Assembly (NCBI RefSeq): GCF_000152985.1
Contig: NZ_CH672395.1
Span: 1,501,145 to 1,565,144, forward strand
Reading direction: 5' to 3'
Source: Leeuwenhoekiella blandensis MED217
Lineage (GTDB): Bacteria > Bacteroidota > Bacteroidia > Flavobacteriales > Flavobacteriaceae
Length of the DNA stretch: 64,000 nt
Numbering within the stretch: the stretch's first letter is position 1; each line of letters begins with the position of its first letter. The notes under the pieces are model-generated. The model did not search any database and was not told where the DNA came from. It saw only the letters and a list, made by a program, of their open reading frames with translations. Shown here piece after piece: positions 1-64,000 of this stretch. The position numbers were made by a program, and so were the translations under genes.

Positions 1-410
1 TGATATTCCCACCAGAAGAGCTCAAATTTTTCCATATTGTCGTGGAAGAATTCAAAAACTTCGGGCCAATGCTTTTTGTTGTGAATGTTCACGTTTGGTT
101 TTTCAACATAAACACGTGAAATGACTTTTCCGCTGCTGCGTATATATTCCTTTTCAAAAAGAATATCTTCAGAAACTTCTGCTTTAAGCAGGTTTTTTAA
201 GCTTTCAAACTTTTCAAAATAGTATTCACGGAATACTTGATCATAGGTTTCAATATCAAATGAAACCATCGCTTTATCGTTATCAAAACTAAATTTCAAA
301 TTGATTTCTTTTACTTTGGTATCATACAGCAACCATTTTTTTTGATAACGTTTACCAAAGAAAATCCAGAAATCTTCACGTAGTTTTTTTGATTCTTCCC
401 TGCTAAACAT
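1..410 (-). CDS. DUF4268 domain-containing protein, 3' end cut by window edge
   Basis: Reading the minus strand from the ATG at 410 gives an uninterrupted frame of about 136 codons that runs off the window start. The protein begins MFSREESKKLREDFWIFFGK and ends near FELFWWEY. This matches my recollection of the DUF4268 family of Bacteroidota, small proteins of about 140-150 residues with no known activity that are distantly nuclease-like, so only a few residues should be missing. The start lies 1 base after the stop of the ZIP transporter gene, so the two are almost certainly co-transcribed. No function can be given beyond the family name. Confidence 0.75.
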   Translation of the reverse strand, partial: MFSREESKKLREDFWIFFGKRYQKKWLLYDTKVKEINLKFSFDNDKAMVSFDIETYDQVFREYYFEKFESLKNLLKAEVSEDILFEKEYIRSSGKVISRVYVEKPNVNIHNKKHWPEVFEFFHDNMEKFELFWWEY

Positions 411-411
411 A

Positions 412-1080
412 TTAGAGTAAATAGGCTAGAGTTATTCCCAGTAAAATAACACCAAATTTAGTCGCATTGAACTGGTGATTTTTAGAGGATTCAAAAAGTA
501 TAGTGGTAGATACATGTAATAAAACGCCAACGACAATCGCATTTATACTACTTTTTAAAGTTAAAGACCAAATATCTAACGCTCCTAAATAACTTCCTAA
601 AGGAGTCATCAAAGCAAAAACGCTTAAAAAGGCCACAATTTGAAGCTTGCTAATGTTTGATGACAACAAGAAAGAGCTGATGATAATGGCAATTGGGATT
701 TTATGCACAACGATTCCGTAGACAAGATCTTGATTTTGCGACAACGGAAAACCTTCAAATGCTGAATGCACACACAAACTAACGAGTAATAGCCACGGGA
801 TATTTTTTCGGGCTTTATCTAGGTGTAAATGTCCGTGTTCTGCACCTCTGGAAATAAATTCTAATAAGATTTGAAGTAGCAATCCCGCCATAATGAATAA
901 GCCGACATTCTCATTGCTAGAAGCGTAAAGCTCGGGTAAAAATTCAAAAATCGTAATTGAAAGTAAAAAGGCCCCACTAAAAGCCAACAGCAATTTTACA
1001 GACGTGTCTAAAGTAGGTTTAAAAAGTAGCGCAATAACAAAACCCAGTAAAACTGCGGCTACAGGTAAAATAAAAATCAT
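412..1080 (-). CDS. ZIP family metal transporter
   Basis: This is a 222-residue polytopic membrane protein with about seven to eight hydrophobic helices. It carries the ZIP signatures: a His-rich loop (AEHGHLHLD, near residues 80-88), the metal-site helix HSAFEG, and a second conserved helix with HKIP. ZIP proteins bring divalent metals such as Zn2+, Fe2+ or Mn2+ into the cytoplasm. Its size is at the low end for bacterial ZIPs, as usual for the short Bacteroidota form. It is the first gene of a two-gene unit with the DUF4268 gene (1-base gap). It is divergent from the RNA methyltransferase gene, with only about 75 bases between the starts. The metal specificity cannot be read from the sequence. 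Confidence 0.85.
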   Translation of the reverse strand: MIFILPVAAVLLGFVIALLFKPTLDTSVKLLLAFSGAFLLSITIFEFLPELYASSNENVGLFIMAGLLLQILLEFISRGAEHGHLHLDKARKNIPWLLLVSLCVHSAFEGFPLSQNQDLVYGIVVHKIPIAIIISSFLLSSNISKLQIVAFLSVFALMTPLGSYLGALDIWSLTLKSSINAIVVGVLLHVSTTILFESSKNHQFNATKFGVILLGITLAYLL

Positions 1081-1155
1081 AGAATCGTTAGCTAGAAATT
1101 CTTAGTCGTAACAAGCCGACAAAATTAACCTATTTTTGCAATCAAAATTTTAACG

Positions 1156-2319
1156 ATGGAAGGGAACTTTAAAATGCTGGCAAAAACCTTATTTGGTTTT
1201 GAAGATTTACTAGCACGAGAATTACGGGAATTAGGAGCAGGAGATATAGAAATAGGAACACGAAGTGTTGGTTTTTCTGGTGATACAGGTTTTATGTACA
1301 AGGCCAATTTATGCTGCCGTACTGCCATAAAAATTTTAAAGCCGCTGCGCTCTTTTGTAGTCAAAGATGAAAATGCACTTTATGCTGCGGTGAAGAGTAT
1401 CGATTGGAGCCAATATATGCGTGTTAATGACACCTTTGCTATCAATGCCACCATAAGTGGTGAACAGTTTACACATTCTTTGTTTGTTGCTCAAAAAGCC
1501 AAGGACGCGGTTGTAGATCAGTTTAGAGAGGCTACGGGCGATCGACCGGATGTAGATCTGAAATTCCCCGATTTGAGCATTGACATTCATATACGCCACA
1601 ACAGATGTACGATTTCGCTTGATAGCAGTGGCGTTTCGTTACATCAGCGAGGATATCGTTTAAGCACCAATATTGCCCCTATAAATGAAGTTTTGGCCGC
1701 GGGCTGTTTAATGCTTGCCGGGTGGAAGGGGTACAGTGATTTTCTTGACCCAATGTGCGGTAGTGGGACAATGCTTATTGAAGCTGCGATGATCGCCTGC
1801 AATATTCCGCCTAATTTGAACCGAAAGCAGTTTGGTTTTGAAAATTGGCACGATTGGGATCCAGATCTTTTTGACGTGATCGAAGCTGCAGCGTTGAAGA
1901 AAATACGGGAGTTCCATTTTACCATTCAAGGCTATGATCTAGATCCTTCAGTAATCGATAAAGCCAAAGAGAATATTAAAAATGCCGAATTGAGCGAGTT
2001 TATTTCTATAAAGCAAGCCGACTTTTTTAAGACTGAAAAAGAACGCGAGCGTCATTTGCATATGGTTTTTAATCCGCCGTACGGCGAAAGAATTCCGGTA
2101 GAAATGGAAGCTTTTTATAAAAATATAGGAGATACGCTGAAGCAAAATTATAAAGATACCGAAGCTTGGTTCATCACTTCAAACCTCGAATCTTTAAAGC
2201 ACGTAGGCTTACGCACCAGCCGAAAAATAAAGCTTTATAATGGTTCGTTAGAATCACGTCTAGTGAAATATGATATTTATGCCGGTTCTAAAAAGGCGAA
2301 GTATCAGAACAACGATTAA
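1156..2319 (+). CDS. THUMP domain class I SAM-dependent RNA methyltransferase (RlmL/RlmK N-terminal-like)
   Basis: The 387-residue protein has an N-terminal ferredoxin-like/THUMP region (about residues 1-155) for RNA binding. A Rossmann methyltransferase domain follows, with the SAM motif DPMCGSGTMLIEAA (about residue 198) and the catalytic NPPYGER motif of N2-guanine or N6-adenine methylases (about residue 308). It resembles the N-terminal half of E. coli RlmL, which makes m2G in 23S rRNA, and lacks the RlmK half. An internal ATG at 1174 (MLAKTLFGFED) is a reasonable alternative start because the family usually begins close to that sequence. It is followed by a strong terminator. The exact modified base is inferred from the family only. 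Confidence 0.85.
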   Translation: MEGNFKMLAKTLFGFEDLLARELRELGAGDIEIGTRSVGFSGDTGFMYKANLCCRTAIKILKPLRSFVVKDENALYAAVKSIDWSQYMRVNDTFAINATISGEQFTHSLFVAQKAKDAVVDQFREATGDRPDVDLKFPDLSIDIHIRHNRCTISLDSSGVSLHQRGYRLSTNIAPINEVLAAGCLMLAGWKGYSDFLDPMCGSGTMLIEAAMIACNIPPNLNRKQFGFENWHDWDPDLFDVIEAAALKKIREFHFTIQGYDLDPSVIDKAKENIKNAELSEFISIKQADFFKTEKERERHLHMVFNPPYGERIPVEMEAFYKNIGDTLKQNYKDTEAWFITSNLESLKHVGLRTSRKIKLYNGSLESRLVKYDIYAGSKKAKYQNND

Positions 2320-2342
2320 TTACAGAACACCGTAATAAAAAA

Positions 2343-2371
2343 AGCGAGAAATTTATTTCTCGCTTTTTTTA
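2343..2371. terminator. Rho-independent terminator between convergent genes
   Basis: A perfect 9-bp stem (AGCGAGAAA/TTTCTCGCT, loop TTTA) is followed by a run of T and preceded by a run of A, so it can work in both directions between the methyltransferase and NlpC/P60 genes. A second, less perfect hairpin (CGCTAAAGGGAT/ATCTCTTTAGCG, 2379-2404) lies between it and the peptidase stop codon. Confidence 0.9.
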
Positions 2372-2410
2372 TTGGCGTCGCTAAAGGGATTAATCTCTTT
2401 AGCGCGTGAA

Positions 2411-3160
2411 TTAAAGAATTCTTTTTATAACTCTTAGTTTATGGGTGTGTGTGCGACGTTCTGCATTATAAATACCCGTGTGATCTATACGATCAATACG
2501 CACCTCACCATGGCAATGTATAATATAATTGTCTTGAAGCATTATTCCCACGTGTACGATAGCACCTTCGTCATTATCAAAAAAGGCCAGATCGCCAGGT
2601 TCACTTTCTTCAATAAAGCTTAAAGCTTCCCCTTGAGTCGCTTGCTGGGAAGCGTCTCTAAATAAGGAATGTCCGTTAAGTCTATATACCATTTGCGTAA
2701 AGCCACTACAATCTAAACCGAAAGGTGTACGACCACCCCACAAATACGGACTTTTCAAATACAGTAATGCGGTGTTAATGAATGTGGCTTTCTCTCGTTT
2801 TTCTGCAACAGAATTACCTTCGTAATGATCACCAGTTAATGACAAATTTGCCAATTGCGCTCCTAATGGAATGCTGAGCACGTGCTCGTCTGAAGAAGTA
2901 GCCATCTGCAAGAGATCACTGGCGAGAATAGGAGTGCGCTCTTGGGCAGCATCATAATCTTCAACCGTAATTTCTTTATATTGCTTGTTGTCAATCCACC
3001 CCTCATATTTATCATGTGCAAGACGGATGCGACTCCATTTCTTACGGATTTCAAGCACTTTAAAATGCTCACCATAAAGTACTTGGTTGATCATTTCGGC
3101 CGCATCTGCAGGCTCTAAACGCATAGGTACAATACTTAATGGGCAAATGCCGTAATTCAT
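2411..3160 (-). CDS. C40 family (NlpC/P60) peptidase with SH3-like N-terminus
   Basis: This 249-residue protein has an N-terminal bacterial SH3-like region (about residues 10-115) and an NlpC/P60 catalytic domain (about 125-249). The Cys nucleophile is in LDCSGF (C151), the His in HVGI (H203) and the third polar residue near IIHCHG (H215). The layout matches YkfC-type gamma-D-glutamyl-L-diamino-acid endopeptidases that trim murein peptides during cell-wall recycling. No signal peptide is visible, so a cytoplasmic recycling role is more likely than wall lysis. The frame ends just before the bidirectional terminator. Substrate is inferred from the family. Confidence 0.85.
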   Translation of the reverse strand: MNYGICPLSIVPMRLEPADAAEMINQVLYGEHFKVLEIRKKWSRIRLAHDKYEGWIDNKQYKEITVEDYDAAQERTPILASDLLQMATSSDEHVLSIPLGAQLANLSLTGDHYEGNSVAEKREKATFINTALLYLKSPYLWGGRTPFGLDCSGFTQMVYRLNGHSLFRDASQQATQGEALSFIEESEPGDLAFFDNDEGAIVHVGIMLQDNYIIHCHGEVRIDRIDHTGIYNAERRTHTHKLRVIKRIL

Positions 3161-3258
3161 CAGGCGGTTTTGAAATTTTTGTAAAAGTAATTCAAATGAT
3201 TTTTTCCCACCAAAATGATTATTAACAAGACGTGTATAACTTCAGTTTCAATACAATT

Positions 3259-4434
3259 TTATCTGGAAATCACCATTGCCGAAGCGCCACCGCCACCATT
3301 ACAAATCGCAGCAGCACCCAACTTGGCATTATTCTGTTTTAAAACGTTTATGAGCGTGATGAGAATACGCACACCACTACATCCCAAAGGATGCCCAAGA
3401 GATACGGCACCGCCATTTACATTTACTTTATCTGCAGATAAACCTAAGATCTTCATATTGGCTAAACCAACAACAGAAAAGGCTTCGTTAAACTCAAAAT
3501 AATCAATCTCACCTTGACCTACGCCCGCTTTTGCCAAGGCTTTAGGCAAAGCTTTTGAGGGAGCGGTAGTGAACCACTCAGGATCTGTAGCAGCATCAGC
3601 ATAACTTTTGATGGTGCATAAAACTTCTAGATTAAGTTCTTCAGCTTTTTCTTTAGTCATTAAAATGACAGCACCGGCACCATCATTAATCGTAGAGGCA
3701 TTTGCAGCGGTCACCGTACCATCTTTTGAAAATGCCGGTCTTAGGCTGCTTATCTTGTCCATACGAATATTCTTAAATTCTTCGTCTTCTTTGATTAGAA
3801 CAGGTTCTCCACGACGCTGTGGCACTTCCACAGGAACAACTTCATCAGTAAACTTTCCGCTTTCCCAGGCAGCAGCTGAACGTTTATAGCTTTCAATAGC
3901 AAATGCATCTTGGTCTTCACGAGAAAAATTATATTCTTGAGCACAAGCATCTGCACAAACACCCATCGCATTACCATCGTAGGCATCGACGAGTCCGTCT
4001 TTTTGCATACCGTCTACCAAAGTCGTCGGACCAAATTTTTGCCCGTTACGCATATGTACGTAATGTGGAATTTGGCTCATACTTTCCATTCCGCCGGCAA
4101 CAACGACCTCATTATCTCCAAGAGCGATAGATTGCGCAGCAAACATTACCGCTTTCATTCCTGAAGCACAAACCTTATTTACGGTGGTACACGGAACATT
4201 TTTTGGAATACCGGCACCAAGTGCTGCTTGTCGCGCAGGCGCTTGACCAACCCCGGCTTGTACCACATTTCCCATAAAAATTTCATTGACTAAAGTCGGG
4301 TCTAAATCAATTTTATCTAAAGCTCCTTTGATCGCAGCAACTCCCAGATCAACAGCGGTAAGTGAAGATAAACTTCCTAAAAAACTACCTATTGGAGTAC
4401 GCACGGCGGAAACGATAACTATATCTTTTTGCAT
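3259..4434 (-). CDS. Acetyl-CoA C-acetyltransferase (thiolase)
   Basis: This is a full-length type II thiolase of 391 residues. It begins MQKDIVIVSAVRTPIGSF and carries the acylated Cys in VNKVCASGMK (C89), the His motif GGAVSLGHPLGCSG and the C-terminal Cys motif CNGGGGASAM. It condenses or cleaves acetyl-CoA/acetoacetyl-CoA in fatty-acid or ketone-body metabolism. I chose the ATG at 4434 because family members start there; a longer frame reaches an ATG at 4464 but adds ten unconserved residues. It is divergent from the HD-domain gene. A TACTTTTG element at 4462-4469 on the minus strand could be its -7 box. The gene stands alone, so no operon context narrows the pathway. Confidence 0.92.
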   Translation of the reverse strand: MQKDIVIVSAVRTPIGSFLGSLSSLTAVDLGVAAIKGALDKIDLDPTLVNEIFMGNVVQAGVGQAPARQAALGAGIPKNVPCTTVNKVCASGMKAVMFAAQSIALGDNEVVVAGGMESMSQIPHYVHMRNGQKFGPTTLVDGMQKDGLVDAYDGNAMGVCADACAQEYNFSREDQDAFAIESYKRSAAAWESGKFTDEVVPVEVPQRRGEPVLIKEDEEFKNIRMDKISSLRPAFSKDGTVTAANASTINDGAGAVILMTKEKAEELNLEVLCTIKSYADAATDPEWFTTAPSKALPKALAKAGVGQGEIDYFEFNEAFSVVGLANMKILGLSADKVNVNGGAVSLGHPLGCSGVRILITLINVLKQNNAKLGAAAICNGGGGASAMVISR

Positions 4435-4643
4435 CTTATTTGTGTGTTTTTTGATAGAACTCAAAAGTAAGGAATACCAAACGAAAACGTTATCTTTTAG
4501 TCAATACTTAACACCTTAAGCTTCCCGTTTAATTTTAGTACTTTTACTTTTAAGTGCATGCTCAAGGAATTGAATAAACTTGAAAAATTCAGGTTGGTCT
4601 TATTGAAGTTAAGCCTTGACATTAGGAGCCTCACACGTGTTTT

Positions 4644-6689
4644 ATGAGTAGTATTTTAAACCGGTTTTATAAAAATCAAGGTGCAATATATAAGGTGTTG
4701 TTATGTATTGCAAGTACCATTCTTATCGTTTATCTCTTTCCGAAAAGCGGGAAGTTTCAGTTTGATTTTCAGCAGAATAAACCTTGGCAATATGATAATT
4801 TGTATGCGCCGGTAGATTTTGCGATTCTGAAAAGCGAAGACCAGCTAGAGCAGGAGCGTGCCGATGTTGAGAATTCGATTATTCCTTATTTTAATTATGA
4901 TCAGGATATTGCCAATGAGGCTAAGGCAGCCTATGAAAACCAGTTTGCTTCGGTTTTTACCGATTCGATCTTTAGAAACCGGCAGGACGAACTCAAGAAT
5001 TTTGGTCTCCAAATTCTTGATGACATTTATAAATACGGGGTCATAAGCGATCTTGTGGCTTTTCAGGAAGGAAGAAAGATTTACTTACGTCGCGGTAATG
5101 AAATCGAAGAAACTTCTATAGAAAACCTGAATACGACCGATGAGATCAGCGCGCTTATCAACAGGCGTCTTGTGAACGGACCTTATGTGCAAGCCGCCAA
5201 TCGTTTTAAAGAGCTGTTTTATGATGTGGTGCAACCTAACGTAACCTACGATGAAAAGCTCACCAATAAAGAGCTCAATGCAGAATTGAGTAAAATCGCT
5301 CCTACAAAAGGTGTGGTAAACAAAGGAAGCCGAATTGTCGCAAAAGGAGAGATCGTTGAGCAGAGTACTTACCAAATTTTAAAGTCGCTTCAAGCCGAAT
5401 ATGAATCCCAATCCTGGACGGCCAGCAAATACAATTGGGTTGTTTTTGGTTATGTGTTGCTGGTTTCAGTGGCACTTACAATGCTTTTGCTTTTTATCAA
5501 AACCTATAGAGAGCAGGTTTTTGAGAACAATACAATGGTCACTTTTATTTTCTTCAATATCATTTTAATGGTGTTGTTTACGACCTTGATCGTAAAGTAT
5601 GATGCCAATTATGTATATGTGGTTCCTTTGTGTATACTTCCGCTGGTGATCAAGGCGTTTTTTGATTCGCGATTGGGACTGTTTACTCACGTGATCACGC
5701 TTCTGCTGTTGGGTTTTATCGTGCCTAATACTTCAGAGTATATGTTTTTGCAAGTGATCGCCGGGATCGTGACGATTTTAACGGTTTCAGAGTTGTATAA
5801 GCGGGCTAATTTATTTATTTCGGTAGGGCAGATCACTTTTATATACATCATTGGGTATTTTGCGTTCCATATCATTCATGAAGGGACTGTAGACAACCTT
5901 GAATGGGAAACCTTTAGTTTGTTTATCATTACCGGTCTTGCTACATTATTCGTTCAGCCGCTTATTTATGCGTATGAGAAGATCTTTGGCCTTGTGAGCG
6001 ATCTTTCGCTGTTAGAGCTTACCGATACCAATTCTAAGCTGCTGAAAAACTTAGCCAATAAAGCACCGGGAACTTTTCACCATAGTTTGAATGTAGCAAA
6101 CCTTGCAGAAGCTGCCGCAAATGAGATTGGAGCCAATGCGATGCTGACTCGGGTAGGGGCATTGTATCACGATATTGGCAAAATGGTAAATCCTACAGAT
6201 TTTACCGAAAATCAATCGACAGGAATCAACACGCACGAAGACTTATCACCTCGAGAAAGTGCACGTATCATCATTGATCACGTGATTAACGGGATTGAAA
6301 TTGCGCGTAAGAATAATCTACCGGATCGGGTTATAGATTTCATCAGAACACATCATGGGACCAGCACGGTATATTTTTTCTACAAAAAAGCGCAGGAGCA
6401 GGATGAGGATGTAAATATTGATGACTTTAGATATCCCGGGCCCTTGCCGTTTAGTAAGGAGACTGCAATCCTGATGATGGCAGATAGTGTAGAGGCGGCT
6501 AGTAAAAGTTTGAAGTCACCAACTTCTGTGTTGATCGATTCTTTTGTAGAAAAGATCATCAACAAGCAAATGGAGGAAAATCAATTCTTGAACGCGACGA
6601 TTACCTTCAAAGAAATACAGATTATTAAAAAAGTATTGAAGTCAAAGCTGAATAATATCTATCATCTGCGAATTGAATATCCTGAATAG
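4644..6689 (+). CDS. 7TM-HD family phosphohydrolase (PgpH-like cyclic-di-AMP phosphodiesterase)
   Basis: This 681-residue membrane protein has an N-terminal TM helix (about 16-33), a large extracytoplasmic 7TMR-HDED region to about residue 265, and a block of seven TM helices (about 265-470). A cytoplasmic HD domain follows, with FHHSLNVA, LYHDIGKM and the distal DxxE-type motif ADSVEAASK. This is the PgpH architecture; in Firmicutes PgpH hydrolyses the second messenger c-di-AMP to pApA. Length and domain order match the family. It is monocistronic, followed by the tRNA genes. Function in Bacteroidota is by homology. Confidence 0.88.
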   Translation: MSSILNRFYKNQGAIYKVLLCIASTILIVYLFPKSGKFQFDFQQNKPWQYDNLYAPVDFAILKSEDQLEQERADVENSIIPYFNYDQDIANEAKAAYENQFASVFTDSIFRNRQDELKNFGLQILDDIYKYGVISDLVAFQEGRKIYLRRGNEIEETSIENLNTTDEISALINRRLVNGPYVQAANRFKELFYDVVQPNVTYDEKLTNKELNAELSKIAPTKGVVNKGSRIVAKGEIVEQSTYQILKSLQAEYESQSWTASKYNWVVFGYVLLVSVALTMLLLFIKTYREQVFENNTMVTFIFFNIILMVLFTTLIVKYDANYVYVVPLCILPLVIKAFFDSRLGLFTHVITLLLLGFIVPNTSEYMFLQVIAGIVTILTVSELYKRANLFISVGQITFIYIIGYFAFHIIHEGTVDNLEWETFSLFIITGLATLFVQPLIYAYEKIFGLVSDLSLLELTDTNSKLLKNLANKAPGTFHHSLNVANLAEAAANEIGANAMLTRVGALYHDIGKMVNPTDFTENQSTGINTHEDLSPRESARIIIDHVINGIEIARKNNLPDRVIDFIRTHHGTSTVYFFYKKAQEQDEDVNIDDFRYPGPLPFSKETAILMMADSVEAASKSLKSPTSVLIDSFVEKIINKQMEENQFLNATITFKEIQIIKKVLKSKLNNIYHLRIEYPE

Positions 6690-6763
6690 GGTTTTGTGAA
6701 ATTCTTGTTTTCAGGGAGTTAAAAAAAGATTGAAAAAAAGTTATAGAAATTCTTCAAAAAGCT

Positions 6764-6794
6764 TTGGTTGATCGAAAACTTAGATATATATTTG
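6764..6794 (+). promoter_or_regulatory. Bacteroidota housekeeping promoter for the tRNA genes
   Basis: A TTG at 6764-6766, a 20-bp spacer and TATATTTG at 6787-6794 match the Bacteroidota sigma-A consensus (TTG, N19-21, TAnnTTTG). It ends about 35 bases before the tRNA-Ser gene, a sensible distance for a short 5' leader. Confidence 0.75.
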
Positions 6795-6828
6795 CACCCG
6801 CGTTTTGAGAGAGACGCCAACGTTCTTA

Positions 6829-6912
6829 GGAGAGGTGCCAGAGTGGTAATGGAGCAGATTGCTAATCTGTCGACGGGTAACCGTCGCCAGGGTTCGAATC
6901 CCTGTCTCTCCG
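6829..6912 (+). tRNA. tRNA-Ser (anticodon GCU)
   Basis: The full cloverleaf can be folded by eye. The acceptor stem is GGAGAGG/TCTCTCC with one G-T pair and a G discriminator at 6912. The anticodon stem is GCAGA/TCTGT with loop TTGCTAA, anticodon GCT at 6861-6863. There is a long variable arm (CGACGGGTAACCGTCG) as expected for class II tRNA-Ser, and a GTTCGAATC T-loop. It decodes AGC/AGU. A complete CCA is not encoded. Confidence 0.97.
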
Positions 6913-6934
6913 CAACTTTTTTAAGAAAACACCT

Positions 6935-7009
6935 CGGGGTGTAGCGTAGCCCGGTCATCGCGCCTGCTTTGGGAGCAGGAGGTCGCAGGTTCGAATCCTG
7001 CCACCCCGA
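6935..7009 (+). tRNA. tRNA-Pro (anticodon UGG)
   Basis: The acceptor stem is CGGGGTG/CACCCCG with an A discriminator at 7009. The anticodon stem is CCTGC/GCAGG with loop TTTGGGA, giving anticodon TGG at 6970-6972, and the T-arm has GGTTCGAATCC. It lies 22 bases after tRNA-Ser and is followed by a terminator, so the two form one short tRNA operon. Confidence 0.97.
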
Positions 7010-7032
7010 CGAACCACTTGAAAGTGGTAATC

Positions 7033-7067
7033 AAAAACCTGTTAGTTTTTAACTAACAGGTTTTTTT
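7033..7067 (+). terminator. Rho-independent terminator of the tRNA operon
   Basis: A perfect 10-bp stem (CCTGTTAGTT/AACTAACAGG) with a 3-base loop is followed by seven T and preceded by five A. It sits directly after tRNA-Pro. Confidence 0.9.
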
Positions 7068-7432
7068 ATTTTAAAACTAGACAAATCTGATTTACCTTAA
7101 AACAAGCAGTTTAGTCCTTTAAACCTATCCAAATTCTTCATCAAAGACTTATTTTTCAAAAGAAAACAAAGTAAATAGCGAGGATGCTCACAAACTGTCT
7201 TTCCAGAGACTGTTTGAAAAGGTCTTTAGAATGCCTTATATTGAGAATTTTAGAGCAAAAAAATCCTTTGTCTATAAAGTTATTTTCAGAATAAGTATTT
7301 TACAGGAAGTTAATTGGTTTAGCAGAAGTTTTGACTTATAGCACAGACATAGATAAAAGCCGAAAGCGTTTTGTAAATCAATGTCTAGTATACAAAACGC
7401 CATGTTTTTACTAAATTTTTCGAGCCCTAACT
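7068..7432. other. Non-coding stretch before the hydrolase/LuxR pair
   Basis: This AT-rich stretch of about 365 bases has no open frame with recognisable protein. It holds the inverted repeat at 7366-7400 (listed separately) and an imperfect inverted repeat near CAAACTGTCTTT/AGAGACTGTTTG (about 7191-7215). I see no clear promoter with both -33 and -7 boxes. Confidence 0.5.
7366..7400. repeat. Inverted repeat upstream of the alpha/beta hydrolase gene
   Basis: GCGTTTTGTA (7366-7375) and TACAAAACGC (7391-7400) form perfect 10-bp arms separated by 15 bases, 33 bases before the ATG at 7433. It has no T-run, so it is more likely an operator (possibly for the downstream PAS-LuxR protein) or a leader hairpin than a terminator. 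Confidence 0.6.
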
Positions 7433-8209
7433 ATGAACCATAAATTAGAATTACAATTTCAAACGTGTTCCAACCAATCTAAAAATCTATTGGTGTGTCT
7501 TCACGGTAATTCTGTAGACTCCAATTATTTTTCAGTATTGCTAGCAGGTGTCGCCGGATGGAGGGTGGTAGCGCCTGATTTTATAGGACACGGAGAAAGC
7601 CCTAAGCTAGATTCTGAAGATTATAATTATGAGAATTTTGTACAGTGTTTGGTTCAATTCATCGATCAATTTTCATACGACCGACTAGTGATAGTTGGGC
7701 ATTCTATGGGAGGAAATCTGGCTATTGAATTGATGAACCTTCTTCAGATAGATGGTTTATTGCTAATGGCATCCCTTCCTGTTTCATACTCCAGTAAGTT
7801 ATCTCCTTATCTAAAAATGCCCGATTTTAAATTGTCTGAGCGTCACCAAGAAAATAGGATTCTTGCTGAAAAATATCTTTCTCAGCTTTCAACAGATCAA
7901 TCTTCGATAAGTTATTTGACTCAGGCTTTCTTAAAAACCGACCCTGTTTTTCGTGATCGATTGCTGGAAGAATTTGGCGCTATGAAATTCTCTGATCAGC
8001 TAGAACTATTACAGCAGAATAACACAACCTATGTAGGTTATTTAATGGGGCTTGAAGATGCGGCAATAAACAGGGAATATCTAAATCAATTGGTTAAGGA
8101 GGAGATTTTTGATTTTTTTGACGTAATTCCGAATTGCGGACATTACAGCTTCATAGAAGCACCTCTAGAAAACAAAAAGTTTGTTTTAAAATTTATTGAA
8201 CGCGTTTAA
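7433..8209 (+). CDS. Alpha/beta fold hydrolase
   Basis: This 258-residue protein has a classic alpha/beta hydrolase layout. It has the oxyanion HGNS motif after a hydrophobic strand (LLVCLHGNS), the DFIGHGES turn, the nucleophile elbow GHSMGG (Ser near residue 92) and a C-terminal catalytic His in NCGHYSF. There is no signal peptide, so it is cytoplasmic. Its stop overlaps the start of the LuxR-type regulator by one base (TAATG), so they are translationally coupled and the hydrolase may act on or produce the ligand sensed by that regulator. Substrate unknown. Confidence 0.85.
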   Translation: MNHKLELQFQTCSNQSKNLLVCLHGNSVDSNYFSVLLAGVAGWRVVAPDFIGHGESPKLDSEDYNYENFVQCLVQFIDQFSYDRLVIVGHSMGGNLAIELMNLLQIDGLLLMASLPVSYSSKLSPYLKMPDFKLSERHQENRILAEKYLSQLSTDQSSISYLTQAFLKTDPVFRDRLLEEFGAMKFSDQLELLQQNNTTYVGYLMGLEDAAINREYLNQLVKEEIFDFFDVIPNCGHYSFIEAPLENKKFVLKFIERV

Positions 8210-8940
8210 TGAGTAAAAATGACATGGATACGTTTTTAAATCAGCAGGCTGAAAAGCTGAAAAATTTAGAAGCCATACCTCAAAAACTCGATGGTCTAGA
8301 AAGTTACCCGCTATCAGCATCTCAATGTCTTTATATTCATAATTTCCAAACAAAGTCCATTAGTTTTCAAAAAGGTGTGTCGGAGTTCTTAGGCTATTCA
8401 CAAGATGAATTCAATTCACAACTCGTCAATAGTTTTTTTCACCCACAAGATAAAGCTATAGTATCCCGACTCATTCAAGCCTCTGTGAGTTATGCCATAG
8501 AAAATAAATTTTCTCAAGACGCACACCTTTCATTGACCTACAGAATTCGAAAAAAGAATGGGGAGTATATCAAAATTCTACGGCAGTCAAAAGTATTTGA
8601 AGCAGATAAAGACGGGCATCTGGTAAGCAATTTTTCGCTGTTGACCGATATTTCTTATATGGATACCTCCAATTGCGTAGAATGGAATTTTGATGCCAAC
8701 TATTTAGATCAGGCGGCTTTCAAAAGATATGTAGGGCATCAATATGAAAACTTTTTTTCAGCCCGGCAATTTGAAGTGATAAAGGGAATTACTGAAGGAC
8801 TCAATAGTAAAGAAATCGCAGATTTACTGTTTATTAGTAGGCATACCGTAGATACGCACCGCAAGAATATTCTTAAAAAAGCCAGGTGTAAAAATTCGGT
8901 TGAGCTTATTTCATTTTGTAAAAAGAATGGGTTAATTTAA
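8209..8940 (+). CDS. PAS domain LuxR-family transcriptional regulator
   Basis: This 243-residue protein has an N-terminal PAS-like sensor region (about 40-165, with the PAC-type stretch YRIRKKNGEYIKILRQS) and a C-terminal LuxR/GerE helix-turn-helix (about 180-243) with the signature SKEIADLLFISRHTVDTHRK. It has no receiver domain. This type of PAS-LuxR protein is common in Flavobacteriia. It is coupled to the upstream hydrolase by a one-base overlap. It lies just before the SusC gene and a 14-bp palindrome, so it is a reasonable candidate regulator of the glycan locus. The ligand is unknown. Confidence 0.85.
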   Translation: MSKNDMDTFLNQQAEKLKNLEAIPQKLDGLESYPLSASQCLYIHNFQTKSISFQKGVSEFLGYSQDEFNSQLVNSFFHPQDKAIVSRLIQASVSYAIENKFSQDAHLSLTYRIRKKNGEYIKILRQSKVFEADKDGHLVSNFSLLTDISYMDTSNCVEWNFDANYLDQAAFKRYVGHQYENFFSARQFEVIKGITEGLNSKEIADLLFISRHTVDTHRKNILKKARCKNSVELISFCKKNGLI

Positions 8941-8960
8941 ATGGTTGCTAATAAAATTTA

Positions 8961-9053
8961 GACCCCAAAATGTATGTTTCTAAAGGCATAGGAACAAGTA
9001 TTTTGCCAATACGCTTTGGAGCCAGAGCAGAAATGGTAGAAATGGAAATTTAA
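8961..9053 (+). pseudogene. Remnant of a metallophosphoesterase C-terminus
   Basis: A short open frame that ends with TAA at 9051-9053 encodes DPKMYVSKGIGTSILPIRFG followed by ARAEMVEMEI. As I recall the family, this is the C-terminal tail of YkuE-type calcineurin-like metallophosphoesterases, which end YVSRGxGTSxxPxRFxxRPE. Nothing of the rest of the gene precedes it: the LuxR-type gene ends only about 20 bases before. It is therefore best read as the leftover 3' end of a deleted gene. The ATG at 8970 is probably not a real start. Confidence 0.55.
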
Positions 9054-9496
9054 AGTTTATTTGCGCACCATAGAAAAGCAACTGCTTTTAGCTTTAATTT
9101 GAAGCATTTTCAACTTATCGATTTTACATCTAAAACCTATTAATTTTTCAATTTAAAAGGTGTTTTGTTGTTGAATTTTTAATAAAATGTAATTATCACA
9201 CTTAATTTGTCTTTTTGAAGCATTTGACTTTTTCAAGTAAAATTATGTGCGCTTTTCAAGCACATTTCATTTCGAATTCGATCATTTTCAATACCTATTT
9301 ATAGGTTTGTTTGGTGTTTAAATTGTTGATTTTCAGTATTTAAAAAATTGTAAAAATAGTTTGTTTTATCAAGCAGTACACAACAGGACAGTAAAGCTAC
9401 AACGTTGTAGTATCATTGTTTATGTGACTAAGTCCTAAATCTTTTACTTCTAGGAGTGGTCTTTACAACATTTACATTTTTAACTAAACAAGAATT
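9054..9496. other. Long AT-rich leader region of the SusC gene
   Basis: No coding frame is visible. The stretch contains a TAGGTTTG element (9302-9309) that fits the Bacteroidota -7 consensus but lacks a clear -33 TTG, and the palindrome at 9397-9410. If transcription starts near 9315 the susC leader would be about 180 bases, long enough for post-transcriptional control. Confidence 0.45.
9397..9410. promoter_or_regulatory. 14-bp perfect palindrome, possible operator
   Basis: CTACAACGTTGTAG is a perfect palindrome about 86 bases before the SusC start codon. Its size and symmetry fit a dimeric helix-turn-helix operator such as a LuxR- or LacI-type site. The adjacent PAS-LuxR protein is the obvious candidate, but this is inference. 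Confidence 0.45.
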
Positions 9497-12400
9497 ATGA
9501 AAACTAAAAGAAAACTAAGCTCAATTTTTATTTTGCTGCTGTTTTTCTGTTCCCTTCATGTTCAGGCTCAAGAGACCATAACGGTTACTGGGACGATAAC
9601 AGATGCAGAAAATGGCCAGCCATTACCAGGAGTAAATGTATTGGTCAAGGGGACCAGCACAGGAGCCATCGCCGACTTTGATGGTAATTATACTATTGAT
9701 GCGGCAGCAGATGGCGTATTAATTTTTTCTTCTGTAGGTTTTGTCACTCAATCTGTTGCTATAAATGGTCGTTCTCAAATCAATTTGAGCCTAGCGGTTG
9801 ACAATCAACAACTGGATGAAGTCGTGGTAGTGGGATATGGTACTCAAAGTAGTAGAAAAGTAACTGGTGCAGTCCAGCAAATTAGTACCGAAGAATTGGC
9901 AGATATACCGGTACCACAGGTTACTCAAAAACTTCAGGGGAGGTTAGTTGGTGTTCAAATCAATCAGACCACTGGTAAACCGGGACAGGGAATCTAGGTT
10001 CGTGTGAGAGGTCAGGCTTCCATTTTAGCAGGAAGTGACCCTTTATACGTGGTCGATGGGTTTCCTATTGTAGGTGATATCAGTTCTATTAATCCTGATG
10101 AAATTGAAAATATAAGTGTACTTAAAGATGCTGCTTCAACATCATTATATGGTTCACGCGCGGCAAATGGCGTTGTTTTAATAACTACAAAATCTGGTAA
10201 AACCGAGCGAGGATCGTTATCCTTGAGTTATTATGGTGGAGTACAAATCGTTCCCGAACGTGGACGACCAGATTTAATGAACGGTACTGAGTTTGCTCAA
10301 TTTAGAAAAGAATCCTTTGAAGATTTAGGACAGCCGGTTCCAGAACCATTTCAAAATCCGGAACAATACGGCGAAGGTTTTGACTGGTATGACGCAATGT
10401 TTGTGGCGGCTCCTATTCAGAGTCTAAATCTCAATTGGAATTCCCGTACAGAACGCAGCTCTGTAGCGATCGTTGCAGGAGTCTTCAATCAGGACGGGGT
10501 GATGGTTAATTCAAATTTTAAAAGATACTCGCTTCGTGCAAATTCTACCTTTAAATTAAATGATAATTTAAATCTGGGCATTTCTGTCGCTCCTAATTAC
10601 TCTATAGATAACTTACCAAGTTCTGATGGTGCATTTTATGCAACTAATGTAAATTCTGGTATCCCCGGAGGTTTGGTTACTAATGCAATGCAAACCTGGC
10701 CAATATTACCCTTTGAGAATCCAGACGGAACGCTTCCGCTCACTGCTTGGATTCCAGGGGTAAGTGCTTTTCCAACACCCAACTGGTATCGTGCAGCTAA
10801 AGAAATTACCAATGAAACAAAATCTACTCGTATTTTAGGAAACTTGTTTTTAGAATACCGTCCAATAGAAGGTTTAACTTTGAAAACTTCTATTAATGGC
10901 GATTTTGGAAATTCTTCCTTTTTCAACTATAGCCCTTCTACTTCATCAACGACGTTCACCGCATTACCCCCGGTGATAGCTACGTCAATACGCCGTGAGA
11001 ATAAATATTTAAGCTGGTTGAATGAAAATACAGCGACTTATAATAAATCTTTTGGAAACCACAACTTTGAATTACTTGGTGGAATTTCGTACCAAAAGTA
11101 TGAAGGAGACAACTCCCAGCTATATTTGTCTAATTTTCCAGACGATCGCATTCGCACCATACAATCGGCGCTTAATATCGATAGAACAGCTTCTTTTAAT
11201 AATATTAATCACTGGAGTTTATCTTCCTATTTCTCGAGATTGAACTATGACTATGACGGTAAATACTTAGTAACATTGGCATTACGTCGTGATGGTTCGT
11301 CTAGATTTGGTTCAAACAATCGCTGGGGTAACTTTCCTTCAGTCTCTGCAGGATGGGTGTTTTCTGATGAATCTTTCCTAGAAAATGCAGATTTTTTAAG
11401 TTTTGGTAAAATAAGAGCAAGTTATGGTGTCATCGGTAATAACAACATAGGAAACTATACCCAATATGCATTGGTCGATAATTCAATTAATGCTGTTTTT
11501 GGGAACACTGTAGCAAGTGGTGCTGCTGTTACTACTTTAGGTAATGCTAATTTAGGTTGGGAACGTACAAAACAGTTTGACATTGGATTAGACCTGAGAT
11601 TCTTCAATAATAGAGTTGAGTTTATCTATGATTATTACAAGAAAAATACCACAGACCTTTTATTTAATGTGGCTATACCACAAGAATCAGGTTTTTCGAA
11701 TTTTAACGATAACGTTGGAGAAATTGAATTTTGGGGTCATGAGTTTGCTATCGTAAGTCGAAATGTGGCCAATGATAATTTTACGTGGAATACAAACTTT
11801 AATATCGCCTTTAACCGAAATAAAGTGGTGGCATTGGCAGAAGGAGTAGATCGAATTTTCTCACCAGGGGGAAACTATACCAGCATAACACGCGCAGGTG
11901 AACCTCTAGGACAATTTTGGGGTTTAATTCACGACGGTGTATATGATAATCAAGCAGAATTTGATTCCTCACCACGCGCGGTAGAATCTGAAGTAGGTAC
12001 TATCAAATTTGCCGATGTCAACGGGGACGGCGTCATTACATTCGGGAATGAAAATGATGACCGCACGGTAATTGGTAATCCGTTTCCTGATTACATTTTT
12101 GGTATTACTAATGACTTTAAATACAAGAATTGGGATGCAAGTGTGGTTATTTCAGGATCAGTAGGTAATGACATCGCAGTTACCACAGATCAAGGTCTTA
12201 CAAATCTTGATGGTGTTTTTAATGTACTCAGAGATGTACAGGACCGTTGGAGGTCTCCAGAGAATCCGGGAAGTGGTCGTTACGGGAAAACTACGAGCGC
12301 AACTTTTATGGAGCGTGATTGGTTCAGTTCTAGATTTATTGAAGACGGAAGTCATCTCACCGTCAAAAACATAACAGTAGGATACAATTTTCCTGTAAAA

Positions 12401-12598
12401 GAAGATGGATTGTTACAGCGTGCACGTGTATATGCCTCTGTTCAACAGGCATTTGTTTTTACTAAATATAGAGGGTCAAACCCAGAAATTAGTACCACAA
12501 CACAAGGGCAACAGGCCGGTGCATTGTCTTTAGGTTACGACTGGGGTTCCTATCCAGTACCTAGAACGTTTACAGTAGGATTTAATCTATCATTATAA
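9497..12598 (+). pseudogene. SusC/RagA-type TonB-linked outer-membrane receptor with in-frame TAG
   Basis: The two parts, 9497-9997 and 10004-12598, are in the same reading frame and separated only by a TAG codon at 9995-9997, inside the plug domain (PGQGI-stop-VRVRG). Together they give about 1033 residues, the normal SusC length. The protein has a signal peptide ending HVQAQ, a carboxypeptidase-like regulatory domain (about 30-115, GVNVLVKGT), the TonB box region DEVVVVGYG, a plug domain, and a barrel ending in the hydrophobic strand TVGFNLSL. SusC imports glycan oligomers with SusD. The rest of the frame shows no decay, so this is a very recent nonsense mutation, a sequencing error or readthrough. 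GTG at 10004 is unlikely to be a real start, as a receptor begun there would lack a signal peptide. Confidence 0.85.
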
Positions 12599-12608
12599 AA
12601 AATATATC

Positions 12609-14108
12609 ATGAAAAGCATATTTAAAATATTTCTAATTCTTTTCGCAGGCATAATGATTTCCTGCGAAGAAGATTTTCTGCAACTGCCCCCGGAAGACTC
12701 TTTGAGTAAAGAAATTTTCTTCAACACTCAAAGTGATTTTGAACAAGCTATCAATGCTACCTATGCGCCATTGCGGGCGCTACACGAAGTGCCCAATGGC
12801 GTCAATTTTCAAGGGGCTTGGGGTCTGGGTGAACTTACTTCAGATAACACGTATTATAAATACAACTCAAATTATCGAGCAGTACAAGATGGAGAAAGCT
12901 TGGCCGATTTTTATGTGAATGACGGTAATGCTACCATCCAAAACAATTATGTGACCAATTATCTAATCATTTCGCGAGCCAATCAAATTCTTGCATTGAT
13001 TGATGATGTCGAGTTTGATGCTGCTGCTGTAAAAGACAATGTTAAAGGGCAAGCATTGTTTTTAAGAGCGCTTAGTTATTTTGAGTTAGTACAATTTTAT
13101 GGCGCTATACCGCTTCACTTAGTGCCGGTTACCGGTCGTGAAGATGCGGCGCTGCCACTTTCTGCACCCGGTGAGGTATATACTCAGATTTTAGCCGATG
13201 TGAATGACGCGATAAACCTTTTACCGGTTAAATCTAATCAGGAAGCCGGTAGAGCTACGAGAGGATCGGCACAGATGCTGTTAGCTAATGTCTATATGGT
13301 TCAAGAAAATTGGGATGATGCAGAAACTTTATTAAAAATCATCGATGCTTCAAATGAATATGATTTGTTAGGAAGTTATGCAGCTGTTTTTGATTTATCT
13401 AACCAAAATAGTATTGAGTCTATTTTTGAAGTTCAATATTTAGAAGGGACAGATGGTTTTGCAAGTTCTTTTCAGTACGAGTGGCTTCCGATGCCATTAA
13501 CCGGAGAGCAGGTAGCCTCAATTACCGGGGTCACTAATTCTCAGGCAGCCAACACTCAAGGCTTTAATATACCAACACCAGATCTTCTCGGGAGTTATGA
13601 GGATGGTGATACCCGTAAGTCAGCTTCGATTGACAGTATTCTTTTAGAAGGTACCTATTTCCCCTATATCGACAAATTTTGGGAACCGCATTCAACGCCG
13701 CAGTTAACCGGAGTAAATTGGCCCGTTTATAGGTTTTCTGAAGCCTTGTTGTTTCTTGCAGAAGCTATAAATGAGCAAGGAAGACCCGGAGAAGCAGAAC
13801 CTTATATAAATCGTGTAAGAGCTAGAGCAGGTCTTGACCCGGTAAGTGGTCTTAATCAGAACCAAATGCGTGAAGCTATTATGAACGAGCGACGCGTAGA
13901 ATTAGCCTTTGAAAATAAGCGCTGGTTAGATTTGGTACGTACAGGTACGGCTCAGGAGGTGATGACCGCTTTCGGCCAGCGCGTAAAAGCTAATCCACAA
14001 GACTACTATTTTCCTGAAGGTTTTGCACCACCTGCGGCGGCTTTCAATTCTATATATACAACATTTCCATTACCGGCGAGTGAGGCTTTATTAAATCCAA
14101 ATTTTTAG
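12609..14108 (+). CDS. SusD/RagB family nutrient-binding outer-membrane lipoprotein
   Basis: This 499-residue protein has a lipoprotein signal peptide with the lipobox Cys in GIMISCEED (residue 19) and the SusD fold: an N-terminal TPR-like region (DFEQAINATYAPLRALHE) and the C-terminal RagB domain ending near LPASEALLNPNF. The segment YRFSEALLFLAEAINEQGR and the RVRARAGLD stretch are typical. It caps the SusC channel on the cell surface and binds the glycan. It starts ten bases after the SusC stop, in the same operon. It is intact although its partner has a nonsense codon, which argues that the lesion is recent or an artefact. Confidence 0.93.
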   Translation: MKSIFKIFLILFAGIMISCEEDFLQLPPEDSLSKEIFFNTQSDFEQAINATYAPLRALHEVPNGVNFQGAWGLGELTSDNTYYKYNSNYRAVQDGESLADFYVNDGNATIQNNYVTNYLIISRANQILALIDDVEFDAAAVKDNVKGQALFLRALSYFELVQFYGAIPLHLVPVTGREDAALPLSAPGEVYTQILADVNDAINLLPVKSNQEAGRATRGSAQMLLANVYMVQENWDDAETLLKIIDASNEYDLLGSYAAVFDLSNQNSIESIFEVQYLEGTDGFASSFQYEWLPMPLTGEQVASITGVTNSQAANTQGFNIPTPDLLGSYEDGDTRKSASIDSILLEGTYFPYIDKFWEPHSTPQLTGVNWPVYRFSEALLFLAEAINEQGRPGEAEPYINRVRARAGLDPVSGLNQNQMREAIMNERRVELAFENKRWLDLVRTGTAQEVMTAFGQRVKANPQDYYFPEGFAPPAAAFNSIYTTFPLPASEALLNPNF

Positions 14109-14390
14109 AGTATCGGTAAATTAATAAGAGAAGAAGATGTGTTTGTTTGTTTTTCTTTCCTGGTGTTTTTTAATGCCGGGAAAGATTTTCAAACTAATTT
14201 CATTTTTTACAAAATACGTTGAAAAATAAAATTCTAAAATATCAAAGCAGATTTAATAGTTCGTCACTAATTTTTTGTGAAACTAAGCGTATAAATAGGG
14301 ATCTGTGCAATTCATTAAAATTAAATACTCTTATTTTTAAAGGGACAAAACAACAGAAGCAAATCAATCTGAAAAATAAAGCTAATAGTT

Positions 14391-16073
14391 ATGCATTCGC
14401 GTAGATCATTTCTAAAAACAACTTCTGCTACAGCAGGCCTTTTTTTATTATCTGGAAACTTTTGGGTTCGAGGAATGGGCTTAATAAATAGTCCCGAAGA
14501 ATATATTACAGCAGAAACCCAGTATGGCAGTATAAGAGGAAGTAGGTCTCAAGGGGTTAATGCCTTTAAAGGAATTCCATATGCGGGCTCAGTTTCTGGC
14601 TTAAATAGATTTAAAATGCCAGCTCAGTTAAAACCGTGGACTGGAATACGGGACGCATTGACCTTAGGAGCTCCAGCTATTCAAGCACCGCGACGAGGTG
14701 AGCCTCAGCCAGATGAAGATTGCTTATTTCTTAATGTGTGGACACCGGCCAACGACAATAAAAAAAGAACTGTTATGTTTTACAACCACGGCGGTGGCTT
14801 CGTAATAGGTTCTGGAGGTTCTGCGGGACAAGATGGAGCTAATTTAGCCAGAAATTTTGATGTGGTGGTTGTCGAGACAAATCACAGACTGGGAATTCTA
14901 GGTTTTTTATACCTAGATGCTATTGGCGGGGAAGAATATGCAGGTTCGGGTAATATGGGACTTTTAGATATTACTGAAGGGCTCAAATGGGTGCACAATA
15001 ATATTGAATCCTTTGGTGGAGATCCTGAAAATGTTATGATTTTTGGGGAATCTGGTGGAGGAGCTAAAACCTCTTGTCTCTATACGATGCCGGCTGCTGC
15101 GCCCTATTTTAATAAAGCATCTATAGAAAGTGGTCCGGGCGTTCGAATGCTTACCAAAGAAATGGCTGAACAAAATACTGAGATGATTCTCCGACAGTTT
15201 GGACTTACAAAATCAAACTGGAGAAAGTTACTTGACATACCAGCCGCTGAAATATTGAAAGTTCAGTCTCAGCTTCCGTTTGTTCCACCATTTCAAGAAA
15301 GAACAACTGCATCTAGTTTAGCAAAAACTCAGGTGGGTGGAGTAGGACCTGTAATAGACGGTGTGGTGATGTCTCAGCATCCTTTTGATCCTGTTGCGCC
15401 AGCCATTTCAAAAGACAAACCTTTAATGGTAGGGTGGAATGAAGATGAGTATACCTTTTTTGCGTGGGAACGAAGAGATACTGAATTTGCAAATCTTGAT
15501 TTTAAAGGGCTTGAGAAGCGCTTAACTCCGCAGTTTGGTAATGATACTCAAAAAATCATATCAACCTATCGGCAAGCTCGCCCTCAGGCGAGTGCAGCAG
15601 ATATATTCATAGCGGTATCTTCAATTACGATGATGGGGCTTGGGTCTGTAGAAATTGCAGAGGCAAAGCTAGATCAACAAAGTGCTCCGGTATATTTGTA
15701 TAATTTCGGGTACAAATCTGAGCGTACGATCCCCGGAACCGATTATCCGATGGGAACACCGCACGCGATGGATATTTCATTTAAATTCAATAATGAGGTT
15801 CCGCCAAAAGCGGGAGAAAAGGATCAGCCCAGTTTCTTTGGTGGTGGACGTCCCGAACGCTTTGAGGCTTCGCATAAAATGGCATCCTACTGGACGGGCT
15901 TTGCTAAAACGGGAAAACCACACGGCGATGCGTTGCCTGAGTGGCCAGAATATAATCTTAACAACAAGCCCATGATGCGTATTGCAGAGCATTGCGAGGT
16001 TATTGATAATCGCTTTGCTCAGGAATTAGCTATGTGGCGTGAGATTGGCCGTTTACCCAAACAGACCAATTAA
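14391..16073 (+). CDS. Tat-exported carboxylesterase/lipase family protein (type B)
   Basis: This 560-residue enzyme has a twin-arginine signal (SRRSFLK then a hydrophobic stretch) and a type B carboxylesterase domain. It carries the EDCLFLNVWTP signature (near residues 109-119), the oxyanion NHGGGF loop, the nucleophile in FGESGGG (Ser221) and a catalytic His in GTPHAMD. In a glycan locus it would remove acyl or methyl ester decorations from the imported polysaccharide in the periplasm. It follows SusD after about 280 bases, which contain a hairpin (TCTTTCCTGG/CCGGGAAAGA) but no strong terminator. A short frame at 14219-14404 in that gap is probably spurious. Confidence 0.85.
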   Translation: MHSRRSFLKTTSATAGLFLLSGNFWVRGMGLINSPEEYITAETQYGSIRGSRSQGVNAFKGIPYAGSVSGLNRFKMPAQLKPWTGIRDALTLGAPAIQAPRRGEPQPDEDCLFLNVWTPANDNKKRTVMFYNHGGGFVIGSGGSAGQDGANLARNFDVVVVETNHRLGILGFLYLDAIGGEEYAGSGNMGLLDITEGLKWVHNNIESFGGDPENVMIFGESGGGAKTSCLYTMPAAAPYFNKASIESGPGVRMLTKEMAEQNTEMILRQFGLTKSNWRKLLDIPAAEILKVQSQLPFVPPFQERTTASSLAKTQVGGVGPVIDGVVMSQHPFDPVAPAISKDKPLMVGWNEDEYTFFAWERRDTEFANLDFKGLEKRLTPQFGNDTQKIISTYRQARPQASAADIFIAVSSITMMGLGSVEIAEAKLDQQSAPVYLYNFGYKSERTIPGTDYPMGTPHAMDISFKFNNEVPPKAGEKDQPSFFGGGRPERFEASHKMASYWTGFAKTGKPHGDALPEWPEYNLNNKPMMRIAEHCEVIDNRFAQELAMWREIGRLPKQTN

Positions 16074-16101
16074 AAAACATTGTAAAACAAAGATCATAAT
16101 T

Positions 16102-18444
16102 ATGAAAAATATACTTTCAATTCTAATTTTGATATTCGGGGTGTCGCTTATGGCGCAACGCCCTCAGCAAAGCGAATGGACCGCCAGCTGGATCACATTA
16201 GATAAAGAAAATGCAGCGTCTGCAGGGCAATACTTATTTAGAAAAAGCATTGCTCTTGAAGCAGTACCCGAGACGTTCAATATTCGTATTTCGGCAGATA
16301 ATAGGTACAAGCTTTTTGTGAATGAAAGCTTAGTTTCTACAGGTCCTAACTGGGGAGATATTAAGCATTACAACTATCTCAAGCTTGATCTGGCACCTTA
16401 TCTGAAATCAGGTCAAAATAGCATTGCAGTACAAGTGTGGAATGAAGCCGACTTGAGACCGGTGGCGCAGTTTTCTTATAAAACCGCGCTTATCATCCAG
16501 GGAATGGAAGAATCTTCTCAGGTTATCAATACAGATGAAAGTTGGAAGGTGTTAAAAGACACAAGCTATACACCCAAAAAACAGCAAGTAGATGGCTATT
16601 ATGCCGCTGGCGCCGGAGATTTTATAGATTTTAATAAGGGAGTTTTCGGTTGGAAAGCGATAGACTTTGACGATACTACGTGGGAAACTGCTGAAAAAGT
16701 TTTTGAGGCAACCGCTCAAGGTTTCGGTTTTAGACAACAGGCGGGTTGGCAGTTGGTTCCATCCATTTTACCGGATATGGAATTGAAGAAGGAACGCTTA
16801 CAAAGTCTACGGCGGGCAGAAGGAGTGCAGGTTCCTAAAACCTTTCCTCAGGAGCTAACGGCAATTACCATTCCTGCCAATACAAAAGCTACATTGCTTC
16901 TAGATCAGGAACATCTTACAAATGCGTACTTGACATTGCTTTTCAGCAAAGGAAAAAACAGTGGTATCACGCTAACGTATGCTGAAAGTTTATTTGATGC
17001 CAATGGCGTTAAGGGAAATAGAAATCGTGTAGAAGAAAAAGAAATTAAAGGAAGACGGGATAGTATTATTTCTGGAGGTCAAATGAATCAGGAATTTACG
17101 ACCTTAACCTACAGAACGTATAGATACCTTCAGTTAGCTATAGAAACGCAGGACGAGCCGCTGGTTGTTGAAGATATTTATGGCACCTTCAAAGGTTATC
17201 CTTTTGAACTGAATGCACAACTTGACACCAAGGATGAGGAGCTCGAAAAGATGATGGAGATCGGTTGGAGAACCGCCCGACTTTGTGCAGTGGATACCTA
17301 TATGGATTGCCCTTACTATGAGCGTCTGCAATATGTAGGAGATACCAGAATTCAACATTTTGTTTCTTTTTATAATAGTGGTGATGATCGCTTGATCAAA
17401 AACGCCATAAACCTGCTTGATTATTCGAGACAACCTAATGGCTATACGCTTAGCCGTTATCCCGACCGACAAGATCAAGTAATTCCTACTTACGCGCTTT
17501 GGTATGTGAGTATCTTGTATGATTACATGATGTATGGTACAGATACCGACTTTATAACTGAAAAATTGATGGGTTCTAGACAGGTTTTAAACTACTTTAT
17601 CACCTATCTGGATAAGGATGGGTCACTGAAGAATGTTCCCGGATGGAATTATACCGATTGGGTTCCTGAGTGGAACTTTGGTGTTGCGCCAATGGCTGAA
17701 GATGGTTCTTCGGCATTATTAGATTTACAAATGCTTCTTGCACTGCAATCAGGTATTGCGCTAGAAAAGGAATTGGGTAAACCCGAGTTTGTAACGCTTT
17801 ATGAAACACTAGCAGCGCAATTAAAAACGACTATAAAATCAAAATATTGGGATGAAGCTTCAGGTTTATTTGCAGATACTCCAGATAAGCAAAAGTATTC
17901 GCAGCATGCCAATTCGCTAGCAATTCTCGCTGATATTGTAGATGACCCAACAAAACAAGCCATTGGAGCTAAATTACTTTCAAATGAAGATTTGGCTCCG
18001 GCATCGATCTATTTTAAATATTATCTACACCTAGCGCTCAATGCCGCCGGTTATGGAGATGATTATTTAGATTGGTTAGATATCTGGAGAAAAAACATAG
18101 ATTTAGGCCTTACCACCTGGGGCGAAACATCTCAGGTAGAAACTACACGTTCTGATTGTCACGCTTGGGGAGCGAGTCCAAATATTGAGTTTTTCAGAAT
18201 TATTTTAGGAATTGAAAGCGCTGCGCCAAATTTTGAAAAGGTAAAAATTGAACCTCATATTGAAGATTTTGAAACAATAGGAGGGGAGATGCCACACCCT
18301 GCAGGTATGATCAAAGTAGCTTATGACCAAAAAGGTTCAAAACTGAAAGCGACGATTACCTTGCCAAAAGGTATCACAGGAACTTTTGTTTGGGATGGGA
18401 AAGTTCAGGATTTATCCTCTGGCGAAAATACCTTGAGTCTGTAA
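16102..18444 (+). CDS. Glycoside hydrolase family 78 (alpha-L-rhamnosidase-like)
   Basis: This 780-residue secreted enzyme has a signal peptide ending LMAQ, an N-terminal beta-sandwich region resembling rhamnosidase domains (about 30-330), and an alpha/alpha-six barrel with the GH78 hallmark DCPYYERLQYVGDTRIQ (about residue 405). The C-terminal active-site stretch is TTWGET followed by DCHAWGASP. Family members remove alpha-L-rhamnose from plant or algal glycans. The ATG at 16102 is chosen because it starts a proper signal peptide; the frame is open back to 16039 inside the esterase gene. It starts 28 bases after the esterase stop. Exact linkage is inferred. Confidence 0.85.
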   Translation: MKNILSILILIFGVSLMAQRPQQSEWTASWITLDKENAASAGQYLFRKSIALEAVPETFNIRISADNRYKLFVNESLVSTGPNWGDIKHYNYLKLDLAPYLKSGQNSIAVQVWNEADLRPVAQFSYKTALIIQGMEESSQVINTDESWKVLKDTSYTPKKQQVDGYYAAGAGDFIDFNKGVFGWKAIDFDDTTWETAEKVFEATAQGFGFRQQAGWQLVPSILPDMELKKERLQSLRRAEGVQVPKTFPQELTAITIPANTKATLLLDQEHLTNAYLTLLFSKGKNSGITLTYAESLFDANGVKGNRNRVEEKEIKGRRDSIISGGQMNQEFTTLTYRTYRYLQLAIETQDEPLVVEDIYGTFKGYPFELNAQLDTKDEELEKMMEIGWRTARLCAVDTYMDCPYYERLQYVGDTRIQHFVSFYNSGDDRLIKNAINLLDYSRQPNGYTLSRYPDRQDQVIPTYALWYVSILYDYMMYGTDTDFITEKLMGSRQVLNYFITYLDKDGSLKNVPGWNYTDWVPEWNFGVAPMAEDGSSALLDLQMLLALQSGIALEKELGKPEFVTLYETLAAQLKTTIKSKYWDEASGLFADTPDKQKYSQHANSLAILADIVDDPTKQAIGAKLLSNEDLAPASIYFKYYLHLALNAAGYGDDYLDWLDIWRKNIDLGLTTWGETSQVETTRSDCHAWGASPNIEFFRIILGIESAAPNFEKVKIEPHIEDFETIGGEMPHPAGMIKVAYDQKGSKLKATITLPKGITGTFVWDGKVQDLSSGENTLSL

Positions 18445-18449
18445 AATAA

Positions 18450-18480
18450 AAGGTATTGATTGGTTTCTGATCAATGCCTT
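18450..18480. terminator. Terminator hairpin between convergent GH78 and LytTR genes
   Basis: AAGGTATTGAT/ATCAATGCCTT forms an 11-bp stem with one G-T pair. A run of A precedes it and TTATTCTTTC follows. It overlaps the stop codon of the response regulator gene by two bases. Confidence 0.6.
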
Positions 18481-19180
18481 ATTCTTTCAAAAGTTTATTA
18501 ACCTGAGCTTTGTAAAAATTACCGATAGGGAGATGCTTTTCAAGAGCTTGGACCCTGTTTCCTTCAATGATCTTGATATGCTTTTTTGAGACGATAAAGG
18601 ATTTATGAATGCGTATAAAATCAGCTTTAGGTACTTTTTCCATTAAGTCGGAAAGTTTTGATCTAACCAGTAGTTGATCATTTTCAAAGATGATTTTAGC
18701 ATAATTTCCGGCAGCTTCGATGTAAACAATTTCATCGAGTGTTACCTGAATATGCTTCTTATCAGCATACACAAAAATGGTTTCTTTTTGTAACTTGTTT
18801 TCAGTAATACGGTTTGATAAACGCTGTGCGTCTACCTCCAATGCTTTATTGACTGCTTTCAGAAAGCGTTCAAAACTGAAAGGTTTTAAAAGGTAGTCTG
18901 AAATTTCCAGTTCGTATCCTTCTAAAGCATATTCTTGATAAGCCGTGGTCACGATGATCTTGGGCTTTTTAGATAAACTTCTTAAGAAATCAAAGCCTTT
19001 AAGTTTCGGCATATTTAGATCTAGAAATATGAGATCAACTTGATTTGTCCTGAGATAATCTAAAGCTTCCAGCGCGTCGTAGCAGTGTTTTGCAAGCTTC
19101 AAATCTGGAATGAGATCACAATACTCCTTTATGATTTGGTGAGCCATTTGCTCATCGTCAATGATTAGATACTTGGTCAT
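18479..19180 (-). CDS. LytTR-family response regulator
   Basis: This 233-residue regulator has a receiver domain (acidic pair D8/D9, phospho-acceptor D54 in FLDLNMP, conserved T in VTTAYQ and K in LLKPF) and a C-terminal LytTR DNA-binding domain (about 135-233, with EAAGNYAKI and FIRIHKSFIV). It overlaps its kinase gene by four bases (ATGA). It sits at the end of the GH78 locus on the opposite strand and may control those genes. No repeat motif like that of the 43.2 kb LytTR protein was found around it. Confidence 0.92.
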   Translation of the reverse strand: MTKYLIIDDEQMAHQIIKEYCDLIPDLKLAKHCYDALEALDYLRTNQVDLIFLDLNMPKLKGFDFLRSLSKKPKIIVTTAYQEYALEGYELEISDYLLKPFSFERFLKAVNKALEVDAQRLSNRITENKLQKETIFVYADKKHIQVTLDEIVYIEAAGNYAKIIFENDQLLVRSKLSDLMEKVPKADFIRIHKSFIVSKKHIKIIEGNRVQALEKHLPIGNFYKAQVNKLLKE

Positions 19181-19995
19181 TGGTTTAATTGAAGTTTGGC
19201 TTTAAAAATAGCGTCTTGTTTAGAGATACTGAATTTATGCCTTTGTGGATAGGCTAATTCTAATCTACGTTTTAAATTCTTAAGACCAATTCCGTGGTTT
19301 TCTTCAAGTTTAGTTGCGTCAAAATTGTTGCTAATTTCAAAATCGATAATGCTGTCTGAAGCTTTCAGGTTTATATGCACAAAAGCATCTTCTCGCAATT
19401 TTTCCACGCCGTGTTTAAACGCATTTTCAACAAGAATGATAAACAGCAACGGCATTACTTTCAGGTTTTCATTCTTAACCTCAACATCAAATTGGATATC
19501 TACTTTTTTATGATACCGCATTTGATTGAGTGCTATAAAATTTTCTAAGTAGGTTAGTTCTTCAGTCAATTTTACCCGATGCTTTTCACCTTCATAAATG
19601 CTATAGCGCATCAATTCTGATAATTTCAGAATAAGTCCTTTTGCCTTATCTGTGTCCTTGCCAACCATTCCGTAGAGGTTATTCAGCATATTGAAAAAGA
19701 AGTGCGGATTCACCTGATTTTGTAAATGCAAAAGCTCGTTGACTTTCTTTTCATTTTTAAGAATTATGAGTTCTTTCATCTGAATAACAAGCCAAATCAC
19801 AGCCCACAAAAGAATAAGTGAATAATAGCACAAAACGCCAATACTAAATGCCGTAGGATAGCCTTCAAGAAAAACTACCGAGTTCTTCCCGAGAAATAGA
19901 ATTTGGTATGTAACGATACTCAAGGGTATCAGAATCGATAAGCCGATCAGGAATTTAAGAATCCCCCAGCGCTTGTATGAAAACGTAGAAATCAT
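19177..19995 (-). CDS. LytS/YehU-type sensor histidine kinase
   Basis: This 272-residue membrane kinase has two predicted TM helices (about 11-33 and 50-73), a His_kinase domain with the phospho-acceptor in LQNQVNPHFFFN (H98) and an ATPase domain with ENAFKHG and the glycine motif GIGLKN. The family forms pairs with LytTR response regulators. It has no separate sensor domain, so the membrane segment or a partner is expected to sense. It is divergent from the metallophosphoesterase gene. Confidence 0.92.
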   Translation of the reverse strand: MISTFSYKRWGILKFLIGLSILIPLSIVTYQILFLGKNSVVFLEGYPTAFSIGVLCYYSLILLWAVIWLVIQMKELIILKNEKKVNELLHLQNQVNPHFFFNMLNNLYGMVGKDTDKAKGLILKLSELMRYSIYEGEKHRVKLTEELTYLENFIALNQMRYHKKVDIQFDVEVKNENLKVMPLLFIILVENAFKHGVEKLREDAFVHINLKASDSIIDFEISNNFDATKLEENHGIGLKNLKRRLELAYPQRHKFSISKQDAIFKAKLQLNQ

Positions 19996-20210
19996 ACCGC
20001 AAAATACTCAGATTTTGTAAAGCCTGGGCAAACTTGTGATGAATAGGCTTTATAGAATTATAAAATCGGTTTTGAATGGGGTAAACTCAATTTGGATAAT
20101 GCTAGCAATTATTCAGACTGAAAATGAGTGTGCTGAGCACAAATTTTTCAGCAAAAAGAATCGAAAGAACACATTTGCGGTAAGCATATGTTCAACGAAT
20201 TAAAAATACA

Positions 20211-21383
20211 ATGAAAACAAGAATTTTACGCTACTTTAAGCATTTAAGCCTTACCATTTTAGTGCTACTCTTAATTTTAATACCTGTCGGGATTTCTGAA
20301 GGCGCTCAGGTCAGTTACGGTCACGATTCCGCAAGTCTCAATTTTGATGGCGAAGGTCCGTATGTATTTTATAAGAATGACAGTTTGGTTACGTTAAAGT
20401 ATATTAGAGGAAACAAGGACGATGGTTTTGCAATAGATGAAAAGGACTATTCTGTAAATCAACCTATTCCTGCGGAAGTTTATTTTCCTTTAGATCAGAC
20501 GAAATTCAATTTTACGATACCAACAAGCTTTGAGACTCCACGAAGTATTTATAGGGACAACAAGAAGATCTTAGCGATTTCTGATATTGAAAGCGGATTT
20601 AAAACTTTTCGAGATTTTCTAATTCAAAACAAAGTGATCGATAAAAACCTGCATTGGATCTTTGGTGAAAATCATCTTGTCCTGTTGGGAGATTTTGTAG
20701 ATCGTGGATTTTCAACAACTCAGGTGCTTTGGTTGATTTTCAAATTAGAACAGGAAGCCAAAAAGCAAGGCGGAACCGTACACTTTATATTAGGCAACCA
20801 CGAATTGAAGAATATGTACGGCGACCATCAGGCGGCTTCTTTAAAATATACGTTTGTCGCTTCGATGCTTGGCAAAACACAGTCTGAACTTTACAGTAAA
20901 AATGCTGTCCTAGGAAGATGGTTGTCTAGTAAAAATGTAATTGAATCCATCAACGGAACGCTTTTCGTGCACGGTGGTTTACATCCTGAAATCACCGCTT
21001 TGAATATGAGCATTCCGCAGATCAATGCTTTTATGCGGAAAACCTATTATGAAGCGCCTTATCCAAAAGTTGATGAGGATAAAAAAGAGCTTTTAATTTC
21101 ATCCAAAACCGGTATTTGCTGGTATCGTGGTTATTTTAAAGAAGATCTAAGTCAGGAAGAAGTTGAAAAACCTTTGAAGAAACTTAAGGCAAACGCTGTG
21201 GTGGTAGGACATACGTTACATTTTAGCGTCAAGAAGTTTTTTGAAGGCAAAGTGTATGGAATCGATGTAAAACATAGCAGTGATTATCACAAAAACTGGC
21301 CAGATTATGATTCTGAAGGTTTGCTTATCACAGACGGAAACTATTACAGAGCTATGGCAGATGGAACGCTTGAAAAATTATAG
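20211..21383 (+). CDS. Exported metallophosphoesterase (calcineurin-like)
   Basis: This 390-residue protein has an N-terminal hydrophobic segment (about 12-33) that is a signal peptide or membrane anchor. The phosphoesterase metal motifs follow: SDIE (about 124, where SDIHG is usual), GDFVDRG, GNHELK, VHGGLHPE and GHTLHF. The His of the first motif is replaced, but the remaining dinuclear metal ligands are present, so activity is likely. It resembles Bacteroidota proteins related to serine/threonine phosphatases acting outside the cytoplasm. It is separated from neighbours by a terminator, and its link to the glycan locus is only positional. Confidence 0.8.
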   Translation: MKTRILRYFKHLSLTILVLLLILIPVGISEGAQVSYGHDSASLNFDGEGPYVFYKNDSLVTLKYIRGNKDDGFAIDEKDYSVNQPIPAEVYFPLDQTKFNFTIPTSFETPRSIYRDNKKILAISDIESGFKTFRDFLIQNKVIDKNLHWIFGENHLVLLGDFVDRGFSTTQVLWLIFKLEQEAKKQGGTVHFILGNHELKNMYGDHQAASLKYTFVASMLGKTQSELYSKNAVLGRWLSSKNVIESINGTLFVHGGLHPEITALNMSIPQINAFMRKTYYEAPYPKVDEDKKELLISSKTGICWYRGYFKEDLSQEEVEKPLKKLKANAVVVGHTLHFSVKKFFEGKVYGIDVKHSSDYHKNWPDYDSEGLLITDGNYYRAMADGTLEKL

Positions 21384-21406
21384 AGCATGAAATTCTGGTG
21401 AAATAT

Positions 21407-21439
21407 AAAGCCTGCTGTTCGACGTGTGCAGCAGGCTTT
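21407..21439 (+). terminator. Hairpin terminator after the metallophosphoesterase gene
   Basis: AAAGCCTGCTG/CAGCAGGCTTT forms a perfect 11-bp stem with an 11-base loop between the convergent metallophosphoesterase and GH2 genes. The T-run is short, so efficiency is uncertain. Confidence 0.65.
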
Positions 21440-21460
21440 GATGTAAAGTACGGGTAAGAA

Positions 21461-23269
21461 TTACTTGTTGTCGTAATATTCCTTTAGAATAAAGAATGCT
21501 TTTTTCTTTTGACCTTTTTCAGAAATCAGGCCTTTTCTGTTCCAGCCGTCCTGTACTCCACGCAGTTGACGTAGCGGAGACATGAAATCTACAAGAATCC
21601 ACGGGGTCATCCCTGCCAGACCTTCAATTTTGTCAAACATCGCAAGACTTTCTTTGTAAAGATTCTCTTGAAATTCTTCAGACCAGCGGGTGTGTTTATC
21701 GCCGTGAAAGCCTTGTAGAGCGCCACCACCAAACTCACTTACGATAATAGGTTTCTTCATTCCTGTAGTAAACGATTTGGTACGACTTTCTTCCGGTAGG
21801 CCGCCATACCATCCTAAATATTCATTGATGCTTATGATGTCTAGTTTTTCGATCAAAGGATCGTTGTAGGTGTATACGCTATCAGGATGACCGTCTATTT
21901 CCTGGTCTTTTTTTACAGCGGCAGAAATCAAACGTGTACTGTCTTTGCTGCGGATGTAATCTGCAAGATTTGATAAAAAGTTGTTACGGTCTTTACCGGG
22001 AGCCGTCTCATTAGCAATCGACCAAATGATCGAACTAGCACGATTATAATCGCGATTTATGAGTTCGTCATATTGTGACTTGGCTTTTTCCAAAACTTCA
22101 AGATTTCCCCACTGAATTCCCCAATACAAAGGTAATTCTTCCCAGAGTAGAATCCCTTTTTCATCCGCCAGGCGCACCAGTTTTTCTTGATGTGGATAAT
22201 GTGCCAAACGAATAAAGTTACAACCTAATTCTTGGGCCCAATTCAATACAAGCTCTGCATCTTCAGTGGTGTTTGCGCGATCTTTTCTGAACGGATTCTC
22301 GTCGTGCAGGCAAATTCCTTTTAAGAAAACCGGCTTCCCGTTTAATAGAATTTCACGCCCTCTGGTTTCAATAGTTCTAAACCCAACAGCATCTTTTACG
22401 CTGCTTGAACCTGCGCTGATGTGCACTTCATACAATTTGGGGTTAGCAGGTTCCCATAACTTGAGGTTTTTTACAGAAAAACTAAATGTTGTCGGGCCTT
22501 CCTGATTTGTGTTGAAGGTTTCTTCAACCTTTAGCTCAGGAATTTTCACGCTGATTTCCTGCGTAATTTGAGGACCGTCAAAAAAGACAGAACCCTTGAT
22601 CGTTTTGTTTTTCTTATCAAGACTGCTTTTGTCAAGTGCGATAAAAAAGTTGTTGATAAACGTTTTCTCGGTCTCTAGGAGTTTGACGTCACGTGTGATT
22701 CCCCCGTGGTTAAACCAGTCGGTAACCACTGACGGAATATAATCTGCGCGTCTCCCGCTGTTTACACCAATGATGAGGTAATTGTCTTTTTCCTTTAGTA
22801 AATCGGTGATCTCATAAGAGAACGGAGTGAAACCGCCTTCGTGCTCACCCAGTACCTTCCCGTTAAAGGTAACTTTGGTCTTGTAATTGGCAGCACCTAC
22901 ATTTATAAAATAGCGCTTGTTGGCGTCTATGTTTGCTTTGTCAAAGGTTTTGCGATACCAAACAATACCTTCAAAATATTTCAATTCTGGTTTTTGGGTG
23001 TTGAAACTTCCCGGTACATACAAGGTTTCAGCGGTATCAAAACTATATTCTACGCGATCGGTTTTTCCTGTAGCTTCTTTATTTTCATACACGGCTGCGC
23101 CACCCATACCGCCTGTTTTGTAAGGGTCAAGAACGTATTCCCATTTTCCGTTGAGGTTGGTGTACTTACGGTTAACGGTATTATTGATAAAAAGATCTTG
23201 CCCATGCACATAAAAAATAGATTGGCTAAGGACGAGACAAAGGATAAAAAGTTTGATATAGCGTTTCAT
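21461..23269 (-). CDS. Glycoside hydrolase family 2 (beta-glucuronidase/beta-galactosidase-like)
   Basis: This 602-residue secreted enzyme has a signal peptide ending YVHGQ, a GH2 sugar-binding jelly roll (about 35-210), an Ig-like domain (about 215-310) and a TIM barrel. The acid/base Glu is in WSIANETAPG and the nucleophile Glu in VSEFGGGAL. The compact three-domain size fits beta-glucuronidase-like GH2 better than long beta-galactosidases. The ATG at 23269 is chosen because it starts the signal peptide; the frame is open to 23353. Together with GH78 it suggests a rhamnose- and uronate-containing substrate, which is inference. Confidence 0.87.
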   Translation of the reverse strand: MKRYIKLFILCLVLSQSIFYVHGQDLFINNTVNRKYTNLNGKWEYVLDPYKTGGMGGAAVYENKEATGKTDRVEYSFDTAETLYVPGSFNTQKPELKYFEGIVWYRKTFDKANIDANKRYFINVGAANYKTKVTFNGKVLGEHEGGFTPFSYEITDLLKEKDNYLIIGVNSGRRADYIPSVVTDWFNHGGITRDVKLLETEKTFINNFFIALDKSSLDKKNKTIKGSVFFDGPQITQEISVKIPELKVEETFNTNQEGPTTFSFSVKNLKLWEPANPKLYEVHISAGSSSVKDAVGFRTIETRGREILLNGKPVFLKGICLHDENPFRKDRANTTEDAELVLNWAQELGCNFIRLAHYPHQEKLVRLADEKGILLWEELPLYWGIQWGNLEVLEKAKSQYDELINRDYNRASSIIWSIANETAPGKDRNNFLSNLADYIRSKDSTRLISAAVKKDQEIDGHPDSVYTYNDPLIEKLDIISINEYLGWYGGLPEESRTKSFTTGMKKPIIVSEFGGGALQGFHGDKHTRWSEEFQENLYKESLAMFDKIEGLAGMTPWILVDFMSPLRQLRGVQDGWNRKGLISEKGQKKKAFFILKEYYDNK

Positions 23270-23340
23270 CTTGAATTTTGATTTGAAGTGTAAAATATAC
23301 ACTTTTTTGCAAAATTCAGATTTTATTTTAGTATTTATTG

Positions 23341-23368
23341 AAAAGAGCGTCATTTTAGACGCTCTTTT
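23341..23368 (-). terminator. Rho-independent terminator after the MBL-rhodanese gene
   Basis: AAAAGAGCGTC/GACGCTCTTTT forms a perfect 11-bp stem with a 6-base loop directly after the stop of the minus-strand gene at 23374. Confidence 0.85.
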
Positions 23369-23373
23369 TGATT

Positions 23374-24789
23374 TTATAATAACGTGCTGGGACAGACGTA
23401 TTGAGAGATTTTGACTTGAGTTTCTTTGATACTTTTAAAACCACCTAAGACATCTGCAAAACTTTCATAACCGCGTTGTTTGAGCATAGATGCGGCAATC
23501 ATACTGCGATAGCCACCACCACAAAACAAAATGAAGGAGCGGTCTTTAGGTATTTCTGCCAGACGCTCACTGAGTTGGTTAAGCGGAATGTTGATACTGC
23601 CTTCTACATGTTCTGCGTCAAACTCACTTTTTTTACGCACATCGATAAAGAGCAGGCGATTTTCATTATACATTCTTTCAAAGGCTTCGCAAGAAATACG
23701 TTCTATAGAATCGATCTCTTTTTCTGTATTTTTCCAGCTTGTAAAACCACCTTTTAAATACCCTATGACGTGATCATAACCTACTCGGGCCAGCCGCGTG
23801 ATGGCCTCTTCCTGTTTGCCTTCTTCTGTAACCAATAAAATTTCCTGTTCAATATTGGTGATGAGTTCGCCTACCCAGGGAGCATAGTTTCCATCAAGGC
23901 CAATATTGATACTGTTTGGGATAAATGCTTTGGCAAAATCATTTGCATTTCTCGTGTCTAAGATGAGCGCTTGTGAGACATTCGCAACAGCTTCAAATTC
24001 ATCAGGAGTAAGCGGGTTTTCGGCATTGTGTTTTACCTTATCAAAACTCTCGTAACCCTGAATATTCATCAGCACATTTTTAGGAAAATATCCCGGAGGT
24101 GTTGTAAGTCCGTCAAGCAATTCCTTTATAAATTCGTCTTTTGACATATCGGCACGCAGTGCATAATTTGTCTTTTTCTGGTTGCCTAAGGTGTCTGTAG
24201 TTTCTTTACTCATTTTTTTACCACAAGCCGATCCTGCTCCGTGATTAGGATAAACGATTAGCGTGTCGCTAAGCGGCATAATTTTGTTACGTAAAGAGTC
24301 GTATAAATGGCCCGCGAGCTTTTCTTCGGTCAATTCTGAAACCACGTGCTGCGCAAGATCTGGTCTACCCACATCTCCTATAAAAAGAGTATCGCCGGTA
24401 ATGATCCCGTGTTCTTTTCCGGCTTCATCAATAAGAAGGTATGTGGTACTTTCCATCGTGTGCCCAGGAGTGTGAATCACTTTTACCTGATAATCGCCAA
24501 TTGAAAAAAACTGACCATCTTGAGCTGTTATCGCTTCATAGTTAGGTTTGGCGCCGGGACCAAAAACAATTTGTGCTCCGGTTTTTTGATGCAGGTCCAG
24601 ATGACCACTCACAAAATCTGCGTGAAAGTGCGTTTCAAAAACATACTTGATTTGCGCGTTATCTTTTTCTGCACGCTTGATGTAGGGCGCAACTTCGCGT
24701 AAAGGGTCAAAAATTGCAGCTTCGCCCTTATTCTCGATATAATAGGCAGCGTGTGCAAGACATCCGGTATAAATCTGCTCAACTTTCAT
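23374..24789 (-). CDS. MBL-fold persulfide dioxygenase-like protein with two rhodanese domains
   Basis: This 471-residue protein has a metallo-beta-lactamase domain (about 1-245) with THFHADFVSGH, the HTPGHT histidine, GDTLFIGDVGRPD and YPNHGAGSACG. This is the ETHE1/persulfide dioxygenase type with its mono-iron site. Two rhodanese domains follow. The first (about 255-355) has Thr in ILLVTEEGK where the catalytic Cys should be, so it looks inactive; the second (about 365-460) keeps the Cys in FCGGGYRS. The family oxidises glutathione- or protein-bound persulfides to sulfite. It is divergent from the AraC regulator with palindromes between them, so it may be regulated by it. Confidence 0.88.
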   Translation of the reverse strand: MKVEQIYTGCLAHAAYYIENKGEAAIFDPLREVAPYIKRAEKDNAQIKYVFETHFHADFVSGHLDLHQKTGAQIVFGPGAKPNYEAITAQDGQFFSIGDYQVKVIHTPGHTMESTTYLLIDEAGKEHGIITGDTLFIGDVGRPDLAQHVVSELTEEKLAGHLYDSLRNKIMPLSDTLIVYPNHGAGSACGKKMSKETTDTLGNQKKTNYALRADMSKDEFIKELLDGLTTPPGYFPKNVLMNIQGYESFDKVKHNAENPLTPDEFEAVANVSQALILDTRNANDFAKAFIPNSINIGLDGNYAPWVGELITNIEQEILLVTEEGKQEEAITRLARVGYDHVIGYLKGGFTSWKNTEKEIDSIERISCEAFERMYNENRLLFIDVRKKSEFDAEHVEGSINIPLNQLSERLAEIPKDRSFILFCGGGYRSMIAASMLKQRGYESFADVLGGFKSIKETQVKISQYVCPSTLL

Positions 24790-24888
24790 AATACTGAATT
24801 TTAAAATGATTGTTTAAAGTTCGATTTGATTTTTAGAAGGTTGTGTAACCTGCGTTGCAAATTTTTAATTTTTATAAGCTATTTTATA

Positions 24889-24900
24889 TGACTTAAGTCA
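24889..24900. promoter_or_regulatory. 12-bp palindrome in divergent promoter region
   Basis: TGACTTAAGTCA is a perfect palindrome midway between the divergent MBL-rhodanese (start 24789) and AraC (start 24978) genes. It is a plausible operator for a dimeric regulator controlling one or both. Confidence 0.4.
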
Positions 24901-24949
24901 GTGTTCTAAAAAAAAGAGAACCTGTTTAATTGATTTTTGTCAAAGGCTG

Positions 24950-24967
24950 TAAGATTTGAAAATCTTA
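24950..24967. promoter_or_regulatory. Inverted repeat over the AraC gene promoter
   Basis: TAAGATTT-GA-AAATCTTA has perfect 8-bp arms. It overlaps TAAATTTG (24966-24973), which matches the -7 consensus and lies only four bases before the ATG at 24978. A related sequence (AAGGATTGAAAATCTTA, 26084-26100, 15 of 17 bases shared) lies upstream of the first cupin gene. The shared sequence suggests one regulator acting on both, possibly the AraC protein itself. Confidence 0.45.
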
Positions 24968-24977
24968 AATTTGAAGT

Positions 24978-25859
24978 ATGAGCGCAATTACAAAAAGATC
25001 GGTTTCAGAGTTTAATAACGAGTTAAAGCTAAAAGGTTTTAACGTGTTTAGAATCGAAGACGATAGTGCTTCTACCAAAATCTATAGCCGAAAGGATTTT
25101 TACAAGATCTGTCTCACTACCGGGGAGAGTGTGATTCATTATTCTGATAAAAGTTATAAAACAGACGGGAAGACCGTACTGTTTTTTGGCAATCCCCATG
25201 TGCCTTATTCCTGGGAGACTTTATCTAATAAATATGTAGGCTATACGTGTTTGTTCTCTGATGAATTCTTGACGCTTTCAGAGCGTTCTGAAATGTTGCA
25301 ACAGTCGCCTTTGTTCAAATTAGATGGCACTCCGGTGCTTCAGATTGCAGATGAACAGCGGGTGTTTTTAAACTCGATGTTTGAGAATATGATCAGAGAG
25401 CAGCAGAGCGATTACAGCAATAAAGATGATGTGATGCGCAACTATATCAATTTGATCATTCACGAGGCTTTAAAATTAGAACCTTCACGCAATTTTCAGC
25501 AGAATCAGGATGCCTTATCAAGGCTTACCAATGTATTCTTAGAGCTTTTAGAGCGCCAATTTCCGATTGAAGGAATCGATCAGCCTTTAAAATTACGTAC
25601 GGCCAAAGATTATGCAAATACGCTGGCGGTGCATGTGAATTACTTAAATCGTGCCGTAAAAAAAGTGACCGGCCATCCTACCACTTCACATATTAACGGG
25701 CGTATCATCAATGAGTCAAAGGCATTATTGCTTCACACGGACTGGAGTGTAAATGATATCGCTTATTCATTGGGTTTTGATTACCCGACTTACTTTAATA
25801 ATTTCTTTAAAAAAGCAACTGGTACAAATCCGGGCTCGTATAGAAAATCAATGGTCTGA
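24978..25859 (+). CDS. AraC-family transcriptional regulator
   Basis: This 293-residue regulator has an N-terminal cupin-like sensing region (about 1-165, with GESVIHYSDKSYK and the FFGNPHVPYSW stretch) and a C-terminal AraC double helix-turn-helix (about 190-290) with the second-motif sequence VNDIAYSLGFDYPTYFNNFFK. It leads the cupin/oxidoreductase cluster on the same strand and is separated from it by 338 bases that carry inverted repeats. It most likely activates that cluster in response to an unknown small molecule. Confidence 0.92.
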   Translation: MSAITKRSVSEFNNELKLKGFNVFRIEDDSASTKIYSRKDFYKICLTTGESVIHYSDKSYKTDGKTVLFFGNPHVPYSWETLSNKYVGYTCLFSDEFLTLSERSEMLQQSPLFKLDGTPVLQIADEQRVFLNSMFENMIREQQSDYSNKDDVMRNYINLIIHEALKLEPSRNFQQNQDALSRLTNVFLELLERQFPIEGIDQPLKLRTAKDYANTLAVHVNYLNRAVKKVTGHPTTSHINGRIINESKALLLHTDWSVNDIAYSLGFDYPTYFNNFFKKATGTNPGSYRKSMV

Positions 25860-26197
25860 TCGGGCTTTTGACTTTGTTTGAAATTATAGTTTTCAAACCA
25901 AAGAAAAATAATTGCAGTTAGGTGATTCTTGCCTAAGGCTTTCAGAAAAATCAGGGCTAGCACTGTTTAACAGTGAATTAAGAGTTTTGCTTGTTTTTTA
26001 GGTTCAAACGACTGAAGTGTAAGAGGTTATATTTTTAAGTCCTTAACGGTTTTTTAAGTTTTTATAAGGTAAATTTAAGACTGAAGGATTGAAAATCTTA
26101 CTTTTTGATTTGATTTTCGTTATCTCAGATGGCAGATTCAAAAGTACCTTTGTGTAAGATTTCAAACCAAAAATGAAAACTAACTAAAAAACCAAGT
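25860..26197. other. Regulatory region upstream of the cupin/oxidoreductase cluster
   Basis: No gene is visible. The stretch holds a perfect 15-bp palindrome (CACTGTTTAACAGTG, 25961-25975), the AAGGATTGAAAATCTTA copy at 26084-26100 and a TACCTTTG -7 element at 26145-26152. No TTG is found 19-21 bases before the -7 box, as expected for an activator-dependent promoter. Transcription would start about 40 bases before the cupin gene. Confidence 0.5.
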
Positions 26198-26740
26198 ATG
26201 AAAATGATCAATCTAAGAAATTCCCTTTTTGCAACATCGCTTTTAAGTGTATTGCTGTTAGGAAGCTGTAAAGAAAATACGACCGCAGAAACCGAAGAAG
26301 TAGCTTCTGAAGACACGGCACAAGTAGAAACTTCAGCTTCAGAAGAAAGCGAGCTTGATTTTATCTTTCCTAAGGGAAATAAAGGACCAGACAAAAATTT
26401 TACAGGTAATGCATTCAATGTTGGTCTGGTAGCACCAGATTCTACCTACACCACCGCAGTAGGAAATGTATACTTTGAGCCGGGCGGAAGAAGCAACTGG
26501 CACACGCATCCCGGTGGGCAGATTTTGATCATAACAGATGGTGTTGGATACCACCAGATTGAAGGTCAGCCTAAAGAAATTATGAAAAAAGGAGACGTGC
26601 TAAAATGTCCACCAAATACGAGACACTGGCACGGAGCAAGTGAAGATACCGGCGTACAGCAAATGTACATCGTCCCAAATACCGAAAAAGGTATTGTAGA
26701 GTGGATGGAAGCGGTTACAGATTCGGTTTACGGCGCTTAA
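26198..26740 (+). CDS. Cupin domain lipoprotein
   Basis: This 180-residue protein has a lipoprotein signal peptide with lipobox LLLGSCKEN (Cys near residue 24), an acidic Ser/Glu-rich linker and a cupin domain. The metal-binding histidines are in NWHTHPGGQ and RHWHGAS. It belongs to the short RmlC-like cupins seen beside oxidoreductases and carboxymuconolactone-decarboxylase-type clusters, whose chemistry is not settled. Start could also be the ATG at 26204. It is the first gene after the putative AraC-controlled promoter. Two further cupins of the same subfamily occur at 28233 and 33655. Confidence 0.85.
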   Translation: MKMINLRNSLFATSLLSVLLLGSCKENTTAETEEVASEDTAQVETSASEESELDFIFPKGNKGPDKNFTGNAFNVGLVAPDSTYTTAVGNVYFEPGGRSNWHTHPGGQILIITDGVGYHQIEGQPKEIMKKGDVLKCPPNTRHWHGASEDTGVQQMYIVPNTEKGIVEWMEAVTDSVYGA

Positions 26741-26752
26741 GAAAGGTTCTTA

Positions 26753-26847
26753 CAATCCTACAGTTAACTTTTGTTTATCTGCTTAGTGACCCTGATGTTC
26801 ATATACATTGGCGTTAAGTGAGTTGGTCGCTAAGCAGCGTAGGATTG
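26753..26847. repeat. Nested inverted repeats between cupin and dehydrogenase genes
   Basis: Outer arms CAATCCTAC (26753-26761) and GTAGGATTG (26839-26847) are perfect. Inner arms CTGCTTAGTGACC (26779-26791) and GGTCGCTAAGCAG (26825-26837) differ by one G-T pair. The RNA could fold into a long stem with an internal loop. It lacks a T-run, so it may be an mRNA processing or stability element, a small palindromic repeat or a structured leader. Confidence 0.55.
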
Positions 26848-26985
26848 ATCTTAAAACAAGTTTAGAAATTCTGTTTTAATTGTTTAGATGGAAAAGTGTG
26901 TTGCTTTTCGGTCCAGGGATTTCTATGTCTTGCTTCAGGTTAAAGAATCTCTTTGTTCAATAAATATTCAATTAATCGTCTACAA

Positions 26986-28194
26986 ATGAAAGAGCAAACA
27001 AATAATAATTCAAGAAGAAAATTTTTACAAAAATCGGCTGTAGCCAGTGCCGCAATGATGAGTGGTTCTTGGGCAGCCTTTTCAAATCAAAACAATATGA
27101 GCACAGAAGAAACAGCAAACAATGTTATTCCTAACGGACCTATCAAAACCAAAGGATATGCCGCTACCGACGAATCAGGTAAATTAAGCCCTTGGGAATT
27201 TGAAAGAAGACCTGTTGGAGATGACGATATCTTAATCGATATCAAATATGCCAGCATTTGTCACTCAGACATTCATCAGGAAAAAGGACACTGGGGAGAA
27301 CAGAAATATCCACAAGTTCCTGGTCACGAGATCGTAGGTGTGGTAGCTGCTGTAGGTAAGAATGTAACCAAATTTAAAGTTGGAGACCGTGCAGGGGTAG
27401 GTTGTATGGTAGATAGCTGTATGGAATGTGACAGTTGTAACGCCGGTGAAGAACACTTTTGTGATCGCGGTGAAACTAAATTCACCTACGGTGCGCCTTC
27501 TGAAGCAGAACCAACAGGAATCACTCAGGGAGGATACTCTAATAAATTAGTGGTAAGAGATCACTTTGCAGTACGCGTTCCTGATCACATCAGTTTTGAA
27601 GAAGCAGCTCCGTTGCTTTGTGCCGGGATTACAACTTACTCTCCATTAATGCGTGCGCAATTTAAAGTAGGAGATAAAGTAGGTGTTGCAGGAATTGGTG
27701 GTTTAGGACACTTGGCGGTTAAGATCGCGGTTTCTAAAGGAGCTAAAGTGTATGCCTTTACAACTTCAGAAGATAAAGTAGAAGATATCAAATCTTGGGG
27801 TGTTGAAGAAGTAATTGTAGTGGATGATGAGTTCAAAAATATGGGAGCTTACAACAAGACGCTTGACTATATGATCTCTACGATTCCCTATCAGTTCAAC
27901 GTGACTCCTTATGTTATGTGTTTAAAACCCGGTGGAACCTTCACTTTTGTTGGGATGCCAGAAAAGTCAGAAATCACTTTGAACAACCTGATGTTAGCAT
28001 TCGCACGTGTGAATTTTAACGCTTCACTAATTGGTGGAATTCCAGAAACTCAGGAAGTTGTAAATTACTGTGCAGATAACGGTATTAGACCTTCAATAGA
28101 GATCATTAATGCAGAAGAGATCAACGAGGCTTGGGATAAAGTGGTGAACAAAGAAGCAAGATACCGTTACGTGATTGACGCGGCTACTTTCTAA
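26986..28194 (+). CDS. Zinc-dependent NAD(P) alcohol dehydrogenase with Tat signal (YahK/CAD type)
   Basis: This 402-residue protein has an N-terminal twin-arginine signal (SRRKFLQKSAVASAAMMSGS) followed by a complete medium-chain Zn alcohol dehydrogenase. Catalytic zinc ligands are in CHSDIH and GHE, the structural zinc Cys cluster in DSCMECDSCNAGEEHFC, and the nucleotide-binding motif is GIGGLGHLAV. It is closest to the YahK/cinnamyl-alcohol group that reduces broad-range aldehydes with NADPH. The Tat signal is odd because NAD(P)H is a cytoplasmic cofactor. Start ATG 26986 begins the Tat peptide; the frame is open to 26953. Confidence 0.88.
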   Translation: MKEQTNNNSRRKFLQKSAVASAAMMSGSWAAFSNQNNMSTEETANNVIPNGPIKTKGYAATDESGKLSPWEFERRPVGDDDILIDIKYASICHSDIHQEKGHWGEQKYPQVPGHEIVGVVAAVGKNVTKFKVGDRAGVGCMVDSCMECDSCNAGEEHFCDRGETKFTYGAPSEAEPTGITQGGYSNKLVVRDHFAVRVPDHISFEEAAPLLCAGITTYSPLMRAQFKVGDKVGVAGIGGLGHLAVKIAVSKGAKVYAFTTSEDKVEDIKSWGVEEVIVVDDEFKNMGAYNKTLDYMISTIPYQFNVTPYVMCLKPGGTFTFVGMPEKSEITLNNLMLAFARVNFNASLIGGIPETQEVVNYCADNGIRPSIEIINAEEINEAWDKVVNKEARYRYVIDAATF

Positions 28195-28232
28195 AAGCTT
28201 AAATGAAAAGAAAAAGGAAAAAATAAAATGTT

Positions 28233-28631
28233 ATGGATATTACGAAAAACAAAAACATCGATTCTGTAGAAGGACCAGAAGACTATTTTACCGGAAGCGT
28301 AAGATTAGATCCTTTATTTGGTCAAAAAGAGAATATTACAAAAGGAGCCGGAACTTTGGTGACTTTTGAAGCTGGGGCAAGAACTGCGTGGCATACGCAT
28401 CCTGCCGGTCAAACCTTGATCATCACCTCTGGTGCGGGTTGGGTACAACGTGAAGGTGGCCCTATCGAAGAAGTTGGTCCTGGTGATGTAGTTTGGTTTC
28501 CACCGGAAGAAAAACACTGGCACGGCGCTTCTCCTAACAAAGCAATGAGTCATATTGCGATTCAGGAAGAGAAAGACGGTAAAGTGGTAGACTGGTTAGA
28601 AAAAGTTTCAGACGAACAATACCAGAAATAA
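28233..28631 (+). CDS. Cytoplasmic cupin domain protein
   Basis: This 132-residue single-domain cupin begins [19 protein letters not shown] and has metal-ligand histidines in AWHTHPAGQ and KHWHGAS. It has no signal peptide, unlike the lipoprotein cupins at 26198 and 33655. It starts 39 bases after the dehydrogenase. Small cupins of this type accompany aldo/keto reductases and zinc alcohol dehydrogenases in many bacteria. No defined reaction can be assigned. Confidence 0.85.
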
Positions 28632-28652
28632 CCCCCAAATTGTATGACTTAA

Positions 28653-28690
28653 AAATGCCGGTAATTCTTTGGATTCCGGCATTTCATCTT
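28653..28690 (+). terminator. Weak hairpin terminator after the cupin gene
   Basis: AAATGCCGG/CCGGCATTT forms a 9-bp stem, followed by TTTCATCTTTCT. The T-run is interrupted, so it may only attenuate transcription into the next gene. Confidence 0.5.
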
Positions 28691-28723
28691 TCTCATTAAA
28701 TAAAAACTAAGATTCGATAATTT

Positions 28724-29290
28724 ATGAGTGCAACGAAGAAAAATATTTTCGAGCGATTACTGGCAAATGAAGTGATTCCGATGGAAGATCCCGATTATGG
28801 TGATGTTCGTGTAGCTGTTGAAGAAACAATGGGACTTAATCTAAAACTGAATAATGCTGAAGGTTTAGATGAAGTACGAAAATATCTGGGAGAGATCATT
28901 GGCACTGAAGTCGACGAAAGCACCACTTTGTTCACTCCGTTTTACACCAATGTCGGCAGGCACATCAAATTGGGTAAAAACATATTTATCAATCACGCGT
29001 GTAGTTTTCTGGATCTGGGCGGAATTGAAATTGAAGATAATGTAATGATCGGTCCGCGTGTGAATATTTCTTCGGAAAATCACCCTACAGAAATCGAAAA
29101 ACGAAACATGATGGTTCCGCAGAAAGTGACCATTAAAAAAGGAGCCTGGCTAGGCGCAAATGTAACGGTCTTACCCGGAGTAACGATTGGAGAAAATTCA
29201 GTAGTTGCAGCCGGAGCTTTGGTGAATAAAGATGTTGAACCTAATAGCGTCTATGCGGGAATTCCTGCCAAAAAGATTAAAGAATTATAA
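28724..29290 (+). CDS. Hexapeptide-repeat acetyltransferase (maltose/galactoside O-acetyltransferase-like)
   Basis: This 188-residue protein has an N-terminal helical Mac-type segment and a left-handed beta-helix of hexapeptide repeats (GKNIFINHACSFLD, IEIEDNVMIGPRV, GAWLGANVTVLPG, GENSVVAAGALVNKD). The catalytic His is in SENHP. It is the size of LacA/Maa proteins that acetylate sugars from acetyl-CoA. A close relative is encoded at 33037, so this cluster has two copies. Its acceptor is unknown; here it may acetylate thiols or toxic compounds rather than maltose. Confidence 0.87.
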   Translation: MSATKKNIFERLLANEVIPMEDPDYGDVRVAVEETMGLNLKLNNAEGLDEVRKYLGEIIGTEVDESTTLFTPFYTNVGRHIKLGKNIFINHACSFLDLGGIEIEDNVMIGPRVNISSENHPTEIEKRNMMVPQKVTIKKGAWLGANVTVLPGVTIGENSVVAAGALVNKDVEPNSVYAGIPAKKIKEL

Positions 29291-29301
29291 AATTTAGAAC
29301 G

Positions 29302-29667
29302 ATGAGTTTAACAACGGAAGAAATAAAAACGATCGCAGCAGAAAACGATTTTCATATCGCACCTTTTCGTGCCGATGGAAAAACCTACGGAACCCTAACC
29401 TGGATCTGGTCTGTTGAGGTTGAAGGCAATTTATATGTCCGAGCGTATAACGGTACAAGCTCACGCTGGTATCAATCAGCTTTAAGCCAAAAAGCCGGAA
29501 AAATAAAAGCTGCAGGCATCGAAAAAGATGTAGAGTTTGAACCGATCAAAGGCGAAGAAATCAACGATAAAATTGACGAAGCCTATCGTGCAAAATACAG
29601 CAGTAGTCCGTATTTAGGATCAATGATCAGCGATCGCGCAAAAGCGGCAACAGTTCAGGTAAAATAA
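29302..29667 (+). CDS. DUF2255 family protein
   Basis: This 121-residue protein has the DUF2255 pattern FHIAPFRADGKTYGTLTWIW, RAYNGTSSRWYQSAL and a C-terminal helix. The fold resembles split-barrel flavin-binding proteins of the nitroreductase-like (deazaflavin/FMN) type, so cofactor binding is possible. It starts 11 bases after the acetyltransferase, in the same operon. No reaction is known. Confidence 0.8.
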   Translation: MSLTTEEIKTIAAENDFHIAPFRADGKTYGTLTWIWSVEVEGNLYVRAYNGTSSRWYQSALSQKAGKIKAAGIEKDVEFEPIKGEEINDKIDEAYRAKYSSSPYLGSMISDRAKAATVQVK

Positions 29668-29672
29668 TTTTA

Positions 29673-30551
29673 ATGATGAAAGTTTCAAAATTTATACTGG
29701 TTGTTGCTTTGACAGCTGCATTTTTTGGTTGTAAAAATCAAAAAAAGGAAACAACAGAAAACAAAGAAGCTGTAAATCAAAGTGCGATGATAAAGGCCAA
29801 ATCTGAAAATGTAGAAATCGAAGGAGCGGTAGGAACGTTAAAAGCTGTCTTGCAAACACCGGCGATGGAAGAAGGTCAAAAATACCCGATAGTCATTTTA
29901 ATGCACGGGATATTTTCTAACAAAGAGACGCCTTTAGTAACGCATTTAGCAGATGGTTTGCAGAAAAAAGGGATTGCGAGTATTCGGTTCGATTTTAATG
30001 GTCACGGCGAGAGTGACGGTAAGTTTATCGATATGACGGTTCCTCTGGAAGTTGAAGATGCAAAAGCCGTTTTCAACTACGCAAATCAGCTTGATTTTGT
30101 ATCCGGCATCAGTTTAATGGGGCATTCGCAAGGCGGAGTAGTAGCTTCTCTTTTAGCTGGAGAATTAGGTGATCAAGTTACTCGTTTAGCCTTATTTGCT
30201 CCGGCTGCTGTGATGGAAGATTTGATTGAAGAAGGAAAAATGATGGGTAAAACTTTTGACCCTCAAAATCCACCCGAGTACATAGAAGTTAATAATGAAA
30301 AAGTAGGTAGGGCCTATTTAGAATCGACGTCTAAACTTGATATTTATGAACGTGCAGAAAAGTTTCAGGGGCCGGTTTTGATCGTACAGGGAAAAGCAGA
30401 TCAGGTTGTGCCTTATCAATATGCTGAAACTTATGATGAGCGTTATCAAAATAGCGAACTTCACCTGCTTGAAGATGTAGATCACGTATTTACAAATGCT
30501 ACAGAAAAAGCTGCAGGAATCGGCCTAGAATTTCTTGCCAAGCTGAAATAA
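29673..30551 (+). CDS. Alpha/beta hydrolase lipoprotein (serine aminopeptidase S33-like)
   Basis: This 292-residue protein has a lipoprotein signal with Cys in AAFFGCKNQ (about residue 20) and an alpha/beta hydrolase domain. It has LMHGIFSNKE, the FNGHGESDGK turn, the nucleophile in MGHSQGGVV, a late Asp in GKADQVVP and the catalytic His in DVDHVF. It resembles cinnamoyl-ester-type hydrolases and monoacylglycerol lipase-like proteins. It follows the DUF2255 gene by 5 bases. ATG at 29676 is an equally good start. The substrate is probably a small ester. Confidence 0.85.
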   Translation: MMKVSKFILVVALTAAFFGCKNQKKETTENKEAVNQSAMIKAKSENVEIEGAVGTLKAVLQTPAMEEGQKYPIVILMHGIFSNKETPLVTHLADGLQKKGIASIRFDFNGHGESDGKFIDMTVPLEVEDAKAVFNYANQLDFVSGISLMGHSQGGVVASLLAGELGDQVTRLALFAPAAVMEDLIEEGKMMGKTFDPQNPPEYIEVNNEKVGRAYLESTSKLDIYERAEKFQGPVLIVQGKADQVVPYQYAETYDERYQNSELHLLEDVDHVFTNATEKAAGIGLEFLAKLK

Positions 30552-30884
30552 TACATCAAAGTTGAAGCACTCAACTTTACAAATTTGACTATTAGTTTTC
30601 GAAGCCTCATTGATCGTATTCAATGGGGTTTTGTTTTTTATAGGTTAAAAGTTTTAGGAAATATTATAAAAATCAAACGCTTTGGGAGTGTTGAAATTTA
30701 TAAAAACCCTTGGTTTTCTTAAAGTTTAGTTAAGCTTAAGGTGGTTTTAAGTAACTGTAAATCAGCAATCAGTTAAAAATAGTTAAATTAAAGGGATGTT
30801 TGATTTCCATAGTTTTCAGTTTGAAAAGCTTAAGCTTAAGAGAGTGATTCTTGTTAATTTTGAATAGTGAAATCAAAACAAAAA
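30552..30884. other. Intergenic stretch with terminator and AT-rich promoter region
   Basis: The stretch starts with the terminator at 30605-30640. The rest has AT-rich sequence with a palindromic AAGCTTAAGCTT (30826-30837) and a TAATTTTG -7 element (30855-30862) about 22 bases before the ATG at 30885. No TTG lies at the proper -33 distance. Confidence 0.45.
30605..30640 (+). terminator. Rho-independent terminator after the hydrolase lipoprotein gene
   Basis: CCTCATTGA (30605-30613) pairs with TCAATGGGG (30620-30628) with one G-T pair. The sequence TTTTGTTTTTT follows. Confidence 0.75.
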
Positions 30885-31268
30885 ATGAGTCAGGATCCTC
30901 AAAAAGCAACCGAAGTAATTCTTAAAGTAGGAGAGAAAAAATTCAAAGCAAAATTCAACAATTCTACAACAGCGAAAGATGTACTTTCAAAGTTGCCTTA
31001 CACGGTAAATCTAGATCAATACGAATTTGATTACTGCGGAATTATTCCTGCTCCATTAGCTTTTGACGAAGCAGATAAACACAACGGCTGGACCAATGGC
31101 GACATTTGCTTAGCTGATAATTACTTTACGATTTTATATGCCGGTGAAGAACAATCGGCATCCCACACGGGTTTAATCAAAATTGGTGAAGTAGAAGATA
31201 AAAATCAGCTTTCAGAAATTAAGAATTTAGGCAGTAACATTAGGTTGACTGTTTCAAGTAGTATATAA
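30885..31268 (+). CDS. Cyclophilin-like fold protein, cytoplasmic
   Basis: This 127-residue protein (MSQDPQKATEVILKVGEKKF onward) matches the small cyclophilin-like fold family of Bacteroidota and Firmicutes: a beta-rich protein with AKDVLSKLPYTV and the conserved GDICLADNYFTILYAGE stretch. It lacks the catalytic residues of peptidyl-prolyl isomerases and its function is unknown. I chose the ATG at 30885 over the GTG at 30867, which would add six unconserved lysine-rich residues. A secreted relative follows directly. Such proteins commonly lie beside cupin, aldo/keto reductase and dehydrogenase genes. Confidence 0.78.
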   Translation: MSQDPQKATEVILKVGEKKFKAKFNNSTTAKDVLSKLPYTVNLDQYEFDYCGIIPAPLAFDEADKHNGWTNGDICLADNYFTILYAGEEQSASHTGLIKIGEVEDKNQLSEIKNLGSNIRLTVSSSI

Positions 31269-31292
31269 CATTTTACCCTTCTTTTTCGGTAA

Positions 31293-31757
31293 GTGATGCA
31301 GCAATTAAAAACATATCGAATTTTGTCGATTTTGGTCCTTTTGGTCGGGTTTTTTACAAGTCCGGTTTCGGCTCAAAATCATCAAGAAAATAGTAAGAAA
31401 ATGAGATTAAAAATAACGATAGGAGATACCGAGTTGATGGCAACTTTATACGATAATGCCACGGCAAAAGATCTTATTGCGCAGTTGCCGTTAACGGTAG
31501 AATTGGAAGATTACGCGAGTAACGAAAAGATTTTTTACCCAAAGCCAAAGCTTTCTACACAAGGTGCGCCGGCGGGTTACGATCCTTCAGCAGGCGATAT
31601 CACGTATTATTCACCTTGGGGAGATATCGCGATTTTTTACAAAGATTTTAAATACAGCAGCGGATTGGTGAGCGTTGGAAAAATCGACGAAGCAGACGTG
31701 AAACATCTAAAATTCTCTGGAAATAAAGAAGCCAAATTCGAATTGGTAGCAGAATAA
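31293..31757 (+). CDS. Cyclophilin-like fold protein, exported
   Basis: This 154-residue protein has a signal peptide ending SPVSAQ (about 28) and the same domain as the upstream gene (ATLYDNATAKDLIAQLPLTV, the GDITYYSPWGDIAIFYKDF strand). The two are tandem paralogues with different locations, one in the cytoplasm and one in the periplasm. It starts 25 bases after the previous stop. No enzyme activity is assigned. Confidence 0.8.
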   Translation: MMQQLKTYRILSILVLLVGFFTSPVSAQNHQENSKKMRLKITIGDTELMATLYDNATAKDLIAQLPLTVELEDYASNEKIFYPKPKLSTQGAPAGYDPSAGDITYYSPWGDIAIFYKDFKYSSGLVSVGKIDEADVKHLKFSGNKEAKFELVAE

Positions 31758-31790
31758 TTTCCGCAGAAAAAAATTGAAAAGAAAAAGAAA

Positions 31791-32024
31791 ATGCCACATA
31801 TACATTTAAAAATAGCAGCGGGACAATCGGAAGAGAACAAGCAAAAACTAGCCGATTTGTTTACCAAAGTAATTACTGAAAATACCGAGAATCCCGACGA
31901 AGCGGTTTCGGTAGCGATCGAAGATATTCCGAAAGAAGATTGGAAAGATGCGGTTTACGATAAAGAGATCAAACCCAATATCGAATCGCTCTACAAAAAG
32001 CCGGGTTATTCGTTTGATGAATAG
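31791..32024 (+). CDS. Tautomerase family protein (4-oxalocrotonate tautomerase-like)
   Basis: This 77-residue protein begins MPHIHLKIAAGQSEENKQKL. After removal of Met the N-terminal Pro is the catalytic base of the tautomerase superfamily. The spacing and the later VAIEDIPKEDW stretch match PptA-type enzymes. It converts enol and keto forms of small acids. It is encoded between the cyclophilin-like and aldo/keto reductase genes in the same direction, consistent with a carbonyl-compound pathway. Confidence 0.85.
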   Translation: MPHIHLKIAAGQSEENKQKLADLFTKVITENTENPDEAVSVAIEDIPKEDWKDAVYDKEIKPNIESLYKKPGYSFDE

Positions 32025-32067
32025 ACAGTACTAAAAATAGAAATAAGTTTAACCAAAAAAGAAGATT

Positions 32068-32919
32068 ATGATTTTAGAAGAAAAATTCACTTTAAATAAC
32101 GGAGTAGCAATACCAAAATTAGCTTTAGGAACTTGGATGGTCGATAACGACGATGTGAGTGAAGCTGTACAAGAAGCCATAAAATTAGGGTATCGCCATA
32201 TCGATACTGCGCAAGCCTATCAAAATGAAGAAGGTGTTGGTAAAGGAATAAAAGCAAGCGGAATCGACCGTAAAGAGTTATTTATCACCACTAAATTGGC
32301 TGCTGAAGAAAAGACTTATGACGACGCTAAAAAAGCGATCAATGAGTCGTTCAAAAAATTAGATGTAGATTATATCGATCTAATGATCATTCATAGTCCG
32401 CAACCTTGGAATGATTTCCGTGGCGGGAATTATGACGAAGGAAACCTGGAAGCCTGGAAAGCGCTAGAAGAGTTTTACGAAGCCGGAAAAATCAAAGCGA
32501 TCGGATTGTCAAATTTTGAGCAGTCTGATATCGAAAACATTTTAAACAACGGTCACGTAAAACCAGCGGTAAACCAGATATTGGTTCATATTGGTAAAAC
32601 ACCAAGCGAATTAATTGAGTTTGCTCAGGAAAACGACATCTTAACCGAAGGATATTCTCCACTTGGTCACGGTGTGTTGATGGATCACGAAACCGTAAAA
32701 GAGATGGCAGACAAGTATAACGTAAGCGTTGCGCAGTTAGCGATTCGTTACAGCCTGCAATTAGGCGTGTTGCCATTGCCAAAAACCACAAAATCAAAGC
32801 ATATGCTAAACAACGCAGATGTAGATTTTGAGATTTCTGAAGAAGATATGACAACCTTGAAAAATGTTGAAGAGATCAAAGATTACGGCGATGCAAATCA
32901 AATGCCTGTATTTCAATAA
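32068..32919 (+). CDS. Aldo/keto reductase
   Basis: This 283-residue protein has the full AKR barrel with signature GYRHIDTAQAYQNEEGVGKG. The catalytic tetrad is Asp/Tyr in DTAQAY, Lys in TTKLA and His in IHSPQPW; the NADPH-binding C-terminal motif is LPKTTKSKHM. It is close to the DkgA-type (2,5-diketo-gluconate/methylglyoxal) reductases. It probably reduces reactive aldehydes or ketones. It starts 44 bases after the tautomerase gene and is followed by a strong terminator. Confidence 0.92.
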   Translation: MILEEKFTLNNGVAIPKLALGTWMVDNDDVSEAVQEAIKLGYRHIDTAQAYQNEEGVGKGIKASGIDRKELFITTKLAAEEKTYDDAKKAINESFKKLDVDYIDLMIIHSPQPWNDFRGGNYDEGNLEAWKALEEFYEAGKIKAIGLSNFEQSDIENILNNGHVKPAVNQILVHIGKTPSELIEFAQENDILTEGYSPLGHGVLMDHETVKEMADKYNVSVAQLAIRYSLQLGVLPLPKTTKSKHMLNNADVDFEISEEDMTTLKNVEEIKDYGDANQMPVFQ

Positions 32920-32945
32920 GATTGAAGTTTAATAAACTTTAAAAC

Positions 32946-32993
32946 AAAACCTCTCCGGAGCTCATTTTATAGAATTACGGAGAGGTTTTTTTA
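32946..32993 (+). terminator. Rho-independent terminator after the aldo/keto reductase gene
   Basis: AAAACCTCTCCG/CGGAGAGGTTTT forms a perfect 12-bp stem with a 20-base loop and a run of seven or more T. Confidence 0.85.
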
Positions 32994-33036
32994 TGCTGAA
33001 AATTTTTCAGCTGCTGAAATAGATAATTTCTGAAAA

Positions 33037-33633
33037 ATGAAAAACAACACAGAACATAAACCTGCTGAAGATCGCGATGCAATCATCAAAACCTTGAGAG
33101 ATCAAGAAAGCGTTTCGATGAGCGATCCCGATATGCCGAGATTGGCCGAAGTGGCGAGCGAAGCATTCAAAGTTTTAAAAGACTTCAACGTAGAATACGA
33201 TCTTGAAAAAGGCAGAGCGCTTTTTGGAACATTGACCGGGAAAGATTTAGATGAAACCACCACGGTTTATCCACCATTTTATACCAATTACGGCAAAAAT
33301 ATTTCTTTAGGAAAAGGCGTGTTTATCAATCACGATTGCTCGATGCTTGACTTGGGCGGAATCGAAATTGAAGATGAAGTAATGATCGGCCCGCGAGTGA
33401 GTATCACTTCAGAAAATCATCCCATTTCACCTAAAGAGCGCAAAACTTTGGTTCCGGGGAAAGTGACGATCAAAAAGAATGCGTGGATTGGTTCTAACGT
33501 GAATATTTTACCGGGCGTAACCATTGGTGAACATTCTGTGGTAGCTGCTGGAGCGGTGGTGACCAGAGATGTTCCTCCACGTACATTAGTCGGTGGTATT
33601 CCGGCGAAGGAATTGAAAAAATTAGAAGATTAA
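33037..33633 (+). CDS. Hexapeptide-repeat acetyltransferase, second copy
   Basis: This 198-residue LacA/Maa-type protein is clearly related to the one at 28724: they share FTNxGKNIxLGKxxFINH-type repeats, the LDLGGIEIEDEVMIGPRV segment and the SENHP catalytic His. The N-terminal extension is about ten residues longer. It is followed 21 bases later by a cupin lipoprotein. The pairing of acetyltransferase with cupin therefore occurs twice in the cluster. Acceptor unknown. Confidence 0.87.
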   Translation: MKNNTEHKPAEDRDAIIKTLRDQESVSMSDPDMPRLAEVASEAFKVLKDFNVEYDLEKGRALFGTLTGKDLDETTTVYPPFYTNYGKNISLGKGVFINHDCSMLDLGGIEIEDEVMIGPRVSITSENHPISPKERKTLVPGKVTIKKNAWIGSNVNILPGVTIGEHSVVAAGAVVTRDVPPRTLVGGIPAKELKKLED

Positions 33634-33654
33634 TTCAACCAAAATCAGCTTTAC

Positions 33655-34161
33655 ATGTCTCTAAAAAATACCTTCAAAATCACCAATATCGGCTTATTGT
33701 TAATGCTGTTTTTTATGAGTTGTAAGCAGGAAACTTCAACAACTCAAACCGAAGAAAATAAGAAACAGCCGACGGTAAATGTTGAAGAAATTCAGCAAGG
33801 CGCTTTAGCTTCCGCAGAAAATAATACCGGTAATGTTTGGGTGAAACCGCACGTGATGCAAGATTCGATCTACGATATGATGCTGGTTACCGAAGCTTTT
33901 GAACCCGGAGCAAGAACCTATTGGCATATTCATCCTGCAGGCGAAATTTTGGTCGTAACCAAAGGCGAAGGTTATCATCAAATCAAAGGACAAGAGCTTG
34001 AAGAAATTAAAAAAGGCGACGTGATCAAATGTCCACCCGGAGTTTCACATTGGCACGGCGCGGTAAAAAATAATGTAATGAGTCACCTGGTCATACTACC
34101 AAATATCGCAGAAGGCGGCGCGATTTGGCAAGACGAAGTAGCCTTTGAAGAAGAAAAATAG
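33655..34161 (+). CDS. Cupin domain lipoprotein, second copy
   Basis: This 168-residue protein has lipobox Cys in FFMSCKQE (about residue 23), a Thr/Glu-rich linker and a cupin domain with metal-site histidines in YWHIHPAGE and SHWHGAV. It has the same architecture as the lipoprotein cupin at 26198 and is probably its paralogue. It acts in the periplasm. Its location after the second acetyltransferase gene suggests an ancient segment duplication. Confidence 0.85.
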   Translation: MSLKNTFKITNIGLLLMLFFMSCKQETSTTQTEENKKQPTVNVEEIQQGALASAENNTGNVWVKPHVMQDSIYDMMLVTEAFEPGARTYWHIHPAGEILVVTKGEGYHQIKGQELEEIKKGDVIKCPPGVSHWHGAVKNNVMSHLVILPNIAEGGAIWQDEVAFEEEK

Positions 34162-34266
34162 GTTGGTTGAACTTCAAAAGGAGGAAATAACAGGTTTATT
34201 GGCACCGCCAAAGGGTATAATACCCAGAGGCTTGCCTCGAAATTAAAAATTTGTTTCTAACGAATG

Positions 34267-34287
34267 CCTCGAGGGCTTTCCCCGAGG
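34267..34287. terminator. GC-rich hairpin after the second cupin gene
   Basis: CCTCG-A-GGG (34267-34275) pairs with CCCCGAGG (34280-34287) with one bulged A, and a T-rich stretch (TTTATTTCCTTCTTTTG) follows a few bases later. It may act as a terminator or be part of a repeat element. Confidence 0.5.
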
Positions 34288-34347
34288 TAGTTTATTTCCT
34301 TCTTTTGTTTTTCTCTATATGAGATTTAGTCGTTTGAAAATAACGTC

Positions 34348-34389
34348 ACCCTGAACCTGCCAGCCGGCTAGGCGGGCTTGATTCAGGGT
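34348..34389. repeat. REP-like palindromic element
   Basis: ACCCTGAA (34348-34355) and TTCAGGGT (34382-34389) form outer arms around an inner hairpin CCTGCC/GGCGGG with the palindrome AGCCGGCT at its tip. I recall sequences of the type GTCACCCTGAAC...TTCAGGGTCTCATC recurring in intergenic regions of flavobacterial genomes; only one copy is in this window. It lies 29 bases before the SDR gene. Confidence 0.6.
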
Positions 34390-34417
34390 CTCATCCTCAT
34401 TTCAAAAGAAGTAAATT

Positions 34418-35143
34418 ATGGCAAAAATATTTATCACAGGATCCAGCGATGGTTTAGGTCTACTCGCGGCAAAAGCGTTGTTAGCACAAGATCACAAAGT
34501 CTTTGTACACGCCAAAAATGAACAGCGAGCGAAAGATCTAAACGCAGAATTACCCAATGCTTCAGCAGTTTTAATTGCCGATTTAGCGAATATCGATGAG
34601 GTAAAACAGTTGGCAAAAGAACTCAATAGCTTCGGAAGGTTTAATGCGATTATTCATAATGCAGGGATTTCTTCCGGAGAATTATTCGACGTAAATGTCT
34701 TGGCACCTTATATTTTGACTGCTGAAATTGAAACTCCAAATCGGTTGATTTACCTAAGCTCAAGTATGCATAAAGGTGGAAGTATGCTGAAAAATGAAGC
34801 TGAAATACCGAATATCAGTTATTCAGATTCTAAGTTTCTGCTCACGCTGTTAATGGATTATGTTGCCAAAATTTATCCTAAGACTTATGTGAATGCGGTA
34901 GATCCCGGTTGGGTTCCTACAAAAATGGGAGGGCAATCTGCTCCCGATGATTTGCAAAAAGGTTACGAAACCCAACTTTGGCTGGCAACGAGCGAAGAAG
35001 ATGCTGCAAAAGTTTCCGGGAAGTATTTTTTCCATCAGCAACAACAAAAACCACATTCTGAAATCACGAATACTGACTTTCAGCAAAAATTAATTACTAT
35101 TTGCAAAAACCGAAGCGGAGTCGAATTGAGTAAAGCAAAATAG
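34418..35143 (+). CDS. Short-chain dehydrogenase/reductase
   Basis: This 241-residue SDR begins MAKIFITGSSDGLGLLAAKA with the GxxxGxG cofactor motif, followed by the HNAG strand motif, the Ser of the active site in YLSSSMH and the YSDSK (YxxxK) catalytic pair. It probably uses NADP(H) because basic residues follow the second strand. The C-terminal part resembles retinol-dehydrogenase-like SDRs. It starts 29 bases after the REP-like element and precedes the MFS gene. Substrate unknown. Confidence 0.88.
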   Translation: MAKIFITGSSDGLGLLAAKALLAQDHKVFVHAKNEQRAKDLNAELPNASAVLIADLANIDEVKQLAKELNSFGRFNAIIHNAGISSGELFDVNVLAPYILTAEIETPNRLIYLSSSMHKGGSMLKNEAEIPNISYSDSKFLLTLLMDYVAKIYPKTYVNAVDPGWVPTKMGGQSAPDDLQKGYETQLWLATSEEDAAKVSGKYFFHQQQQKPHSEITNTDFQQKLITICKNRSGVELSKAK

Positions 35144-35165
35144 AAACAGCATTTTAAACCCCTAA

Positions 35166-36383
35166 ATGAAAAACACCCCAACCACAGCAAACGATACCAA
35201 CGAAGTAGGAAAACTTTATTTTATAAGTGTTTTAGGCGCCTTGATGGCGTTCACCTCACTTTCTACCGATATTTATTTACCGGCGATGCCGCAAATGCAC
35301 AAAGATCTGCAAGGCGATGTAGAATTAACCATTTCGGGATTTTTGATAGGTTTTGCTTTGGCGCAGATCATTTGGGGACCTATAAGCGACCGAATCGGGA
35401 GAAAAAAGCCCTTAAGAATCGGACTTATTTTATTCATTATCGGTTCGATAGGTTGTGCGTTTTCAGAAACTATTTTTCAGATCGTCACGGCTCGGGTATT
35501 GCAGGCCTTTGGCGCTTGCGTGGGGCCAATGTTGTCTCGAGCGATGATTCGAGATCGCTACGATCGTACACAGGCGGCCGAGATGCTTTCAACCTTAATG
35601 GTGGTGATGGCGATCGCACCGATTGCTGGTCCGTTGCTGGGTGGTCAGATTATAAAATTCAGTACCTGGCCGGTTGTTTTTTGGGTATTGGCAGCATTTG
35701 GCGCGGTGATGTTTATTGCGATTCAGCGTTTGCCGGAAACCCTTCCGCCAGAAAAACAAGCTAAAACTTCGCTGCTGGAAACCTTTAAAAAGTACGGCCG
35801 ACTTTTTAAGAATTCAGATTTTATGGTGTATACGCTTTGCGTGACCTTTTTCTATATGGGCGTTTACGCCTTTGTTACCGGTTCGCCGGCGGTGTATATC
35901 ACGTATTTTAATGTCAAGCCGGAATATTATGGTTGGTTGTTTGCGATCAATATTTTAGGTCTTATGGGCTTCAGCATCGCTAACAGAATTTGGGTGCGAA
36001 AATATTCGCTGGATAATTTGCTGAAGATCGCAACTTCGGTAGCAATGCTGGCGGGAATTGCTTTGGCGCTATTGGTCAAATTTGAGATTGGCGGAATTTA
36101 CGCCGTAATAGGCACGGTATTTTTCTTTTTTTCAATGAACGGAATAATCGTAGCCTGTACCAATGCTGCAGCGCTCGATAAAGCCCCGGAAATGTTGGGA
36201 GCCGCCGCTGCGCTTTTAGGAGCATTTCAGTATGGAAGTGGCGTGTTATCTTCAGTTTTACTGGCTTTGTTTGGAGAAGACGATGGTTCGCCGGTAACGA
36301 TGGCTTATATAATGGCTTTTTTCGCGACAGCTTCCACAGTTGTGATTTTTGCAAGAACAAGCCTAAAAAGCAGCAAAGTTTAA
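35166..36383 (+). CDS. Bcr/CflA-family multidrug MFS transporter
   Basis: This 405-residue protein has 12 predicted TM helices. It has the family motif LSTDIYLPAMPQM in the first helix region, the MFS motif A region GPISDRIGRKKPL between helices 2 and 3, and the RAMIRDRYDR stretch of Bcr/CflA exporters. It pumps small toxic compounds or sulfonamide/bicyclomycin-type drugs out using the proton gradient. It starts 22 bases after the SDR gene, in keeping with a detoxification operon. Confidence 0.9.
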   Translation: MKNTPTTANDTNEVGKLYFISVLGALMAFTSLSTDIYLPAMPQMHKDLQGDVELTISGFLIGFALAQIIWGPISDRIGRKKPLRIGLILFIIGSIGCAFSETIFQIVTARVLQAFGACVGPMLSRAMIRDRYDRTQAAEMLSTLMVVMAIAPIAGPLLGGQIIKFSTWPVVFWVLAAFGAVMFIAIQRLPETLPPEKQAKTSLLETFKKYGRLFKNSDFMVYTLCVTFFYMGVYAFVTGSPAVYITYFNVKPEYYGWLFAINILGLMGFSIANRIWVRKYSLDNLLKIATSVAMLAGIALALLVKFEIGGIYAVIGTVFFFFSMNGIIVACTNAAALDKAPEMLGAAAALLGAFQYGSGVLSSVLLALFGEDDGSPVTMAYIMAFFATASTVVIFARTSLKSSKV

Positions 36384-36450
36384 GAGCCTTTTAAAACAGG
36401 TTCTCTGAAAGAAAAATTAACTTGAAAATAAACGAAAAAGAAAGATTGAT

Positions 36451-37110
36451 ATGAAAGTTTTAATTATTGGAGCACACGGAAAAGTTGGACAACGAATTTC
36501 CAAAGCGATGCGTGCTGCAGAAGATGTAGAACCTACGGCGTTCATTAGAAAAGAGGAGCAAAAACCACTTTTTGAAGAAATGGGCGTTGATACGGTTGTA
36601 GAAAGTTTAGAAAATACGCCTGAAGCTATTGGCGAGGTGATTAAAAATTATGATGCTATCGTGTTTTCTGCAGGATCTGGCGGAAATACCGGAGATGATA
36701 AAACGATAGAAATCGACCTTGATGGCGCTATTAAAGTTATCAATGAAGCTGAAAAACATAATATAAAGCGATTTGTGATGGTTAGTGCTTCGCAGGTTGA
36801 TAATCGTTCCTATTGGGGAAAAGTAGACGGAATGAAACCCTATTTTACCGCAAAATATTATGCTGATTTAGAACTGAAAAGAAGTTCGTTAGATTATACA
36901 ATTTTGCGTCCTGTTCTTTTAACCGATGAGGATGAAGCCGGAAAGGTTTTAATGACCGAAACCCCGGATGAAGTAGGATCTGAAATTCCACGTCAGGCAG
37001 TTGCAGAAACTGTTTTAACTGTCCTAAAAGATCCAAAAACTTACGGAAAAGTAATTGAAATGAGCAAAGGTGAAGACAAGATTGCCGATGCGCTGGCGAA
37101 AGTGTGCTAG
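36451..37110 (+). CDS. NAD(P)H-binding oxidoreductase (atypical SDR, YwnB/YhfK-like)
   Basis: This 219-residue protein begins MKVLIIGAHGKVGQRISKAM with a Rossmann GxxGxxG motif. It has VFSAGSGG, the FVMVSASQVDNR strand and YYADLELKRSSLDYTILRP, typical of atypical SDR proteins without the YxxxK site that bind NAD(P)H. Members include biliverdin/flavin-reductase-like and anthrone-oxidase-like proteins. It is the last gene of the cluster, followed by a perfect terminator. Confidence 0.85.
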   Translation: MKVLIIGAHGKVGQRISKAMRAAEDVEPTAFIRKEEQKPLFEEMGVDTVVESLENTPEAIGEVIKNYDAIVFSAGSGGNTGDDKTIEIDLDGAIKVINEAEKHNIKRFVMVSASQVDNRSYWGKVDGMKPYFTAKYYADLELKRSSLDYTILRPVLLTDEDEAGKVLMTETPDEVGSEIPRQAVAETVLTVLKDPKTYGKVIEMSKGEDKIADALAKVC

Positions 37111-37136
37111 ATCAATTATAGCACCTAAGAATAAAA

Positions 37137-37168
37137 AATCCTGTTGAGCGATCAACAGGATTTTTTTT
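37137..37168 (+). terminator. Rho-independent terminator closing the redox cluster
   Basis: AATCCTGTTGA/TCAACAGGATT forms a perfect 11-bp stem with a 4-base loop GCGA and eight T. It isolates the NO-sensing operon from the redox cluster. Confidence 0.92.
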
Positions 37169-37243
37169 ATTCACAACGCTAAAGGCTTAAATGCTTTATA
37201 ATATTACCATTGCATCTCAATCAATAAAGTACAAGTATTTTTA

Positions 37244-37280
37244 CCATTCGTCTACACTTAAGTTCCATTCGTCTACACTT
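37244..37280 (+). promoter_or_regulatory. LytTR-type direct repeat upstream of the H-NOX operon
   Basis: Two identical 16-mers CCATTCGTCTACACTT start at 37244 and 37265, exactly 21 bp apart, so they fall on the same face of the helix. LytTR regulators bind pairs of short direct repeats about two turns apart, and the known AlgR site contains CCGTTCGTC. The proximal copy starts 61 bp before TGAATTTT (37326), a poor -7 match in the same place where related promoters have a better one. Binding by the operon's own LytTR protein (43231-43950) would give autoregulation. Confidence 0.7.
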
Positions 37281-37384
37281 CTTTTTGGTTTCATCGCTTT
37301 TAACCAATAATCGCTCTAAGATTTCTGAATTTTACACGCGCGAAAAACCTTGTATTTAGCGCACCCAACTCAAATCAAAAGTAA

Positions 37385-37801
37385 ATGAAAAAGAAAGTGC
37401 TATCTATTTTACTCATTGAGGATGACCGTATTGAGGTAATGAAGCTCAAACGTGTGTTATCTAAGGAAGCTTTAAATCATAAATTGATAGAGGCCAAAAA
37501 CGGCGAAGAGGCTTTGACGCTCTTACGTGATAAAAGCATTTTGCCTGATCTTATTTTGCTAGACCTCAATATGCCTAAAATAGACGGAATTGAGTTTTTG
37601 AAGATCTTAAAGGCAGATGATACGTTTAAATACATTCCTACCGTGGTGCTCACCACATCCAGCAATCATAACGATGTAAAGCAATGCTATGAGATCGGAA
37701 TCGCGGGATATGTGCTCAAACCCTTGAAGTACGAAGATTATGTTACTAAATTATCCGGATTATTGAATTACTGGAGTCTTAACGAATTAATTCATCTCTA
37801 A
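37385..37801 (+). CDS. Receiver-only response regulator
   Basis: This 138-residue protein is a single receiver domain with the acidic group E12-D13-D14, phospho-acceptor D60 in LLLDLNMPKIDG, the conserved Thr in VLTTSS and Lys in YVLKPL. It has no output domain. Its size and LNMP motif resemble the Rcp1/CheY-like group that works with phytochrome-type kinases. As first gene of the operon that also encodes two kinases without receivers and an Hpt protein, it fits the Asp step of a phosphorelay. Its stop overlaps the H-NOX start by one base (TAATG). Confidence 0.93.
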   Translation: MKKKVLSILLIEDDRIEVMKLKRVLSKEALNHKLIEAKNGEEALTLLRDKSILPDLILLDLNMPKIDGIEFLKILKADDTFKYIPTVVLTTSSNHNDVKQCYEIGIAGYVLKPLKYEDYVTKLSGLLNYWSLNELIHL

Positions 37802-38367
37802 TGAAAGGTATTGTTTTTACAGAATTTTTAGAACTGGTTGAAGAGAAGTTTGGGATCGAGATGGTCGATGAGATCATTACGGCTTCAAACTTGGAATCGG
37901 GAGGTGCGTATACTGCTGTAGGGACCTACAAATTTGTAGAAATGATCAATTTGTTGACGGCTTTAAGTGCGCGTACACAATTAAGCATAGATGAGTTGCT
38001 TTATATCTATGCGCAGCATTTTTTTAAAGTGATTAAGTCAAGTTATGCGGCACTCTTAAATACGTATAGCGATCCGTTAGAACTTTTAGCTTCTATTGAA
38101 GATCATATTCACGTGGAAGTGCGTAAAATTTACCCTGATTCGCAACTTCCTACCTTTAAGACGATTAAAAGGTCAGAAAATACCTTAGTTTTAGATTATC
38201 ATTCAAGTAGAGCCATGTATAATTTTGGTCTTGGGCTTATGCACGAGACCTTTAAACATTTTGGTTTTGAACATAAGGTGACATTCGAGAAAATTAAAGA
38301 AGATGGCACGCACGTGCGATTTTTTATAGAAAAGGGAGATGACCACAAAAGATCCGGAACTATATAA
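37801..38367 (+). CDS. H-NOX haem-based nitric oxide sensor
   Basis: This 188-residue protein is a stand-alone H-NOX domain. It begins MKGIVFTEFLELVEEKFG and carries the proximal haem ligand in DHIHVEVRKIYPDS (H104) and the haem-propionate motif YxSxR as Y133-H-S135-S-R137. If aligned without gaps to O2-binding H-NOX proteins, the distal Tyr position holds Phe142, as expected for an NO-selective sensor. Stand-alone H-NOX proteins inhibit or modulate a partner histidine kinase encoded next to them when NO binds. The neighbouring kinase overlaps it by 29 bases. Confidence 0.93.
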   Translation: MKGIVFTEFLELVEEKFGIEMVDEIITASNLESGGAYTAVGTYKFVEMINLLTALSARTQLSIDELLYIYAQHFFKVIKSSYAALLNTYSDPLELLASIEDHIHVEVRKIYPDSQLPTFKTIKRSENTLVLDYHSSRAMYNFGLGLMHETFKHFGFEHKVTFEKIKEDGTHVRFFIEKGDDHKRSGTI

Positions 38368-40714
38368 AAGACTTGTAGAGCGCGAGCGCAAAGCGCGTAA
38401 GATGGCTGAGTCAATTTTGGAGAAAAAATCTTCAGAACTTTATGCGCTTTCTCAAGAACTTCAGAAATCAAATGACAAGCTTCAGTCGTTAATCTATCAA
38501 AAGAATACCGAGCTTCAGGGCGTATTTGAAAACTTAGTAGACGCCTATGTTGTGATCGATGTTGAAGGCCATGTGCTCAAGATGAATGATGCTGCAGTCG
38601 CCTTGCTAGAATATGATCCTACCAAAGAACCGGTGTTTTTACCAGCTTTGGTTTTACCAGAAGAGCAGGAGCTTGTAGCTGAAGCCTTTAAAGGTTTGTT
38701 GAAAAAAGGAAGCATTACCGATTTTAAGGTAAGCATTCGTACAAAAACCGGGGCGATTAGACGCGTACACATCAATGCGAGTACTATTGTAGATGAGAAC
38801 AATAAAGCGATCGTAGCGCAGGGAATTGTACGAGATATCACCGATGAAGAGCGCAAAGCCCGTATTATCGATGAGCAAAAGCGACAACTGGAGTTTATCG
38901 TAAATAACTCGCCATTAGGTATTGCTTTAACTACAGATGGCATAATAGAAAAGTGTAATGCCAGTTTTACCAGAATCCTAGGCTATCCTGAAGATCGAAT
39001 AATTGGTAAAGATTTGAAATCGATTACCATTGCAGCAGAGCAATCAGATTATGAGGAAAAGCGAAAGGATTTGCATAAAGGAGCTTTTGATTCTTTTGTC
39101 ACCACACAGAAATACATCACCAGCTCGGGACAGATCATTACGACCAAGATCAATGTGAGCGCTGTGCGCAATCACGATAACCACACCCGTACGCAAGAAG
39201 TAATTACGGTTGAAGATGTGACCAAAGAACTCTTGGCCCGAGAACAACTCGTAGAATCAGAAAACCGGCTATCTGCACTTATTTCTCGACTGCAAAGCGG
39301 TGTTTTACTAGAAAATGAAGACCGGGCAATCGTGCTTACCAATCAAATGTTTTGTGACATGTTCGGCATTCCTGTGAAGCCTGAACATATGCAAGGTTTA
39401 GATTGCTCCAATGCTGCGGAAGAAAACAAGCATCTTTTTAAAAATCCCGAGCAATTTGTAAGCCGCATTACTCAAATCGTAGCCGAGCGCCAGCTGGTTA
39501 CCGGAGATGAATTAGAATTGCTAGACGGTCGAATTTTTGAAAGGGATTTTGTTCCTATTTTCTCAAACGGCCAATACAAAGGACATTTATGGAGTTATAC
39601 CGATGTTACTGTCACGCGCCGATACAAGAACGACTTGCAACAGCAAAAAGAAAAGTACAGTAACATTATTGCAAATATGAATCTTGGTTTGCTCGAAGTA
39701 GATACCGAAGATCGTATCCTGCTCGCAAATCAAAGTTTTAGTGAGATTAGTGGTTACGACTCTAGCGAACTGATAGGCAAGAAAGCAGCAGAGGTTTTTA
39801 TGAAACCAAGTGATGCTGTTCAAGTCTTAAAAAAGAATGACCTGCGGGAAAAAGGGATTTCAGACTCTTATGAAATCGAAGTCTTTAACAAGGCAGGGGA
39901 GAAGCGCAATTGGTTGATAAGCGGGGCGCCTAATTTTGACATTAACGGGAAATTGGTGGGTTCTATAGGAATTCATCTTGATATTACAACGCTCAAAGAC
40001 TTAGAAGCGCAAAAGGAATCTTTGCTCAACACCTTAGAAAAAAGCAATCGGGAATTGCAAGAATATGCGCACGTGGTTTCTCATGATTTGAAGAGTCCGT
40101 TGCGTAGTATCAACGCCCTTGCCAGCTGGATCAAAGAAGATAACTTAGAGCATCTGGATGAGCAGAGTTTGGAGAATTTCAGCATATTGGAGAACACTTT
40201 AGAGAAGATGGAAGGCTTGATCTCCGGGATTTTGAATTACAGCAGCATTCAACGTGAGAATATTCAGGATGAAGAGGTAAGTATTAAAGAGGTGATTGAG
40301 GATATTGAAACCTTGCTTTATATTCCCGAACATATAGAATTGATCGTTCCTGATGATTTACCCATTGTGAACGTAGACAGAACACGCATACAACAAGTAT
40401 TTCAGAATTTAATCAGTAATGCGATTCGCTACAGCAATAAGGAAAAAGGCTTGATTAGAATACACTATACCGAAGAAGCCACCAGACACGTATTTGCCGT
40501 TGAGGATAACGGAATGGGTATTGATAAAATTTACCACGATAAGATCTTTAAGATTTTTCAGTCGCTCACAGATCATAAGGAATCTACAGGAATCGGACTT
40601 TCAATAGTTAAGAAAATTGTTGATCTGTATGATGGTTCGGTTTGGTTAGAAAGCGAGCTAAATGAAGGGTGCACCTTTTATTTCAGTTTAAAAAAAGACG
40701 CTCATGAAAATTAG
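38339..40714 (+). CDS. Multi-PAS sensor histidine kinase, H-NOX partner
   Basis: This 791-residue cytoplasmic kinase has an N-terminal coiled coil (about 8-55), four PAS domains (about 57-170, 185-300, 310-425, 440-550) and a HisKA domain with H-box YAHVVSHDLKSPLRS. The ATPase domain has N-box NLISNAIRYS, VEDNGMGI and STGIGLSIVKK. No TM segment and no fused receiver are present, so it must pass phosphate to a separate protein. The ATG at 38339 follows a good ribosome-binding site (AAAAGGGAG) and lies inside the H-NOX gene, so translation is coupled. This fits direct control of the kinase by H-NOX. Confidence 0.93.
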   Translation: MTTKDPELYKRLVERERKARKMAESILEKKSSELYALSQELQKSNDKLQSLIYQKNTELQGVFENLVDAYVVIDVEGHVLKMNDAAVALLEYDPTKEPVFLPALVLPEEQELVAEAFKGLLKKGSITDFKVSIRTKTGAIRRVHINASTIVDENNKAIVAQGIVRDITDEERKARIIDEQKRQLEFIVNNSPLGIALTTDGIIEKCNASFTRILGYPEDRIIGKDLKSITIAAEQSDYEEKRKDLHKGAFDSFVTTQKYITSSGQIITTKINVSAVRNHDNHTRTQEVITVEDVTKELLAREQLVESENRLSALISRLQSGVLLENEDRAIVLTNQMFCDMFGIPVKPEHMQGLDCSNAAEENKHLFKNPEQFVSRITQIVAERQLVTGDELELLDGRIFERDFVPIFSNGQYKGHLWSYTDVTVTRRYKNDLQQQKEKYSNIIANMNLGLLEVDTEDRILLANQSFSEISGYDSSELIGKKAAEVFMKPSDAVQVLKKNDLREKGISDSYEIEVFNKAGEKRNWLISGAPNFDINGKLVGSIGIHLDITTLKDLEAQKESLLNTLEKSNRELQEYAHVVSHDLKSPLRSINALASWIKEDNLEHLDEQSLENFSILENTLEKMEGLISGILNYSSIQRENIQDEEVSIKEVIEDIETLLYIPEHIELIVPDDLPIVNVDRTRIQQVFQNLISNAIRYSNKEKGLIRIHYTEEATRHVFAVEDNGMGIDKIYHDKIFKIFQSLTDHKESTGIGLSIVKKIVDLYDGSVWLESELNEGCTFYFSLKKDAHEN

Positions 40715-41837
40715 ACAAGGAAATCGGGATGCTTCAGGAAACTGGAATCACAAATCGGAAGCAGTATCATTAAAAAGTCCGTTAGTCTTAATATTTTCTA
40801 ATCGGTTTGTTCTGGAGCAGGAAGCTGTTTTTTCTGAAATGCGCGCGTTATTTCCTGATGGGCATTTGGTCTTTGGGTCGACCTCTGGAGAGATCACGGG
40901 AACTTCGGTACTCAATAACGGCTTGTCGTATACAGCAATTGAGTTTGAAAAAGCCTCTTTTGAGATTGTAACACATTCCATCTTAAAAGAGGATAAAAAC
41001 AGTTTTAAAACCGGAAAGCATCTTGCTGAAAAGTTAGATCAAAAGCTTCTTAAACACGTATTTGTCTTATCTGAAGGAAGCAACGTAAACGGAAGCGAAC
41101 TCATCAAAGGTATAGCTTCAGTGTTACCTGAAGACGTTACGATTACCGGAGGCCTGTGCGGGGATGATGCCCGGTTTGAAAAGACCTTGGCGGCCTATAA
41201 TGAACCTGCAAAGGAAGGAGAAGTGATCGCAATTGGTTTATACGGCGCATCTTTAGAGATTTCATACGCCAATTATGGCGGCTGGTTTTCCTTTGGTCCT
41301 GAGCGGCTCATCACCAAATCGGAAGGTAATGTGCTTTACGAATTAGACCATAAACCTGCATTAGATCTGTATAAGAATTATCTTGGTGAAAAAGCTTCAG
41401 AACTGCCACAGGCATCTTTATTTTACCCGTTAAGCGTTCAATTTAAAGACAAAAAACGACCGCTGGTGCGCACGATTTTAAATATTGATGAAGCTAGCAA
41501 TGCGATGGTTTTGGCCGGCGATGCACCAGAAGGAGCAAAAGTTAAATTGATGATGGCTACGGTTGATGGTATTGTAGACGGTGCGCTGGAAGCAGCCAAA
41601 CGAGCAGTTAAACATCGGGAGCATCCGTGTCAATTGGCTATTCTTGTGAGTTGCGTGGGGCGTAAATTGGTAATGGATCAACGTGTTGAAGAAGAAGTAG
41701 AGGAGGTATGCGAAGTTTTGGGTAATCAAGCGGTGATCTCAGGATTTTACAGTTATGGGGAGTTGGCACCTTTTTCTGATGACCGTATCTGTGAACTGCA
41801 TAATCAGACGATGACACTAACCTTAATAAGTGAGTAG
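40704..41837 (+). CDS. FIST domain protein (NosP-like)
   Basis: This 377-residue protein has FIST_N (about 25-220, with FGSTSGEITG and TGGLCGDDARF) and FIST_C (about 225-370, with LDLYKNYLGEKASELP, SCVGRKLVMDQRVEEE and SGFYSYGELAPF, ending CELHNQTMTLTLI). FIST proteins are sensory; a subgroup named NosP binds haem and NO and regulates co-encoded histidine kinases and Hpt proteins. Several His residues are present in the C-terminal half (H304, H307 and the CELHN His), but I cannot tell which would bind haem. It overlaps the upstream kinase by 11 bases and abuts the next kinase. Confidence 0.9.
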   Translation: MKIRQGNRDASGNWNHKSEAVSLKSPLVLIFSNRFVLEQEAVFSEMRALFPDGHLVFGSTSGEITGTSVLNNGLSYTAIEFEKASFEIVTHSILKEDKNSFKTGKHLAEKLDQKLLKHVFVLSEGSNVNGSELIKGIASVLPEDVTITGGLCGDDARFEKTLAAYNEPAKEGEVIAIGLYGASLEISYANYGGWFSFGPERLITKSEGNVLYELDHKPALDLYKNYLGEKASELPQASLFYPLSVQFKDKKRPLVRTILNIDEASNAMVLAGDAPEGAKVKLMMATVDGIVDGALEAAKRAVKHREHPCQLAILVSCVGRKLVMDQRVEEEVEEVCEVLGNQAVISGFYSYGELAPFSDDRICELHNQTMTLTLISE

Positions 41838-42899
41838 ATGAATGCACTTTTAAAAAGACAACTACGGAAACATCTCCAAAACCAAGGAGTCGATTACAAA
41901 GAAGATCTTGATGTCTTTTTAAATGCAGTAAGTAGCTCGTATACCAATTATGAAGAGCAATTGGCTATGGTGCAGCGCGCGATGGCACTTAGTTCAGACG
42001 AACTTTATGAGGCTAATGAAAGTTTAAGAAAAGAGACCAATCAACAAAAGGAGATCATTAAAAGTCTTACCAATACGATTGCTCAGCTGTATAAACATAG
42101 TAACCCAGAAGATTCTAATCAAAAAATTGAAGAAACCAATCTTGATGCCTTAGAACTGGCGCGCGTGATCGATAACCAAACCCGTGAGATCATTGAGTCA
42201 AACAGACAGCGTGATATTTTATTAGCACAATTAGAGAAGCAGAATAAAGAGCTGAATGATTATGCGCATATCGTTTCGCATGACCTTAAGTCGCCTTTAA
42301 ACAACATCAATGCATTGACCAATTTTTTGATCGAAGATGGTGATGTACGCGGAGACGGTGCAGAAAATCTGGATCTCATTCTGGAGCACGTTGAGCATAT
42401 GCATGACCTTATTCAAGGAATTCTTGAATATTCTGCGATAGACAAAGTAGAAGACGAAGCGTATGCGATCAACTTGAACAAACTGGTAGCACGTTTGATT
42501 GAAACGATGCATATTCCGGCGCATATTGAAGTTTCAATACTGAATCAATTGCCCCTGGTTTATGGGAACTCGTTTCGGTTTCAGCAGTTGTTTCAAAATT
42601 TAATTCAAAATGCGATTCGGTATAATGATAAAGCGCAAGGCTTTGTAAAAATTGACTTCAAAGATCTTGGAACCCGGTATCAATTCAGTATTGCAGATAA
42701 TGGCAATGGTATCGCTCCTTCCTATCACGATAAGATCTTTCAGGTTTTTCAAACGCTCGATAACGATTCTAAACATAAAGGAATAGGACTCTCGATCGTA
42801 TTGAAGATCATTAAATATTATGATGGAGAAATTTGGTTAGAATCAGAACTTCAGCAGGGAACCTCTTTTTTCTTTACCCTGCCCAAACCTAATGCTTAA
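41838..42899 (+). CDS. Sensor histidine kinase without sensory domain, FIST partner
   Basis: This 353-residue cytoplasmic kinase has a long helical/coiled-coil N-terminus (about 1-130) and a HisKA domain with H-box YAHIVSHDLKSPLNN. The ATPase domain has NLIQNAIRYND, IADNGNGI and KGIGLSIVLKI. Its catalytic core is close to that of the multi-PAS kinase, so they are paralogues. It has no PAS, TM or receiver domain; the adjacent FIST protein could supply sensing, as NosP proteins do. ATG at 41838 directly follows the FIST stop (TAGATG). Confidence 0.92.
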   Translation: MNALLKRQLRKHLQNQGVDYKEDLDVFLNAVSSSYTNYEEQLAMVQRAMALSSDELYEANESLRKETNQQKEIIKSLTNTIAQLYKHSNPEDSNQKIEETNLDALELARVIDNQTREIIESNRQRDILLAQLEKQNKELNDYAHIVSHDLKSPLNNINALTNFLIEDGDVRGDGAENLDLILEHVEHMHDLIQGILEYSAIDKVEDEAYAINLNKLVARLIETMHIPAHIEVSILNQLPLVYGNSFRFQQLFQNLIQNAIRYNDKAQGFVKIDFKDLGTRYQFSIADNGNGIAPSYHDKIFQVFQTLDNDSKHKGIGLSIVLKIIKYYDGEIWLESELQQGTSFFFTLPKPNA

Positions 42900-43221
42900 T
42901 ACTATGGATGCGCCTAATTTGCTTAAAATAAAAGAAATCTCAGGAGGTATGACCGACTTTGAGCAGGAGATGCTACAGATCATCAAAGAAGAATTGCCAG
43001 AAGAGATTGAACAGTACCATAGTAATTTAGAGGCCAAAGATTTTTTAAAAACAGCGGGAGATGTTCATAAGCTAAAACATAAAATAAGTATCTTGAACAT
43101 GAAACACGGTTATGAAACTGCCGTTACCTATGAAAATGAGTTGAGAGCAGGCCGCCCTACATCTGCACAAGACTTTGAAGCTGTTTTAAACAAAATGGTA
43201 GTTTTTGTCAACCAACTTTAA
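42892..43221 (+). CDS. Hpt domain phosphotransfer protein
   Basis: This 109-residue helical protein matches the Hpt four-helix bundle. The phospho-acceptor His is H59 in GDVHKLKHKISILNM, corresponding to the canonical HxLKG motif although Gly is replaced by His. It is a single-domain transfer protein that would pass phosphate between the receiver-only protein and the LytTR response regulator. It overlaps the upstream kinase by 8 bases; an internal ATG at 42904 is an alternative start. Many NosP systems contain an Hpt protein. Confidence 0.88.
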   Translation: MLNTMDAPNLLKIKEISGGMTDFEQEMLQIIKEELPEEIEQYHSNLEAKDFLKTAGDVHKLKHKISILNMKHGYETAVTYENELRAGRPTSAQDFEAVLNKMVVFVNQL

Positions 43222-43230
43222 ATCCTACTT

Positions 43231-43950
43231 ATGAATTGCATTATAATCGATGATGAAGCTTTGGCGCGCTCAATAATTCGTAACCACTGTGAGAAAAGCA
43301 CAGATGTTGAGGTTGTAGCACAATTTGAGAATGCGATAAGTGCTATTAAATACTTAAACCAAAACGAGGTTGATCTGATTTTTCTAGATATTCATATGCC
43401 CGACTTTACAGGTTTTGATTTCATTCAAACCTTAAAAAGTCCGCCAAAAATTATTTTAACCACTTCAGATCGCAATTTTGCTATCGAAGCTTTTGAGTAC
43501 GATTGCATTGTAGATTATCTTGTTAAACCGGTAGGATTACCTCGCTTTTTAAAAGCGATTCAGAAAGCGCAGCAATTCTCTTTAACCAGCAAAGAACCTG
43601 CCGCACCCGCAGCAGCCACAGAAGCAAAGCAGGAGGAAGGCAAGGATTTATATATCAATATCGACCGCAGGTTGATCAAGATTGATTTTGACAGCATTTT
43701 AATTATTGAGGCCAAAGGAGATTATATCCTCATCAAAACCGAAGGGAAAAACTATACGGTTCATTCTACCTTAAAGAAGATCGAAGAGAAACTGCCCGAG
43801 AGTAAGTTCTTAAAAATTCACCGGTCTTATGTGATCAATTTTCATAAGATCATCGACATTGAAGACAACAGTGTGTTGATCGCAAAGGATGTGATTCCTA
43901 TTAGCCGTTCAAACCGTCCTATTTTGATGAAGCGTCTTAATTTGCTTTAA
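43231..43950 (+). CDS. LytTR-family response regulator, proposed output of the relay
   Basis: This 239-residue regulator has a receiver domain (D7/D8, phospho-acceptor D53 in FLDIHMPDF, Thr in LTTSDR, Lys in YLVKPV), an Ala/Glu-rich linker (about 124-140) and a LytTR DNA-binding domain (about 142-239, with EAKGDYILI and FLKIHRSYVI). It starts 9 bases after the Hpt gene and ends the operon. Direct repeats of the LytTR type occur upstream of its own operon and in four places in the following surface-polysaccharide region. One distal half-site overlaps its own stop codon. Confidence 0.93.
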   Translation: MNCIIIDDEALARSIIRNHCEKSTDVEVVAQFENAISAIKYLNQNEVDLIFLDIHMPDFTGFDFIQTLKSPPKIILTTSDRNFAIEAFEYDCIVDYLVKPVGLPRFLKAIQKAQQFSLTSKEPAAPAAATEAKQEEGKDLYINIDRRLIKIDFDSILIIEAKGDYILIKTEGKNYTVHSTLKKIEEKLPESKFLKIHRSYVINFHKIIDIEDNSVLIAKDVIPISRSNRPILMKRLNLL

Positions 43951-43979
43951 CGCGTAGCGTTTTCCATTCAACTACACTT
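43943..43979 (+). promoter_or_regulatory. LytTR-type direct repeat upstream of the T9SS protein gene
   Basis: The proximal copy CCATTCAACTACACTT starts at 43964. Its start is 61 bp before the -7 element TAATTTTG (44025-44032). The distal half (TGCTTTAACGCG, 43943) is weaker but 21 bp upstream; it shares TT-N-AACGC with the distal half at 51489 and covers the stop codon of the regulator gene. No TTG lies at -33, which fits an activator-dependent promoter. Confidence 0.6.
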
Positions 43980-44048
43980 AAACGCGACCCACCGAATATT
44001 CAAATTTCAGCGCTTCTAGTCTTTTAATTTTGGATTAAAATCCAGATT

Positions 44049-46487
44049 ATGAGACCTTTTCTAAGTTTAAGCATACTTTTAATTTCGGTGGTTGCCACTG
44101 CTCAAAATTTCAGCTTTTTAGGTGAATATACCTCAGACGGCACACCGCTTTATTTAGAAGCTCAGGATGATGTGGTTACCTCAGAAACGCTTTCGCTTGT
44201 TGCCAGTGCTTTGCCGGAGTCCTATGCGGTGCCTACTTACAATCCGCATTACATCTCTAGTGGTTATGATACAGATGTCATTGTGCATGAAGATGCTGAA
44301 GTCTACGTTACTTTTGTCGCCGAAGGCGCAGGGTATAAAAATGTTCTTGGATTTTATACGTATGATATCAATAATCCGTTAGATCGAAAACCTTACGATC
44401 ACGAGATCACCATAATTTTCCCTAATGTTTCTGCACAAGGTTCCGGCGGTGGTTTAAAGGCCGGAAACAAAGTAAAATTAGGTTCTTTTAAAGCCGGCAC
44501 CGGCATTGGTTGGGTGCTGCTGGCAAATGCCTGGAAGTCTGAAGTTACCTGGGGTTTATGGCAATTGTATTCTAATCCCGATTTTAATCCGGAGGCCGAT
44601 CCTGCTTTGCGTTATCATAACGTGCTGCTCAACGATCCTGAAAATGAACGAATCATTCTAGGTTTTGAAGATATTCGTCGGGACTACAGTTCGTGTGATC
44701 AAGATTTTAATGATGCCTTGTTTTATATTTCAGCCAATCCTTATACGGCTTTAGAAACCAAAAATTATGCTGATGTAGCTTCTGCAACTAAGGTGAATTC
44801 TGCTTACGACGGCGGTTTAGAAAGCAACGGAGACCTGTCTACACTCATTGCAAAGCGCAATTTGAACCGAAGCAAAACAAACGATCAAAAAAATACCAAA
44901 GCAGCCCAGTCCCGATTTAAGAAAAGTAAGTTTCCCTCAAAAAACGGCACTTCAAACCTGGCGTCATATTTTGGTGAAACAGCACTTTTTGGCACCGAAA
45001 CAGCTGCTGTTGCGAGTCCGTCTGACTTGCAAGACATCACTAATGCTTCAGGTATTTTTGCGATTGATTACTATCAAGGAGAAGATCGTGTCGTAGCAGG
45101 TCTGTTGCTCAAGACCGAAGACCGCGTGTATGATCACGCCAAAACGATTTGTGACCGATTGAATGGAGCAACTCTTGATGACATTCGTAGGTTTCAACTG
45201 CGGGGACATCAGTTTATTTTAGCTGAAATTTTACGAGCTAACGGACTCAAAGAATATGCTGTGAGCTTTTCGGTAAATCAGAGCGATGCTGCACAAACGC
45301 TTTACAGTTACTGGAATATTGATCAATATCCGGAAGGTGACTATTTAAACTTTCAATTTTGGGGAACTTCAGTAGCGCAGGTGAGTAGCCTTATAAATTA
45401 TGCTTTAGATGTTTTAGAGCAATCAGGAGGCTTAAACAGCGACCCCAATACTACCTATAAATTACCCGAGGTATTTGTCAAAAGCGGATATTACAGCCGC
45501 GGTGCCCTTGTTTTAAATCTGTGTAATAAAACAGGAGTAAAAACACTTGTGGCAGAAACTAATAAGCGTGCAACCGAAACTGATAGTTTAGAAAACACGG
45601 TGCAAAACTTAAGCCTTAGCGGCGCGTATGAAGAGCAGGTTATCTTAGAAACCGGATATTTATTTGATGTTGGTGTATCGCTTACAGATGCTCAAACAGG
45701 TAGTTACGATGCTTTGTACCTTGCAGACGGACCTTGGGGTATCGACTATAATCAAACTGAAGCAAACCTGACCGATTTTATCATCGACCAAGCTGTTGAA
45801 GTTGCAGAAGGAGATGCTTACAGTATTGAACGCAATGTTTCACTTAATGCAGAAGTAAAGGGGACGTTTAATATTTTTAGACACATTCTCGCCGGTGAGT
45901 TGGCGCTTGATGTGCGTGATTTATCTGCTCTTGAATTTGAGCTGGAAACCAATGTTCCTGTTGAAGTTATTCTGGTTCCGGCAAACCTTGAAGATTGGTC
46001 AAACAGGCTGCGTTATACGCTACCGGCATCTCAAGAAAATCAATTTTATGCAATTCCTTTTGACGAATTTAAAAATGCATCTGGTGAGGCTCAAAGTGTG
46101 ACCGCGATACGCAGTGTTGTATTTTCTGTACAGGGTGATTATATCAATTTTCAGTCAGCAGCGGTGAGATTAAAAAATCTGGCATTTAGCAATAATCGCA
46201 GTCTTTCTGTAGAAGCGATAGCTCAAGAACTTCAAAGCACGCAGGTACATAATTATCCCAATCCTTTTACGCAGTACACCTTGATCAAACTTCCGGCTCC
46301 TGCTGTAGAAGCAGCCATCGAGCTTGTAGATATGAATGGACGCAAGGTGGTTTCAAAAAAGAGAAAAACTTCAGGCAATCAAAATACACTTCGCCTGGAT
46401 CGAGACGGTTTACCTACCGGTTTATACAGTTATGCAGTGACCACAGATACCGGTAATATATATAATGGAAAGTTACTTATAAATTAG
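44049..46487 (+). CDS. T9SS-secreted DUF4114 surface protein
   Basis: This 812-residue protein has a signal peptide ending VVATAQ and a DUF4114 domain (about 85-230) with the Asp-rich motif SSCDQDFNDALFYI that suggests Ca2+ binding. A middle region without a family I recognise follows. The C-terminal type A sorting domain (about 732-812, NYPNPFTQYT and DGLPTGLYSYAV) directs export by the type IX system and attachment to the surface through lipopolysaccharide. It is likely an adhesin or matrix protein. It follows the regulator gene by 98 bases and has the proposed LytTR promoter, ending at a strong terminator. Confidence 0.88.
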   Translation: MRPFLSLSILLISVVATAQNFSFLGEYTSDGTPLYLEAQDDVVTSETLSLVASALPESYAVPTYNPHYISSGYDTDVIVHEDAEVYVTFVAEGAGYKNVLGFYTYDINNPLDRKPYDHEITIIFPNVSAQGSGGGLKAGNKVKLGSFKAGTGIGWVLLANAWKSEVTWGLWQLYSNPDFNPEADPALRYHNVLLNDPENERIILGFEDIRRDYSSCDQDFNDALFYISANPYTALETKNYADVASATKVNSAYDGGLESNGDLSTLIAKRNLNRSKTNDQKNTKAAQSRFKKSKFPSKNGTSNLASYFGETALFGTETAAVASPSDLQDITNASGIFAIDYYQGEDRVVAGLLLKTEDRVYDHAKTICDRLNGATLDDIRRFQLRGHQFILAEILRANGLKEYAVSFSVNQSDAAQTLYSYWNIDQYPEGDYLNFQFWGTSVAQVSSLINYALDVLEQSGGLNSDPNTTYKLPEVFVKSGYYSRGALVLNLCNKTGVKTLVAETNKRATETDSLENTVQNLSLSGAYEEQVILETGYLFDVGVSLTDAQTGSYDALYLADGPWGIDYNQTEANLTDFIIDQAVEVAEGDAYSIERNVSLNAEVKGTFNIFRHILAGELALDVRDLSALEFELETNVPVEVILVPANLEDWSNRLRYTLPASQENQFYAIPFDEFKNASGEAQSVTAIRSVVFSVQGDYINFQSAAVRLKNLAFSNNRSLSVEAIAQELQSTQVHNYPNPFTQYTLIKLPAPAVEAAIELVDMNGRKVVSKKRKTSGNQNTLRLDRDGLPTGLYSYAVTTDTGNIYNGKLLIN

Positions 46488-46517
46488 TTTTTTTGTGTTG
46501 GTTAGTTAGTTTGTTAG

Positions 46518-46547
46518 AGGCGGTAGTTTTAAACTACCGCCTTTTTT
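46518..46547 (+). terminator. Rho-independent terminator after the DUF4114 gene
   Basis: AGGCGGTAGTTT/AAACTACCGCCT forms a perfect 12-bp stem with a single T at the centre and a run of six T. Confidence 0.88.
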
Positions 46548-46655
46548 GTGGTACCAAAAGCTTTAAAAACCATTACCTAACGAGTCTTCCTTGGCCGGCA
46601 GAAAGATTTGCCCTTAGCTCGTTTGTGAAGTTTTTTTGCCGATCCCGTATTACAA

Positions 46656-47390
46656 TCAGTTTGATTTGGAGTTTTCTTGGGTATAATCGCAAGCTGCATC
46701 AATACGAATGCTTTTATCTATTTTATGGAAGGAAACCAACACATCTCTTTGATCGATATGATCATAATAATCGACAAAAAGTTTTTCGGCAAAAATTCCG
46801 TTAGGGATTTGTTTTGGGGCGAGTTGCCAATCTAGAAAAGCTACAGCATAGTCAAATACAGGAAGATGATATTCGGTTTCAGGTGCCACCCGATAGATCT
46901 TTGTTCCTGATTTAGACCGCTTTTGCCTGCGCTTACTTGTTGGGCTGAAGCTATACCAGTGTTGTGTTTTACCATCAACCAAGGTATCACGAACTTTACT
47001 GAACGCATAGTGCTTGGTCATAAATGCAAAATGATTGCGATAGCTACTCACAAATTCACAGGGAATATTGATTTTAGTTGCTTGTTCTAATTCCGTTTTG
47101 AGAAGGTTAACGTCAAATGTGAGTCCGTTTTCATCTTTAAACTGAAGCCTGTAATGTAAAGAACCCTTAGGCGTAACCACAGCGTGATAGCTGTTGTCAT
47201 TAGCATTGGTTAAGTAAATTACGGTAGTCGTACTGTCCTTTGTATAAAAAGGTCTGTGTTCAATTTTAATACTGTCTTTATAAAAGGTTCTGGTGTAGGT
47301 GAGCCAATGATCAAAAGTGTACTGCTTTTGTGCATTGCAAACGAAAGTACATAAATAAAGTAGGCAGAAGCTATAGAAGTAGTTCCTCAT
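46656..47390 (-). CDS. Exported protein of unknown function
   Basis: This 244-residue protein has a signal peptide (MRNYFYSFCLLYLCTFVCNA) and then a beta-rich region with repeated Tyr/Phe strands and a basic KRRQKRSKSG loop (about 160-172). I do not recognise a family. The ATG at 47390 is preferred over 47408 because it begins the signal peptide. It lies between the DUF4114 gene (convergent) and the TPR/barrel gene (same strand, upstream), from which a terminator separates it. It is probably periplasmic or attached to the outer membrane. Confidence 0.7.
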   Translation of the reverse strand: MRNYFYSFCLLYLCTFVCNAQKQYTFDHWLTYTRTFYKDSIKIEHRPFYTKDSTTTVIYLTNANDNSYHAVVTPKGSLHYRLQFKDENGLTFDVNLLKTELEQATKINIPCEFVSSYRNHFAFMTKHYAFSKVRDTLVDGKTQHWYSFSPTSKRRQKRSKSGTKIYRVAPETEYHLPVFDYAVAFLDWQLAPKQIPNGIFAEKLFVDYYDHIDQRDVLVSFHKIDKSIRIDAACDYTQENSKSN

Positions 47391-47448
47391 ATCACAAATT
47401 AGCAGCATAAATATACTTAAAATGCTGTGGTGAAACCTGTAAAAACAG

Positions 47449-47473
47449 AAAAGCCTGTCTGGGACAGGCTTTT
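47449..47473 (-). terminator. Rho-independent terminator after the TPR/barrel gene
   Basis: AAAAGCCTGTC/GACAGGCTTTT forms a perfect 11-bp stem with a 3-base loop, flanked by A/T runs. It is positioned downstream of the minus-strand gene ending at 47525. Confidence 0.8.
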
Positions 47474-47524
47474 GTAATAGCTACATTTTGTGGTACCGTA
47501 AAAGCTTATGTTAACTGAGGTAAT

Positions 47525-49570
47525 TTACTTGAAAAGCGGCTTAGCAAAAGGCTGCCATCTTAAGCTTAAACCAACTTCTCCAAACTCAAAACCACTGGCT
47601 ACAGCCGAGGCGATGTTACTGTATTGCGCATAAAGGCCGAGATCAAATTGATTACTGAAACTGTAGCGTACATTCACTTCAGCTCTAAAAATAGAGGTAG
47701 CTTCTTGATCTTCTACAAATTGACGACCGCCGGCAGCAACTGTATGAATAGTAAGGTTTTCTGCAGGCTTAAGCAGTAGATCTGCAAAAAGCTCTGCCGC
47801 CTGATATTTAGACGGACTGAAATACAAAGCATTCACCTGATCTTTATAACTCAGATATTGATAGTTGAAGCCCATTTTAAGCGCAGGCTTACGTGTGAGG
47901 GAATAATACAACGAGGTAAATAACAATTTACGGTTGTTTTCGTCAGATTGTGCGGTATAGATCATAGACGTGTACCAACCCAGACGTGTTGTAATTCCCC
48001 AGTTGTAATTCAAGAAATAATCATTCAAGGCTATTTTTTCTTGTAGTAGCGCAGCATTAAAATTCTGTAAAGCTCTGCGATAACCAAACTCTGCTTGCTG
48101 GCGTTTAAAGGGTTTTGCTTGTAAGCTTATTCCGCCTTGTGTATCGGTATATTCATTTTCATTGGTACTTGCTTTAATGAGTCCGGCGTTGGCTTTAAAA
48201 TTTAAGCCCGGCATTATGCGATATTCTAGATTAGCGCCAAGTTCATAGGCCGTAGCCTCTTCGCCACTTATACCGTTGCGGGTGATACGATAACCGTATT
48301 GAGCACCAATTTTAAACGCAGTAGAAAAAGGTAGCGCAGCATTAAAGCCGTAGCTATATGCCTGGTTTTCTCCATTATCTTTGGTTAAAGAAGCACGTGC
48401 GCCTAGTTCTGGAGCGTACGATAGATCTAAAGTTTTGATCAAACCTAAAGCATCTTTTTGCCCCTCATAGTAGTCAAGTGTTTTTTGAGCGAAAGCATAT
48501 GCCTGCAGCGGATTATCGCTTGCACGATAGGCATTAGCAATCCCCAAATTGCCGTCAAAGGAAGTCGAATCTTGCGCTAAAATTTGCTGATAGTTTTTTA
48601 CTGAAGCTTTAAAATCGCCGGTATACATCCCTAACATCGCTTTTAACGCTAAAAGGGTCTTGTGATCTGTATAAGTTGAATCTAATGCTTTGATCGTTTG
48701 GTTGGCTTCAGCATACTTTGCATTCCAGACTAAAGCTTGAACATAACGCTCTGCTGCTTGAAGACGCACTAAAGAGTCGGTTTTCTTTTGCTTACTTAAA
48801 GTATAGGCTTCCGTCGCTTGTTGCAATGCCTGTTGTTCTTCCTCTTGCAAATGAGCAACAAGTGCTAAACCTATTTTCCCGGTGATGCTGTCATTACTAT
48901 TCTTATTAAAACCAGAATAGATTTTAGCAGCTTCTTCAAAACTTTTGTTGGGTAAATAGATGGCGATAAGATTGAGTTGGGTATCACGATCCTGAGGAAA
49001 ATCTTCAAAATTTGATTGAAGCAATGCAACGGCACTGTCAATTTCTTGACGTTTGGCCAATTGTCCCGCCATTCCTAATTTGATGTATTTATAAGAGACC
49101 TTGGCACTTGGGTTTTCCGCATCAACTTCAAGTGCTTTGTTGATATACACCCGAGCTTCTTGATAGCGTTTTAGGTTTGACAAGGTGTTTGCATAACCCA
49201 ACAATGCCCCAAAATTCTCTGGATGTTCTGCAACGAGCTTTTTATACACAGGAACTGCAGCTTCAAAGTTTTTATTCCATAAAAAGGCTTCGGCATAGTT
49301 TAATTCGATTTCCAGATCACCGGGATAATCGTTACGCATTTCTTCAAATAAAGCTAAGGCTTCCTTTGGTTGACCGCCAAGACCTAAAGCACGTGCATAA
49401 CATAAACGTGCGGTTTTGTTTTGGGGATATTCCTTAAGAATTTTTGCAAAGAACTCTTGAGCTTCTGCGTTCTTTCCGTTTTCAAGATAAGTAAACCCGG
49501 TTTGCATCTCTTGCGCCTGAACACTTATAAATAGTAAAGCACTTACAAGGCATAAATAAACTGTTTTCAT
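47525..49570 (-). CDS. TPR repeat protein with C-terminal outer-membrane beta-barrel (YaiO/PgaA-like architecture)
   Basis: This 681-residue protein has a signal peptide ending SVQAQ, about ten TPR repeats (about 25-370, for example AEAQEFFAKILKEYPQNK) and a C-terminal beta-barrel of about 16 strands (about 375-681). It ends in an outer-membrane strand with aromatic residues (LRWQPFAKPLFK). TPR-plus-barrel proteins such as PgaA, AlgK/E pairs and PelB export exopolysaccharide across the outer membrane. In this gene neighbourhood that is the most likely role. Start ATG 49570 begins the signal peptide; the frame is open to 49603. Confidence 0.8.
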   Translation of the reverse strand: MKTVYLCLVSALLFISVQAQEMQTGFTYLENGKNAEAQEFFAKILKEYPQNKTARLCYARALGLGGQPKEALALFEEMRNDYPGDLEIELNYAEAFLWNKNFEAAVPVYKKLVAEHPENFGALLGYANTLSNLKRYQEARVYINKALEVDAENPSAKVSYKYIKLGMAGQLAKRQEIDSAVALLQSNFEDFPQDRDTQLNLIAIYLPNKSFEEAAKIYSGFNKNSNDSITGKIGLALVAHLQEEEQQALQQATEAYTLSKQKKTDSLVRLQAAERYVQALVWNAKYAEANQTIKALDSTYTDHKTLLALKAMLGMYTGDFKASVKNYQQILAQDSTSFDGNLGIANAYRASDNPLQAYAFAQKTLDYYEGQKDALGLIKTLDLSYAPELGARASLTKDNGENQAYSYGFNAALPFSTAFKIGAQYGYRITRNGISGEEATAYELGANLEYRIMPGLNFKANAGLIKASTNENEYTDTQGGISLQAKPFKRQQAEFGYRRALQNFNAALLQEKIALNDYFLNYNWGITTRLGWYTSMIYTAQSDENNRKLLFTSLYYSLTRKPALKMGFNYQYLSYKDQVNALYFSPSKYQAAELFADLLLKPAENLTIHTVAAGGRQFVEDQEATSIFRAEVNVRYSFSNQFDLGLYAQYSNIASAVASGFEFGEVGLSLRWQPFAKPLFK

Positions 49571-49928
49571 AACTAAGATTTGGTAGGAGCAAGTTAGCCG
49601 CAATACCTTCTTTTTTAATCTACAGCTATGTACAGCTTATCGAAACATAAGCGCATTTCACGGGGAGTACAACTTTTAGAAACGTCAGATTTTGAGTTTG
49701 TTAGTCGATACGTGAGCGATTTCGTCAGGCTTTGTAATTCTTATATATAAGAGGATTGAAGCCTTCTTAGTGTATAACAAATATTTTTTAAAAGGATAGC
49801 ATTGGTTGTTTCGGTTTATCTGCGGGATTTGAACCATTCATCTACACTTAAATTCCGCCGAACGAAATTTTCCGCTGTCGCCTCTCGATGCTCCTCATCT
49901 TTGCTTCATAATCTTTAAATCTTTTGTT
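49571..49928. other. Divergent intergenic region between TPR/barrel and STAS-like genes
   Basis: No coding frame is visible. It contains a palindrome TCTTATATATAAGA (49739-49752) and the LytTR-type repeat at 49812-49849. It also holds a -7-like CATCTTTG (49896-49903) for the plus-strand gene and a TATGTTTC (49649-49642, minus strand) that could serve the TPR/barrel gene. Confidence 0.5.
49812..49849 (+). promoter_or_regulatory. LytTR-type direct repeat upstream of the STAS/flippase unit
   Basis: The proximal copy CCATTCATCTACACTT starts at 49834 and matches the 16-mer at 37244 at 15 of 16 bases. A weaker distal copy CGGTTTATCTGC starts at 49812, 22 bp upstream. The proximal copy starts 62 bp before the -7-like CATCTTTG (49896-49903). 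Confidence 0.65.
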
Positions 49929-50225
49929 ATGTATTCTTTTATCACACAAAACCAGAGCATTCAAATACGTGGAATTTTAAAAGTACAGTCTGTTGGCGAA
50001 CTCGCAGCAACGATCAATGAAGACTTTAGAAATCAAAAGAAGATCACGATCGACCTAAGCGAACTCCAAGAACTTACGTTAAGTACTGTTATGAAGTTGA
50101 TCACTTTGCAAACCAATTACAGAAACAGTGGTAAACTCATCTTGTTTAAAGGCCTTTCTAATAAATCGGTAAGTGGAACCTTCGGCCTTGCCGGAAAGCG
50201 GTACTTGCTGGGAAACGTAGCCTAA
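49929..50225 (+). CDS. STAS-like domain protein
   Basis: This 98-residue protein has the alternating beta-alpha pattern of STAS domains. The strand KKITIDLSELQELTLSTVMK corresponds to the region with the phosphorylatable Ser/Thr of anti-sigma-factor antagonists, here S or T near residues 50-54. It is 22 bases before the flippase gene and probably co-transcribed, so a switch for the polysaccharide machinery by partner binding is possible. The match is by pattern only and is not certain. Confidence 0.6.
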   Translation: MYSFITQNQSIQIRGILKVQSVGELAATINEDFRNQKKITIDLSELQELTLSTVMKLITLQTNYRNSGKLILFKGLSNKSVSGTFGLAGKRYLLGNVA

Positions 50226-50247
50226 TAATCACTCCAAATCTGCCATT

Positions 50248-51495
50248 ATGATAGCGATACCTTTTGTCAAACAGAAAATTTCTGCCCAACAGATTTTTAT
50301 GCTAAGTGCCTTGCTGGTAAATACCGGTAACTACGCTTATAACTTACTTCTTGGGCGCTTGCTTGGCCCTGAAGCTTTTGCCGATGCTGCGATTTTAATC
50401 ACCTTATTATTGGTGTTGTCGTTTGCAGCGATGACGTTTCAATTGGGTACCGCGCGCTTCATCGCACTGCTCGAAGAAGAAAAGCAAGGCGCATTTCTAA
50501 AAAAGATCAATAGATGGAGCCTTCGTATGGGGTTTGCGACAGGACTTGTCTTTGTGTTTTTTGCAAGCTTCTTTCAAGAAGTATTACAAACCTCCTCATC
50601 AATGATGTTTGTGGTTTTTGGCTTGTCTGTTCCGTTCTATTTTGTGATGAGTATCAATCGCGGGATCTATCAAGGAAAACAGGAACTGCTAAGCTTATCA
50701 AAAACCTATCAGATCGAAATGTGGAGCAGGTTACTGCTTACGTTTTTATGCATCTTATTATTTAAAGAACAGCCTGCCATTGGTGTAGCACTGGGAGTGA
50801 GTTTGTCTATTGTAGCGGCACAATTTCCCCGAGCAAAAACCATCAAAACCGATCAGGAAACATTAGATCGCCAATCTACAACTGAAGTCCTCAAGTTTTT
50901 ATCGATCACAGCACTTTATGAAGGAACACAAATTCTTATCAACAACAGTGATATTATTCTTGTAAAGCATTTCTTTGAACCCTATCAAGCAGGATTGTAC
51001 GCCTCGTTGGCATTAATAGGACGCGTGGTGTATTTCGTAGCCTGGATGTTTGTGATGCTGTTGCTTCCGGAAGTGGTAAAGAAGAAAAAAGCAGGAACAC
51101 GTACCACAAAGATTTTATGGAAATACGTGGGTTATATTGGGCTACTTTCGGCAAGTATTGTGGTGGTGTGTTTCGCTTTCCCCAAGATGATCGTCAATTT
51201 GATGTTTGGGCAGGCGTATCTCGAAGTAGCGCATCTTTTAGGCCCTTATGCCTTAGCTACCGGACTTTTTGCAGTGGCAAATCTGTTTACCTATTACTTC
51301 TTATCGCTGGGTAAATACCGGCCTGTATATTTTAGTCTGGTGGGTGGCGCTTTACAAATAAGTGGCGTGCTCTTGTTTCACGACCAATTGTTGCACGTGG
51401 TGTTGGTACAAATTGCCACGATGCTTGTACTTCTTCTGGTACAAGTGGTCTATTGTTTTAAGGAAGAGGGAGTTAGATTAAGTGTTAACCGTTAA
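50248..51495 (+). CDS. Polysaccharide flippase (Wzx/PelG-like, MOP superfamily)
   Basis: This 415-residue integral membrane protein has about 12 TM helices. Its first helix region contains NTGNYAYNLLLGRLLGPEAF, typical of Wzx-type oligosaccharide flippases, and a second half ends near VYCFKEEGVRL. It would move lipid-linked glycans or help a synthase complex across the inner membrane. Together with GT4 and the TPR/barrel protein it resembles parts of the Pel-type system, where PelG has this fold. No Wzy polymerase is visible in the window. Confidence 0.85.
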   Translation: MIAIPFVKQKISAQQIFMLSALLVNTGNYAYNLLLGRLLGPEAFADAAILITLLLVLSFAAMTFQLGTARFIALLEEEKQGAFLKKINRWSLRMGFATGLVFVFFASFFQEVLQTSSSMMFVVFGLSVPFYFVMSINRGIYQGKQELLSLSKTYQIEMWSRLLLTFLCILLFKEQPAIGVALGVSLSIVAAQFPRAKTIKTDQETLDRQSTTEVLKFLSITALYEGTQILINNSDIILVKHFFEPYQAGLYASLALIGRVVYFVAWMFVMLLLPEVVKKKKAGTRTTKILWKYVGYIGLLSASIVVVCFAFPKMIVNLMFGQAYLEVAHLLGPYALATGLFAVANLFTYYFLSLGKYRPVYFSLVGGALQISGVLLFHDQLLHVVLVQIATMLVLLLVQVVYCFKEEGVRLSVNR

Positions 51496-51525
51496 ACGCA
51501 AGTAAAGTACCATTGGTCTACACTA
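51489..51525 (+). promoter_or_regulatory. LytTR-type direct repeat upstream of the GT4 gene
   Basis: The proximal copy CCATTGGTCTACACTA starts at 51510. The distal copy CCGTTAAACGCA starts at 51489, exactly 21 bp upstream, and covers the stop codon of the flippase gene. The proximal copy starts 61 bp before the -7-like CATCTTTG (51571-51578), the same octamer as before the STAS-like gene. Confidence 0.65.
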
Positions 51526-51602
51526 GTCTTCGATCAAACGTATTTCGCAAAAACCAGCTTTATTTCTTTTCATCTTTGAATCAGAATTAAAAACCAAATC
51601 AA

Positions 51603-52814
51603 ATGAAACTAGCACTTGTAACCGCATTTCCGCCCAGTAAAGTAACACTCAATGAGTATGCTTACTATCTGGTGCGCGCTTTTAGAAATCATCAGGAAAT
51701 TGAAGAGTTGATCTTACTTACCGATGTTGAGACCGATGTAGCAGAACAGTACCTTGATGTTTCAGGATGTAAGGTAAGCGTGAAAAAATGTTGGAGCTTT
51801 AACAGCTACAACAGCTTTCCCGGAGTTTTAAAAGCAATACGCCAAACCAAACCAGACGCTGTACTTTTTAATCTTCAGTTTATGAAGTTTGGAGATAAAA
51901 AGATCCCGGCTGCTCTCGGACTTATCTTACCCGGAATTTGCAAAATGATGGGTATTCCTTCCGTAGTATTACTACACAATATTATGGAACAAGTAGATCT
52001 TTCTGAAGCAGGTATCACTCAAAACAAAGTACTTCAAAAAGCATACAATTTCATCGGAAGCGCACTTACGCGTATCCTTTTACAAGCAGATTTTGTTGCC
52101 TTGACGATCAGTAAATATGTAAGCATACTTGAGGAGAAGTACCAAGCAAAAAATATAGGATTAATTCCCCACGGAACGTTTGAATTGCCTGACACCCCTA
52201 ATTATAATGTTCCTCAAGGTCCGCTGCAAGTAATGACTTTTGGCAAGTTCGGAACTTACAAAAAGGTCGAAATGCTTATTGAAGCAGTACAACACTTGAG
52301 AGCGACAACAACGCTAGACCTGGAGATCGTGATCGCGGGGACTGATAATCCTAACGTAAAAGGCTATTTAAAACAGGTAGAACAAAAATATGCACATGTA
52401 GAACAACTGCGTTTTACAGGTTATGTGGAAGAAGCAGAAGTGCCTCGCTTATTTGAAGAAGCTGCTGTAGTTGTTTTCCCCTACACTTCAACTACCGGCA
52501 GCAGCGGGGTATTGCATCAGGCAGGAAGTTACGGCAAAGCGGTTGTCATGCCAGACCTTGGAGATCTGGGTATTTTATCACGAGAAGAAGGCTATCAAGC
52601 CGAGTTTTTTGAACCGAACAATAGTAAGGATTTGGCAGAATCCTTAAAGGTTGTTCTCGAAAATGAAGCCTATCGTGTGGCTATGGGCATGGCCAACTAT
52701 CAAGCAGCAACCGCTTTGCCTATGTCCTGCATCGCAGACAAATATGTAAACGTCTTTAAAGAAATAATGCTTTCAAAACAAGTTAAGACCTCTAAGACTT
52801 TGATTTCAGGATAG
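51603..52814 (+). CDS. Glycosyltransferase family 4
   Basis: This 403-residue GT-B enzyme has an N-terminal acceptor domain (VTAFPPSKVTLNEYAYYLV), the hinge region with IGLIPHGTFELP, and a C-terminal donor domain with TFGKFGTYKKVEMLIEAV and the EX7E-type stretch PYTSTTGSSGVLHQAGSYGK. It adds a sugar from a nucleotide donor to the growing polysaccharide in the cytoplasm. It has its own LytTR-type promoter and a terminator. The sugar is unknown. Confidence 0.9.
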   Translation: MKLALVTAFPPSKVTLNEYAYYLVRAFRNHQEIEELILLTDVETDVAEQYLDVSGCKVSVKKCWSFNSYNSFPGVLKAIRQTKPDAVLFNLQFMKFGDKKIPAALGLILPGICKMMGIPSVVLLHNIMEQVDLSEAGITQNKVLQKAYNFIGSALTRILLQADFVALTISKYVSILEEKYQAKNIGLIPHGTFELPDTPNYNVPQGPLQVMTFGKFGTYKKVEMLIEAVQHLRATTTLDLEIVIAGTDNPNVKGYLKQVEQKYAHVEQLRFTGYVEEAEVPRLFEEAAVVVFPYTSTTGSSGVLHQAGSYGKAVVMPDLGDLGILSREEGYQAEFFEPNNSKDLAESLKVVLENEAYRVAMGMANYQAATALPMSCIADKYVNVFKEIMLSKQVKTSKTLISG

Positions 52815-52843
52815 TGTCCCTTCACCCTCTTTGATTTGGTTGC

Positions 52844-52886
52844 AAACCCCTCTTGCTCTCCCTAAAGCATTTGGGGTTTCTTTTTG
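52844..52886 (+). terminator. Probable terminator after the GT4 gene
   Basis: AAACCCC (52844-52850) pairs with GGGGTTT (52873-52879) around a 22-base loop, followed by CTTTTTG. It lies between the convergent GT4 and GH5-like genes. Confidence 0.5.
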
Positions 52887-52899
52887 CTTGCTGGTGAAG

Positions 52900-54423
52900 T
52901 TATTTTAAGGCTTTAAATAGAGTAGCAGCTTCTTTTGATTCCCCTTGAGAGTCTAGGATACCGAATTTCTTTTGAGGCGCTCTGCGCCAGGGCAGTCGTC
53001 CTACCACTGCTGTGGGTACTTCTTCAAAATCATAGAGTGTCCAGAACGCAAAATGTAAGTTATTAGATTTTAAAATGGGTAAGATACGCTCGTAATAGGT
53101 TGTTTGATCGTTCTCGTCATTTCCGAAAGGTTTCCAGAGGCCTGAATATGTTGAAAGGCCAAATTCCTGCAACATGATAGGCTTGCTCGTGTTTGCTTTC
53201 AAGTCTCGATAGGTTTCTTCAAAGTCTTCAAGCTCTTCGTAATAATGAAAACTTACCACGTCTAGCTTTTCTTCTAAAATTGTGGCCGCTTTTGCTTTAG
53301 ACCAACCAATGGTGACCGGAGTTTCAGGGTCAAGCTGTTTGAGATGCGCAATATGATTCTGAAGCCAAAAGGTGACTTGGTCTTTTCCTCGATTATCAAA
53401 ATCGAGATCGGGTTCGTTTTTCAGATCCCAGGCCAAGAGCGCAGGATGTGCTTTGAGCGCAGAAATAATGCTTCGAGCATGTTTAAACGTATTTGGCGTA
53501 TCTAAAACGGAATAATCTCCATAAAAATCAAAAAGGGTAACGATCACTTGAAGTTCGGCATCTTGCGCCAGATCCATGAGCTGTTTCAGTCGGTTTAGCT
53601 TTTCGGGATTTACTTCCGCTTTGCCAAAATCTTCATAACCTACAAATATACGCAGGGTGTTGAGGTTAAGTTGTTTGATTTTTTCGAAATCAGCTTGTAT
53701 ACGTTCCGCTTTAAAAAGGGTGTCAAACGTATTCCAAGGATGTTCTTGAGGGTAATAGTTCACGCCTTTAATCCATTGCGGAAGTCTTTTTAAGGATGAC
53801 TTTTGTGCTGAAGAATCCTTTGCTTGCGGAATAATGCGCTCCTGATGCCTAATGCGCCAAAAGCCGTCTTCGAGCAGCATAACCACGCGGTAGGCTGAAG
53901 TATCTCGAGTTTCCAGCACGAGTTTTTCTTGGTCGTAAATTTGTTTAATTTCAAAAACAGCCTCATCTCTAAAACTGATGAGTTGCCCGTCTGCACTGTA
54001 AAATTCAAGATAGAGTTCGTGATTGAGGGAAGCTCCTTTTATGAAGGTCTTACCTTTTTTATTCTGAAGAAGAAGCGTGTCAATTTTAGCACGAGCACTT
54101 TCGGTATAATAATCAGTAATCCCTGTATTTTCTCCGGTGGCAAGCGCTACTTCACGCACATACCACGCATTTAAATAATCCTGTGCGACACGTTTTTTTG
54201 TTGGTTTTTCAATAGGTCGACTAGGGTTGATGCTGTCCTTCCAAACAAGATGCGGTTTATACACCGGTTCGGCTCCCAATGCCAGATTGAGCATCGTACT
54301 TTTGTCTGCACCGGTATTGAGGTAGGAAAGAATGTTGCTTATGGCCGCGACCAAAAGTAAATTCAATCCTATAAAAGAGAGAATAAGTAACGCGCGATAG
54401 ATATTTTTATTTTGATTTTTCAA
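52900..54423 (-). CDS. Membrane-anchored GH5-like glycoside hydrolase
   Basis: This 507-residue protein has one N-terminal TM helix (about 10-32), an NTF2-like region (about 70-205, ending FWRIRHQERI) and a TIM barrel of clan GH-A type (about 220-507). The acid/base Glu is in WDLKNEPD and the nucleophile Glu in MLQEFGLST. The GH5 group contains endoglucanases and mannanases. Anchored in the inner membrane facing the periplasm, it would trim or release the exported polymer, as hydrolases of other synthase-type systems do. It is the last gene of a three-gene unit with 4-base overlaps. Confidence 0.82.
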   Translation of the reverse strand: MKNQNKNIYRALLILSFIGLNLLLVAAISNILSYLNTGADKSTMLNLALGAEPVYKPHLVWKDSINPSRPIEKPTKKRVAQDYLNAWYVREVALATGENTGITDYYTESARAKIDTLLLQNKKGKTFIKGASLNHELYLEFYSADGQLISFRDEAVFEIKQIYDQEKLVLETRDTSAYRVVMLLEDGFWRIRHQERIIPQAKDSSAQKSSLKRLPQWIKGVNYYPQEHPWNTFDTLFKAERIQADFEKIKQLNLNTLRIFVGYEDFGKAEVNPEKLNRLKQLMDLAQDAELQVIVTLFDFYGDYSVLDTPNTFKHARSIISALKAHPALLAWDLKNEPDLDFDNRGKDQVTFWLQNHIAHLKQLDPETPVTIGWSKAKAATILEEKLDVVSFHYYEELEDFEETYRDLKANTSKPIMLQEFGLSTYSGLWKPFGNDENDQTTYYERILPILKSNNLHFAFWTLYDFEEVPTAVVGRLPWRRAPQKKFGILDSQGESKEAATLFKALK

Positions 54424-55637
54424 TAGAGGTTTATCTTTTCAATGGTTTTTGAAACTCCCAAAACGGTCACCTTAAGATCATAAATTCCCGGTTTATAAAA
54501 GCTTGTGTTTAATTGAAATTCCACCTTTCCTTCTTGTGTTTTTTTCTCAAGCGTATAGGTGCCTTTTGTGGATTTTAGTTGAAGAACTACCGGCGTTCCT
54601 TCAGCAAGCAATTGCTGTAATTTACCAGTGAGTGGACCAACTTTTACAACAGCCTTTGTTTCGTCCCATTCCAGAGGGAAAGCATCCAGTGCCGGGGCAT
54701 ATGCTATAGTTAAAGCATTACTTTCTGCAATACCGGTAATAAAGGCTTGTACTTCCCAATTTTGTGCGCGGTTAGGATGTAGGATTTGTGCTTGAGCCAC
54801 GCCGTTAAGGGTTGCACCTGAGGTTTGCAAAAGTTGGCTGTCTTGAGTTTTAATTACAAAATTGACCAAAGTTGCGTCAGAAATAAGGTTGCCGTATTGA
54901 TCTTTGATCGTGCCGGTTTTAAACGTCGTGATCTGGTCTGCATCAGCAAAAGGATTTGGACGCTCATACGTTATATTGAAATCAGTCGCTAAATGCGCAT
55001 CTATATAGATCGTTTGCAATTTTGAGGAACGCTCGTTAAGATGAACAGCCGTAAACATGGTTCCGGTTTTTTGAGGAGAGAACAGGTTTTTCCAGGCAAT
55101 TCTGTTTTTTACGGGTAATGTTTCGGTTTGTTGTTGCTCTTTAAATCGGGTTGCAAGCGTTAGGGAAGTAGCGTCGGGGAGGAGGTTGTCATAAACGTCG
55201 GTTGCCAAAAGCGTTAATTGGGCAAAATCGGCGCCACCAGCCAGAATACGCTGCGGACCTAAGTACGATTCGATCGCTGCAATTTTTGAGGTGTCTGGTT
55301 TTATATTCAGGCTACCTTGCATCAATATATTTTTGTTATGAATCAATTTCCAGTCGAGTTTTCCGCTGGCGTTGGCGTAAGGCGCTTGAATTAGAAAGCT
55401 TTTCTGTATGGAAGTAGTTTCCGGTTCTAAAACTGTACTTCCTAGAGCGTTTGAAACCAGCAATTTCAAATCTTCAGCTTCGGTCTCAAAGCGTAATTGT
55501 ACACGATCTTGAGCAACAACTTTTGTTGTTTGGGTAAGCAGCTTTAGAGTAATGGGTTTACGCGCTTGTTCAGGTTTTAAGGTAAAACCAAGCAGCAACA
55601 CACAAAGGCATAAGATATGTATCAGTTTACTTTTCAT
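54420..55637 (-). CDS. Exported protein with repeated Ig-like domains, unknown function
   Basis: This 405-residue protein has a signal peptide (ILCLCVLLLGFTLKP) and four or so beta-sandwich segments of Ig-like type. They include invasin/Big-like stretches such as AGGADFAQLTLLATDVYDNLLPDATSL and TFKTGTIKDQYGNLISDATLV, split here only by unrelated sequence. It overlaps both neighbours by 4 bases (ATGA), so it works with the GH5-like and large membrane proteins, likely as a periplasmic scaffold. No enzymatic motif is visible. Confidence 0.72.
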   Translation of the reverse strand: MKSKLIHILCLCVLLLGFTLKPEQARKPITLKLLTQTTKVVAQDRVQLRFETEAEDLKLLVSNALGSTVLEPETTSIQKSFLIQAPYANASGKLDWKLIHNKNILMQGSLNIKPDTSKIAAIESYLGPQRILAGGADFAQLTLLATDVYDNLLPDATSLTLATRFKEQQQTETLPVKNRIAWKNLFSPQKTGTMFTAVHLNERSSKLQTIYIDAHLATDFNITYERPNPFADADQITTFKTGTIKDQYGNLISDATLVNFVIKTQDSQLLQTSGATLNGVAQAQILHPNRAQNWEVQAFITGIAESNALTIAYAPALDAFPLEWDETKAVVKVGPLTGKLQQLLAEGTPVVLQLKSTKGTYTLEKKTQEGKVEFQLNTSFYKPGIYDLKVTVLGVSKTIEKINLY

Positions 55638-58600
55638 CGCGGATTTCCTAAATAATTATTCAATTCAACTTTGAGATATCCGCCATTTTTCAATGCAATA
55701 TGTGTGGCGTATTGTTGGGTAGACTTTCGATTGGGGATCACTTTTCGGGCGATCTCTTCGTTAGATAAACCATTCACAAAAATCGCTTGCATACGCGCAC
55801 TGATCAACTCTGTTGCTTTGGGTTGCAATTTCAAATGTACTTCTTGCTTTCGCTGTTGGCGTACGCCTTCCTTTAAAAAATGATGATCTACCCATAGTAG
55901 TTGATGCGCTGCATCATAATAGGATAACAACACCTGCGGAATTGTCGCTTGCTGCGTCCCGGGATTGAAAAGTGTTGCTTGAAGCATTTCATCTTCTATC
56001 CTGATATCATTAACGACCACGCTCTTATACAAATCGGTATTGGCGACATTTGCCGAAACGTGCAAGTCAAAAGTAACGGGTTTTCCTTCTAATTCAATCG
56101 GGGTGAATTGTTCAGGATCAAAAGTGAGCGGTGCGTGTTCGTCGGGTTTTACCCAGGCAGTGCCTTCAAATTCAACTTTAAAGGAGGTTATTTCTTTAGG
56201 CATTAGCTTGTGTTTCATTTCATATTTGGCATTAAAAGTTGCCAAAGCCAGATCTTGTGCGTCATACAAAGTTCCTTTAACCGAAACATCTGCCGGAACA
56301 TTATCAATATTTTGAATTTCACCTACAATTATATAATCGCCATTTACCTTTAAAAGTCGGGCTGAAAGCACCTCCAACACCGGTTGTTTTAAAATGTCTT
56401 CGTGATAGGTTTGCTCAGAGGTAATGCGCCTTCTCCCATGATTATAAAAATCGGTAGCATTACTGGTGATGAGTTGGTCTGGCGGTAGATCGAGATCGGG
56501 GTTTTTAGGTTTTACATACCATTTTGGGCCCCGCTTTACCAATTCAAAATCCTCTTGTGTAGGAATACGTTCTAAAGGGGTGATCCATTTGGCATAAGCA
56601 GTGGCCAACGCACTGGAGTCGGTTTTTTGAGTGATATCGATCTCAATGGCATCCAGTTTTGCATAGCTGTTAAGCAAGCCGTCTGTTACCGCAAATTCTA
56701 GCATAAACTGATCTAGCGATTTATCACTTTTGGGATCAAAATAGGAATAGGCGCGCTCGAGCTCTTTAAAATCAATAGCATCAAAATAAGCCTCAAGCAC
56801 ATTTTGTGGAGCAATCTGATCTGCATTTTTGAGGTAGAAGGTGTAAATGCCAAAGGCAAAACAAAACAATACTATGACACCGTAGCCGTGCGCTATAAGA
56901 AATAACAAGCGTTTGCGTTTGTTTGAAGTTTTGGCAGCAGCCGAAAAATCAAGCCTCCATCGCATATAGCTGGGCAGTGTAGGTTTTTTGGAGCGCAAAG
57001 CCCTAATCCAGATCGATTGAATATTGATCACAAAAGCGATAAGAACCGTCAGCAACGGAATGATGCCCCACATCAAAATTAAAAATACCGGAATGTCATC
57101 TTTAGGAATGATCTCGGGCATTGGTGGTACACCGAGTTTTTCCCAAACCATAATGCCATTTTCAAGTAAACCCAAGCGCTGCCAACCTGCAAAATACAGG
57201 ATCGGATCGTAGAATTTATCGTTTGAAAAAACATATTTAAGATTATACTTTTCAGGAACGGTGAGAAATTGTTGCAGCGAACCAATACCTTCAACCCCTC
57301 TGAATTTTGAGTTCTCCAGACGTTCAATAGCGCGCGAAGTCAACTCGGGTAATCTTCGTGCAGAGTGGTAATTCCCGTCTACGGTCATTGCATCGGTTTG
57401 TGCCGAAAGCCAGGCGATTTGGTCTCCAAAACCTAGTGGAAGAAACCGCCATTTATAATGTTGATCCTGATTGAGGAAATTTACAATGGGCAACATATTA
57501 ATAGGATCGGGCTGCGAGGGTCTAAAGTTATTGAGCGTCATCGTAAAGACCGTTGTACCTAAAAACAGACCTGCCAGAATACCCGCCAGAATGCGATGGT
57601 ATAAACCGCCCAGTTTTGTACTTAAAAAGGTTTTATAGTCGCCTTCTGCAAAGCGATATGCAAATTCTCCAAACAATGGTAAAACCATAATACTTCCCCA
57701 CAAGGTAAAGCGGTCTAGTGTAAGAATATTGAAAGCATTATCACCCAAAATGATTTTAGGAATAGGCGTGGTGCCACCAGTTCCCAAAATGGTGAGCATC
57801 GTCAAGGATAGTCCAAAAAATAAATAGCGTTTACTGTAATACCGGTAGAAAAAGTAAGGCATTAGCAGCAGTAAAATTCCCCACGGAATCAGAAAAAAAA
57901 CGAGTCCGCTGGAGGTGATCTCTAGAAAATTATCCCGCGACCCGTGCGGAATAGGAACTTGAGTGATGGGATTATTTTTAGTATTGATCCAATAGGGTAG
58001 AATACAAACGATAATTAAAAACAGGGCCGAAAAGCCAAAGGCGATCATTCGCTTTAGCAGCCTAAAAAAGGCTTTGAGAAAAACGGGAAAGGTGATTTCT
58101 TTCATCGTATTTACTCGGGTTCTGGCTTCATCCATAACTGCCATCCCGATCAGCGGGAAAATGAAGAATACCATTCCGAAAATAGGCGTGACGTGATGGG
58201 AGCAAACCGTGACTGCAAGCAGGGACAATGACGTTAAAAAGTATTTTTTCTTTCCGGAGGTCAGCCAAAGGTAAATTTCTGGCAATGCGTGCATCAGGAT
58301 CGAAACACCAATAATACTGGGCAGTTGACCAAAGATATGTAGGGTTTCTACAAAAGAGGATGAAAATACAGCAAGAATCGCTGCATATCCTGCAGCGTGA
58401 GCACTTGCGGTAATGAGCAAAGCGAAGCGATAAACACCGGTGATAAATAGGATCACCCCGATGATTGCTACCGTGAACATCCCAAATTTTAGTCCACCTA
58501 TCAAGGATAATATGGCGATCGCCTGATGTACTAGTGGTGGATATCCCATAACCGTAAAACCGGTATACCAACTGTAGTTCCAAGGTTCAAACCAATGCGA

Positions 58601-58735
58601 GGCATAATGATCTGCAAAAAATAAATGGATTAAGGCATCATAGGTGCCTTCAAGTGTAAAAAAGATCCCAAAACCATGAAATACGACCCCGATCAACAGG
58701 GCGATTATCAAGTATCTGTTTGGGGTGTTTTTCAT
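55634..58735 (-). CDS. Large polytopic membrane protein, GT-C-like with C-terminal periplasmic domains
   Basis: This 1033-residue protein has about 12 TM helices in residues 1-600. The first loop carries DALIHLFFADHYASHWFEPW, with acidic residues at the position used by GT-C glycosyltransferases, followed by the YTGFTVMGYPPLVHQ motif of the PTPS-related membrane family (PF10131). After a last TM helix (about 620-645) follow an NTF2-like region (about 650-760) and beta-sandwich domains (about 800-1000). It probably polymerises or modifies the polysaccharide at the periplasmic face. It is the first gene of the three-gene overlapping unit. Confidence 0.75.
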   Translation of the reverse strand: MKNTPNRYLIIALLIGVVFHGFGIFFTLEGTYDALIHLFFADHYASHWFEPWNYSWYTGFTVMGYPPLVHQAIAILSLIGGLKFGMFTVAIIGVILFITGVYRFALLITASAHAAGYAAILAVFSSSFVETLHIFGQLPSIIGVSILMHALPEIYLWLTSGKKKYFLTSLSLLAVTVCSHHVTPIFGMVFFIFPLIGMAVMDEARTRVNTMKEITFPVFLKAFFRLLKRMIAFGFSALFLIIVCILPYWINTKNNPITQVPIPHGSRDNFLEITSSGLVFFLIPWGILLLLMPYFFYRYYSKRYLFFGLSLTMLTILGTGGTTPIPKIILGDNAFNILTLDRFTLWGSIMVLPLFGEFAYRFAEGDYKTFLSTKLGGLYHRILAGILAGLFLGTTVFTMTLNNFRPSQPDPINMLPIVNFLNQDQHYKWRFLPLGFGDQIAWLSAQTDAMTVDGNYHSARRLPELTSRAIERLENSKFRGVEGIGSLQQFLTVPEKYNLKYVFSNDKFYDPILYFAGWQRLGLLENGIMVWEKLGVPPMPEIIPKDDIPVFLILMWGIIPLLTVLIAFVINIQSIWIRALRSKKPTLPSYMRWRLDFSAAAKTSNKRKRLLFLIAHGYGVIVLFCFAFGIYTFYLKNADQIAPQNVLEAYFDAIDFKELERAYSYFDPKSDKSLDQFMLEFAVTDGLLNSYAKLDAIEIDITQKTDSSALATAYAKWITPLERIPTQEDFELVKRGPKWYVKPKNPDLDLPPDQLITSNATDFYNHGRRRITSEQTYHEDILKQPVLEVLSARLLKVNGDYIIVGEIQNIDNVPADVSVKGTLYDAQDLALATFNAKYEMKHKLMPKEITSFKVEFEGTAWVKPDEHAPLTFDPEQFTPIELEGKPVTFDLHVSANVANTDLYKSVVVNDIRIEDEMLQATLFNPGTQQATIPQVLLSYYDAAHQLLWVDHHFLKEGVRQQRKQEVHLKLQPKATELISARMQAIFVNGLSNEEIARKVIPNRKSTQQYATHIALKNGGYLKVELNNYLGNPR

Positions 58736-58796
58736 GAAATTATAAGATAAGAGATTGTTTGTTTTCTTACATAGCTAAGATAGAACTTTCGATGAA

Positions 58797-58833
58797 TGAC
58801 TCATCTGTCGACGAACGGTTTTCATCTAAAGTA
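58797..58833 (+). promoter_or_regulatory. LytTR-type direct repeat upstream of the GT2 gene
   Basis: TGACTCATCTGT (58797) and GTTTTCATCTAAAGTA (58818) are 21 bp apart and share the core TCATCT with the 49834 copy. The proximal copy starts 62 bp before TATGTTTG (58880-58887), a full -7 match. The sequence is weaker than the other sites; the conserved spacing is the main support. CCGTTCGTC also occurs on the minus strand at 58818-58810. Confidence 0.5.
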
Positions 58834-58922
58834 GCCGTTTAACCATCGAAAATCAAGCATTTAGCCTGCGAGAGCCCGATATGTTTGTGGTGTAATTAAT
58901 CAGAAACACCAAAACAAATCCT

Positions 58923-59735
58923 ATGAAAACTGCAATCATCATCCCGTGTTATAACGAAGAAAAAAGAATAGATCAAGCGGCATTTAAAGCTTTTATCACG
59001 CAATCTGAAAATCATCATTTATGTTTTGTAAATGATGGGAGTAAAGACCAAACTTTAAATGTACTTAAGAGTATTCAGCACGCAAATCCTGAAAAAGTTA
59101 CCGTAATCGATATGAAACGTAATTCGGGTAAAGCTGCAGCCGTAAGAGCAGGAGCACGTTACTTATACAGCCAGGAAAATGTACAACATATAGGCTTTAT
59201 GGATGCCGACCTTTCTACCGACTTTGAAGATTTTATGGCTTTAGATCAGACATTAAAAACCAATAAAAACCTCAAAATGGTTTTTGGAAGTAGAGCAAAA
59301 GATGATAGCGGAATAGAAAAAGATCCTTTACGCGCGTTCTTTTCTAAGGTGATTAAATTTTGTGTTTTTTTGATACTGGGCCTGCCCATACAAGATACGC
59401 AGTGCGGCGCAAAAGTATTCAGTCGTGATCTCGTTCCTGTAATCTATGGAAATCAGTTTTTAAGCAAATGGCTTTTTGATGTAGAAATGTTTATTAGACT
59501 GAAGCACCATATGGGCGGCAAGGAGGCGGTCATGAATGCCATTCACGAGCAGGCTTTACAGCGCTGGGTGCACGTAGAGGACTCTAAATTAGGATTAAAA
59601 GACTCGCTTGAAATTCCTGTACGTCTATTCAGTATTTGGTTTAACTATACCGTTTGGGCTCCTGCAACACAATTAAATGTAGCTTCAGAAACCGAAGTAC
59701 TATCTACGGTATACAGTATGCCTGTAGCCGCATAA
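58923..59735 (+). CDS. Glycosyltransferase family 2 (dolichyl-phosphate mannosyltransferase-like)
   Basis: This 270-residue GT-A enzyme begins MKTAIIIPCYNEEKRIDQAA. It has the nucleotide-binding VNDGSKD motif, the DAD motif in GFMDADLSTDF (D94/D96) and GSRAKDDSGI. Later IQDTQCGAKVFSRD is typical of the DPM1-like group that moves a sugar onto a polyprenyl phosphate. A hydrophobic stretch at about 142-156 may associate with the membrane. Such an enzyme could supply the lipid-linked donor needed by the divergent GT-C-like protein. It has a candidate LytTR promoter. Confidence 0.9.
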   Translation: MKTAIIIPCYNEEKRIDQAAFKAFITQSENHHLCFVNDGSKDQTLNVLKSIQHANPEKVTVIDMKRNSGKAAAVRAGARYLYSQENVQHIGFMDADLSTDFEDFMALDQTLKTNKNLKMVFGSRAKDDSGIEKDPLRAFFSKVIKFCVFLILGLPIQDTQCGAKVFSRDLVPVIYGNQFLSKWLFDVEMFIRLKHHMGGKEAVMNAIHEQALQRWVHVEDSKLGLKDSLEIPVRLFSIWFNYTVWAPATQLNVASETEVLSTVYSMPVAA

Positions 59736-59753
59736 TTTTAAATTTACCCCAAG

Positions 59754-59791
59754 AAAGGCTCTGGGATCTTTAGGATCCTGGAGCTTTTTTT
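59754..59791 (+). terminator. Rho-independent terminator after the GT2 gene
   Basis: AAAGGCTCTGGGATC pairs with GATCCTGGAGCTTT with one bulge and a G-T pair, and is followed by a run of T. It lies between the convergent GT2 and NUDIX genes. Confidence 0.75.
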
Positions 59792-59811
59792 GCATTAAAA
59801 AGTATTGAGAT

Positions 59812-60564
59812 TTACCAGCTTTCTTGCAAACCGTTCTCCAGCGCGACATTGTAATTTTCCAAATTAAAAGAATACAAGTCAGGAGCTTTGTGCGCGCCAC
59901 CTCTGCGGGTTTCATTCAGTTTCTCTAAGATATTATAACGTGTCATTTTACGATAGAAATTACCGCGATTTAAAGATTTGTCAAGAATGATCTCGTAGAG
60001 CCTTTGCAGTTCTGGCATTGTGAATTTCTGTGGCAAGAGGTTTAGTCCGACCGGTTTGTAATTCAAATCACGTCTTAAATGCATTAAAGCATCTTCAATG
60101 ATTCCTTTGTGGTCCATCATAATTTCAGGAAGTTGTTCTACCGGCTGCCAGGCACACGAATCAGAATACTTGTCTGTTCTAGGGTTCACGGCATCATAGC
60201 GAGTTAAGGCATAATATGCGATAGAAATGTAGCGTTGCTTATGCCATAGATCCTCGGGCAATTCGGTAAACGCATCTTCAGAGCGTTGTGTAGCCCCGTA
60301 GGTTTTAAACTGACTCAAGAAAATATTTTCGGCCCCGGTACGCTCTTGTAAAATTCTATGCGCACTTGAGTTGATGTTCTCCTCTTTAAATACGTATCCT
60401 CCGGGAAGCATCCATTCAGATTTCCCGATCAAACTGGTAAGTAACACGTGTAAATTTTCACCGTCAAAACCAAAAACAACACTGTCTATAGAAATATGAG
60501 GCAGGTAAAGGTCTTTATTATTTTCAGACTCAGCCAGAAGGATATCGTGAAGTTTTTGCGACAT
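59812..60564 (-). CDS. NUDIX-domain winged-helix regulator (NrtR/AraR type)
   Basis: This 250-residue protein has a NUDIX domain (about 25-150) and a C-terminal winged helix (about 165-240, with KFTMPELQRLYEIILDKSLN and FYRKMTRYNILEKL). The NUDIX box is altered (GGYVFKEENINSSAHRILQE) and lacks the full RExxEE catalytic set, so it is likely a ligand-binding domain. In Bacteroidota such proteins repress sugar-use genes such as arabinose operons. It is divergent from the sulfatase gene, which it may control. Confidence 0.85.
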   Translation of the reverse strand: MSQKLHDILLAESENNKDLYLPHISIDSVVFGFDGENLHVLLTSLIGKSEWMLPGGYVFKEENINSSAHRILQERTGAENIFLSQFKTYGATQRSEDAFTELPEDLWHKQRYISIAYYALTRYDAVNPRTDKYSDSCAWQPVEQLPEIMMDHKGIIEDALMHLRRDLNYKPVGLNLLPQKFTMPELQRLYEIILDKSLNRGNFYRKMTRYNILEKLNETRRGGAHKAPDLYSFNLENYNVALENGLQESW

Positions 60565-60618
60565 GAGAATTGTATTAGTTTTTAAAAGTACGCTTTAGCA
60601 GATTTATATAAAAATACC

Positions 60619-60626
60619 CAAAGCTA
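60619..60626 (-). promoter_or_regulatory. Possible -7 element of the NUDIX regulator gene
   Basis: TAGCTTTG on the minus strand matches the TAnnTTTG consensus and lies 54 bases before the ATG at 60564. No TTG occurs at the usual -33 distance. The 268-base region between this gene and the sulfatase shows no other clear element. Confidence 0.4.
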
Positions 60627-60832
60627 TTTTCAAGCTTTCAGGCAGAATCACCTGTAGTATTTGCAATATTATCATTTAATATTATTCTAATTGCGCATAA
60701 ACCAAAATCAAAGGCTTTACAATGTTAAATTTTCAATGCTTCATTTTGAATCTTTAAAAATTATTATTACTATTGCTTTAAATTGAAACATTAAAGACCT
60801 TTTACGAAAAGGTTATAGGAAAAAAGCAGCAG

Positions 60833-62266
60833 ATGAATACAACAACAGTCAAATTTAAATTAGCGCTTTTTATAGCGATTCTTTTGGGTGGAACTATTAC
60901 GATTTCAGCCCAGATTGAAGACAAGCCCAATTTTGTGATCATTTTTGCAGATGATATGGGTTACGGAGATCTAAGCAGTTATGGTCACCCAACGATCAAA
61001 ACCCCAAATCTTGATAAAATGGCGATGGAAGGGCAGAAGTGGACCAACTTTTATGTGGGTTCTAGCGTATGTACCCCAAGTCGTGCAGCCATAATGACGG
61101 GAAGACTTCCCGTAAGAAACGGGATGACCAGTAAAGTGCATCGTGTATTGCAGCCTTGGTCAACCAATGGTTTACCTCAAAGCGAGATCACCATCGCAGA
61201 ACAACTTAAAAAAGGTGGTTACGGAACAGCAGCTTTTGGTAAATGGCATTTAGGAGATAAAGAAGAATACCTTCCTGTAAACAATGGTTTTGATTACTGG
61301 TACGGTGTTCCTTACTCTAATGATATGGATATCACTTTAGAGATGAATGAACCTCAGGATTACTGGAATTTCTGGAAGTCAGAAGAGCGTAAAGAAATCA
61401 GTAGTTTCAACATTCCGCTGATGCGAAACACAGAGATCATCGAGCGTCCTGCAAACCAGCATACCATAACCAAGCGCTACACGAATGAGGCTATTGAGTA
61501 CATTAAAGAGCATAAAGAAAATCCGTTTTTTATCTATCTAGCGTATAACCTTCCACACGTGCCATTATTTGCTTCAGAAGAATTTGAAGGAAAAAGCAAA
61601 CGTGGATTATATGGTGATGTCGTAGAAGAGATCGATCATAATGTAGGTCGGGTAATGGAAGCTCTTAAAGAGCAAGGAATTGCAGAAAATACTATTGTGG
61701 TATTCACTTCAGACAATGGTCCTTGGTTAGTAATGGACGAAGAGGGCGGAAGTGCCGGCTTACTCCGTGACGGAAAAGGATCTACTTGGGAAGGTGGTAT
61801 GCGCGAGCCGGGAATCTTCTGGTCTCCGGGTAACCTCAAACCGGGTATCGTGACAGAATTAGGTTCTACTATGGATTTGTTTACAACCTTTAGTAAACTC
61901 GCTGGTGTTGAACTTCCTGACGACCGTATACTGGATGGTGAAGACTTAAGCTCAACACTTTTTGAAGGAAAAGAGAGTCCTCGAGAAACGATGTTTTACT
62001 ACAGAGGAGACGAACTTTACGCGGTACGTTACGGTTCTTATAAAGCACATTATGTGACGCAATCTGCTTATGCTGAAGATCGTGAGGCGCACGAAACACC
62101 ATTATTATACAATGTAGATGTAGATCCTTCTGAGAAGTATGAGATATCTGCTAAACATCCCGAAGTGATCACTGCGATCAATAAAATAGTAGAAGAGCAT
62201 AATAAGAATTTAGTAAAAGGTCCCGATATGTTGAAAGACTGGGATTACAACCCTTTTGGCGGTTAA
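60833..62266 (+). CDS. Sulfatase (formylglycine-dependent, family S1)
   Basis: This 477-residue secreted enzyme has a signal peptide ending ITISAQ, the metal-binding FADDMGYGD (D40/D41) and the formylglycine signature SSVCTPSRAA, with C80 converted by the anaerobic or aerobic maturase. It also has GKWHLGD and the late TSDNGPW metal motif. It removes sulfate esters from sulfated glycans of algal origin in the periplasm. It is followed by a terminator and by the TonB-dependent receptor gene, so this is probably the start of a second glycan-use locus. The exact sulfatase subfamily cannot be read by eye. Confidence 0.92.
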   Translation: MNTTTVKFKLALFIAILLGGTITISAQIEDKPNFVIIFADDMGYGDLSSYGHPTIKTPNLDKMAMEGQKWTNFYVGSSVCTPSRAAIMTGRLPVRNGMTSKVHRVLQPWSTNGLPQSEITIAEQLKKGGYGTAAFGKWHLGDKEEYLPVNNGFDYWYGVPYSNDMDITLEMNEPQDYWNFWKSEERKEISSFNIPLMRNTEIIERPANQHTITKRYTNEAIEYIKEHKENPFFIYLAYNLPHVPLFASEEFEGKSKRGLYGDVVEEIDHNVGRVMEALKEQGIAENTIVVFTSDNGPWLVMDEEGGSAGLLRDGKGSTWEGGMREPGIFWSPGNLKPGIVTELGSTMDLFTTFSKLAGVELPDDRILDGEDLSSTLFEGKESPRETMFYYRGDELYAVRYGSYKAHYVTQSAYAEDREAHETPLLYNVDVDPSEKYEISAKHPEVITAINKIVEEHNKNLVKGPDMLKDWDYNPFGG

Positions 62267-62277
62267 ACTAGTGTGTT

Positions 62278-62315
62278 AAATCCGGGCTGCTTATAGCAAG
62301 TAGCCCCGGATTTTT
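62278..62315 (+). terminator. Rho-independent terminator after the sulfatase gene
   Basis: AAATCCGGGCTGCTT pairs with AAGTAGCCCCGGATTT with a single mismatched/bulged base, and a T-run follows. Confidence 0.8.
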
Positions 62316-62411
62316 ACGAGAAAATTTTTTCAACACAAACTACAAGGTTTGAATTTTTTTACTCAAATCTGAATGCTTCACCAAGAAGCTATTGAAAATA
62401 AAAATTATATA

Positions 62412-64000
62412 ATGAAATTAAATTACAAGAATATATTCAGCCTGCTTTTTGTGGTCTTAGGAGTCGTTTCGATTCAAGCACAAGAAGAGGAAAAGTTAGC
62501 CACTCAGGATTCTGTTGCTATACAGCAGGATGTTGTAAAAGATGGTAATGCCAAAGAAAGCGGCAACCGTAATGTGATGCTCAATGCAGAAAGTAATACC
62601 GGTCCCAGAGAAGTAAACATCGGCCTACCACCTTCTATAGGCGGAATCACAATTTTAGAAAATAACCTCCCGGTGGTGTATTGGTTTTGGCCAGAAATGT
62701 CTACCGGAACCTGGAGACAAAGTGTAGGTCTAGAACGCACCGGTTTGCTTAAAATGGATGGTCTTGCCAATACTATGGGTGATCTTGGCTTTGCGGTGAA
62801 TTCGTACACGCAAAAAGGGACTAAGGAGTTTAAAGGAAAAGCAAAACTTTCTGGAAGTCACTTTGGCTGGTTTCAGGGAGACATCAATGTTTCAGGGCCT
62901 ATATCAGAAAGCGGGTGGAGTTATTCTGCAGGTGCATTTGTAAACTTTGATCCGAGTACGTATGATTTAGGTTTCAACAACTATGCAGATCAAACTCAGA
63001 TTTATCGCATAGGACTTACCAAGCATTTTAAGGAAAATAAGGGGGATATTACATTTGCCTACAAGTATTCTAATTCCTATTCACTCACCAACTATGCGGT
63101 TTTTGAATATGGTCCTAACGGGGAAGCCAGAGAACTTGATGACTTTACCATTGGTCGCGATTCCTACTTACCACGAGATGGCAGACTCAAGTTTTTAGAT
63201 ATGGTAAGTGGAGACAACTATTGGGCAGATATGGATGGTCAATCTGCTACTTCAGAAGCACATAACTTTGATATTTTTGGTAATTATCTAATGGATAACG
63301 GTTGGAATTTTAAATACTCAACCCGACTTCATATCGCTGAAGCTTCTTTGATGTACAGTGCGCCAATTAGTATTTTTAATGCAGGTGCCGGTAGCAATTT
63401 TACGTTTGCAGATACGGGTGAAGCATATACCGGTCAGGTAGGTACCCAACTGGCAATGAATTCTCCCCGAATTCCCACAACCACGCTAATGGGAAGATTT
63501 TCAGTAGAAAAACAACTAGGAAACCATGACCTTACGTTTGGAATGCTAGAACAATATTACACGGTCGACGATTACCATTCTAACCGTTCCTTCTTTTTTC
63601 AATCTGTAGAGCCACAGCCCAGAAGACTTATAGGAACCAATACCGATGTAGACGGATTCTACAATTACAACGTGGGAGGGGAGTACAACAACGGTTTTGA
63701 AAACAAACTCTCTATTTATGGTTCAGATTCCTGGAAGGTTAGCGATCGCTTAAAGTTAGATTATGGACTACACCTACGCTATCATAAAATGAAAGGAGAT
63801 CATTATACCACTCCAAGAGCTGCGGGCTTAGTACTTGATGAAGCAAACAAACAGCAGTTTGATCACGATTGGTTTCACGTAGCAGGTAAATTTAACGCGA
63901 CTTATAATGTCCTAAACAATTTTGGTATACTTGGTAGCTTCCTGTATACCGAAGAAAATGGTCTTTTGGGAGATTATTCCGGAGCTCCTTATCCTAACTT
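62412..64000 (+). CDS. TonB-dependent receptor-like outer-membrane protein, 3' end cut by window edge
   Basis: An open frame starts with ATG at 62412 and runs to the end of the window (529 codons seen). It has a signal peptide ending SIQAQ, an acidic/Gln-rich N-terminus and a plug-like segment with NIGLPPSIGGITILEN and SVGLERTGLLKMDGLAN. Beta-barrel strands follow with alternating aromatic residues (FGWFQGDINVSGP, IYRIGLTKHF). It has no carboxypeptidase-regulatory domain and no canonical SusC TonB box. It resembles Bacteroidota TonB-dependent receptors found beside sulfatases. Being cut at the edge, its length cannot be compared. Confidence 0.75.
   Translation, partial: MKLNYKNIFSLLFVVLGVVSIQAQEEEKLATQDSVAIQQDVVKDGNAKESGNRNVMLNAESNTGPREVNIGLPPSIGGITILENNLPVVYWFWPEMSTGTWRQSVGLERTGLLKMDGLANTMGDLGFAVNSYTQKGTKEFKGKAKLSGSHFGWFQGDINVSGPISESGWSYSAGAFVNFDPSTYDLGFNNYADQTQIYRIGLTKHFKENKGDITFAYKYSNSYSLTNYAVFEYGPNGEARELDDFTIGRDSYLPRDGRLKFLDMVSGDNYWADMDGQSATSEAHNFDIFGNYLMDNGWNFKYSTRLHIAEASLMYSAPISIFNAGAGSNFTFADTGEAYTGQVGTQLAMNSPRIPTTTLMGRFSVEKQLGNHDLTFGMLEQYYTVDDYHSNRSFFFQSVEPQPRRLIGTNTDVDGFYNYNVGGEYNNGFENKLSIYGSDSWKVSDRLKLDYGLHLRYHKMKGDHYTTPRAAGLVLDEANKQQFDHDWFHVAGKFNATYNVLNNFGILGSFLYTEENGLLGDYSGAPYPN

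Follow-up and report, generated by a model that had tools for sequence, protein, structure and literature searches.

Within the window, a 64,000-nucleotide stretch of the Leeuwenhoekiella blandensis MED217 genome, seven consecutive plus-strand genes probably encode a gas-responsive multistep phosphorelay that acts, by transcription, on its own operon and on surface-matrix genes next to it. More tentatively, with confidence just short of an even chance, we propose that this operon represents a common gas-to-surface switch of the Flavobacteriaceae, in which a core NO relay (REC-H-NOX-HK-Hpt-LytTR) would offer an exchangeable slot to two types of FIST-kinase cassette and would use one LytTR operator to run neighboring genes for secreted proteins and, in some members of the family, for sugar polymers. 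If this proposal is true, the switch would parallel, at the level of transcription, the NO control that proteobacteria exert through c-di-GMP. The relay and its predicted sites suggest a way in which these bacteria may tune their surface matrix in response to a gas and form a complete, testable candidate NO-to-surface circuit (sensor, relay, operator, and targets); a search of the open-licence literature found no description of this operon or of such a circuit for the family.

Gene content and gene order can be read directly from the DNA. The initial annotation had described seven consecutive plus-strand genes at 37385-43950 encoding REC, H-NOX, PAS-kinase, FIST, kinase, Hpt, and REC-LytTR proteins; we found the ORFs at these positions, and all seven products exceeded the curated Pfam cutoffs.

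37385..37801, plus strand: single-domain receiver (REC) with D60 (PF00072, 83.4 bits; D60 in 175/175 operons)
37801..38367, plus strand: H-NOX heme-NO sensor (PF07700, 125.8 bits; H104, Y133-S135-R137, F142)
38339..40714, plus strand: PAS-rich histidine kinase A with H582, the presumed H-NOX partner (Pfam PAS, HisKA, and HATPase_c; phospho-His in 175/175)
40704..41837, plus strand: FIST protein of cassette type 1 (PF08495, 152.5 bits; PF10442 [FIST_C], 118.5 bits)
41838..42899, plus strand: histidine kinase B with H148, the presumed FIST partner (HisKA and HATPase_c, without a Pfam sensory domain; phospho-His in 105/105)
42892..43221, plus strand: Hpt phosphotransfer protein with H59 (PF01627, 31.3 bits; cutoff, 24.6; H59 in 175/175)
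43231..43950, plus strand: REC-LytTR response regulator with D53, the presumed operator binder (Response_reg, 69.8 bits; LytTR, 71.1 bits; cutoff, 22.6)

Successive ORFs meet at junctions of -1, -29, -11, 0, -8, and +9 bases, so that the single gap in the operon is 9 bases long and, with the first ATG used, overlaps extend up to 29 bases. The true start of the Hpt gene may be a later ATG (42904), and the predicted model of Hpt is all-helical (pLDDT, 93.3). Pfam bore out the view that both kinases lack a receiver, and the "PAS4" label given to kinase A is partly borne out, by three significant PAS stretches; for the fourth region (316-429), Pfam gave a PAS_7 match that lacks a significant stretch of its own. 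Positions D60, H59, and D53 had been named correctly and are invariant in 175/175 complete operons, and every residue for a relay from HK to REC to Hpt to LytTR is present in the operon, as had been claimed. The MED217 genome, a single 4.24-Mb contig, contains one gene each for H-NOX and FIST; it also gave four Hpt matches, of which three reach or exceed the family cutoff.

The same arrangement is widespread in the family. H-NOX was found in 146 of 397 sampled Flavobacteriaceae genomes, representing 104 of 237 genera, and in 27 of 395 genomes sampled from the phylum. Our operon set comprised 140 of the 149 H-NOX matches outside this genome, 80 named loci (the best 80 of 578), and the window; of these 221, 201 were distinct after duplicate removal. 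REC, H-NOX, the first kinase, Hpt, and LytTR occurred together in 175 of the 201 distinct Flavobacteriaceae operons, the remaining 26 including cut contigs and divergent forms, and Kordia algicida OT-1 (L214/L123) has the same seven-gene operon. The initial annotation had called for a check of gene order; the order is consistent in relatives, and co-occurrence of H-NOX, FIST, Hpt, and LytTR genes recurs across the Flavobacteriaceae. Since the order recurs across the family, the arrangement is more than chance. First-kinase lengths peak near 400, 535, 660, 700, 790, and 830 residues, with a few near 950. Among matches in the phylum outside the family, seen as 3.5-kb pieces, REC lies directly upstream in L267 and L276 and not in most others. 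One locus (L132) combines a divergent H-NOX with an upstream FIST gene and a hybrid kinase, and another (L047) has a broken FIST of 140 residues. Upstream of the operon in some loci are genes that we take, by eye, to be RuvC- and HemW-like and that look housekeeping. A statistic on FIST genes near hnox is already in print (PMC8738867).

Upstream of the operon lies a repeat with the features of a regulator binding site.

37239..37285, plus strand: predicted LytTR operator of the operon promoter, two direct copies 21 bp apart (32.8 and 28.6 bits), some 105 bases upstream of the REC start

The direct repeat reads CCATTCGTC[G/T]ACACTT, and the 16-mer cores of its copies occupy 37244-37259 and 37265-37280. 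By k-mer counts over 194 promoters upstream of REC, CCATTCGTC was the dominant word, present in 101 (shuffles, 0.0). A weight matrix derived from these same promoters, which makes scanning them partly circular, found at least one site scoring 10 bits or higher in 167/194 and at least two in 83/194; the spacing in the 83 repeat pairs was 21 bp in 81 and 22 bp in 2. A leave-lineage-out matrix (148 operons, non-Leeuwenhoekiella) recovered the same six window sites at 18 to 33 bits, the next best scoring 10.5, and column-permuted matrices gave a window site above 16 bits in 2 of 200 cases. Of 146 genomes with H-NOX, 50 contained the exact 16-mer, as against 2 of 251 without H-NOX (Fisher P = 2e-22, kinship ignored), these two being incomplete (82% and 87%), and the reversed 16-mer occurred in 1 of 397 genomes. 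With five short loci set aside, the motif was present in 158/176 operons with LytTR versus 5/13 without it (P = 4e-5, kinship ignored); of 27 motif-free promoters among the 194, 18 belong to operons with LytTR, and none of three kinase-only operons had the motif. Allowing at most one mismatch to the 15-mer, we found seven places in this genome, five of which are window sites; the other two (G000 1000613 and 3118828) were discarded, as they score below 8 bits and overlap open frames. At up to two mismatches, the short pattern was noise (38 matches versus 41 for the reversed control). Covariation between LytTR residues and operator bases was not above controls. Autoregulatory LytTR systems are described as having direct repeats mostly 12 bp apart (PMC6193735), and a repeat at 21 bp before its own operon is as expected of a LytTR operator, the role that we predict for it.

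The remaining four window sites, which like the promoter repeat are observed directly, each precede an ORF downstream of the operon. They are listed here with neighboring genes.

43959..43984, plus strand: operator copy (23.4 bits) before the gene at 44049
44049..46487, plus strand: secreted DUF4114 protein with a type IX secretion sorting tail, predicted target; in one single-linkage cluster with operator-linked genes of 63 other loci
47525..49603, minus strand: TPR and outer-membrane beta-barrel protein of PgaA-like layout (PgaA model, 60 bits versus a cutoff of 367); no operator site before it in the window scan
49829..49854, plus strand: operator copy (26.0 bits) before the gene at 49929
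49929..50225, plus strand: small STAS-like protein, predicted target (PF13466, 26.4 bits, below the cutoff of 29.2)
50248..51495, plus strand: membrane protein, flippase-like by position and relatives, without a Pfam match of its own; relatives in 46/200 loci
51505..51530, plus strand: operator copy (21.6 bits) before the gene at 51603
51603..52814, plus strand: GT4 glycosyltransferase, predicted target (PF13692 and PF00534)
52900..54423, minus strand: GH5-like glycosidase (PF00150, 54 bits)
55634..58735, minus strand: large protein of 1033 residues with many hydrophobic stretches, predicted target; no Pfam family at a useful score; relatives in 4/200 loci
58798..58823, minus strand: weakest operator copy (18.0 bits; next best in the window, 10.6), before the gene at 55634-58735

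Among the 200 other loci, assigning each site to the longest ORF with a start within 350 bases, we placed 206 of 372 sites of at least 16 bits before the operon REC gene, 142 before other ORFs, and 24 before none; one Markov shuffle of these loci gave 0 sites. Single-linkage BLAST clusters of the nonoperon targets, with families named from one representative each, comprised secreted proteins (63 loci, grouped with the window's), STAS proteins (17 loci, the window's outside), GT4 proteins (13, the window's inside), CAP-domain lipoproteins (11), small proteins without a Pfam family (8), and flippases (5, the window's inside); smaller groups include chain-length-like proteins (3, under the cutoff) and nucleotide-sugar dehydrogenases (2). 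The window STAS-like protein had no significant match among the STAS targets of its relatives, and the genes placed like 50248 differ in that the L087 product matches PF13440 (51.5 bits) and those of L043 and L244 do not. Near the operon, relatives of the secreted protein occur in 87/200 loci, of the flippase in 46/200, and of GT4 in 35/200; among the 182 loci at least 18 kb long, 51 have two or more of six sugar-polymer gene types there. By these counts, the target that recurs is the secreted protein, and polysaccharide genes, although frequent, are in the minority, so that the relay may control polysaccharide in part of the family. With the predicted operator sequence, regulons could be mapped across the family, 146 of 397 sampled genomes of which have H-NOX.

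The FIST gene and the second kinase gene behave as a unit. Both are present in 102 of the 175 operons and neither in 70; the kinase stands alone in 3 and FIST in none, and in two of the kinase-alone operons, both from Tenacibaculum (L231 and L246), a gene for a 377-residue FIST protein is located some 3 kb upstream (the remaining one is L171). This distribution indicates that the two act as one plug-in cassette, and since the pair is missing from 70 otherwise complete operons, it is accessory rather than core. Even within the genus, L. palythoae and L. aestuarii have the cassette and L. aequorea does not. On the operon tree (FastTree of the joined core proteins), cassette presence changed at least 24 times, with 18 changes forced by starred branches, FastTree stars being the least safe kind of support; shuffles averaged 56 changes. 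For 95 type-1 operons, comparison with the REC/Hpt/LytTR tree gave distance correlations (r) of 0.81 for FIST, 0.93 for the second kinase, and 0.86 for H-NOX, with 35, 43, and 36 of 92 splits in common, respectively. The similar agreement of these three trees fits mostly vertical descent with repeated loss. In nine operons, the same slot holds a second, distantly related cassette type, which changed 5 times on the tree (7 of the 9 operons included). Its FIST proteins have 364 to 366 residues and match the window FIST at 21 to 25% over about 190 residues; the one tried, from L152, passes both the FIST and FIST_C cutoffs. The first 100 residues of the type-2 kinases match only each other, and the start of the window kinase B matches 105 of 115 second kinases and 0 of 9 of type 2. 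A GAF-like start of the type-2 kinases, guessed by eye, was dropped for want of Pfam support. In Aquimarina (L219, type 2), kinase B and Hpt are naturally fused, the fused Hpt scoring 22.6 bits (below the Pfam cutoff of 24.6) with its His motif kept. The cassette offers a natural experiment in which a relay gains or loses inputs and keeps its output.

The two candidate NO sensors of the initial annotation fared differently. For H-NOX, a role as an NO sensor is well supported by sequence comparison: the protein far exceeds the PF07700 cutoff (25.5 bits) and is 63% identical to K. algicida H-NOX (L214), the printed chain of solved structure 6bdd (E = 1.3e-72). What we take to be the proximal heme His (H104) and the YxSxR motif (Y133-S135-R137) are conserved (H104, 174/175; Y133, 175/175; S135, 175/175; R137, 170/175), and residue 142, presumably the distal position, is F in 131, L in 42, M in 1, and Y in 1 of the 175. 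For FIST, such a role is possible. The protein passes the FIST (23.2 bits) and FIST_C (28.5 bits) cutoffs and scores 59 bits against the NosP equivalog NF041558, whose cutoff is 450; having missed that cutoff, it can be called only a putative heme/NO binder. Its neighbor, kinase B, shows the NosP trait of an adjoining kinase without a sensory domain. The FIST AlphaFold model (pLDDT, 93.1) is nearest to FBXO22 among solved folds (TM, 0.46 to 0.55), and the sequence matched no solved chain at an E value of 1. H366 is the sole His present in at least 93% of 103 type-1 FIST proteins (103/103); two Azospirillum relatives keep it, and all nine type-2 proteins have Tyr or Phe there. A tie of the operon to NO metabolism was rejected, NosZ-like genes occurring in 3 of 200 loci. 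This genome has no NirK (Cu-nitrite reductase) over the cutoff (one weak match, 43.8 versus 296 bits) and no match to RIC protein, so any NO would be external.

We propose that heme-loaded H-NOX would sense NO and modulate kinase A and that the FIST protein, where present, would modulate kinase B. Both kinases would phosphorylate the stand-alone receiver at D60, from which phosphate would pass to H59 of Hpt and on to D53 of LytTR; we infer this direction of flow from the parts. Phosphorylated LytTR would then bind the repeats, including the promoter pair; it would thereby activate its own operon in positive feedback and, here, the genes for the type IX-secreted protein, the STAS-like/flippase-like pair, the glycosyltransferase, and the large membrane protein. 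In Vibrio fischeri, the syp polysaccharide locus is activated by HahK, which NO inhibits by way of HnoX (PMC12369376). By analogy, NO probably inhibits kinase A, in which case the target genes would be on without NO and off with it.

Alternatives at the sensor level carry different weights. That H-NOX responds mainly to oxidation or O2 rather than NO appears very unlikely; although oxidants elicit a response from V. cholerae H-NOX that lacks heme (PMC8738867), the distal Tyr that accompanies O2 binding is missing from the presumed distal position 142 in 174 of 175 operons, and the K. algicida pocket favored NO in simulation (PMC7356049). We take more seriously, at somewhat under an even chance, the idea that the FIST arm senses a non-NO signal (heme, redox state, or another ligand), so that the operon merges two different signals. 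The missed NosP cutoff, the replacement of invariant type-1 H366 by Tyr or Phe in type-2 proteins of the same slot, the resemblance to FBXO22, and the response of the V. cholerae FIST protein CdpA to heme (PMC8846402) all favor this idea, whereas the placement of FIST beside a kinase free of sensory domains is the NosP-NosK layout (PMC12570481).

Downstream, the operon parts would also serve a branched relay, in which the kinases also phosphorylate LytTR directly and the stand-alone receiver and Hpt act as a phosphate sink or buffer. Coupling analysis with one operon per row revealed no clear interface between Hpt and the stand-alone receiver, and when both kinases were pooled, the top score was slightly higher for the LytTR receiver (5.4) than for the stand-alone receiver (4.8), and the couplings were not concentrated on the receiver surface where contacts were expected (observed 5, expected 4.6; observed 4, expected 5.4). 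Against branching, kinase A coupled better to the stand-alone receiver than to the LytTR receiver (8.0 versus 6.5, one operon per row), and the Hpt-LytTR receiver pair was the top of 20 pairings (11.7), its coupling forming a helix-1 patch (S14~I30, I16~I65, N18~E26); in this set, background was high, with nonpartners reaching 11.0 (the two receivers together) and 9.8 (H-NOX and the DNA-binding domain). Likeness of the kinase DHp domains as a sign of a common receiver gave a null result, with no excess similarity of kinases A and B from the same over different operons (0.483 and 0.485). The coupling results were thus mixed as to the route; we consider branching unlikely and the linear route from HK through REC and Hpt to LytTR plausible. 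It also seems rather unlikely that LytTR represses its targets or that another regulator binds the repeat. Five of the 13 operons without LytTR keep the motif, two of them with LytTR elsewhere in the locus; set against this, a direct repeat with a 21-bp period is typical of LytTR regulators (PMC6193735), the window sites end about 67 to 105 bases before start codons, and hardly any genome without H-NOX contains the exact word. We favor activation by LytTR through a linear relay, a scheme in which the predicted operator and its likely targets are additions to the initial annotation.

Shewanella oneidensis reportedly joins two NO sensors, H-NOX/HnoK and NosP, in one network; the two have separate gene locations. 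That network includes HnoX-HnoK-HnoB, and its output is c-di-GMP metabolism (PMC8846402), in contrast to the LytTR output here. Burkholderia NosP-NosK-NosR resembles the window operon in that a FIST protein adjoins a kinase without a recognized sensory domain (PMC12570481), but the window FIST falls far below the NosP cutoff and lies inside an H-NOX operon with a LytTR output. Kordia algicida H-NOX (PDB 6bdd and 6bde) is of the same type as the window's, and the cited text treats the isolated protein (PMC7356049). LytTR regulatory systems are likewise autoregulated via direct repeats, a feature predicted here with a 21-bp period, but they pair the regulator with a membrane protein (PMC6193735), whereas the window LytTR is a response regulator behind a relay. 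Closest in effect is the V. fischeri HnoX-HahK-SypF/LuxU-SypG-syp system, in which an H-NOX/kinase operon likewise feeds an Hpt step and then a DNA-binding regulator in control of a polysaccharide locus; there, HahK itself carries a receiver (D506), SypF or LuxU supplies the Hpt step, and the passages cited make no mention of a FIST cassette such as that in the window operon (PMC12369376). In the window, each step is a separate protein encoded in one operon beside its predicted targets. What sets the window operon apart is this separate-protein relay in one operon, the FIST cassettes, the LytTR output, and the local targets, the last two as predicted here.

The first kinase of the operon (38339-40714 in the window) and its relatives vary from 400 to 950 residues, and the lengths fall in rough steps. 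Judged from these lengths, it looks as if the number of PAS domains differs between species and underlies the steps. For the second kinase, an Aquimarina locus (L219) carries the type-2 form, naturally fused with the Hpt protein (12863-14347).

FIST genes also occurred outside the operon. Two Tenacibaculum loci, L231 and L246, each carry one ~3 kb upstream of the operon (5321-6454 and 5329-6462, respectively), and the operon itself has the second kinase and no internal FIST gene. The predicted LytTR operator motif was absent from the operon promoters of both loci; an operator-like site scoring 16.6 bits in L246 belongs to the upstream FIST gene itself. The exact operator 16-mer was also found in two sampled genomes without an H-NOX match, G048 and G158, both incomplete (82% and 87%). 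One contig of Tamlana nanhaiensis holds two operon copies (L242 and L243), identical in the parts compared, which reflects either a duplication or an assembly artefact.

Among neighboring genes, the window contains the following:

47525-49603, reverse strand, PgaA-like TPR/beta-barrel protein, between a secreted-protein gene and sugar genes

This protein had matches in 94 of the 200 loci compared, some perhaps through TPR repeats alone. Nitrous-oxide reductase-like genes share the locus with the operon in 3 of the 200 (L128, L138, and L244), and the L244 protein contains the Pfam propeller repeat of nitrous-oxide reductase. Azospirillum plasmids (L280 and L281) encode a FIST protein ~40% identical to that of the window, with genes for a PAS kinase and response regulator alongside.
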